Source: Methanomassiliicoccales archaeon (lineage in GTDB: Archaea > Thermoplasmatota > Thermoplasmata > SG8-5). Taken from it: a stretch of 36,500 nt of DNA. Positions within the stretch are counted from its first letter, which is position 1, and every line of letters begins with the position of its first letter. Position numbers and translations under genes: made by a program. Location: positions 1 through 36,500 of the forward strand of contig JAUWNU010000009.1 in assembly GCA_030612505.1 (NCBI GenBank), given 5' to 3'. The notes under the pieces are model-generated. The model was not told the origin of the DNA. It did not search any database and saw only the letters and a program-made list of their open reading frames with translations. Positions 1 to 36,500 of this stretch are shown here, one piece after another.

Positions 1-1
1 T

Positions 2-526
2 AGTGTTAGGTGCGAAGTAAAACATGTTCAGTTTAATGAACTTGAGAAAAAGGTGTATCTCTATTTGATAAAATACCCTGAACTTTCTGATTCGGCCCTA
101 AGCGAAAAAGCAGATTGTTCTAGGCAGGTATTAACACGCATTAAACACAGGTTCATTCAGGAAAAATTGATAAAAAAACGAAGAATCGTGAATATGGGTA
201 AGCTGGGTTTCAAGATATTAACCATGTTTCACAGTAAATACAATCCATTAAAACCTCTACGTGAAAGACAAAAATGTGTGCATAATACCATGGAACTTCA
301 AACTCCAATATTCAGTATTGCCAGATATCCAGAAAGTATTACCTTGGTGGCATTCAGGGACTTTGAAGAATATAAAAGGCTGCATAATGAATATGTTAGC
401 TTTTGTGCGGGGCAAGATATTCTCAAGGGAAATCCTGTTTCCATCAATTTATCCATGCCACGGATTCACGAGATAAAATGGCTGGTCTACGCACCATTGG
501 TTGAAAAGATACTTGAAGATTTGTAA
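2..526 (+). CDS. Winged-helix transcriptional regulator, C-terminal part (gene runs off the left edge)
   Basis: Frame is open from base 2 (SVRCEVKHVQFNELEKKVYLYLIKYPELSDSALSEKADCSRQVLTRIKHRF...). It aligns by eye with the second half of the 31616-32719 regulator (EKTIMLAMVKNPDATDLMLAKIVDMSRHTVSKVKHKL...). Confidence 0.75.
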   Translation, partial: SVRCEVKHVQFNELEKKVYLYLIKYPELSDSALSEKADCSRQVLTRIKHRFIQEKLIKKRRIVNMGKLGFKILTMFHSKYNPLKPLRERQKCVHNTMELQTPIFSIARYPESITLVAFRDFEEYKRLHNEYVSFCAGQDILKGNPVSINLSMPRIHEIKWLVYAPLVEKILEDL

Positions 527-531
527 TAGAA

Positions 532-1413
532 TTAATATCCCACGGCTGCAAGATTCTCACGCAATGCCATGGCAGCCTCTTTGAATTGCTTTTTCTCGTC
601 TTCAGTCATTATCATTTCCTTAACTTCTTCCACGCCATTTATTCCCAGGATTACTGGCATGCCAATGCATACATCTTCTTCCTCATACAGAACCGAGCTT
701 GGGATAAGGGCTTTTTCGTCATTCACCACCATTCTGGCCATGACCGAAGCAGCATGTGCAGGTGCGTAGAAAGTAGCGCCTTTGAGTGCGATAACCTCGC
801 TTCCGGCAGCTTTCGTCCTTTCTATTGCCCTTTTAATTTTCTCTGGGTCTGGTTCTACACCTTCAATTTTCACAGAACTGGCCAGCGGGACCATTATCTC
901 GCCGTGCTGTCCAACCACCGTGGCCTGGATATTATCCACATGCACATCGAACTCCCTGGAGAGGAAATATCTAAAGCGATTGGAATCAACAACACCGCCC
1001 ATACCGAATACATGACTTTTATCGAATCCTGATTCTTTCAGAGCTACATAAGCCATTGAATCCATTGGGTTTGAAACTATAAGAAGATTGGAATCAGGCG
1101 CATAATGAACAACCTGCTCAATGACTGATTTCATTATCTTTACATTCGTTCCCAGTAATTGTTCCCTGGTCATGCCTGGCTTTCTTGCAATTCCAGCGAC
1201 AATGACAATAAGATCGGAATCTGTGACCTCACTATAATCCGTTGAACCGATAATTGGACAAATAGCTGTCTGTCCCAGGTCTAGCCCTTCACCAAGAACC
1301 AGATTTTCTATGATATCAATCAATACCAGCTCTTCCGCAATTCGCTCTTTTATGATGGAAAAAGCGATGGTCGAACCCAATCTTCCAGCTCCAATAACAG
1401 AAATCTTGGCCAT
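532..1413 (-). CDS. mdh: Malate dehydrogenase (lactate/malate dehydrogenase family, NAD type)
   Basis: MAKISVIGAGRLG Rossmann start, VAGIARKPGMTREQLLGTN substrate loop, GQHGE catalytic His motif. ATG at 1413 is preferred over the upstream ORF extension. Confidence 0.9.
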   Translation of the reverse strand: MAKISVIGAGRLGSTIAFSIIKERIAEELVLIDIIENLVLGEGLDLGQTAICPIIGSTDYSEVTDSDLIVIVAGIARKPGMTREQLLGTNVKIMKSVIEQVVHYAPDSNLLIVSNPMDSMAYVALKESGFDKSHVFGMGGVVDSNRFRYFLSREFDVHVDNIQATVVGQHGEIMVPLASSVKIEGVEPDPEKIKRAIERTKAAGSEVIALKGATFYAPAHAASVMARMVVNDEKALIPSSVLYEEEDVCIGMPVILGINGVEEVKEMIMTEDEKKQFKEAAMALRENLAAVGY

Positions 1414-1471
1414 ATGTATTACCCTGTTAATGAATAGAGCAATTAATACTAATACATATCGAGACCCAGGC

Positions 1472-1491
1472 ACATAATATAACCATTATGT
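1472..1491. promoter_or_regulatory. Inverted repeat ACATAAT-N6-ATTATGT between mdh and the glcD operon; candidate operator
   Basis: Read directly: acataat ataacc attatgt. Contains CATAA-N8-TTATG. Confidence 0.4.
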
Positions 1492-1657
1492 ACATAAACC
1501 ATAACGCATGTTAACAATTAGATATTTGGCCATAATATGTGTAAAATTTGGACATTATTGCAATTATTTAGTATTGTTTATGATATATTATTCATGGATT
1601 GATGTCTAGAGTGCAACATCTTCTGTTTTCTGATATGGATATTCGATTTTCTGCCGT

Positions 1658-1670
1658 AAATTATATATTT
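1658..1670 (+). promoter_or_regulatory. Putative archaeal TATA box for the plus-strand operon
   Basis: aaattatatattt about 55 bp upstream of the ATG at 1725, in an AT-rich intergenic region. Confidence 0.4.
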
Positions 1671-1724
1671 CCTACCTATGTACTATGTGACTATCTATAA
1701 TATGATTAATTGAGGGTGAGGTGC

Positions 1725-3164
1725 ATGGCAGAATTGAATATTGATAAATTGATAGAGATTGTAGGTGAAACTAATGTGTCAGATGACATAGCTGACCTTT
1801 ACGTATATTCTTCAGATGCATCGGTTCACCAAGCCATGCCATCTGTGGTGGTGCGGCCAGGAAGGATAGAAGAGGTTCAAGATATAGTAAAATATGCCAA
1901 TCAGAACAAGATTCCGGTGATTGCAAGAGGAGCAGGTTCCGGTATGTCCGGCCACACAGTTCCCATAGATGGTGGGATAGTTCTTGACATGAAAAGGATG
2001 AACCGCATTCTTGAAATAAGGCCTGAAGACCTTCTTTGCAAGGTTGAGCCAGGCGTGATAAATGATGAACTGAACCGGGCCCTGAAGCCCCATGGTTTCT
2101 TCTTTGCTCCAATGCCTTCATCTGGAATGATATGCACAATCGGAGGGATGATTGGCACCAATGCATCTGGAAACCGGGCCGTGAAATACGGTGCTACGAG
2201 GGACGTCGTTCTCGGTTTGAAAGTTATTCTGGCAAATGGAGACCTAGTTACACTGGGCACAAACACAAAAACCGATGCCTCGGGCTATCAACTAGCACGC
2301 CTGATTGTGGGCTCGGAAGGAACACTGGGAATAGTGGTGGAAGCCACATTGCTTCTATCACCACTGCCAAAATTCAAGGCAATGGCGGTGGCCAATTTTG
2401 ATAAGCTAGAGGATGCTGGTAATGCAATATCGAAAGTGATGGCATCTGGCATCACACCATCCATGGTCGAACTCATGGACAATGTGGCAATAACCGCAGT
2501 GAATAAAGCATTAGATTTAGGACTGCCAGATGTTTCTGCCATAGTAATATTCGAGTGCGACGGCATGGTAAAAGAAGCAGTGGATTATGAATTAAACGCA
2601 ATCACGAAGATATGTGAAGAGCATAATGGCGCTGGAATAAAGGTCACCGATGACCCAGGGGAGATGGCCAGGATTTATGAAGGCCGTAAGAAACTGTTTC
2701 CGTCCCTTTCCAGATTCGGAGATGGGCTGGTATCCACCTCGCTGGCTGATGATATGGCGGTTCCTGTGTCTAAAATTGCAGTGGCAGTTCATGAGATACA
2801 TGAGATTGCAAAGCGCAATAATGTGGTAATGAGCGCATACGGGCATTGCGGCTCTGGCCTGATACACACCAAGATTCTCATGGACCCCACAAAGGAGAGC
2901 CAGTGGGAGGATGCGAAGAATGCAGTGAAAGAAACCTATGAATTTGTTCATTCCATCGGAGGGACAACCTCAGGGGAGCATGGCATCGCTCTCAGCAAGG
3001 CACCTGCCATGAAAGAAGAAAGGAAAGACTCTCTGGATATGATGAGGGCAATCAAAAAGGCACTGGACCCGAATAATATACTCAATCCACACAAGCTCAT
3101 GGACGCGCCTGATGACTGGGCAAGCGCAACTGGACTCAGGTACAATGTGAGAGGTGGTCAGTGA
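1725..3164 (+). CDS. glcD: FAD-linked oxidase / GlcD-type 2-hydroxyacid (lactate/glycolate) dehydrogenase
   Basis: FAD_binding_4 signature PVIARGAGSGMSGHTVP, IGGMIGTNASGNRAVKYGATRDVVLGL, VGSEGTLGIVVEATL, C-terminal GEHGIALSK...DPNNILNP. ATG at 1725 follows ggtgag. Confidence 0.88.
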   Translation: MAELNIDKLIEIVGETNVSDDIADLYVYSSDASVHQAMPSVVVRPGRIEEVQDIVKYANQNKIPVIARGAGSGMSGHTVPIDGGIVLDMKRMNRILEIRPEDLLCKVEPGVINDELNRALKPHGFFFAPMPSSGMICTIGGMIGTNASGNRAVKYGATRDVVLGLKVILANGDLVTLGTNTKTDASGYQLARLIVGSEGTLGIVVEATLLLSPLPKFKAMAVANFDKLEDAGNAISKVMASGITPSMVELMDNVAITAVNKALDLGLPDVSAIVIFECDGMVKEAVDYELNAITKICEEHNGAGIKVTDDPGEMARIYEGRKKLFPSLSRFGDGLVSTSLADDMAVPVSKIAVAVHEIHEIAKRNNVVMSAYGHCGSGLIHTKILMDPTKESQWEDAKNAVKETYEFVHSIGGTTSGEHGIALSKAPAMKEERKDSLDMMRAIKKALDPNNILNPHKLMDAPDDWASATGLRYNVRGGQ

Positions 3165-4225
3165 TGGATGCAAAGAACCTTAAGAAATATGAGAAGGAAA
3201 TGAACACCTGCATTCGGTGTGCTTATTGTTTTGAGGAGTGCCCGGTCATCGAGCAGAAGGGCTGGGACACAAGTGGTGCAAGGGGAAAGATTACCCTGTC
3301 ATACGGCCTTTTAAGTGGAGAGCTGGAGCCTACCCAGTCAATAGCAGACAATTTGTTCCAGTGTACACTTTGCAGGAACTGCGAGTCAAAATGCCCATCC
3401 GGGGTGGAGGTTTGCGACATTATTCTCTCTGCCAGGGCCGACCTGGTGGAAAACGGCTTTGCCAATGACACTCACAAATATGTCATAAAGAATATCAAGG
3501 AATCAGGAAATATCTACGGTGACACCGAAGCAATACCGCCTGTTCAAGATGGTGATGTGCCACTATTCATAGGGTGCCAGTACCTGTCAAGACCAAATAA
3601 GACAAAAAAGTTCATTAAGATTCTAGAAAAGCTCGGAATAAATGTGAAAGTAGGGGAAGAAATCTGCTGCGGCTTTCCAATGGACGTGCTTGGTTTCAAG
3701 GATGACCTAGAAAAGCATAAGGAGCAGTTCAAGAAACTATTTCCACACAAGGATGCAATCACTTTCTGCCCAACATGTACAGTGTTCCTGAAAGAAGGTC
3801 ACGATGTTAATGCAAAGCATATTCTTCAGGTCATACTGGACAAACTTCCAGAGGTGAACCTGGACATGAAAGTTACTTTCCATGACCCCTGCGATTTCTC
3901 CAGAGGGTTAAAAATAATCGATGAACCAAGATTGATACTGGAAAAGCTCGGGGTCAAAGTTGTGGAGATGAAGAATAATAAGGGCAATTCAAGCTGCTGC
4001 GGCGGCGGAGGCGGAATCCTCATGTCTGATTCGGAACTATCCGACGACATCGCAATGAAGAGGATACAACAGGCCATTGATACTGGTGCAGATATCATCA
4101 TAACTTCATGCCCAACTTGCGAGACAACGCTGAAGAAGGCGGCTGCCGCAACCAATGAGAGAGATGGAACGAACATTGTCGTTCGAAACATCGAGGATAT
4201 TATCTGGAAGGGGCTGAAACAATGA
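3161..4225 (+). CDS. GlcF/HdrD-like protein: two 4Fe-4S motifs plus two CCG domains
   Basis: CIRCAYCFEECP and CTLCRNCESKCP; CCG-type motifs ICCGFP...CPTC and SSCCGGGGG...SCPTC. Overlaps the glcD stop. Confidence 0.85.
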   Translation: MMDAKNLKKYEKEMNTCIRCAYCFEECPVIEQKGWDTSGARGKITLSYGLLSGELEPTQSIADNLFQCTLCRNCESKCPSGVEVCDIILSARADLVENGFANDTHKYVIKNIKESGNIYGDTEAIPPVQDGDVPLFIGCQYLSRPNKTKKFIKILEKLGINVKVGEEICCGFPMDVLGFKDDLEKHKEQFKKLFPHKDAITFCPTCTVFLKEGHDVNAKHILQVILDKLPEVNLDMKVTFHDPCDFSRGLKIIDEPRLILEKLGVKVVEMKNNKGNSSCCGGGGGILMSDSELSDDIAMKRIQQAIDTGADIIITSCPTCETTLKKAAAATNERDGTNIVVRNIEDIIWKGLKQ

Positions 4226-4710
4226 TTGAATCTAAAAAATTGGACCAGAATTTCAAGTTAGAGGTAGCAGAGGAGATGGGAAACTCAAACTTCACCCATT
4301 GCTTTGCATGCGGAACATGTACCGCAGGGTGCCCAGTAAGGGTGATTGACTCAAAATACAATCCACGAAAGATCATTCGCATGGTGCTATTGGGGATGAG
4401 AGAAGAGGTACTGTCCAGCGAGTTTATCTGGCTGTGTTCCACATGTTATACCTGCTATGACCGATGTCCACAGGATGTCCAGATGACTTCATTAATGACC
4501 GCTCTCCGAAACATCGCTGTCAGAGAGGGCTATGTCCACCCATCATTCAAGGAACAGGCAAGGCTGATTGGAAGCTTTGGCCGTCTTTATGAAATTGAAG
4601 ATTTTGACAATAAAAAGCGCGAGAAAATGGGCTTGCCAGCTATGAAGAAAATCCATGAGGAGGTAATTAAATTACTGGAACACGAGGCAAAGAAGGAGGC
4701 TGAATCATGA
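4222..4710 (+). CDS. hdrC: Heterodisulfide reductase subunit C
   Basis: HCFACGTCTAGCPV and CSTCYTCYDRCPQDV; immediately upstream of hdrB. Confidence 0.88.
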   Translation: MIESKKLDQNFKLEVAEEMGNSNFTHCFACGTCTAGCPVRVIDSKYNPRKIIRMVLLGMREEVLSSEFIWLCSTCYTCYDRCPQDVQMTSLMTALRNIAVREGYVHPSFKEQARLIGSFGRLYEIEDFDNKKREKMGLPAMKKIHEEVIKLLEHEAKKEAES

Positions 4711-5585
4711 AATTCGCACTGTTCCTGGGATGCACTATCCCAGTTAGAGGCCAGAACTATGAAATGTCCTCCAGGGCCGTAGCCAAGGTCCTTGGCATCG
4801 AATTAATAGATCTGGATGATTTCTCTTGCTGCGGTTATCCAGTGAAATCCACAAACCATCATGATACTATGGTCATGGCTGCCAGAAATCTGGCCATTGC
4901 CAGTGAGAAGGGCCTGGAGATTGCCACGCTCTGTAATGCATGCACCGGAGTTCTTACAGAAGTAGAGAAAGAGCTTTCTGAAAATAAAGAGCTAAGGGAC
5001 AAAATCAATGAAGAGCTGAAGAAAATTGGCAGAGAGTACAAGCCAGGTGTTAGAGTTAGACATTTCTCAAGAATTCTCTACGAGGATATTGGTGTAGAAA
5101 AACTAAAAGAGAAGATAATTAAGGACTTGAGTGCTCTTGAATTTTCTGTACACTATGGATGCCATTACCTTCGTCCAGCAGAGATTTTTCAGGGCTTCGA
5201 CGACCCGGAAAATCCAGAAACCATTGACAAACTGATAGAGGCCACTGGTGCTAAATCCATTGATTACAAGGGAAAGCTGGATTGCTGCGGCGGTGCGATT
5301 CTGGGGGTTGACGAGGATATTGCCCTGTCAATGTCCAATAATAAGCTAGCCCAGATCACAAAGAACAAGGTTGACGGCCTGATAACAGTCTGCACTTTTT
5401 GTACCATTATGTATGAAGATAATCAGAAGAAGATTGAGGCAAAGTTCGAATGCGAATATAACCTTCCGACGCTCTATTACCCACAATTATTGGGACTGGC
5501 CTTCGGACTGGGTAAGAAAGAATTAGGATTCAGGCTGAACAAGGTTAAAGCAAACGAGCTCCTGGACAAGATAGGTGTTGAGTAA
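4707..5585 (+). CDS. hdrB: Heterodisulfide reductase subunit B
   Basis: Two CCG domains: LGCTIP...FSCCGYP...LCNACTG and HYGCHYLRP...LDCCGGA...VCTFC. Confidence 0.9.
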   Translation: MKFALFLGCTIPVRGQNYEMSSRAVAKVLGIELIDLDDFSCCGYPVKSTNHHDTMVMAARNLAIASEKGLEIATLCNACTGVLTEVEKELSENKELRDKINEELKKIGREYKPGVRVRHFSRILYEDIGVEKLKEKIIKDLSALEFSVHYGCHYLRPAEIFQGFDDPENPETIDKLIEATGAKSIDYKGKLDCCGGAILGVDEDIALSMSNNKLAQITKNKVDGLITVCTFCTIMYEDNQKKIEAKFECEYNLPTLYYPQLLGLAFGLGKKELGFRLNKVKANELLDKIGVE

Positions 5586-5623
5586 TGGCTGAACATAAGA
5601 TCTGTGGAAGGTGCATATTATGA
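5585..5623 (+). other. 12-codon mini-ORF (MAEHKICGRCIL*) linking hdrB and hdrA
   Basis: ATG overlaps the hdrB stop (TAATG, 5583-5587). Its TGA overlaps the hdrA start (ATGA, 5620-5623). Confidence 0.35.
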
Positions 5624-8600
5624 GTGAAATAGGCGCTGTATTGGTGGCTGGCGGCGGTATCGGAGGTATTCAGTCTGCCCTGGACATGGCCGATGCCGGC
5701 TTCAAAGTATATCTTGTGGAAGAAAAGCCAGCCATTGGCGGAGTCATGGCCCAGCTGGACAAGACATTCCCAACAAATGATTGCTCATTATGTATTCTAT
5801 CGCCAAAGTTGGTGGATGTGGGCAGGCATCCAAATGTAGAGTTGCTAACCTATTCCGAAATCGAAGAGGTTTCAGGAAAAGTTGGCAATTTTAAGGTCAA
5901 GATTAAAAAGAAGGCTAGATATGTAACTGATGCATGTGTCGGCTGCAATTTGTGTTCCGATGCCTGCGTTCTGGCAAATCGCCTTCCAAATGAATTTGAC
6001 GAGGGCATAAAGAAGAGAAGCGCCATTTATATTCCATACCCCCAGGCAGTGCCATTGAGATATGTTATTAATGAGAACCAGTGTCTTCTCTTAAAGAATG
6101 GAAAGTGCAGCCAAAAATGCCTGGAGGCCTGCCCCTCAAATGCCATTGATTTTGACATGAAGGATGAGATAATCGAGGTAAATGTCGGGGCGATAATTAT
6201 GGCACCTGGCTATGATAAGTTCGACGCCACAGTGAAGGGTGAGTATGGCTATGGTCGATATCCAAATGTAATAACTTCCCTGGAATTCGAGCGGATACTT
6301 TCAGCATCAGGGCCCTTCGATGGTCAGATATTAAGGCCGTCTGATCACAAGAAGCCAGGGAAAATAGCATGGATCCAATGTGTTGGCTCCAGGGACAGCA
6401 CAGTTGGGAATGAGTATTGTTCATCTGTATGCTGCACCTATGCAATCAAGGAAGCAATTATAGCAAAGGAGCATGAACCAACAATCCAGCCAACAATTTT
6501 CTTCATGGACATGAGAACCCATGGAAAGGACTTCGAGGAATACTATAATCGTGCAAAGGACAAGCATGAGATACGGTTCATCAGATGCCGGGTTCCGGAT
6601 ATTTCAGAAGATCCAGGTTCTAAAGACCTTTATATCAGATTTGAAACAGAAGAAGGAGAATTGCATACCGAGAAGTTCGATCTGATTGTGCTGTCTGTTG
6701 GCTTTGAGCCTGGAGACAGCATCAAATCACTTGCTGAAAAATCAGGTATCCAGCTGAATCAGTACGGATTCAGTAAGAATTCTGAACTTAATTCCCTGGA
6801 GACCAGCGTGCCTGGAATCTATGCCTGTGGTGCATTCACAGGGCCAAAGGACATTCCAGAAACAGTTATGGAGGCCTCAGGCGCAGCAGCCAAGGCCAGC
6901 AGTACCATAATGTCCCAGCGAAATAAGCTTGTGAGCAGCAAGGAGTATCCCGATGAAATTGATGTATCTGGCAAGGAACCAAGAATAGGCGTTTTTGTCT
7001 GTCACTGCGGTATCAATATTGGCGCCTATGTGGACGTGCCAGACGTTGTCAAGTATGCAAAAACCCTGCCAAATGTGGTTCACGCAGACGAGAATCTATA
7101 CACCTGCTCCCAGGATACACAGCTGCTTCTGGTTGACCTCATAAAGAAGCATGATTTGAACAGGGTCGTAATTGCATCCTGCAGCCCAAGAACCCATGAA
7201 CCTCTTTTCCAGGAGACCATTCGCGAGGCAGGCCTCAACCCCTACCTCTTCGAGATGGCGAATATCAGGGACCAGTGCTCCTGGGTTCACATGGAGGAAC
7301 ATGATAAGGCCACAGCAAAATCCAAGGACCTGGTATCCATGGCCGTTAACAAGGCCAGGCTGATAGAATCACTACCACCAATGTCCATGGGGGTTATCCA
7401 GAAAGCATTGATTATCGGCGGGGGACTGGCAGGCATGACCTCTGCCCTGGCAATTGCGGAGCAGGGTTATGAGGCCTATCTGGTGGAGAAAGAGGCGGAG
7501 CTGGGAGGGAACCTTCGGAACCTTCATTATGACCTGGAAGGCCATGATATCGCGAAGATGCTGGATGAACTGGTCAAGAAGGTCAATGCCAGCGATAAGA
7601 TTCAGATTTTTACAGATACCAAAGTATCCAATATTGATGGTTTCATAGGTAATTTCCACACCACGCTGGAGTCTGAAAAGACCTTGGAAATTGACCACGG
7701 GGCCATAATACTGGCCACAGGAGCACAGGAGTCAAAGCCCAATGAATATCTCTTCGGTGATGACGAAAGAGTGGTCACACAACTTGACCTGGAAGCACGG
7801 CTTTCCAAGGGCGAGGACCTCAATGGCAAGACAATCACAATGATCCAGTGTGTTGGCTCCAGGGAAGAAGGAAGACCATATTGCAGCCGTATTTGCTGCA
7901 AGGATGCCATAAAGAACGCGCTGAAAATTAAGGAATTAAATCCAGATTCACAGGTTTTCATTCTCTATAGGGACATGCGAACCTATGGATATTCTGAAAA
8001 GCAATACAAGGAAGCCAGAGAGAAAGGCGTCATCTTTATCAGGTTTGATGTGGAGAAGAAGCCAGATGTAAAGAAAGGCCAGGATGGGCTGGAAGTATTA
8101 ATCCACGACCTTATTCTGAATGAGGACATTCTAATCAATACAGATATACTGGCCCTTAGTCCGGCCATTGTTCCAAGGGAGGGTAGCGAGGAGCTGGCTA
8201 AACAATTAAAAGTGCCATTGAACTCCGACGGCTTCTTCCTGGAGGCCCATGTCAAATTGCGGCCAGTGGACTTTGCCACCGATGGAATTTTTGTTGCAGG
8301 AATGGCACATTCACCCAAGTCCATGGGCGAGACAATATCCCAGGCCTATGCTGCTTCGTCTAGAGCAAGCATCCTGCTATCAAAGGATACAGTGAGCATC
8401 GAGCCAACTATTTCATCCATAGACCCGGAGCTCTGCGTGGGCTGTGGCCTTTGTGTCATGAACTGCCCCTACAATGCCATTGAGCTGAAACTCCGGGAAG
8501 GAGGAAAGAAAGCCGAGGTTATTTCCGTATCCTGCAAGGGCTGTGGGGTCTGCGGTGCCAGTTGTCCACATCTTGCAATTACAATGAAGCATTTTACTGA

Positions 8601-8649
8601 TAATGAGATCACTGCCCAGATACTTGCCTATGGAGGGGATTATAAATGA
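5620..8649 (+). CDS. hdrA: Heterodisulfide reductase subunit A, double-length (~1010 aa, two FAD modules), paralog 1
   Basis: VLVAGGGIGGIQSALDMADAGFKVYLVEEKPAIGGVMAQLDKTFPTNDCS, then a second dinucleotide fold ALIIGGGLAGMTSALAIAEQGYEAYLVEKEAELGGN; C-terminal CVGCGLCVMNCP and CKGCGVCGASCP. ATG at 5620 with SD ggaaggtg. Confidence 0.92.
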   Translation: MSEIGAVLVAGGGIGGIQSALDMADAGFKVYLVEEKPAIGGVMAQLDKTFPTNDCSLCILSPKLVDVGRHPNVELLTYSEIEEVSGKVGNFKVKIKKKARYVTDACVGCNLCSDACVLANRLPNEFDEGIKKRSAIYIPYPQAVPLRYVINENQCLLLKNGKCSQKCLEACPSNAIDFDMKDEIIEVNVGAIIMAPGYDKFDATVKGEYGYGRYPNVITSLEFERILSASGPFDGQILRPSDHKKPGKIAWIQCVGSRDSTVGNEYCSSVCCTYAIKEAIIAKEHEPTIQPTIFFMDMRTHGKDFEEYYNRAKDKHEIRFIRCRVPDISEDPGSKDLYIRFETEEGELHTEKFDLIVLSVGFEPGDSIKSLAEKSGIQLNQYGFSKNSELNSLETSVPGIYACGAFTGPKDIPETVMEASGAAAKASSTIMSQRNKLVSSKEYPDEIDVSGKEPRIGVFVCHCGINIGAYVDVPDVVKYAKTLPNVVHADENLYTCSQDTQLLLVDLIKKHDLNRVVIASCSPRTHEPLFQETIREAGLNPYLFEMANIRDQCSWVHMEEHDKATAKSKDLVSMAVNKARLIESLPPMSMGVIQKALIIGGGLAGMTSALAIAEQGYEAYLVEKEAELGGNLRNLHYDLEGHDIAKMLDELVKKVNASDKIQIFTDTKVSNIDGFIGNFHTTLESEKTLEIDHGAIILATGAQESKPNEYLFGDDERVVTQLDLEARLSKGEDLNGKTITMIQCVGSREEGRPYCSRICCKDAIKNALKIKELNPDSQVFILYRDMRTYGYSEKQYKEAREKGVIFIRFDVEKKPDVKKGQDGLEVLIHDLILNEDILINTDILALSPAIVPREGSEELAKQLKVPLNSDGFFLEAHVKLRPVDFATDGIFVAGMAHSPKSMGETISQAYAASSRASILLSKDTVSIEPTISSIDPELCVGCGLCVMNCPYNAIELKLREGGKKAEVISVSCKGCGVCGASCPHLAITMKHFTDNEITAQILAYGGDYK

Positions 8650-9413
8650 GCGAATTCGAGCCAAAAATTCTTGGATTCCTGTGCAATTGGTGTTCCTATG
8701 CAGGAGCAGACCTGGCCGGCGTTTCCCGGGTCCAGTATCCGCCGAATATTCGCGTGATTCGTGTTATGTGCTCCGGCAGGGTTGACCCACATTTCATATT
8801 CAAAGCATTCGAGATGGGAATAGACGGTGTGGCTGTTCTTGGATGCCACATAGGAGACTGCCATTATCAATCAGGAAATCATCAGGCAGAAAAGAAGATA
8901 GAACTCACCAGCCAGGCTTTGAAGGAAGTTGGCCTTCAGCCAGAGAGACTTCAGCTGGACTGGGTATCAGCAGCAGAGGGCCAGAGATTCGGACAGCTCA
9001 TCACCAGCTTTACTGATAAAATTCGAGAGCTTGGCCCAATCAGCGATATTCCAGATTATCAGAACAAGGCAAAGCTTGGTGGAAACATTGTTGGTGTCAC
9101 TAGATTAAGATGGCTGGTGGGAAAGGAGTATGAGATCTTCGAGAAGGGCAATGTTTACAAAGAGGAGATTGACCAGGATGAGTACAAGAACATCATGTGG
9201 CAGAACATCGAATTCGAGTTCAAGAAGGAATTAATATGCTCGGCTTTGGCTGAAGAGCCCCGGATGGTCAGGGATATCGCTGAAGAGCTGGCCCTTCCGA
9301 ATAAACTTGTTTTCGACTATATCACCGAGATGGAGAATGAAGGTAGAATTCATCTGGTGGATTTTGACGGAAATTTACCCAGATACAGATTGGCCAAGGG
9401 GGGTGAGCCCTGA
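8646..9413 (+). CDS. mvhD: MvhD-like FeS subunit fused to a C-terminal winged-helix-like domain
   Basis: N-terminal FLCNWCSYAGADLAGVSRVQYPPNIRVIRVMCSGRVDPHF...GCHIGDCHY (MvhD/FlxD). C-terminal ICSALAEEPRMVRDIAEELALPNKLVFDYITEMENEGRIHLVD resembles wHTH. ATGA overlap with hdrA. Confidence 0.85.
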   Translation: MSEFEPKILGFLCNWCSYAGADLAGVSRVQYPPNIRVIRVMCSGRVDPHFIFKAFEMGIDGVAVLGCHIGDCHYQSGNHQAEKKIELTSQALKEVGLQPERLQLDWVSAAEGQRFGQLITSFTDKIRELGPISDIPDYQNKAKLGGNIVGVTRLRWLVGKEYEIFEKGNVYKEEIDQDEYKNIMWQNIEFEFKKELICSALAEEPRMVRDIAEELALPNKLVFDYITEMENEGRIHLVDFDGNLPRYRLAKGGEP

Positions 9414-12412
9414 TGGACGAGAAAAAGATTGGAGCTGTACTGGTGGTAGGAGGCGGAATAGGAGGAATGCAATCCTCTCTGGACCTGGCCAATTCCGGAT
9501 TCAAGGTCTATATGCTGGACACATCACCTGCCATAGGCGGGACCATGGCCCAGCTTGACAAGACATTCCCCACCAATGATTGTTCCATGTGCATAATGGC
9601 CCCAAAACTTGTTGATGTTGGCAGGCACCCAAACATAGAATTGCTTACATACTCCGACCTGGAGGAGGTATCTGGAGAAGAGGGAAATTTCACAGTCAAG
9701 GTCAGGAAAAAGGCCAGGTATGTTGACGTGGACAAGTGCACAGGCTGCGGAGTCTGCGCAAATGAATGCCCCATCGACGCTATTTCTGGATTCAATGAAG
9801 GTCTTTCCAAACGCAGAGCAATCTATCTTGAATATCCACAGGCCGTACCACTGGCCTTCACAATTGACAGGGATAAATGTATAGGCTGCGGCCTCTGCGA
9901 GACACTTTGCCTGGCAGACGCAATTCTTTATGAGGATCAGGACCAGTTCCAGGAAATAAATGTTGGTTCCATAATTCTATGCCCGGGCTTTTCAGAGTTC
10001 GAGGCAGATGCCAAGGGTGAATATGGTCATGGGCGTTTTTCCAATGTTGTTACCAGCATAGAGTTTGAACGAATTCTCTCGGCTACTGGCCCATTTAAAG
10101 GGCATGTTCAGAGGCCCAGCGATGGTGATTTACCCGAAAAAGTGGCATTCATTCAATGTGTGGGTTCCAGGGACAGTTCCTGCGGCAATAATTATTGTTC
10201 ATCAGTGTGCTGTACCTATGCAATCAAAGAGGCGGTTATCGCCAAAGAGCATGTCAATACCATCCAGCCAACTATCTTCTTCATGGACATGAGAACCTAT
10301 GGCAAGGGTTTCGAGGAGTACTACAATCGCGCCAAAGATGATTATGGTGTGCGGTTCATAAGATGCAGAGTTCCAGAGGTCAGGGAAGACCCAGAGACAA
10401 AAAATCTCATTATCAGATACGAGAAGGAGGACGGCGAATTCATTGAAGAAGAATTTCAGCTGGTGGTCCTTTCTGTGGGTTTCGAGGCAGACCCCAGGTC
10501 TAAAGAGCTGGCTTCCCGTCTTGATATTGAATTGAACCAGTTCGGATTCTGCGACACCAGCGCACTTGCCCCTATGGACACATCGAAGCCTGGAGTCTAT
10601 GTCTGTGGAGCATTTTCAGGTCCAAAGGATATTCCAGAAACAGTTATGGAGGCCTCCGGTGCAGCAGCCAGGGCCAGCGGTAATATCTCAGCAGAGAGGT
10701 TCAGCCAGGTATCAGAAAAAGAATATCCGCCTGAGATAAATGTTGATGAGCTTCCAACAAGGATCGGGGTATTTGTCTGCAATTGCGGTATTAATATTGG
10801 TGGTTATGTGGATGTACCAGCAGTCCGGGATTATGCAAAAACCCTGCCCTGTGTGGCCTATGCCGAGGATAATTTATACACTTGCTCCCAGGACACACAA
10901 AAGAAAATAATCGAGACAATTAAAGAACACAAACTAAACAGGGTTATTGTGGCATCCTGCACACCCAGGACACATGAACCACTATTCCAGCAGACAATAA
11001 GGGAAGCAGGCCTCAACCCATACCTCTTCGAGATGGCGAATATCCGGGATCAGTGCTCCTGGGTACACATGAGCGAGCCAGAAAAAGCAACGCAAAAATC
11101 CAAAGACTTGGTAAAAATGGCTGTGGCCAAGGCGGCCCTGAGAACTCCATTGCCAACAGTTTCACTGGATGTTACCCAGAGCGCTTTGGTGGTGGGCGGA
11201 GGCCTTGCAGGAATGATATCTGCACTGGCAATAGCTGAGCAGGGTTATGAAGTATATCTGGTGGAAAAGGATGAACAACTCGGTGGAAACATGCGCCGAA
11301 TTCATTACGACCTGGAAGATATTGATGTCCAGGGGTATATGAACTCCATAATTGAGAAGGTGGAAAACAATTCGCTAATCAATGTTTACAAAGGCACAAG
11401 TATAGAGTCAATTCATGGCTTTGTTGGCAATTATAAAACATTGTTGAAGGGCGGTGCAGAGTTTGAACACGGCACTGTTATTGTGGCCATTGGTGCAGAG
11501 GAGATGAAACCCAATGAATACCTGTATGGACAGCATGAGAACATTGTTACTCAACTTGGATTCGAGGAGCTGTTCACCTCTGGCCAGAACCTCAGCGGAA
11601 AGACCATAGTGATGATCCAGTGTGTTGGCTCCAGGGATGAAAATCATGCTTATTGCAGCCGTGTTTGCTGCGCAGATGCTATCAAGAACGCCATTAAGGT
11701 CAAGGAGCAGCATCCAGATGCTAATATTTTCATACTCTACCGTGACATGAGAACCTATGGTTTCAAGGAAATTTATTATGAAAAGGCCAGAGAGATGGGC
11801 GTCATCTTTGTGAGATATGACCTGGAAGAAAAACCCAAGGTCACCATGGGCCAGGAAGGTCTGGAAATCACAGTGAAGGACCATATTCTCCGCGAAGAAC
11901 TGCTGCTTAACACGGATTTCTTGGTTCTCAGTCCGGCCATAATACCCAGGGAGGACAGTGAGGAACTGGCTAAACAATTGAAAGTGCCATTGAACTCTGA
12001 CGGTTTCTTCCTGGAAGCCCATGTAAAATTGCGACCAGTTGATTTTGCCACAGAAGGTGTTTTCCTTGCCGGTATGGCACATTCCCCAAAGACCATCACA
12101 GAAACCATTTCCCAGGCATACGCAGCGGCGGCCAGGGCCTGCACTATCATATCAAAAGACACGTTCATAACAGAAGCGACAATCGCCGAGGTCAATGATG
12201 CCAGTTGCGTCGGCTGCGGATTGTGTGTGGAGGCGTGTCCGTACTCTGCCATAGAGCTTACCGAGCAGGGAATAGCCAGCGTGAACGCGGCCCTGTGCAA
12301 AGGATGTGGATTATGCAATGCCACCTGCCGTTCTGGAGCCATCCAGCAAAGAGGCTTTGAGGACAGACAGATCCTGGCCATGATAAAGGGCTCTCTGAAC
12401 GAAGTGTTTTAG
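9413..12412 (+). CDS. hdrA: Heterodisulfide reductase subunit A, double-length (999 aa), paralog 2
   Basis: VLVVGGGIGGMQSSLDLANSGFKVY...TFPTNDCS; second module ALVVGGGLAGMISALAIAEQGYEVYLVEK; C-terminal CVGCGLCVEACP and CKGCGLCNATC. TGATG overlap with the mvhD fusion. Confidence 0.92.
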   Translation: MDEKKIGAVLVVGGGIGGMQSSLDLANSGFKVYMLDTSPAIGGTMAQLDKTFPTNDCSMCIMAPKLVDVGRHPNIELLTYSDLEEVSGEEGNFTVKVRKKARYVDVDKCTGCGVCANECPIDAISGFNEGLSKRRAIYLEYPQAVPLAFTIDRDKCIGCGLCETLCLADAILYEDQDQFQEINVGSIILCPGFSEFEADAKGEYGHGRFSNVVTSIEFERILSATGPFKGHVQRPSDGDLPEKVAFIQCVGSRDSSCGNNYCSSVCCTYAIKEAVIAKEHVNTIQPTIFFMDMRTYGKGFEEYYNRAKDDYGVRFIRCRVPEVREDPETKNLIIRYEKEDGEFIEEEFQLVVLSVGFEADPRSKELASRLDIELNQFGFCDTSALAPMDTSKPGVYVCGAFSGPKDIPETVMEASGAAARASGNISAERFSQVSEKEYPPEINVDELPTRIGVFVCNCGINIGGYVDVPAVRDYAKTLPCVAYAEDNLYTCSQDTQKKIIETIKEHKLNRVIVASCTPRTHEPLFQQTIREAGLNPYLFEMANIRDQCSWVHMSEPEKATQKSKDLVKMAVAKAALRTPLPTVSLDVTQSALVVGGGLAGMISALAIAEQGYEVYLVEKDEQLGGNMRRIHYDLEDIDVQGYMNSIIEKVENNSLINVYKGTSIESIHGFVGNYKTLLKGGAEFEHGTVIVAIGAEEMKPNEYLYGQHENIVTQLGFEELFTSGQNLSGKTIVMIQCVGSRDENHAYCSRVCCADAIKNAIKVKEQHPDANIFILYRDMRTYGFKEIYYEKAREMGVIFVRYDLEEKPKVTMGQEGLEITVKDHILREELLLNTDFLVLSPAIIPREDSEELAKQLKVPLNSDGFFLEAHVKLRPVDFATEGVFLAGMAHSPKTITETISQAYAAAARACTIISKDTFITEATIAEVNDASCVGCGLCVEACPYSAIELTEQGIASVNAALCKGCGLCNATCRSGAIQQRGFEDRQILAMIKGSLNEVF

Positions 12413-12468
12413 AAATATTGCCCAGACAAGCTAGGGTTCAGTAAATGTCCAATAATATCAATGCCAGA

Positions 12469-12903
12469 TTACTGCTTTTTATTCTCTATGTCTGCGACTT
12501 CCTTCTTGACGAAATCAGGAACTGCTGCCCCGTGGAATAGGTTGGCCAGCTCTCCGTCCTTGTCAGAGGGCTTTAATTTCATTATCCATCCTTCTCCATA
12601 GGAATCCTTGTTTATGAGCATGGGGTCGTCCTCAAGTTCCTCATTGACCTCTAGTATTTCGCCTGACAGTGGGGATACGAACTTTCCTACCCATTTTGCA
12701 GACTGGATCTTTCCACAAGTCTCACCCTGTTCCACGTCATCCCCCTCAAATGGAAGGTCGATGTATGTAGTGTCACCTGAGTTCTTCTGGTAAAAATCGC
12801 TCATTCCCACAAGAACAGTTCCGTCACCAGAAACCTTGACCCATGCATGTTCCTTGTGATAGTACAAATCCTCTGGCATATTGTATCCTTCGATGTCTGT
12901 CAT
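12469..12903 (-). CDS. GcvH/LbpA-like single-domain lipoyl carrier protein
   Basis: HAWVKVSGDGTVLVGMSDFYQ...GDTTYIDLPFEGDDVEQGETCGKIQSAKWVGKFVSPLSGEILEVNEEL: lipoyl-Lys region of the GcvH fold. ATG at 12903 with aggaa SD. No gcvT or gcvP in the window. Confidence 0.85.
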   Translation of the reverse strand: MTDIEGYNMPEDLYYHKEHAWVKVSGDGTVLVGMSDFYQKNSGDTTYIDLPFEGDDVEQGETCGKIQSAKWVGKFVSPLSGEILEVNEELEDDPMLINKDSYGEGWIMKLKPSDKDGELANLFHGAAVPDFVKKEVADIENKKQ

Positions 12904-12953
12904 GTTTATTCCTCTACTGGCGGTAATATAATATGTATTATTAAGTTTTTGAT

Positions 12954-13982
12954 TTACTGCCACAGTTGTGATTTTATCAGTTCGATGTCCTCTTCCTCCG
13001 GTGTGAAGGCATAATTTCTTATTTCAGGACCAGGCACACAGTTTGCATATGGCCGGTTGCACGCAACCTCCCCGTCCCTCCCTGGGCAGCCGCTGGTGCG
13101 GAAGGGGTTTCCCTGGGCCATGATATTGTCCAGTTCCTGTTGGTTCAGGCCGAAGCTGACCAAGTTTCCAGAATCATCGAATGAGAAGGATGTTATTCTG
13201 GAAATATCCCTGTCAATAAGGTATCTGGCAAGCTGAACTCTTCTGTATTGACCAATAGGTGGCTGTGGATGCTCTGCCAAAAAAGAATCATGTTCTGGAA
13301 AGAATGAAAAAAGATGTGTGTATCCGCCCATGTCGCGGACTCTCTGGATGACCTTTATAATCTGCTGTTCGGTTTCACCGAGGCCCACAATGAGATGTGC
13401 GCCTGCCATATCCTTGCCAAACACCTCTATTGAATCTTCAAGGCATTTCCAATAGGTTTCCCATTTGTGTGGGCCTCCTACTCCCCGGCCTCTGAATTTC
13501 TCGAATAGTTCTGGGGTGGCGCAATCTATTGCCACGCCTATCATGTCAGCCCCATCAGCTTTGTATCTGATTAAGTCGTCCTTGGTGAGGATGGTAGGGG
13601 CTATCAAAAGGGACACTGGAATGTCCAGTTTGTCCCTAAGTTTCCTGGTTATCTCGGAAGTATCTTTGACAGACTTTCTGTTGGTGACCATGGAGATGCA
13701 TATCCTCTTGACCCGGTTCCCGCTGGCAGACATCTGCTCTATCATGCCATCAAGGCTGTATGTGGGCCAGCCCACCCTGATAAAGCTCTTGTCCTCATAG
13801 GCTCCCTGACGCTTCATTGACAGACCGCAGTATGCACAGCTGCCTGCACATCCACTATCATATGTCAGAAGCACATTGATGCAGGGAGATGTGGCGTTCC
13901 TGTAGAAACGTCCTCTTTTGAGGTCCATAGTCATGGCAGCAGCCAGGCTTGTTCTCAAATATTCCGGTGATTCGCCAGACAT
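12954..13982 (-). CDS. Radical SAM protein, LipS-type (split lipoyl synthase subunit)
   Basis: CAGSCAYCGL (CxxxCxxC), C-terminal Cys cluster CPGRDGEVACNRPYANC; beside lipoyl carrier and ligase genes. Starts at TAATG overlap at 13982. Confidence 0.75.
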   Translation of the reverse strand: MSGESPEYLRTSLAAAMTMDLKRGRFYRNATSPCINVLLTYDSGCAGSCAYCGLSMKRQGAYEDKSFIRVGWPTYSLDGMIEQMSASGNRVKRICISMVTNRKSVKDTSEITRKLRDKLDIPVSLLIAPTILTKDDLIRYKADGADMIGVAIDCATPELFEKFRGRGVGGPHKWETYWKCLEDSIEVFGKDMAGAHLIVGLGETEQQIIKVIQRVRDMGGYTHLFSFFPEHDSFLAEHPQPPIGQYRRVQLARYLIDRDISRITSFSFDDSGNLVSFGLNQQELDNIMAQGNPFRTSGCPGRDGEVACNRPYANCVPGPEIRNYAFTPEEEDIELIKSQLWQ

Positions 13983-14923
13983 TATTTTACCTCCCTGATG
14001 TTCAAGGGAACAGAGCAGCATGTTCCCTGCCACTCCACATCCAATCCATAATTTTGCGCCTTATTTATAGCTTCATCTGATGGAAGGGCTATCCTGTTCA
14101 CCCCACAGTCTACGGCCAATATGCAAGTCTCTGGGTTACTTCTATCCCTGGCGCATCCCAATGATATCTGCACATCAGGCATCTCTATGCGCACTGTAGC
14201 AATAATCCTGGCAATATCTTCGGGAGCCGGCGGGGTAACATTTTCCATGGGCGTTCCTTTCAGGGGCATGAGCGATACTATTACAACTGATTCTGGCTCG
14301 AAATTTTTAATGATCTGGATGGCCTCATATTCTCCTCTTATATTTCCATAGTCCAGACCCACGACTATGTGCGGAGCAACAGGTAGATCGGCCTCTCTCA
14401 GGGCACTCAGGGTTTTAACTATCTCGTCTGTGCCGAAGTCCAGCTTGAGCACCTTTTTCATGGTATCATCATCACCTATCACATCCAGCATTACCTGGTC
14501 AATTCCAGCATCCTTCATTCTCCTGGCCGTTTCCAGGTCTATCATTCCGCCGTGGACCGATATGTGAAGGCCGGTCTCCTCCTTCACTGTCTTTATTGCC
14601 CCTAGGAATTCATCCCACGGGAGTGTGCCATCCTCACTGAAACCACCGGTGATCAGGCAGCCAATATCCCCTCTGCTCTCAATGTTTCGGCAGGTTTTTA
14701 TTAAATCTTCAGGGGTGGTGGCATGAATCATTGGCTCAAGCAGCTTTGCTTTGCAGTGGTCACATTGGAGCTCACATCTATCTCCGGTGATGGATATTGC
14801 CGGATATTTTCCCCATTTTCCGTAATATCTGAACATTCCTGGGTGATAAAAAGCAATCTTCTTACCGAACCTCTCCCAGGAGATGGACCTTGCCTTTGCC
14901 ATCAATTCTTCAATATCAATCAT
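13982..14923 (-). CDS. Radical SAM protein, LipS-type (second split lipoyl synthase subunit)
   Basis: ISITGDRCELQCDHCKAKLL (CxxxCxxC), C-terminal CARDRSNPETCILAVDCGVNRIALPS; paired with the adjacent radical SAM gene. Confidence 0.75.
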   Translation of the reverse strand: MIDIEELMAKARSISWERFGKKIAFYHPGMFRYYGKWGKYPAISITGDRCELQCDHCKAKLLEPMIHATTPEDLIKTCRNIESRGDIGCLITGGFSEDGTLPWDEFLGAIKTVKEETGLHISVHGGMIDLETARRMKDAGIDQVMLDVIGDDDTMKKVLKLDFGTDEIVKTLSALREADLPVAPHIVVGLDYGNIRGEYEAIQIIKNFEPESVVIVSLMPLKGTPMENVTPPAPEDIARIIATVRIEMPDVQISLGCARDRSNPETCILAVDCGVNRIALPSDEAINKAQNYGLDVEWQGTCCSVPLNIREVK

Positions 14924-15974
14924 GGTAATACTCCCTGAATGCCACCCAGCATTTTTTTATTACGGTGTCCAGCTCATCCCAGCGAGATTCCAATATCCGG
15001 CGCTTCTCCAATGCATTTTGAAGGGTCTGGCCGTATATCATCTGCCATTCTTTCTCATAGGCCTTCAGGCGGCCCAGGTCATCCTCATCAATTGCCCTGG
15101 CTGCAGCCTTTCCTGCCATTTTTCCGCACATCACGGCCTGGGTTATTCCGCCACCAGTTATGGCATCGGTATGTCCTGCTGCATCGCCCACCAGCAGAAT
15201 ATTCTCCTTGACCGTGTTCAGGGGCCCTCCCACCGGGATAGGGCCAGCTGTCAAGGAAACTGGGCTGTTTTTGACCTTGCCTTGCCCTTCCAGCTCTTTA
15301 ATGAAATCGTCCAAGAGGGCACGCAACTGCCTGCCAGTTCCATTGGGTGAACCTGATTTAATGCCAATGCCCACATTAGCCACATCACGCTTGGGAAACA
15401 GCCAACCATAGCCCCCAATGAATTTGGAATCGAAAAATATCTCTGTGAAATCCTGGGGGGCTGTCAAAGGCAGCGTACACTGCAAGCCGCTGACGAATTC
15501 CGTATTAATGCTCCCTATCCATTTACCCACAACAGAATTTGGACCGTCTGCACCCACTATCACCTTGGGTGAAACAATTATGTCCTTATCTCCCTGCCTG
15601 AGATACACTTCATCGCCAGCCTTTGAAACGCATAGGGTCTCTGTCATTATCTCAGCACCTTTCTCTTTTGCATTGCTGGCCAAGGCCTTGTCAAAAGCAT
15701 CCCTGTTCAGAATATATCCTGGTGAACTGGTCTCTACTATCTCGCCATCTGGAAGATGCGTTATCATTGATTCTATCTTCTGGGAAATGACATCAGTGGA
15801 AACACCTGATTCTGCCAGCAGCATCTTGGGAATATATTCTGCGCACTGGACTGGCAGCCCTATTTCTTTTCGTTTCTCCACCATTAACACACGACAGCCA
15901 GCTTTCGCTGCCTCCAATGCAGCCGAGGAACCCGCAGGACCGGCACCAACAACAAGCACATCATATTGTGACAT
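14916..15974 (-). CDS. FAD-dependent oxidoreductase of the geranylgeranyl-reductase-like family; LipT candidate by context
   Basis: YDVLVVGAGPAGSSAALEAAKAGCRVLMVEKRKEIGLPVQCAEYI; ILLVGDAAGHTDAITGGGITQAVMCGKMAG. Confidence 0.8.
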   Translation of the reverse strand: MSQYDVLVVGAGPAGSSAALEAAKAGCRVLMVEKRKEIGLPVQCAEYIPKMLLAESGVSTDVISQKIESMITHLPDGEIVETSSPGYILNRDAFDKALASNAKEKGAEIMTETLCVSKAGDEVYLRQGDKDIIVSPKVIVGADGPNSVVGKWIGSINTEFVSGLQCTLPLTAPQDFTEIFFDSKFIGGYGWLFPKRDVANVGIGIKSGSPNGTGRQLRALLDDFIKELEGQGKVKNSPVSLTAGPIPVGGPLNTVKENILLVGDAAGHTDAITGGGITQAVMCGKMAGKAAARAIDEDDLGRLKAYEKEWQMIYGQTLQNALEKRRILESRWDELDTVIKKCWVAFREYYHD

Positions 15975-17538
15975 CCAGCACCCTCCTCAATAGTTTGAGA
16001 TTAACTTCAGTTTGATTCTCAAATTTTCCCACATAGGCATTTTCTTCCTTTCCCATTTCATAGCATGTTGTGCTGTCAATGTCAAGTAATATGGCAGGTA
16101 GGCCTGAAAACTCAAAATCCTCAATGTGTTTGGCATAGAAGGCATCGCAGCAGCATCCAATATATGATGAAGCTCCCTGACCCTTCAGTATTTCGATGGT
16201 TTCAATAAGATGCTCGAAGCTCTGGATGGTCATAACCTCCATATTTTTCGCAATTCCCAGGGCATAGGCATCGCTGATGCTGCACTCGCCGCATTCGGCA
16301 CAGCCATCTTTGTATCTCCAGCCGCAGTCTAAAGACTTTGAACAATATGGCAGAAGAAGGTGCTGGGGCGCTTTCTCGAGTACGCCAGCGAAGGTGTCGT
16401 TAACAACATTGATACGATTAGCTAGATGCAGTGGGATGCCGAGTCTAGCAATCTCCATCTTTTCGAGACCCTTGGATATGGCCGCCACAAAATCAGATGG
16501 TTCGATACCAGGTATCTGACAATCATTTTTATCGAAAAAGCTGGTGATCTTCTGCTTGATAACTGAAATGTCTGCCTTGATGTCTTTCAACTCTGCTTCG
16601 AGGTCGAATATCGCCCTCATTGGGAATGTAAAGAAATCGCCGGTGATGAGAACACTCTGGATGCGTTCCTGCCGTAGGTTTACCATCATGGAACTTCTGA
16701 TGATGCCGCCCTTTGTCTTGTGAACCGAGTCCACCACAGCTTGCTCACCCTTGGGACGTTTTATCTTGTTTATCCAGTCATCTGATTTGAAATAATTCTT
16801 TCTATCATTGAACATGATTTTCTCATGATCTGTCAATCCGCCATCTTCCAGAGTTATTTTGAAGCATCTCTCGAAGCTGCTCTTTAATATCTCTTTCAGT
16901 TTAGGAAGTTCGGGAACAATATCCATCTCCCATTTCAGACAGGTTACCCTTTCTCTTGCCGATGCCAGCTCTTTGGCTTTCAATTTTTCAATGGGAACTC
17001 TAAGGGCCCGAAGCATGGAATCCACGTCAAAGTCCACCAGTAGAGTACCCTGAAAGAGAATGGCTCCGCCTTCCTCTGTGCCGCCGGTTCCGGAGATTTT
17101 TCTACCGTCAACCTCTATGTCATTTCTTGGCCTGAAGGAAGCCTGAATTCCCATCTCCCCCAGCGCCTGGATGACTGGTTCACAGATCCTCTCAAAAAGA
17201 GCGGTATTTGGCAGCCCTGCATCAATGGATGATTTATGGCAAATGACCTCCCAGCCTATCTGGGTCTGGTCAAAGAATATGGCCCCGCCGCCGGTTATTC
17301 TTCGATTTATCTCAATTTCATTTTCCAGGCAATATTTCAGCCTGGCTTCCTGGTCAACGCTCTGATTGAAGCCAACAAGAACAGCAGGGCGGCTGAACTG
17401 CATTAACCTGATGGTATCTGGAGATATATCTTTGGCCCTTGATTCAAGCAACACTTCGTCCAGAGCCATATTATCGGAGGCATTAAGTATGCCAGTGTCA
17501 AGAAACCTCCATTTTGACATGCTCCACCCAATGTTCAT
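15961..17538 (-). CDS. Lipoate-protein ligase (LplA plus LplB-like domain) fused to a C-terminal DUF116-like Cys-rich domain
   Basis: LplA: MALDEVLL...RPAVLVGFNQSVDQE...INRRITGGGAIFFD...GRKISGTGGTEEGGAILFQGTLLVD. LplB-like: KTKGGIIRSSMMVNLRQERIQSVLITGDFF. DUF116-like: LLLPYCSKSLDCGWRYKDGCAECGECSISDAYALG...IGCCCDAFY. Confidence 0.82.
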   Translation of the reverse strand: MNIGWSMSKWRFLDTGILNASDNMALDEVLLESRAKDISPDTIRLMQFSRPAVLVGFNQSVDQEARLKYCLENEIEINRRITGGGAIFFDQTQIGWEVICHKSSIDAGLPNTALFERICEPVIQALGEMGIQASFRPRNDIEVDGRKISGTGGTEEGGAILFQGTLLVDFDVDSMLRALRVPIEKLKAKELASARERVTCLKWEMDIVPELPKLKEILKSSFERCFKITLEDGGLTDHEKIMFNDRKNYFKSDDWINKIKRPKGEQAVVDSVHKTKGGIIRSSMMVNLRQERIQSVLITGDFFTFPMRAIFDLEAELKDIKADISVIKQKITSFFDKNDCQIPGIEPSDFVAAISKGLEKMEIARLGIPLHLANRINVVNDTFAGVLEKAPQHLLLPYCSKSLDCGWRYKDGCAECGECSISDAYALGIAKNMEVMTIQSFEHLIETIEILKGQGASSYIGCCCDAFYAKHIEDFEFSGLPAILLDIDSTTCYEMGKEENAYVGKFENQTEVNLKLLRRVLDVTI

Positions 17539-17553
17539 ATATTTATAAAAACT

Positions 17554-17997
17554 TCATACATCACATTTCACCATGTGTTCTATCCTGACCTCTGGAATTA
17601 TGGAGTTGCTTATCATGCACCAGGCACCTATTTCGGCAAATATCTTATCCACTACTGCCCTATCTTCTTCTTTAAAAATATTTACAACTGGCTTGACAAT
17701 CAGGGACACATATCTTATGGAGCCGTCCACCATGCTGGCTTCGCCCTTTGCAGTACTTTTGTAGGATGCTATCTCCAGCTTTTCCTTGTGGGCCAGGAAA
17801 AGAAATGTGGACATTGTGCATATTTCTATTGAGCCAACAAACAAATGTTCTGGCGTCCAGATATCCTTGTGACCGCCAAACTCAGGGGCGCATGCAACAT
17901 CAATATCTGGCATGCCCTTGGTTCTCATAATGCCTTTTCTTTCTGTGATCCACTCGACTTCTGTATCATAAAAATACTTTCTAGGCTCGATTTTCAT
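17554..17997 (-). CDS. OsmC/Ohr-family protein with two candidate catalytic Cys
   Basis: TPEHLFVGSIEICTMSTFLFLAHKEKLEI...IGAWCMISNSIIPEV: the two OsmC-type Cys positions. Small ORF in the same operon. Confidence 0.75.
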   Translation of the reverse strand: MKIEPRKYFYDTEVEWITERKGIMRTKGMPDIDVACAPEFGGHKDIWTPEHLFVGSIEICTMSTFLFLAHKEKLEIASYKSTAKGEASMVDGSIRYVSLIVKPVVNIFKEEDRAVVDKIFAEIGAWCMISNSIIPEVRIEHMVKCDV

Positions 17998-18013
17998 GAT
18001 TTATCTCCTTGAA

Positions 18014-18943
18014 TCAGAACTCATTGAACATGTTCTTTATCTCTTCATTGGTGAACACTGGCCCATGTTTGCAAACATACACATCGCCGATATTGCATCT
18101 GCCGCATTTACCAATACCGCATTTCATTCTGTTCTCCAGTGTTGTATAAATCTGGTCAGACTTCCACCCCAGCTTTTCCAATGCCTGGGTAATGAACTTT
18201 ATGGCTATAGGCGGCCCGCATGTTACAACTATGGAATTTTCCGGGTCTGGCTTCACAACCTCCACCAATTGTGGAACAAAACATGTGAACTTGTTTACTC
18301 CATCAGGAATCTCTGTTTCTCCTGGAGCTGCCATGTTTATGGCTGGCCATCCTTCTGCTGCGGTTTCACCAGTAGGGCCTTTGGGCCCGAACTTCCAGTC
18401 AATGCAGAGCCACAAATTCAGGTCGTCCCTGGTGTCCATGGCCTTGAACTCCTCCTTGAAGGCCAGATCTGCCGGAGTTCTGGCACCATAGATGAGCGTC
18501 ACTTTACCGTATTTCTTTATCTCATCCGGCTGAATTGCAACCTGATACACAGAACGCACTGGCGAAATTCCGATACCTGCGCCAATGAACACTATATTCT
18601 TGCCTTCCCACTCTTCCAGTGGGAAATGATTGCCATATGGTCCCCTGACGCCAACTTTATCGCCGACTTCGAGTTCATGAAGCTTGCTGGTAACATTACC
18701 CACCTTCATGGCTGAAACTTGAACTATTCCATCCTTATTGGGCAGGGAAGCGATTGCAAACACGCTCTCGCCGGTTCCGAATATGCTAATTATTGTGAAC
18801 TGGCCAGGCTTGTGATAGAAACTTTCTCGAACTGAAACATCATCAACCTGCATGGTTATTGTCTTGATTGGCCTTCCTCCGCCAGCCTCCAGCTGTATGT
18901 CTGTTATGGTGGCTGTGTGTGGCTTGTAAACATTATCGCTCAT
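18014..18943 (-). CDS. FAD/NAD(P)-binding oxidoreductase, FlxA / HydG / AsrB-like
   Basis: YHKPGQFTIISIFGTGESVFAIAS flavin motif, IVFIGAGIGISPVRSVY nucleotide binding, C-terminal CGIGKCGRCNIGDVYVCKHGPVF 2Fe-2S. Confidence 0.85.
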   Translation of the reverse strand: MSDNVYKPHTATITDIQLEAGGGRPIKTITMQVDDVSVRESFYHKPGQFTIISIFGTGESVFAIASLPNKDGIVQVSAMKVGNVTSKLHELEVGDKVGVRGPYGNHFPLEEWEGKNIVFIGAGIGISPVRSVYQVAIQPDEIKKYGKVTLIYGARTPADLAFKEEFKAMDTRDDLNLWLCIDWKFGPKGPTGETAAEGWPAINMAAPGETEIPDGVNKFTCFVPQLVEVVKPDPENSIVVTCGPPIAIKFITQALEKLGWKSDQIYTTLENRMKCGIGKCGRCNIGDVYVCKHGPVFTNEEIKNMFNEF

Positions 18944-19986
18944 CTCATGGCCTCCTTTGCTCCCTCAACAACCTCAATAATATCAATGTTCACCGGGCAT
19001 CCAGATATGCATCTGCCGCAGCCAACGCAGCCCAATAATCCCAGATTCTTCTCGGAGTAAAGGAACTTATGATACACACGGTTCCGCTGCCTGAACATCT
19101 TTTCCGGCCTTGGATTATGGCCTGATGCATGCATGGTGTAATATGGATACTGGCAGGAATCCCATACCCGCTCACGTCTGCCCTTTCCATTGGCCAATAC
19201 GTCCTGAATGTCGAAACAGTGGCATGTGGGGCACAGAAGAGTGCAAATACCGCAGCCCAGGCATCTCTGGGCAAACTCGGTCCAGTAATCACTGTCAAAT
19301 GCGGCCTCCAGGGCTTCCGGAACTCCATCTGTTTCGAGTTTTCTGATAATAGCATCACTGGCTTTTTGCTTCGCAGCATTGGTCGAGCTCTCTTGGTCGC
19401 CTGTGGCATCTGTGAAGATTCCCTCGCCAAGCTTCAGAATATTCTCTCCTTTCTCATTGAGAGATTCCACCAGGAAAGCATCGCCTATGTCGGTCCAGAG
19501 CATGTCTGCTCCTTCTCCAGAGCCAGGCCCGCCGCCTACTGATGTGCAGAAACATGAGTCCAGAGGCATTGTTGGCTGTGTGCAGCTGAAACTGATTATT
19601 GTGGCCCTTTCACGCTTGTTAACATAATACGGGTCAATGGAGTCCCAGGTGAACAGCTTGTCCAGAACTTTAATGGCACGGGCATCGCAGGGTCTTATTC
19701 CCAAAAGCAAGATTGGAGTGCTGGGCATCTCTACCTCTATTGTTCCGGTTATCCTGTGATTCTCTATTGTAAGGTCAAACATCTTCTCGGTCTGGGGGAA
19801 TAATATCTCCTTGGGAGGTTTGCTTGAGTTCTCGAAGTTCAGAAGAACCTCATCACCCTTCACTTTCTGGAATAATGTTGTGCCGTTCTTTTCCACTGGC
19901 CCATATGTTATGAACCCGGTATCCGAGAGTTTTCCAAGCAGGTCTTTGAGCTTGTCTTTTTTGAGTAATTTTGACATATCATACAC
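18940..19986 (-). CDS. 4Fe-4S protein, FlxB / HydB / AsrA-like
   Basis: ILLLGIRPCDARAIKVLDKLF, CLGCGICTLLCPTCHCFDIQD, CVGCGRCISGCPVNIDI. Confidence 0.85.
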   Translation of the reverse strand: MYDMSKLLKKDKLKDLLGKLSDTGFITYGPVEKNGTTLFQKVKGDEVLLNFENSSKPPKEILFPQTEKMFDLTIENHRITGTIEVEMPSTPILLLGIRPCDARAIKVLDKLFTWDSIDPYYVNKRERATIISFSCTQPTMPLDSCFCTSVGGGPGSGEGADMLWTDIGDAFLVESLNEKGENILKLGEGIFTDATGDQESSTNAAKQKASDAIIRKLETDGVPEALEAAFDSDYWTEFAQRCLGCGICTLLCPTCHCFDIQDVLANGKGRRERVWDSCQYPYYTMHASGHNPRPEKMFRQRNRVYHKFLYSEKNLGLLGCVGCGRCISGCPVNIDIIEVVEGAKEAMR

Positions 19987-19989
19987 CTC

Positions 19990-21006
19990 CTACCATATCT
20001 CCTCTCCAGGGTCGTCAATGTCATATGAACCGAACATTGGCTTGTCCTCTACATTTATGCCTGAAAATACCTTGCATCTTTCCTTGGCACGTTTTATCAG
20101 GAAGCGGTTTATCTCTCTTATTGGAATTCCCATGGGGCAAACACGGTCACACTCGCCGCAGTCCACGCAGCGGCCGGCCAGATGCATTGCCCTTACCATG
20201 TGATAGAATGTGTTTTCCCTTAATTGAACCGATTTCTCGTTCCAACTGAATGGCTTCTCCTTGTCGAACACACATTCCTCGCAGTAGCATAACGGGCATA
20301 CATCTCTGCATGCATAGCATCTTACGCATTTGGAGAGATGCTCTTTCCAGTAGTTCCAGCGTTGATCTTCTGTCATTTCTTCCAGTTTTTTCACATCTTC
20401 AAATTCATCAGGAACAAAGGGTTCATTGGATTCGCCAACCAGAATATCATGTATGACTGGCTTGTGGGTTATGCAGACCTTGCATTTATCGGCCTCCAGC
20501 TCTTCCTGGGGGACCTTCAGCTCGCCTCCGTCATACTTGATTATGTAATTCTTATTACCATCATCTATGAATCTTATGCCCCCTCTCTTACCAGGGGGAA
20601 TATCCTTGATGGCTGCCTCCAACTTATCCGGGTTAATGGAATTCTCGGTGGCAACACCGATTATTTTCACTCTCTCTCTGGGAACCATGTTTTCCTTGAT
20701 GAGCTCCACAATGGTCTTTGAATCGCAGGGTTTGACAACAATGCCAACAGCATGGGTGAAAGGTTCTTCGCCTCTCTTGGGCTTTTTCTTCATTTCATCG
20801 ACCAGGTAGAGGGTCAAATTGCTAATGCAGTCTGGACCCCAATATAGTTTGTCTACGTCCTTAGCGTCATGAATAAAAACTGGTCTGGCAATCAGGGAGT
20901 CATGGCTCTTTTCGTAGCCAATGACAAACTTTACCTCTCCACTCTCAAGCCACTGTTTTGCCTGTGATTTTATTTTGGCTTCAAAATCTTGAAAATCCAT
21001 CATCAA
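19990..21006 (-). CDS. 4Fe-4S protein, FlxC-like / FrhB-FdhB-like N-terminus
   Basis: AVGIVVKPCDSKTIVELIKEN, CVRCYACRDVCPLCYCEEC, CVDCGECDRVCPMGIPI; lies between flxB-like and mvhD. Confidence 0.75.
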   Translation of the reverse strand: MMMDFQDFEAKIKSQAKQWLESGEVKFVIGYEKSHDSLIARPVFIHDAKDVDKLYWGPDCISNLTLYLVDEMKKKPKRGEEPFTHAVGIVVKPCDSKTIVELIKENMVPRERVKIIGVATENSINPDKLEAAIKDIPPGKRGGIRFIDDGNKNYIIKYDGGELKVPQEELEADKCKVCITHKPVIHDILVGESNEPFVPDEFEDVKKLEEMTEDQRWNYWKEHLSKCVRCYACRDVCPLCYCEECVFDKEKPFSWNEKSVQLRENTFYHMVRAMHLAGRCVDCGECDRVCPMGIPIREINRFLIKRAKERCKVFSGINVEDKPMFGSYDIDDPGEEIW

Positions 21007-21446
21007 ACATCGCCTCCAGTGAGTTTATTTTGCGGCCCCAGTTCCTTTATCTGTGCAGTGAATTTTATAACAACCTCTGCGAATTTCTTTCCCTCTGAGG
21101 CCGATACCCAGGATACCTGGAATCTTTTTGGGTCTACCCCCATGAACTCCATAAGGTCCGTGGTAAGTGTGAGCTTTCTCTTTGCATGGTAGTTTCCCTC
21201 AATGTAATGGCAGTCGCCAGGATGGCATCCCGAGACCAGTACGCCATCTGCACCTTCCTGAAACGCCTTGAGAATAAATTGCGGGTTCACACGGCCGGAG
21301 CACATGACCTTGATTATGCGTATATTCGGCGGATACTGCAACCTTGAGGTTCCAGCCAGGTCTGCACCAGTATAACTGCACCAGTTGCATAAAAAGCCTA
21401 TGATTTTCGGTTCCCACTCACTATCTGTTTTACTAATTTCGGTCAT
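21003..21446 (-). CDS. mvhD: MvhD/FlxD-like FeS subunit
   Basis: IIGFLCNWCSYTGADLAGTSRLQYPPNIRIIKVMCSGRVNPQFILKAFQEGADGVLVSGCHPGDCHY. Confidence 0.9.
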   Translation of the reverse strand: MTEISKTDSEWEPKIIGFLCNWCSYTGADLAGTSRLQYPPNIRIIKVMCSGRVNPQFILKAFQEGADGVLVSGCHPGDCHYIEGNYHAKRKLTLTTDLMEFMGVDPKRFQVSWVSASEGKKFAEVVIKFTAQIKELGPQNKLTGGDV

Positions 21447-21455
21447 TAGAACACC
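21374..21455. repeat. 82-bp exact direct repeat, copy 1 (start of the real mvhD)
   Basis: aactgcaccagttgcataaaaagcctatgattttcggttcccactcactatctgttttactaatttcggtcattagaacacc; identical to 21559-21640. Confidence 0.97.
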
Positions 21456-21631
21456 CCCTTACAATTCCCGAGCAGGTTGAACCGAATTTCTTTGTTTGTC
21501 CGTCTTTTTTCTTTGTGAGGTTCTGCCAGCGCAGGGAATTGCCCAAAGAAAAAAGTGGAACTGCACCAGTTGCATAAAAAGCCTATGATTTTCGGTTCCC
21601 ACTCACTATCTGTTTTACTAATTTCGGTCAT
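21446..21631 (-). other. Chimeric 61-aa ORF: duplicated first 24 aa of MvhD plus unrelated tail
   Basis: MTEISKTDSEWEPKIIGFLCNWCS then STFFFGQFPALAEPHKEKRRTNKEIRFNLLGNCKGVF*; starts at the hdrA TAATG and ends at the mvhD TAATG. Confidence 0.6.
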
Positions 21632-21640
21632 TAGAACACC
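21559..21640. repeat. 82-bp exact direct repeat, copy 2 (hdrA 3' end / duplicated mvhD start)
   Basis: Identical to 21374-21455; offset 185 bp. Confidence 0.97.
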
Positions 21641-24600
21641 TCGTACAATGAACTCTTAATTATGGACAAAATCTGATGGTCATTGAATCCCTTCTGCTGG
21701 ATTGCTCCGGAACGGCATGTGGCTGTGCATAATCCACAGCCTTTGCAGAGGGCATCATTTACCTTTGCTTTTCCGTCAATCAATTCTATGGCTGAGAATG
21801 CGCAGCTCTCTACACATATTCCACAGCCAACACACTTGTCCTGGTCCACCAAAGCAGTAATACCTTCCAGTATCAGCGTACCTTTCAGTATGGGAATTGC
21901 TGCCCTGGATGCTGCGCCCTCGGCCTGGGCAATGGTATCAGCCAGGTTTTTCGGGAAATGGGCAGAGCCGCAGAAGTAGACGCCATCAGTGGCAAAGTCC
22001 AGTGGCTTGATCTTGACATGGGCCTCTATGAAGAAATTGCCGGCTCCAGCGGGTATTTTGAACAACTCCATTAGCTTGTTATTGGTCGGACTGCCCTCTG
22101 TCTGGGCCGTAAGGACCAGAAGGTCAGCAGGCAGAGCAAATTCCTCGCCGTAAACCTGATCTTTTACCTTTATTGTGATGCTGCCATCTTCGGCCTGTTC
22201 CACAATTGGAGGTTCGTCCTCCGAATATCTGATTATCTTGACATGCTTGTTCTCGATGACATCTGCAAAGTACTCTTCCTCTTCCTTGCCAAAGACCCTT
22301 ATGTCCCTGTATAATATGTAAATATCAGCATTTGGATTGGCCTCCTTGATTAGCTTGGCATTCTTTATGGAAACACCGCAGCCTATCCTGCAGCAATAGG
22401 GACGCTCCTTGTCCATGGCACCAGCGCAGTTTATCATGACAACTTTATCGGTCTTTGGAAGCTTATCATCAATGAGCTGCTTTTCCAGCTCGCTCTGGGT
22501 AATAATATTAGGATTATCGCCATAACCAAAAAGACCGGTCATGTCTACCTCATTGAAACCAGAGGCGATTATTACAGTGCCGAATTCTATATCTTCCTGG
22601 CCTCCAGGAATCTTGACACTTGCCTTGAAATTACCAATAAAGCCCTCAAGGGTTTCTACCTCTGAACCGGCAAAGACTGTTATGTATTCACTGTTCTTGA
22701 CCTTCTCTATCACCGGGTCGATGATGTCGCTGGACTTGACATCCGAGGGAAATAACGTGTGAAGGGTTGCCAGTGTACCGCCAAGCTTGGGCTTCTTTTC
22801 TACAATATATGATTGAATATTCATATTAGCCAGCGCAATGGCGGCGCGCATGCCTGCGAGACCTCCGCCGATAATGAGAGTACTGGGCGTGACACCGACT
22901 GTTTCCTGTGTAAGCGGGGTAAGAAGGTTGGATTTGGTCACTGCCATTCTCACAAGGTCCTTGGCCTTCTGGGTTGCCGCCTTATAGTCATGGGAGTGCA
23001 CCCAGGAACAGTGCTGTCTGATATTGGCAAATTCAAAGAGATACTTATTCAGGCCAGCTTCTATCAATGTGTCTTCAAACAGACCGCCGTGTGTTATAGG
23101 CGAGCAGGCAGCTACTATAACCCGATTCAGATTCTGCTCCTTGATTCTCTCCCTCAAATCTTTCTGAGTGTCCTCCGAACAGGCAAACATCACATCTGTG
23201 GAATAGACAACATTGGGCATTTCCCCCACATAATCGGAAACCTCCACAGTGTCAAGATATCCATGGATGTTCTTCCCACAGTGGCAGACAAATACACCGA
23301 TGCGTGGTTTTTCACCGCTGACATCCTTCTGCTTTGGTGGCGGCTCGGGAATTGTCTGTTCCCTATCTATTATGGCCTCCATGGCCTTTGCTGCTGCGCC
23401 GCTGCCCATGGCCACGCTGTCTGGAATGTCCTTTGGGCCCTGATTGCAGCCAGCCAGATAAACACCCTTGCGGGTGGATTCAATTGGATCTGTTAGGATG
23501 GATTCAGACTGGAAGAAACCATTCTCATCGATAGTAATGCCGAGAATCTCTGCTAATCTTTTATTCTCTTTCGAGGGCATGATGGCCGTTGACAGGACAA
23601 GAAGGTCAACAGAGGACTCAGTCACCTCCCTGGTATGGGTGTCCATGTAACGGATTGCTATGCTTTTATCATCATTCTGGTAAACAGATGACGGACGGCT
23701 GCGTATATAATTCACACCAATCTCCTTTGCCTTATCATAATACTGCTGGAAGTCCTTGCCATAGGCCCGCAGGTCCATGTAGAAAATGGTTATCTCGGTA
23801 TCAGGGTCAGACTCCTTGGCTATGGCTGCCTCCTTTGTGGCATACATACAGCAAACTCTGGAACAGTATGGGAAGCCCAATTGCTTGCTTCTGGAGCCAA
23901 CGCATTGAATCCAGGCAATGGATTTTGGGGCTTGGCCGTCTGATGGTCTCTTTATCTTGCCTTCTGTGGGTCCGAAGGATGAAAGCAGGCGTTCAAGCTG
24001 CATGGCTGTGATTACATTGGGATACTTGCCGTAGCCATATTCCCTTCTCATCTCCAGGGGCTCAAATAGCTCGAAGCCAGTGGCAATGATGACGCTGCCG
24101 ATCTTGACCTCAATATCCTCTGATTTTTCCAGGAAAGATATGGCACCTGGTTCACATACACGCTCGCAGGAACCGCAGCCCACGCAGGCATCATAGTCAA
24201 TTGTGTAAACTATTGGTACTGCCTGGGGAAATTCTATGTATATGGCCTTCCGCTTGGCCAGTTTCTCGTCAAATTCATTAATAATGTCCACCGGGCAGAC
24301 CGGGACACAATCGTCGCAGCCAGTACACTTCTCAGGGTCAACATACTTGCTCTTTCTGTAAATATGAGCCGTGAACTTGCCTGCCTCGCCTTCCAATGAG
24401 GATATTTCCGCATACGTAAGCAGTTTAATATTTGGATGCCTAGAGACCTCCACCATCTTGGGTGCAGAGGTGCAAATGGAGCAGTCATTGGTTGGGAATG
24501 TCTTGTCCAATTTGACCATATTTCCGCCAATGGTGGCTGATTTGTCGATGAGTATGACACGATAACCCTTATCCGCCACATCAAGAGCCGCCTGCATTCC

Positions 24601-24810
24601 GGTTATGCCAGCACCGACAATAAGCACGTCGCCTTCCAGTTTGCGTTCCCTTTTCCTGAAGGCCATTTCCGATACAATCCGAGCATCGCTGCCCATCTCC
24701 AGAACAGCATCCTCCATCATGGCTATCTCTGGTACGTCCATAAGATAATCGTCTTCAAGTGGGACATCTTCGTAATACTGTGGTGTTATTTCATCACTCT
24801 GGTCTGGCAT
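21631..24810 (-). CDS. hdrA: Heterodisulfide reductase subunit A, double-length (1059 aa) with acidic N-terminal extension, paralog 3
   Basis: VLIVGAGITGMQAALDVADKGYRVILIDKSATIGGNMVKLDKTFPTNDCS; second module TLIIGGGLAGMRAAIALANMNIQSYIVEKKPKLGGTL; C-terminal CVGCGICVESC and CKGCGLCTATC. Confidence 0.92.
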   Translation of the reverse strand: MPDQSDEITPQYYEDVPLEDDYLMDVPEIAMMEDAVLEMGSDARIVSEMAFRKRERKLEGDVLIVGAGITGMQAALDVADKGYRVILIDKSATIGGNMVKLDKTFPTNDCSICTSAPKMVEVSRHPNIKLLTYAEISSLEGEAGKFTAHIYRKSKYVDPEKCTGCDDCVPVCPVDIINEFDEKLAKRKAIYIEFPQAVPIVYTIDYDACVGCGSCERVCEPGAISFLEKSEDIEVKIGSVIIATGFELFEPLEMRREYGYGKYPNVITAMQLERLLSSFGPTEGKIKRPSDGQAPKSIAWIQCVGSRSKQLGFPYCSRVCCMYATKEAAIAKESDPDTEITIFYMDLRAYGKDFQQYYDKAKEIGVNYIRSRPSSVYQNDDKSIAIRYMDTHTREVTESSVDLLVLSTAIMPSKENKRLAEILGITIDENGFFQSESILTDPIESTRKGVYLAGCNQGPKDIPDSVAMGSGAAAKAMEAIIDREQTIPEPPPKQKDVSGEKPRIGVFVCHCGKNIHGYLDTVEVSDYVGEMPNVVYSTDVMFACSEDTQKDLRERIKEQNLNRVIVAACSPITHGGLFEDTLIEAGLNKYLFEFANIRQHCSWVHSHDYKAATQKAKDLVRMAVTKSNLLTPLTQETVGVTPSTLIIGGGLAGMRAAIALANMNIQSYIVEKKPKLGGTLATLHTLFPSDVKSSDIIDPVIEKVKNSEYITVFAGSEVETLEGFIGNFKASVKIPGGQEDIEFGTVIIASGFNEVDMTGLFGYGDNPNIITQSELEKQLIDDKLPKTDKVVMINCAGAMDKERPYCCRIGCGVSIKNAKLIKEANPNADIYILYRDIRVFGKEEEEYFADVIENKHVKIIRYSEDEPPIVEQAEDGSITIKVKDQVYGEEFALPADLLVLTAQTEGSPTNNKLMELFKIPAGAGNFFIEAHVKIKPLDFATDGVYFCGSAHFPKNLADTIAQAEGAASRAAIPILKGTLILEGITALVDQDKCVGCGICVESCAFSAIELIDGKAKVNDALCKGCGLCTATCRSGAIQQKGFNDHQILSIIKSSLYEVF

Positions 24811-25333
24811 TTCTACCCGCCTCTAGCCCTCTCTCAAAGGCATTGATATTAAGGTCTGTAAATCTCTTTGGCACACTATCTATTACTGCTTTCTTTACTG
24901 CCTCTGGAGAAAGCGTGTCGTCGATGCCGATAATGGCACCTACCATGGCTATATTGGTCACAATCTTGTTGCCAAGGTCTTCTGCAATCTTCTGAACCTG
25001 CACCTTGTAAAGTAGCCTGCCAATGTCATGGTTCGGCACAAGGTCCGGGTCTATGATTATCACCGTATCATCACGAATATCGTGACGATATGAATTGAAG
25101 GCCTCCTGTGCCATTGCGACCATAAGGTCACAGCTGGTTGGCCTGGGGTAGCCGATTTTCTCGTCAGATATTATGACCTCTGACCTTGCAGCGCCTCCTC
25201 TGGCCTCTGGGCCGTATGACTGGCTCTGCACAGCATTGAAATCCGAGAACACACATGCTGCCTTGCCCATTATGAAACCAGCAAGGATGACACCCTGGCC
25301 CCCGAAACCGCAAATTCTAATCTCTTTTTTCAT
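24794..25333 (-). CDS. korC: 2-oxoacid:ferredoxin oxidoreductase, gamma subunit (2-oxoglutarate type likely)
   Basis: ICGFGGQGVILAGFIMGKAA...QSYGPEARGGAARSEVIISDEKIGYPR; between korB and hdrA. Confidence 0.88.
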   Translation of the reverse strand: MKKEIRICGFGGQGVILAGFIMGKAACVFSDFNAVQSQSYGPEARGGAARSEVIISDEKIGYPRPTSCDLMVAMAQEAFNSYRHDIRDDTVIIIDPDLVPNHDIGRLLYKVQVQKIAEDLGNKIVTNIAMVGAIIGIDDTLSPEAVKKAVIDSVPKRFTDLNINAFERGLEAGRNARPE

Positions 25334-26215
25334 CTACTTACCTCCCTGGGCCTTTTTGTCATCGATTTCAATCAACCTATCTACAAGTTCATCATATGCC
25401 TCGAAGAAGCCTGGCTTTTCCTCATCCTGGAACACGCCAATCTGGATCATGGACTTTATTGCTTCCTTTTCCTCCTCTGTGCCATAATCCATGATCTTGT
25501 CATATTCCTCCATGAGGATTGTATTATCATCATACCATTGCCAGAGTTTTTCTATATTGCCCAGCTTATTCCTCCGACCATATGCAGTGGGGCAAGGAGA
25601 CATAAGTTCAATGAGGGCAAATCCCTCTTTCTGAATTCCCTCCTTGATGGACTTTATGGGCTGATACGGATGGGATACTGGCCACCTGGCGACATATGCC
25701 GCACCAAGGGCCTTTGCCAGTTCACAGATATTGAAGGCCTGCTCAATATTGCCATAAGGCGATGTTGTGGCAATGCTGCCAATAGGCGCTGTGGGAGCTT
25801 GCTGGCCCCCTGTCATGCCATAAATGAAATTGTTCAGCAGAATCACCGTGATATCTATGTTTCTCCTGGCTGCGTGAATGAAATGGTTGCCGCCGATGCC
25901 AGTACAATCACCATCACCAGTGAAGACTATGACATCCATATCCGGTCTGGCTGCCTTGAGGCCTGTTGAGAAGGCCAATGCCCTGCCATGGGTGGTGTGC
26001 AATCCATCTGCGTTAATGTACCCAGGTATTCTGGAGGAGCATCCGATTCCTGAAGTGAATGCAACTTTATCCAAGTCAAGTTCAAGTTCCTCCATTGCCC
26101 AGAACACATAGTCCAGTGCATTCCCATGCCCACATCCATTGCAGAATATAGTAGGCATCATATCTTCCACCAGATATTTCTTTCTTAGCTCATTGGCATT
26201 CATCATTTCCTTCAT
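25334..26215 (-). CDS. korB: 2-oxoacid:ferredoxin oxidoreductase, beta subunit (TPP-binding)
   Basis: FCNGCGHGNALDYVFWAMEEL, TTHGRALAFSTGLK, VFTGDGDCTGIGGNHFIHAARRNIDITVILLNNFIYGMTGGQ. Confidence 0.9.
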   Translation of the reverse strand: MKEMMNANELRKKYLVEDMMPTIFCNGCGHGNALDYVFWAMEELELDLDKVAFTSGIGCSSRIPGYINADGLHTTHGRALAFSTGLKAARPDMDVIVFTGDGDCTGIGGNHFIHAARRNIDITVILLNNFIYGMTGGQQAPTAPIGSIATTSPYGNIEQAFNICELAKALGAAYVARWPVSHPYQPIKSIKEGIQKEGFALIELMSPCPTAYGRRNKLGNIEKLWQWYDDNTILMEEYDKIMDYGTEEEKEAIKSMIQIGVFQDEEKPGFFEAYDELVDRLIEIDDKKAQGGK

Positions 26216-27411
26216 AGTTCTGCCTCCAGGATCTTGTAGAGTTCATCTGGTAAATGCATCTCACCGCCAATTTTCTGCGCAGACACAATCTTACATCCTG
26301 CATCTGCATATTCAGTAATTGGGTGGACCATCTGGCCAAGGTTCATTTCCGGCACGATTATGGTATTGACCTTCTTTGAAAGCTCATTGATAACCCTTCT
26401 GGGGAATGGCCAGGCAAGTTTGATTCTCAGCATGCCTATCTTTATGCCATTCTTGCGTCCCATTCTGACGACACTTTCTGCTGGTCTAGCTGAAGCACCA
26501 TAGGTCACGAAGGCGATTTCCGCATCCTCCAGTTCAATCTCCTCCACATCTGTAAGTATTTCGCGGTCATCTGTTATCTTGGTGATTATGCGTGTTATTA
26601 GTTCTTCATGATCTTTCTGCTTATCTGTTGCTGGATAACCCATCTTATTATGTGTTAAGCCTGTCACATATGTCCTGTATCCAGTTCCGAAGGCTGGGAA
26701 ATCTGGCACCTTGCTGTCCCTGGTTTGAGAATTAGTAAAAGGAATGAACTTATCCTTGTCAATGGTGGCCGGAATTCTTTCAAACAGCTCCATTTCATCC
26801 TCATCTGGAATTATTACCTTCTCTCTCAGATGGCCTACCTCTCCATCGGTCATCAGGACCACTGGATGACGATATTTTTCAGATAAATTGAAACATTCGA
26901 TTGTCATGTCCAGACATTCCTGAACAGTACTGGGGCACAGCGCAATGGCCACCATGTCCCCATGACTGCCCCATCTCACCTGCATCATGTCACCCTGGGC
27001 ACCAAGAGTTGGTTGACCAGTGGATGGGCCAGTTCTCTGCACATTGGCGATGACACAGGGAGTTTCGGTCATGATGGCATACCCATAGTTCTCCATCATC
27101 AGACTGAATCCGGGTCCCGAGGTAGCAGTCATGGTCTTTTGACCGCCCCAGGAAGCACCGATTATGGCAGCCATGCTTCCAATCTCGTCCTCCATTTGTA
27201 TAAATGTTCCTTTTACCCTAGGGAGCATCCTGGCCATACCCTCGGCCACTTCCGACGCTGGCGTAATAGGATACCCACCGAAGAAACCAACTCCGGCAAG
27301 TAATCCGCCATATGCGACGGCTATGTCTCCCTGAATAAACTGCACTTTGTCACCTAAGACCCTCCTGATACGTTCGGGGTCGCGTTCATACTTCATTGCA
27401 GATACCTCCAA
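26212..27411 (-). CDS. korA: 2-oxoacid:ferredoxin oxidoreductase, alpha subunit
   Basis: FFGGYPITPASEVAEGMARMLPRVKGTFIQMEDEIGSMAAIIGASWGGQKTMTATSGPGFSLMMENYGYA. Confidence 0.9.
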   Translation of the reverse strand: MEVSAMKYERDPERIRRVLGDKVQFIQGDIAVAYGGLLAGVGFFGGYPITPASEVAEGMARMLPRVKGTFIQMEDEIGSMAAIIGASWGGQKTMTATSGPGFSLMMENYGYAIMTETPCVIANVQRTGPSTGQPTLGAQGDMMQVRWGSHGDMVAIALCPSTVQECLDMTIECFNLSEKYRHPVVLMTDGEVGHLREKVIIPDEDEMELFERIPATIDKDKFIPFTNSQTRDSKVPDFPAFGTGYRTYVTGLTHNKMGYPATDKQKDHEELITRIITKITDDREILTDVEEIELEDAEIAFVTYGASARPAESVVRMGRKNGIKIGMLRIKLAWPFPRRVINELSKKVNTIIVPEMNLGQMVHPITEYADAGCKIVSAQKIGGEMHLPDELYKILEAEL

Positions 27412-27649
27412 TTATGAGCTTACTTTTACTTTCTACTGGTTCTTTTTCTTCATCTGGAATAACTGTGATGGCAAAATCAGGACACAAGAGCTCGCATAGC
27501 CTGCAGTAATTGCAATCATTGACCTCTTTCAACTTGGGAGGATATATTCCCCGCTTGTTGAGTATGTCTGATATTTCAAACGCATCAACTGGACAACGTT
27601 TAACACATATCTCGCAGCCCTTGCACCAGTCAAGTACGATTTCTATCAT
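27386..27649 (-). CDS. korD: 2-oxoacid:ferredoxin oxidoreductase, delta (ferredoxin) subunit
   Basis: CKGCEICVKRCPVDAFEI and CNYCRLCELLCPDFAI, directly upstream of korA. Confidence 0.85.
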   Translation of the reverse strand: MIEIVLDWCKGCEICVKRCPVDAFEISDILNKRGIYPPKLKEVNDCNYCRLCELLCPDFAITVIPDEEKEPVESKSKLIIGGICNEV

Positions 27650-27661
27650 TCTGCATCAACC

Positions 27662-29308
27662 TCACATTATGTCCAGTGCACGCGCTAGCACTTCCTTTCC
27701 TCTGTATTCCGGAAGCACTATGGGTGCCTTGATGTCTGATTGAATATTTGCCTCATCCAACATCTTGTTATATTTATCAATGTGATCCAGTGTTAATTTT
27801 CCTACGGTTCTTGTTTTGATATATTCGGCAACATAAAGCCCTGATCTTCGACCGAACACATTGTAATCAAGCAGAGAATTGCCCATCAACCGGTTCTTGC
27901 CGTGGACTCCACCAGTCACCTCACCGGCAGCGAATAGGCCGGGTACCCGGGTCTCGGTTTTCACATTGGCCTCCACACCGCCGTTCTGGTAATGTAATGT
28001 CGGATACACCAGGATTGGATACTTGACCATGTCGATTCCGAATCTCTTGAACTTGCGAACCTCGCCAGCCAGTTTTTCCTCTATTGTGCCTTTGCCGTGA
28101 ATAATATCTATCATAGGTGAGTCCAACCATACTCCGGGCATATCTGTGGGCGTCACCAAACCCCTGCCCTCCTGGCATTCCCTGATGAAGGCTGCAGATT
28201 CCACATCCCTTGGTTCCAATGGGAATACGAACTGGTCGCCGTTCTTGTTCAATGGCTTGGCGCCCAGGGCCCTTATCTTCTCTGTGGACAATATGCCGAC
28301 CACCGCATCGGGATAGGCATCACCTGTCGGGTGAATCTGGATGGTGTCTAGGTCACGCAGGTTTGCGCCTGCATGGTATGCCATGATCAAGCCGTCACCA
28401 GTGGCCCCATAATGGTTGGTTGTGGGGTAATCAGATAAATGCAGCCGGCCGCTTCCTCCGGTGGCCAGTATGGTTGCTTTTGCCTTTATCACATAATACT
28501 CGTGGGTCTCGATATTGAAGGCTATGCCCCCGGAAACCGTCCCGGTATCGTCCATGAGGAGTTCCAGTATCGGGCAGAACTCCAAAACAGGTATATTGAG
28601 ATTTCTGAACCTGTCTCTGATATTGCGCATTAGTTCCATACCAGTATAGTCTTTGGCACTGTGCATCCGGTTGCGGCTTGTGCCGCCGCCGGACAGTTCC
28701 AGAAACTCTCCATTCTCAAGGCGGTCGTACATCACACCAAGCTCCAGATGCCACCTTATTATCTCCGGGGCGTCCATTGCCATTGCTTTTGCCATTTCAG
28801 GATTGTTTGTGAAGTGGCCCCCGCCATAGATGTCCAGATAATGAAGTAATGGATCATCTTCCGGCCTGTCTGCTGCCTGTATGCCGCCCTGGGCCATCAT
28901 CGAGTTTGCGTCCCCGTGTCTGAGCTTCGTGGTTATCAGTATCTTGTCAGTGGGAACCCCTTTCTCATGCGCGAAGAGGGCAGCGACGGTGCCGGCACCT
29001 CCGCCTCCGATGATGAGTATGTCAGTGTCATAATCCACCCTGTTCAGGTCTATATCCTTTGTTTCCAGTATTGATCTTGCTTCGATGAGGTCCACAATAC
29101 CGTTGTACATTAGATTGCCCTTGTCAATTCCTATTTTGACTTGCCTTCTAGTGCCTTCCATGAAGTCCGGGTGATACTTGCTAAGGATCTGCTTTCTTTC
29201 TTCAAGGCTCATTCCCTTGACGTCTATTGAAATGTTCTTTTCCCGCTTCTCCTCAACAAGCTTTATTGAATCCATCATGAAATCCGGATAGCCGTCGATA
29301 ATCTTCAT
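27662..29308 (-). CDS. Succinate dehydrogenase/fumarate reductase-family flavoprotein (TfrA-like, soluble)
   Basis: ILIIGGGGAGTVAALFAHEKG, NSMMAQGGIQAAD, IQIHPTGDAYPDAVVGILSTEKIRALGAKPLNKNGDQF, LHYQNGGVEANVKTETRVPGLFAAGEVTGGVHGKNRLMGNSLLDYNVFGRRSG. Confidence 0.85.
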   Translation of the reverse strand: MKIIDGYPDFMMDSIKLVEEKREKNISIDVKGMSLEERKQILSKYHPDFMEGTRRQVKIGIDKGNLMYNGIVDLIEARSILETKDIDLNRVDYDTDILIIGGGGAGTVAALFAHEKGVPTDKILITTKLRHGDANSMMAQGGIQAADRPEDDPLLHYLDIYGGGHFTNNPEMAKAMAMDAPEIIRWHLELGVMYDRLENGEFLELSGGGTSRNRMHSAKDYTGMELMRNIRDRFRNLNIPVLEFCPILELLMDDTGTVSGGIAFNIETHEYYVIKAKATILATGGSGRLHLSDYPTTNHYGATGDGLIMAYHAGANLRDLDTIQIHPTGDAYPDAVVGILSTEKIRALGAKPLNKNGDQFVFPLEPRDVESAAFIRECQEGRGLVTPTDMPGVWLDSPMIDIIHGKGTIEEKLAGEVRKFKRFGIDMVKYPILVYPTLHYQNGGVEANVKTETRVPGLFAAGEVTGGVHGKNRLMGNSLLDYNVFGRRSGLYVAEYIKTRTVGKLTLDHIDKYNKMLDEANIQSDIKAPIVLPEYRGKEVLARALDIM

Positions 29309-30090
29309 TTACTCACCTCCTCTGTATTATCAAGGTCTCCTGCGGCCTCGATCTTTCGATTGCGGTACATCTCGGTGAGTTCCTCATCACTCTTGTTCAT
29401 GAGGTCTTTGATTCCCTGGTCATACTTCCCGCTCTTCATTTCCTCCAAACGCGACTTTAGGTCATGTGACTCTGGATCAAGGTATTTACCCCTAAGCCGC
29501 CTGGCCAGTTGACCTACATGATAGTGTTTGATATCAGCCGGGCATCTCATTGCGCACATACCGCACTGGATGCAGTCGAACGATATTTCAGCCGCTTTTT
29601 CGATATCGCCTCTTAGGGCGCATTGGATATACTGCATCACATTGATGTCCTGGGGGCAGGATTTCGTGCAGGTATTGCAGGAAACGCACCTGGCTATCTC
29701 AGGATATATAGACAAAATGACATTGTCTTCGGGTTTGAGTTCATCGAGGTCATATTTCTCCCTATTGGCAGGGACGAAGGGTATCTGGACAAGATACATC
29801 CCATCCTCGATCAAGGTCTGGCATGCCAGCACGAAGCTGAGTTTTTGTTCATCTTCTTTTCTATAGACTGTTGAACAGGCTCCACAGAATCCGGCCCTGC
29901 AGCCGCAGCTCCTGATATACTGATAGCCAGCATATTCTATTGCCTTCATTATGGTGAATCCAATGGGTACTCTGTATCTCTTGCCCATGATGAAAATCTC
30001 CACCGTACCGGCTTCCTGAGTTGGTTCAGCTTGCTTCGCACACTCGACATCTGTCTCGGTCATTTCACAACCTCCGATGTAATCAATCAA
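29305..30090 (-). CDS. Fumarate reductase/succinate dehydrogenase FeS subunit (SdhB / N-terminal TfrB-like)
   Basis: 2Fe-2S motif CGCRAGFCGACSTVYR...LACQT; CVSCNTCTKSCPQDINV and CIQCGMCAMRCPADI. True start may be the internal MTETDVE. Confidence 0.85.
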   Translation of the reverse strand: MIDYIGGCEMTETDVECAKQAEPTQEAGTVEIFIMGKRYRVPIGFTIMKAIEYAGYQYIRSCGCRAGFCGACSTVYRKEDEQKLSFVLACQTLIEDGMYLVQIPFVPANREKYDLDELKPEDNVILSIYPEIARCVSCNTCTKSCPQDINVMQYIQCALRGDIEKAAEISFDCIQCGMCAMRCPADIKHYHVGQLARRLRGKYLDPESHDLKSRLEEMKSGKYDQGIKDLMNKSDEELTEMYRNRKIEAAGDLDNTEEVSK

Positions 30091-30976
30091 TCACCCCTTT
30101 CTGCTTCAATAAGGGAATAGGGTCTACTGAATGTGAATCAAAGCCCAGTGACTCAGCATCCAGGCCAAGTGCAAGGGCAATAAGTTGAGTGAAATATAAT
30201 GTTGGGAGCTGGCGGTATCCATCATACATGGATTCTGCTTCCTTTCCCCTAAAGTCCAGGTTATACTTGCACAGAGGGCAAGAAAGCATTATGGCATCTG
30301 CATCATGCTGGACTGCATAACTTGAGATGTTCTTGGCTCTCTTGGATGTAAGCTCCTTCTGGTCAATGGTACGATAAGACCCGCAGCACTCTATCTTGTA
30401 TGGATTGTCCACAACCTCGGCTCCCAGTGCCTTGATCAGGTCAGAAAGAATCCTTGGGTCCTCAGCATCATCGATGGCCACTTCCCTGGGTCTCAGCAGC
30501 ATGCATCCATAATATGGCATGAGCTTCAGGCCCTTCAGTGGTTTTTTCACCCTTTTCTTCAGGGTAGCGAAACCAACTTCATCCCTCAAGAACTCCAGAA
30601 AGTGCATAATCTTCACAGTTTTATTATAATCATTCTCCTCATCCATGAAGCTATTTAGAGTGTCCAGGTCACTTTGACTTTCCTTGACCCTGACATCTGT
30701 CTGCCTCAGTGTATTGTAGCACATATCGCATAGCACAACAACTTTATCTTGCTTCTGGTCCTCAATATGAATGAGGTTTCTGAGTGGCGCCAGATGATGC
30801 ATAAGGTCATCGCTTGTCAGGGATGCAACCACACCGCAACAATTCCATTCATCCATCTCCACAAGCCTATAGCCAAGTATCTCAGCTATTGCCATGGCTG
30901 ATGTTTCCAGATTCTTCGCGGAAGTTTTCAGTGTGCATCCCGGGTAATATAGTAAATCCATAGTGTTCTCAACCAA
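30083..30976 (-). CDS. hdrB: Heterodisulfide reductase subunit B (second copy)
   Basis: YYPGCTLKTS...WNCCGVV...LCDMCYN and YYGCMLLRP...IECCGSY...SCPLCKYNL. Confidence 0.9.
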   Translation of the reverse strand: MVENTMDLLYYPGCTLKTSAKNLETSAMAIAEILGYRLVEMDEWNCCGVVASLTSDDLMHHLAPLRNLIHIEDQKQDKVVVLCDMCYNTLRQTDVRVKESQSDLDTLNSFMDEENDYNKTVKIMHFLEFLRDEVGFATLKKRVKKPLKGLKLMPYYGCMLLRPREVAIDDAEDPRILSDLIKALGAEVVDNPYKIECCGSYRTIDQKELTSKRAKNISSYAVQHDADAIMLSCPLCKYNLDFRGKEAESMYDGYRQLPTLYFTQLIALALGLDAESLGFDSHSVDPIPLLKQKGVID

Positions 30977-31403
30977 TATTTTTTCTAAACAAACTTACAA
31001 ATGCCATCTGAGGGATAGTTCTCTTCTCCTCCTCGGAAAGGCATGTAATCTCTGTCTCATCAATGCTCAATCTCAACAGTATTTGACGGAGTGCTTCCAT
31101 GAGAACGGTTATGTTGATGTCTCTTGGGCATCTCTCGGCACAGATAAAGCAAGTGGAACAAAGCCAGATGGTCTTTGATTTCAATACTTCTTTATTATCA
31201 AGAATAATCTGCCGTATTACCTCGTCGGGTGTCAGGTCCATTTCCTCGATAAAAGGGCAGCCTGCGGCACAGGTGCCGCATTGATAGCATCCAAAAACAT
31301 TTTCGTCACAGAGTTCAAGAACCTCATCGACCAACTTACCAGTCAACTTGACTTCCTTCAATGAATCAGGATGGTCACAATCATTCACAGACTCTGCTGA
31401 CAT
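30969..31403 (-). CDS. hdrC: Heterodisulfide reductase subunit C (second copy)
   Basis: CYQCGTCAAGCPFIEEMDLTPDEVIRQIIL and CSTCFICAERCPRDINI; first gene of the minus-strand operon. Confidence 0.9.
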   Translation of the reverse strand: MSAESVNDCDHPDSLKEVKLTGKLVDEVLELCDENVFGCYQCGTCAAGCPFIEEMDLTPDEVIRQIILDNKEVLKSKTIWLCSTCFICAERCPRDINITVLMEALRQILLRLSIDETEITCLSEEEKRTIPQMAFVSLFRKNIG

Positions 31404-31461
31404 TTAGCCCCCCCCATAAAAATAACAAGTTTTATGAGCGTTGAACCAAGGGAATAATAAT

Positions 31462-31476
31462 GAGATATATAAATGT
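31462..31476 (-). promoter_or_regulatory. Putative TATA box for the hdrC-led minus-strand operon
   Basis: Minus strand catttatatatctca, about 60 bp upstream of the hdrC ATG. Confidence 0.4.
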
Positions 31477-31488
31477 TAAGTTGAATTA

Positions 31489-31506
31489 CATAAAATTGTA
31501 TTTATG
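31489..31506. promoter_or_regulatory. Inverted repeat CATAAA-N6-TTTATG; candidate operator
   Basis: cataaa attgta tttatg; same CATAA-N8-TTATG spacing as 1473-1490. Confidence 0.4.
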
Positions 31507-31587
31507 CCACATAAGAGCAGTGAAATAGCATATAGGTCACAAAAAACCATGATAATAGGAGCAAAAAATAGAGATATGTAATAAATT

Positions 31588-31601
31588 CCCTAAATTTAGG
31601 G
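31588..31601. promoter_or_regulatory. Perfect 14-bp palindrome CCCTAAATTTAGGG just upstream of the regulator gene
   Basis: Read directly; 14 bp before the ATG at 31616. Confidence 0.45.
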
Positions 31602-31615
31602 GTAAATTCGTAATA

Positions 31616-32719
31616 ATGGTAATTATTTTTAACGAAAGGTACTTATCTGTCCAATATATGCAGCATAACATGCTATCGGATCTTTCAAAGAATGAGGGCT
31701 TAGTGCTCTGGGGGCTGACAGTTTACCCTAATCTTACAGACATAGAGGTCTCCAAGAAACTAGATATGCCGCATTCCACCTTCAGCACCATAAGGAAGAG
31801 GCTACAGAAAAATGGCTATTACACCACCGTGATGGTTCCAATGGTGCAGTGTCTTGGGGCCGAGATGCTGGCAGTTCTATACACATTCTTCAACCCGGCA
31901 ATATCAGTAGAGGAGAGGGCAGTCATCACCACCAAGACAATTGAAATATTCGAGGAAATATTCTACTCGGTAGGCGAGACACATAAGGGATTTTCTGTAT
32001 CATTTTCCAGCGATTACACGGCAATAGGCCAGATCACCGAAAGAAGAATAGAAACATTTGCCAGGGAAGGCCTTCTGGACATACAGCAGCCCAAGGAAGT
32101 TATTTTCCCATTCGAGATAAGCCAAATACCATTGTTCTTTGATTTTGACGCGCTTCTTGCAGATGCATTTGACATTGATATGAAAGTTGAGACAGAACGG
32201 GGATTGGACTTATGCACTAATCATATTGAACTGTCCAATACTGAAAAAACAATAATGCTGGCCATGGTTAAAAATCCAGATGCCACTGACCTGATGCTGG
32301 CTAAAATAGTTGATATGTCCAGGCATACTGTTTCAAAGGTGAAGCATAAGCTGGAGGAATCAGGTCTTGTTGCAAAGAAGAGAATCCCGAATCTGGAAAA
32401 ATTAGGCTTTAATGTCCTGACATTCAGTCATATAAATTTCAATCCCAGCAAGCCACTGGACAATGAACTTCTGGAATCGAATGTCCTGAACAATCCATCC
32501 AGCATATTCCTGGCTGCAAGACGTTTTGAATGTGTACTTCTGTCAGTTTACAAGGACTATGAGGCCTACCGGGAGGATAAAGGTATGAGGCTTCAATATC
32601 TCAAGGAAAATAATTACCTGGCTGATCTGCCTGCCGACGGAAAGTACATGATACCAAACATGGTTATTATGAAGGACATGAACTTCGGGCCTATTTTGAA
32701 GAAGACGCTGATGCTCTGA
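31616..32719 (+). CDS. Two-module winged-helix transcriptional regulator (internal duplication)
   Basis: Halves align: LSKNEGLVLWGLTVYPNLTDIEVSKKLDMPHSTFSTIRKRLQKNGYY...LGAEMLAVLYTFFNP versus LSNTEKTIMLAMVKNPDATDLMLAKIVDMSRHTVSKVKHKLEESGLV...LGFNVLTFSHINFNP. Confidence 0.75.
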   Translation: MVIIFNERYLSVQYMQHNMLSDLSKNEGLVLWGLTVYPNLTDIEVSKKLDMPHSTFSTIRKRLQKNGYYTTVMVPMVQCLGAEMLAVLYTFFNPAISVEERAVITTKTIEIFEEIFYSVGETHKGFSVSFSSDYTAIGQITERRIETFAREGLLDIQQPKEVIFPFEISQIPLFFDFDALLADAFDIDMKVETERGLDLCTNHIELSNTEKTIMLAMVKNPDATDLMLAKIVDMSRHTVSKVKHKLEESGLVAKKRIPNLEKLGFNVLTFSHINFNPSKPLDNELLESNVLNNPSSIFLAARRFECVLLSVYKDYEAYREDKGMRLQYLKENNYLADLPADGKYMIPNMVIMKDMNFGPILKKTLML

Positions 32720-32792
32720 CAATCGGCCAATGCAGGATGCACGGAAACATTAAACCTTTGAGCGTATTTATGGTAATTAGGGGCAATGAAAA

Positions 32793-33065
32793 ATGAATAG
32801 TGAGGTTTTATTCACGGAACATGCATTAACCATGCTTAAAGAAAGAAAATTTACAATAGAATTTATCAAAGACATAGTATTAAATCCAGATTACAAAGAC
32901 ACTTCCAATGACGATTTGTGGTCAGCAATCAAGAAGATCGAACATAAAGTATTGAGAGTGGTGGTAAAAGGTGAGCAAAAACCTTATACTGTGGTAACCA
33001 TGTATTATGATAGAAGACTAAGAAAAACAATGATGGCTAAAGAAAGAAAGGAGGATTCAGAATGA
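32793..33065 (+). CDS. DUF4258-like small protein (possible toxin of a TA-like pair)
   Basis: LFTEHALTMLKERKFTIEFIKDIVLNPD...HKVLRVVVKGEQKPYTVVTMYYDRRLRK; ATGA overlap with the next gene. Confidence 0.7.
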   Translation: MNSEVLFTEHALTMLKERKFTIEFIKDIVLNPDYKDTSNDDLWSAIKKIEHKVLRVVVKGEQKPYTVVTMYYDRRLRKTMMAKERKEDSE

Positions 33066-33271
33066 GAGTTAAAGTTGATATGGAAAGTGACGCACTTTAT
33101 TTCAGGTTCAGTGAAGATGAGATAGAAGAAAGCGAGGAAATATCATCTGGGTTTATTGTCGACTACAACAAAGATGGTAAGGTAATTGGCATAGAAATAC
33201 TCGGAATCAAGGACAGAATTCCATTGAAAGAGCTATCTCATATGAAAGTCGAACTTCCTACTATGGCCTGA
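33062..33271 (+). CDS. DUF2283-like small protein (possible antitoxin/partner)
   Basis: MRVKVDMESDALYFRFSEDEIEESEEISSGFIVDYNKDGKVIGIEILGI. Confidence 0.75.
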   Translation: MRVKVDMESDALYFRFSEDEIEESEEISSGFIVDYNKDGKVIGIEILGIKDRIPLKELSHMKVELPTMA

Positions 33272-33295
33272 TTATTAATAAAATCATAAATAGGA

Positions 33296-36200
33296 TTAGC
33301 TGAACTTCTTCATGTTCTTCAGATACTGCTCCTCGGTCAACTTGCCTTCCTGATAGGATTTCTCAATCATTTCCAGCATTTCTTCGTTGGTGAACTTGGG
33401 CTTTGGTTTAGGAACTTCAGCAGGTTTGGGGGGTTCTGGCTCAGGAGGTTTTTCCTCAACACAGAACGGACATGGACTACCTGGCTCAATATCGAAGCCG
33501 CATTTGGGGCAGAGTTCGGTTTCCAGTGTTGGTTCTTCTATTATTTCTTCAACTACTGGCGGTGGTTTTCTCGCCAGCATGAAGGCGGCCCCGAGTATTG
33601 CGGCAATAACTATTATTATGGCAATCCACCAGTAATTTCCTGTCCCACCACTTGGTGCGTTGGGGTCAGTGGTAATATCTGGGTCTAATGGGGCAAAATC
33701 CTCTGTATCAGGAACGCCATCATTGTCATCATCTGTATCCATCCATGTTTGTGTGTTGGTCTCATCACCATCTGGGATTCCGTCATTATCGGTGTCTAAT
33801 GGAGTGTCGTCTGAATCATCGGGATCTGTGCCCAAGAAGATTTCCCATTCGTCAAGATAGCCATCATTGTCATCATCTGGGTCTTCATTGTTGCCAATGC
33901 CATCTCCATCTGTATCGAGTTGCACAGTGATTGTCAATGTATCATTATCTATATTTCCAGCAGCATCAGATACTGTTAATATCACACTATAATTTTCTGA
34001 AACCGTGAAATTATACTGGGGGTTTGGACCGTAAAGTGTAATGGTAGCCCCAGAGATGCTAAAAACCCAAGTGTAATTGATAATTTCTATATTGTCAGCA
34101 GAGCTAGAACCATCGAATATAACGATTGTGTTCTCAACAACAATTTGGTCTGAGCCAGCATCTGCACTAGGTGCATCATTATCGACTATCATTACTGTCT
34201 TTTCTGTGGTAGAATTCCATTTACCTAGATGATCAACTGCAGCAATTTTATATTGGAGATTAAGTGAGCAATCAGATGGAATCTGAATATCTAGTTCGTA
34301 AGTATTGCTAGAAACAAGAATTGCTGTTGAATTGGTTGCTGTGCCGTTCTCGAACCAATAAACCACATGGACAGACGTAACATTAATGCCATCTTCTACT
34401 AAGACTGTTACAGTAAATACCTCACCAGTCGTGGCACTGACTGTGCTACTGTCGACAATTTCAGGTGCGCCAGAATCATAAGCACAAATAGTATCTGCTA
34501 CAGAAGGCACCGCCTCAATATTGCCTGTGTTATCTGTTGCAATTGTGTAGAATTCGTAATAGCCAGCACCATTTGAAAAACTGAAGTTCCACGACCACAG
34601 AGATGAATTAAGGCCAAAAGAGGCCCAATCATTCCAAGTGATATTATCAACGGAATATCTGGTAAAAAGTTCAACAGAAGCCACACCACTTATTCCATCA
34701 TTGGCCATAGCGGTAATTGTGAGAGAGTCATCTTGCCAATATTGTGTTATTGAATTTACCTCACTTGTGGGTTCTGCGGTGTCATAGCCAACACTAGCAT
34801 CTTCTGTTACAGGAACTGATTCAATGTTTCCACTTGTGTCCTCAGCAATCGAATAGAATGTGTAGTTGCCCTCACCTTCTGGCCAGTCGAAATCCCATTC
34901 CCAAGGAGCCAAAGTATCTGTCTCAAATAATTCATATGTACCGCCCTCAAAGTTGTACCATAATCCAACACTTGCCACGTCACTTCTTGTGTCAATAGCT
35001 GTGGCAGAAATAGCTAATGGAGAAGTATTGTACCAATATGGAGTGATGAGATCAACCTCTGATGTCGGATTAATGATATCTTCAAAGTCTTCAGGACTCA
35101 TTAACGGGTAATAATCCTCTGCCATGCCACCTTGAATACCCTGGCCACATGTGTTGTTATAAGGTGTATCACCTATGCCATCCGGCCCTGTCTGGTCTTG
35201 CCATGGGCCAAACATCGTATCAGTGCCATTATAATCAGACCAATAATTGCCCCCTGTCGGATAAGTAGAATTCCAATGGTTGGCATCAGTATCATCATAT
35301 GCCTGGACAGTATTATTGATGAATGAATTGTGGTATATCCAGTTATCCACAGAATCAAAAATAATCATGCCATTTTCATTATTAATTAAGGTATTTAACC
35401 GAACCGTATTGTTGTGTGAGAAATACACGAGGTAAAGGCCAACACCGGAATTGTTGAACATCGTGCAATTGCTGACTGTAGAATTGAATGTTCTAACGAC
35501 TATTCCACCAATCAAATTAAAGGAGCTGTTAGTGTTATTCACTGTGATATTTGAAGAAAAGATAACCTCATAACCAACCGTTGCGTTGAAGAAATGTTGA
35601 TTTGTGATTTCCATATCTGTACAATTAATAAGAATGATCTCGCCAGCATTAGGAGGTATAAGTATTCCAACAGCGTCTTTGTAATAATACACTGGCCTAC
35701 CATTAACTGTATTAGAAGGGAGAACAATGAGGTTGTTATAATCCTCTAAATCCCCGCTGTTTAAAAATATACTACATCTAAACATAGAATTATTTGATAT
35801 TGTAGAGTTGGCTGCAGCATAAATTTCAATACCTACCTGAGCAGATATTGAATTATTGAAAATCTTACAATCATCTTTTCCTAAATCAATAGCAGTGCCG
35901 TTTCCAGAGATGTTAAACCCAGATATGTTTACAAATTCTGAGAAAATATCAATAGTATCATTATCTCCGCCATCTATAAATGTCGCATCAATACCTGAGC
36001 CAATTAAATCAACAGGCACTCTGATGTTTATGTCTTCATTAAATGATCCTGGATCCACATCAATTGTGTCCCCAATCCAATTTTGTGACTCCGCGTCGTC
36101 CAGAGCATATTGAATCTTATAATAGCATTTTCCACGTGCATAATTGTGTACCTTTGAGCCTTCTACGGTGATTGTACAGAAACTGATATCAGATTCACCC

Positions 36201-36379
36201 ATATTGTCTGTGACTGTTAATGATATAACATATACTCCATCAATTGGATATTCATATGTAGGGGATATTCCTGTTGATGAATTGCCATCTCCGAAATCCC
36301 AATCATATAATATTAAGTTCGAACCATCTGAAGCAGTAGAGGAACTACCATCAAAAGATACTAGTGTCGCGTCAACGTT
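33296..36379 (-). pseudogene. Large surface protein remnant: PKD domain, NosD-like beta-helix, Ig-like repeats, TSP3-like Ca-binding repeats, TM helix, cytoplasmic Zn ribbon; 5' end missing
   Basis: FDGSSSTASDGSNLILYDWDFGDGNSSTGISPTYEYPIDGVYVISLTVTD (PKD); DTDGDGIGNNEDPDDDNDGYLDEWE; WWIAIIIVIAAILGAAFMLA; CPKCGFDIEPGSPCPFC. Only a TTG start at 36382, no signal peptide; upstream DNA encodes a transposase C-terminus. Confidence 0.7.
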
Positions 36380-36500
36380 CAAGTGTCGGATAAAGCCGAG
36401 ATAACTTTACCCGAGCATCCTCGGTTGTGAATTGCCAATTAACTTTTGCATTTTTGTTGTCTCTGTATTTCTGCCATGCTAGCACCTCTTTTCTGACAAC
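36372..36500 (-). mobile_element. IS630-like (DDE) transposase, C-terminal fragment running off the window
   Basis: Minus-strand translation from 36500: VVRKEVLAWQKYRDNKNAKVNWQFTTEDARVKLSRLYPTLER*, the conserved IS630-family C-terminus (...WxFTTEDARxKLxRLYP). Not in the supplied ORF track. Confidence 0.8.

Follow-up and report, generated by a model that had tools for sequence, protein, structure and literature searches.

A dedicated lipoyl carrier as a candidate disulfide partner of full-size heterodisulfide reductase in a Methanomassiliicoccales archaeon

In the stretch of DNA analysed here (the window, 36,500 nucleotides of contig JAUWNU010000009.1), a lipoyl carrier and the full set of its assembly enzymes are encoded in one operon with heterodisulfide reductase (Hdr) genes, and for this reason the carrier is proposed as the disulfide partner of Hdr. 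Judging from the sequence, it is probable, though well short of certain, that this dedicated carrier acts as a thiol/disulfide pool for full-size Hdr and for Tfr- and GlcD-type enzymes with noncubane-cluster (CCG) domains, with OsmC as a side branch. This suggests that the carrier is the long-sought disulfide partner of Hdr where the methanogen coenzymes are absent.

Gene content of the operon

The locus is a minus-strand run of 19 genes, from position 31403 to 12469 of the window, in the order HdrC-HdrB-TfrB-TfrA-KorDABC-HdrA-FlxDCBA-OsmC-LplA/LplB/DUF116-LipT-LipS1-LipS2-carrier (Table 1). Neighbouring genes overlap or lie about 50 bp or less apart, except for FlxD and HdrA2, which are separated by 184 bp. 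Gene calls and profile matches confirmed the coordinates, order and strand given for the six lipoyl/OsmC genes in the initial annotation, and the profiles agree with its description of the partner genes as full-size Hdr type (HdrA of about 1000 aa, HdrBC, Flx, Kor and Tfr). In locus L223 of the relatives, genes of the convergent partner-operon type share the strand of the lipoyl cassette.

Table 1. Features of the lipoyl carrier-Hdr locus (positions in the window).
Feature	Position	Strand	Support
Lipoyl carrier, GcvH-fold, LbpA-like, motif QSAKWVGK	12469..12903	-	GCV_H 3.2e-38
LipS2-type radical SAM protein, CxxxCxxC present	12954..14033	-	NF053743 2.6e-68, 231 bits (cut-off 270, not reached)
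LipS1-type radical SAM lipoyl synthase, CxxxCxxC present	13982..14923	-	NF053742 236.7 bits (cut-off 230, passed)
LipT-like FAD oxidoreductase, geranylgeranyl-reductase superfamily	14916..15974	-	TIGR02032 2.9e-66
Lipoate/octanoate-protein ligase, LplA + LplB-like + DUF116	15961..17538	-	PF21948 (catalytic LplA-B domain) 5.2e-47, PF10437 (LplB-like C-terminus) 3.2e-5, PF01976 (DUF116) 6.1e-8
OsmC/Ohr-like thiol peroxidase, C60 + C127 conserved	17554..17997	-	PF02566 3.8e-9
FlxA-like NAD(P)H/FAD subunit	18014..18943	-	NAD_binding_1, DHODB_Fe-S; HydG/ShyC/AsrB-like
FlxB-like Fe-S subunit, HydB/AsrA-like	18940..19986	-	Fer4_22 2.4e-32, ShyB 213 bits
FlxC-like Fe-S/FrhB-like subunit	19990..21006	-	Fer4, FrhB_FdhB_C, weak matches
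FlxD/MvhD, FlpD family	21003..21446	-	PF02662 6.1e-58
HdrA, 1059 aa	21631..24810	-	FAD + Fer4 domains
KorC, KorB, KorA, KorD, 2-oxoglutarate-type 2-oxoacid:ferredoxin oxidoreductase	24794..27649	-	KorA 542 bits (cut-off 411)
TfrA-like fumarate reductase flavoprotein	27662..29308	-	NF004900 TfrA 307 bits (cut-off 718, not reached); alignment to SdhA/FrdA
TfrB/SdhB-like Fe-S subunit without CCG domain	29305..30090	-	Fer2/Fer4
HdrB, two intact CCG motifs	30083..30976	-	CCG 3.4e-21; PDB HdrB matches 7e-36
HdrC	30969..31403	-	Fer4_17 1.8e-11; TIGR03290 76 bits (cut-off 160, not reached)
Convergent partner operon: GlcD-like FAD dehydrogenase, GlpC/TfrB-like CCG protein, HdrC1, HdrB1, HdrA1a, FlpD, HdrA1b	1710..12412	+	

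HdrB1 and HdrB2 each retain their two CCG motifs intact. The TfrA-like protein keeps the fumarate reductase active-site motifs HPTG, RD, HYxNGG and NRLxGNSLL, and the covalent-FAD histidine is absent from it in the alignment to SdhA/FrdA. FlxA, B, C and D, together with HdrA and HdrBC, are present in the window and in locus L033, the FlxC assignment depending on weak Fer4/FrhB matches.

The lipoate assembly set is complete in one place, with a ligase that retains the catalytic lysine, LipS1, LipS2 (assigned under the strict NCBIfam cut-off, 231 vs 270 bits) and LipT, whose homologues adjoin lpl/lipS genes in dozens of genomes. In the ligase alignment the lysine of GRKISGTGG is invariant and DUF116 carries eight invariant cysteines. 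An in-frame TGA in two LplA-DUF116 relatives was considered as recoding and rejected, as it sits just upstream of the true start. Regarding OsmC, homologues located beside other such carriers in other phyla conserve both catalytic cysteines (C60 and C127), and this recurrence points to a possible OsmC branch, as the initial annotation had proposed.

The carrier and its neighbours in related genomes

The carrier reading frame is open from 12963, and the ATG at 12903 is its likely start, which gives a protein of 144 aa. Its GcvH fold is evident from the sequence, and K70 (codon 12696-12694), the predicted site of the lipoyl group, aligns with the GcvH lysine; the motif around it is QSAKWVGK, vs the ESVK type of canonical GcvH. 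In a tree built with the lipoyl motif masked, the window carrier and GcvH stand on opposite sides of a 100/99 branch, which bears out its placement outside GcvH. The non-GcvH side holds 48 carriers with S[GAS]K[WF] at the lipoyl lysine; there, the window carrier clusters with other Hdr-linked Thermoplasmata carriers (99/93), and a bacterial Flx-Hdr-linked carrier joins this group at 99/80.

The initial annotation noted that gcvT, gcvP and a 2-oxoacid dehydrogenase E2 are missing from the window. This is correct, and for E2 it holds also in the genome-wide search, but GcvPA/PB (contig C135), GcvT (C151) and a second, canonical GcvH (C114) lie elsewhere in the genome. The glycine cleavage system of this genome is thus complete and has a GcvH to itself, so the window carrier is a paralogue of GcvH and not a lone GcvH. 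The initial annotation had set against its own reading a complete glycine cleavage system combined with a carrier inside GcvH; the former is present, but the carrier does not fall within GcvH. E3-like genes are also present (with a strict lipoamide dehydrogenase match in genome G003), so the idea that Hdr replaces E3 was set aside.

The full 19-gene order recurs in G003 (L033), an independently assembled MAG of another genus, which indicates that the arrangement is not due to chance. The synteny between cassette and Hdr genes is thus conserved in related genomes, also in other arrangements: linked to a hydrogenase (L223/L224), to NuoEF (G009, L228 with L036) or, in a bacterium, to Flx (L081/L225), and as HdrCB-carrier-OsmC (L110), GlcD-GlpC-carrier-HdrCBA-FlpD (L283) and carrier-HdrCBA (L267). 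Alternative-motif carriers in several phyla adjoin HdrA, CCG-type HdrB/GlpC proteins and the lipoylation cassette. Among 61 relatives, such carriers lie near lipoylation genes (18/21), CCG proteins (13/21) and HdrA (12/21), vs 1/50, 0/50 and 0/50 for canonical GcvH, and a query-free CCG motif test gave 28 of 41 alternative carriers vs 2 of 39 canonical GcvH; these counts are phylogenetically dependent and the motif split is a single branch. Against the link with CCG enzymes, eight of the 21 have no recognised CCG neighbour within 5 kb, and for several Thermoplasmata carriers the Hdr subunit that lies closest is HdrA. All ten LplA-DUF116 relatives come with an alternative-motif carrier (one cut at a contig end), and the remaining genomes with such a carrier are the five of family f11, where it lies in sHdr-type loci. 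The cassette of L119 (Formimonas) has no carrier nearby and adjoins a molybdenum hydroxylase-type gene; therefore, the cassette is not always beside Hdr.

Known disulfide partners and alternative explanations

Gene families were searched one by one across the genome. In line with the non-methanogenic character assumed initially, mcrA and the CoM synthesis marker ComA were not found in 15 genomes, nor was DsrC, and the source archaeon seems not to be a methane maker. The ComA search also gave no match in M. acetivorans, used as a control; since Methanosarcina has a different route to CoM, ComA is a weak CoM marker. These absences are provisional because the searched genomes are mostly incomplete MAGs.

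Methanogen thiol:fumarate reductase TfrAB uses CoM-SH/CoB-SH (NCBIfam NF004900/NF004898). In the window, a TfrA-like flavoprotein similarly adjoins an Fe-S subunit and HdrB-type CCG domains; in contrast to TfrAB, its TfrA match stays far below the cut-off, the CCG part is a separate HdrB and no CoM/CoB marker genes were found. The run of FlxABCD, HdrA and HdrBC resembles the FlxABCD-HdrABC NADH dehydrogenase/heterodisulfide reductase (Ramos et al. 2015, cited in PMC5861303), but it includes a lipoyl carrier with its assembly kit, and the search for DsrC, which is the disulfide partner in bacteria, found none.

In the sHdr-LbpA system, a GcvH-like lipoyl carrier outside GcvH is likewise clustered with CCG-bearing Hdr subunits and with sLpl(AB), LipS1, LipS2 and LipT (PMC6067878, PMC10332631), and S[GA]KW surrounds the lipoyl lysine of in-class sHdr carriers. 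The window carrier could accordingly be an LbpA in an operon that oxidises sulfane sulfur to sulfite, with the sulfur carried by lipoate. This is quite improbable: the sHdr carriers (L043, L048, L049, L180, L181) form a subclade of their own, with the N- and C-terminal cysteines by which LbpA differs from GcvH, some archaeal LbpA excepted (PMC6067878), whereas the window carrier lacks them and has a single Cys at -7 from the lipoyl lysine. Moreover, sHdr has an HdrA of about 340 aa in the order C1-B1-A-hyp-C2-B2 (L043), while the window combines full-size Hdr with Flx, Kor and Tfr, does not follow the sHdr gene order, and has a DUF116 domain in its ligase as well as OsmC; the failure to find DsrC also speaks against sulfur oxidation. 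That the carrier is simply a glycine cleavage H-protein or a lipoyl-relay donor in an incidental position would agree with its score above the TIGR00527 gcvH cut-off (122.5 vs 115.85) and with the GcvP, GcvT and E3-like genes of the genome, yet the canonical GcvH, the 100/99 branch, the conserved Hdr synteny and the lack of any detected E2 in the genome to need a relay make it exceedingly improbable.

On the other hand, HdrA, HdrBC, TfrAB and Flx might form one complex that passes electrons from NADH directly to ferredoxin and fumarate with no diffusible thiol, the carrier being a separate antioxidant that reduces OsmC. In favour of this, the TfrB and HdrBC genes belong to the same unbroken run as HdrA and Flx, electron transfer straight to fumarate is strongly exergonic, carriers in several phyla have OsmC as a neighbour, and the OsmC of Trichomonas reportedly operates together with an incomplete glycine decarboxylase complex (Nyvltova et al. 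2016, as cited in PMC10332631). Nevertheless, most alternative-carrier loci have CCG proteins and no OsmC, including the GlcD-GlpC-HdrCBA-type runs of L283 and L267, so we regard it as unlikely. Another reading is that an unrecognised enzyme uses the carrier to hold an intermediate (acyl, aminomethyl or one-carbon), Hdr only reoxidising the dithiol in the stead of lipoamide dehydrogenase. Known lipoyl systems bear such intermediates, and some Asgard archaea encode a GcvH next to MttB/MtrH genes (PMC11291895), but this is highly improbable given that no acyl- or aminomethyl-transferase occurs in the operon or as a constant neighbour of other carriers, and that E3-like genes are available. Finally, the operon position could reflect the order of biosynthesis rather than contact.

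Proposed mechanism and its significance

In the favoured model, in which the carrier is the disulfide partner of Hdr, the LplA-LplB-DUF116 ligase would attach octanoate or lipoate to K70, and LipS1/LipS2 would insert two sulfurs with electrons from LipT. The surface near the lipoyl lysine (S[GA]KWxG) would be fitted to CCG subunits of Hdr type, and not to GcvP/GcvT, and the carrier would presumably touch HdrB. Its dithiol/disulfide could then act as a small protein-bound thiol pool for several CCG enzymes, in the way that methanogens use CoM-SH/CoB-SH with HdrABC, HdrDE and Tfr. One putative user is full-size HdrABC, for which electrons would come from NADH through Flx in this archaeon and from NuoEF-like or NiFe-hydrogenase modules in relatives; the others are a fumarate reductase of TfrAB/HdrBC type and 2-hydroxyacid dehydrogenases of GlcD-GlpC type. 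The most plausible net reaction would be dihydrolipoyl-carrier + fumarate -> succinate + lipoyl-carrier, with coupled exchange between NADH and ferredoxin at Flx-HdrA and use of the ferredoxin by Kor; in the side branch, OsmC would spend the dihydrolipoyl group on peroxides. The direction of this electron flow is likewise predicted.

Concerning energetics, lipoamide (near -290 mV, PMC6067878) is a poorer acceptor than CoM-S-S-CoB (near -140 mV, PMC5861303) for NADH-driven bifurcation. With lipoyl as the acceptor, such bifurcation would cost about 13 kJ/mol at standard potentials unless fumarate pulls. Lipoyl is therefore too low in potential to copy CoM-S-S-CoB directly, and a fumarate pull or confurcation is more likely. 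Hence, the suggestion that protein-bound lipoamide stands in for CoM/CoB gains from the synteny, the clade and the failure to find known partners, but a simple replacement is thermodynamically awkward.

The idea is not wholly new. Besides sHdr-LbpA, a GcvH encoded with HdrBC, SdhA and HdrA2B2C2 in the Ehe cluster of Culexarchaeia has already been proposed as disulfide partner of HdrB (PMC9723716). Unlike the window, the Ehe cluster stands for a membrane-bound [NiFe]-hydrogenase with CdhA, and the passages of that paper describing it make no mention of OsmC, Flx, Kor or a lipoylation cassette in it, or of any tree or motif setting the carrier apart from GcvH. Beyond the cited papers, the literature search found no direct precedent for OsmC or fumarate reductase with Hdr.

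Among anaerobes that produce neither CoM/CoB nor DsrC, HdrABC complexes are widespread, and recent papers still term their substrate an "unidentified heterodisulfide" (PMC11291895) or treat it as an unknown disulfide (PMC9723716). This locus offers a concrete disulfide candidate, its assembly enzymes and a motif that separates the carrier from ordinary GcvH. Tentatively, the S[GA]KW carrier family with its own LplA-DUF116 ligase may be a general protein-bound substitute for CoM/CoB in many anaerobes, archaeal and bacterial, that neither make methane nor oxidise sulfur; there it would supply a common disulfide/dithiol pool for HdrABC, Tfr-type fumarate reductases and GlcD-GlpC dehydrogenases. 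The carrier has relatives in several phyla, among them those of Desulfovibrio, some species of which are in culture and where a carrier of this kind lies next to GlpC (L093, L120). The locus makes the question directly testable. If true, electron transfer between Hdr-type enzymes would join the few known roles of lipoate.

Operon structure and its conservation

Gene calls and profile matches in the window recovered the six genes from OsmC to the carrier (a GcvH-fold lipoyl protein) in the order proposed by the initial annotation. They make up the end of a run of 19 minus-strand genes, whose HdrA2 has 1059 aa, in an archaeal MAG of 2.25 Mb that is 85% complete (contig C28). The carrier probably starts at the ATG at 12903, with K70 as its lipoyl lysine, and the AT-rich stretch immediately 5' of it could be a promoter of its own. 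The TrmB-like regulator, divergent from the run, is a candidate to control it, and the 1028-aa protein with PKD domains and NosD/beta-helix repeats is probably a surface protein with no relation to the operon.

All 19 genes are found in identical order on contig C68 of Euryarchaeota archaeon S2_100, from the same family but a different genus, which also keeps the convergent HdrA1b-FlpD1-HdrA1a; thus, the arrangement is not an assembly accident. The synteny of lipoyl cassette and Hdr genes is also kept, in other arrangements, at L223/L055, in genome G009 and at L081/L225 (see table). Cassette-bearing relatives are labelled Thermoplasmata or Euryarchaeota, and in the other Thermoplasmata among these loci (L223/L055 and G009) the cassette sits downstream of differing electron-input modules. 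A second, shorter LplA paralogue occurs in or beside GlcD-GlpC-HdrC runs of four loci and is absent between GlpC and HdrC1 in the window.

Features of the window and of loci from relatives (19-gene run in order of transcription)
Feature	Position	Strand	Content
19-gene run	31403 to 12469	-	HdrC2, HdrB2, TfrB-like, TfrA-like, KorD, KorA, KorB, KorC, HdrA2, FlxD, FlxC, FlxB, FlxA, OsmC, LplA-LplB-DUF116, LipT, LipS1, LipS2, carrier
Carrier	12469-12903	-	
AT-rich stretch	12904-12953		aataatacatattatatt
Ligase	15961-17538	-	LplA-LplB-DUF116
TfrA-like	27662-29308	-	
Convergent Hdr run		+	GlcD-like, GlpC-like, HdrC1, HdrB1, HdrA1a, FlpD, HdrA1b
GlpC	3161-4225	+	
HdrC1	4222-4710	+	
TrmB-like regulator	31616-32719		
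1028-aa protein	33296-36382		
L223			GlcD-GlpC-HdrC-HdrB-HdrA, ShyBC-like, [NiFe]-hydrogenase, HycI, OsmC, carrier, LplA
L055 (continues L223)			LipT, LipS1, LipS2
G009, L228			KorABC + HdrA2, then NuoE/NuoF-like module
G009, L036 (same contig as L228, further along)			carrier, GlcD-GlpC-LplA'-HdrC1, HdrA-like run
G009, L056 (after L036 genes)			LplA, LipT
L081/L225 (bacterium Ca. Subteraquimicrobium)			HdrC-HdrB-HdrA-FlpD-HdrA-FlxDCBA-carrier-GlcD-GlpC-x-LplA-LipT-LipS1
L283			GlcD-GlpC-carrier-HdrC-HdrB-HdrA-FlpD
Shorter LplA paralogue	L036:11906-12961; L050:5071-6114; L283:9887-10843; L267:5041-6042		
Degenerate GcvH-like proteins	L114:4681-5076; L121:18573-18992; L129:12749-13069		GRR/GMR/GKR at lysine position

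The carrier compared with GcvH and LbpA

The residues around the lipoyl lysine are QSAKWVGK in the window carrier, S[GAS]K[WF]xG or near variants in carriers elsewhere that neighbour Hdr or CCG (HdrB-type cluster-binding motif) genes, and ES[VMI]KxxSD in canonical GcvH. In a tree with these motif columns masked, and with E. coli, T. thermophilus and mycobacterial PDB sequences in the canonical set, one branch (support 100/99) separates 48 alternative-motif carriers from 35 canonical GcvH. The window carrier falls outside GcvH, with the remaining Hdr-linked Thermoplasmata carriers (99/93) and next the bacterial L081 carrier (99/80); judged by sequence, it is not GcvH. It also differs from the sHdr carriers of this class (L043 and kin), which form another subclade, have N- and C-terminal cysteines that it lacks, and lie in loci ordered HdrC-HdrB-HdrA(341 aa)-hyp-HdrC-HdrB-carrier-Lpl.

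Regarding gene neighbourhoods, GcvH-family genes were fetched with their surroundings from 61 relatives. Within 5 kb, alternative-motif carriers had lipoylation genes in 18/21 cases, CCG proteins in 13/21 and HdrA in 12/21, against 1/50, 0/50 and 0/50 for canonical GcvH. A search free of homology queries found the CCG motif near 28 of 41 alternative and 2 of 39 canonical carriers (Fisher p = 1.7e-9, which overstates independence because the motif split is one branch), and one of the two exceptions, L129, is a divergent carrier that the pattern probably misfiled. Lipoylation genes excepted, a CCG-domain protein is the commonest neighbour of alternative-motif carriers. The linkage to Hdr/CCG genes persists across records of Thermoplasmata, Bathyarchaeota, Nitrososphaeria and Desulfobacterota as well as in bacterium L081; the carrier is flanked by GlpC and HdrC at L283 and by an LplA paralogue and HdrC at L267. 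Moreover, all 10 relatives having LplA-DUF116 encode an alternative-motif carrier, and the remaining genomes with one, the five of family f11, have sHdr-type carriers.

In seven Desulfobacterota loci (L063, L065, L071, L092, L093, L120, L127), an S[GA]KW carrier is directly followed by a CCG protein similar to the C-terminal region of TfrB; the pair precedes the lipoyl cassette, with no HdrA nearby. The degenerate GcvH-like proteins near CCG proteins, with GRR/GMR/GKR at the lysine position, are possibly non-lipoylated partners. In the C-terminal DUF116 domain of the window ligase, eight cysteines are invariant across seven relatives. This domain may hold an Fe-S cluster, perhaps one connected with the insertion of sulfur. 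The LplA-DUF116 fusion was found in at least 549 relatives (Thermoplasmata, Desulfobacterota, Chloroflexota, Asgard archaea and others).

Possible electron transfer through the lipoyl group

The initially noted absence of gcvT and gcvP holds for the window but not for the genome, where GcvPA/PB, GcvT and canonical GcvH were all found, as were E3-like genes. 2-oxoacid dehydrogenase E2, missing from the window, was not found in ten genomes either. Neither mcrA, DsrC nor ComA (a partial marker for CoM synthesis) was found in 15 genomes, mostly incomplete MAGs, so this absence is provisional for any one genome.

The lipoyl group would be made by LplA-DUF116, LipS1/S2 and LipT, as expected from homologous systems with demonstrated lipoyl synthesis (PMC10332631, PMC9585515). 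Both CCG motifs are intact in HdrB1 and HdrB2. In methanogens these motifs bind noncubane clusters, which reduce the disulfide; since a CCG-domain protein is the commonest carrier neighbour, the simplest reading is that such clusters trade electrons with the lipoyl disulfide. The TfrA-like protein keeps the fumarate-reductase active-site motifs and lacks the covalent-FAD histidine; about 90 residues ahead of its FAD domain have no Pfam match.

The potential of lipoamide is -290 mV (PMC6067878), and those of CoM-S-S-CoB, NAD, ferredoxin and pyruvate/lactate are -140, -320, -420 and -190 mV (PMC5861303). Calculated from potentials, the reaction of 2 NADH to ferredoxin and lipoyl is at about +13 kJ/mol, versus about -15 with CoM-S-S-CoB as acceptor. 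Therefore, the carrier is not a like-for-like CoM/CoB substitute. Fumarate/succinate has a potential of about +30 mV, and with fumarate as last acceptor via dihydrolipoyl the calculated value is about -49 kJ/mol. Either fumarate reduction would hold the carrier pool oxidised, or the complex would run as a confurcation from dihydrolipoyl and reduced ferredoxin to NADH or H2.

OsmC, proposed as an acceptor branch, keeps cysteines C60 and C127 in the window and beside the carriers of L055, L110 and L124; the L114 match stops short of the second cysteine. Works cited by PMC10332631 (its references 7 and 8) report Ohr activity that depends on lipoyl and, in Trichomonas, an OsmC that acts together with an incomplete glycine decarboxylase complex. 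Because most alternative-motif carriers occur without OsmC, it is probably a side branch.

Relation to described systems

sHdr-LbpA is an established system, and for Culexarchaeia PMC9723716 already suggests that GcvH holds the unknown disulfide of Hdr. As far as the literature was searched, the new features are a carrier tied to full-size HdrA with Flx/Kor/Tfr, its dedicated LplA-DUF116 cassette, the separation of these carriers from GcvH and sHdr LbpA by motif and by tree, and their distribution across phyla.
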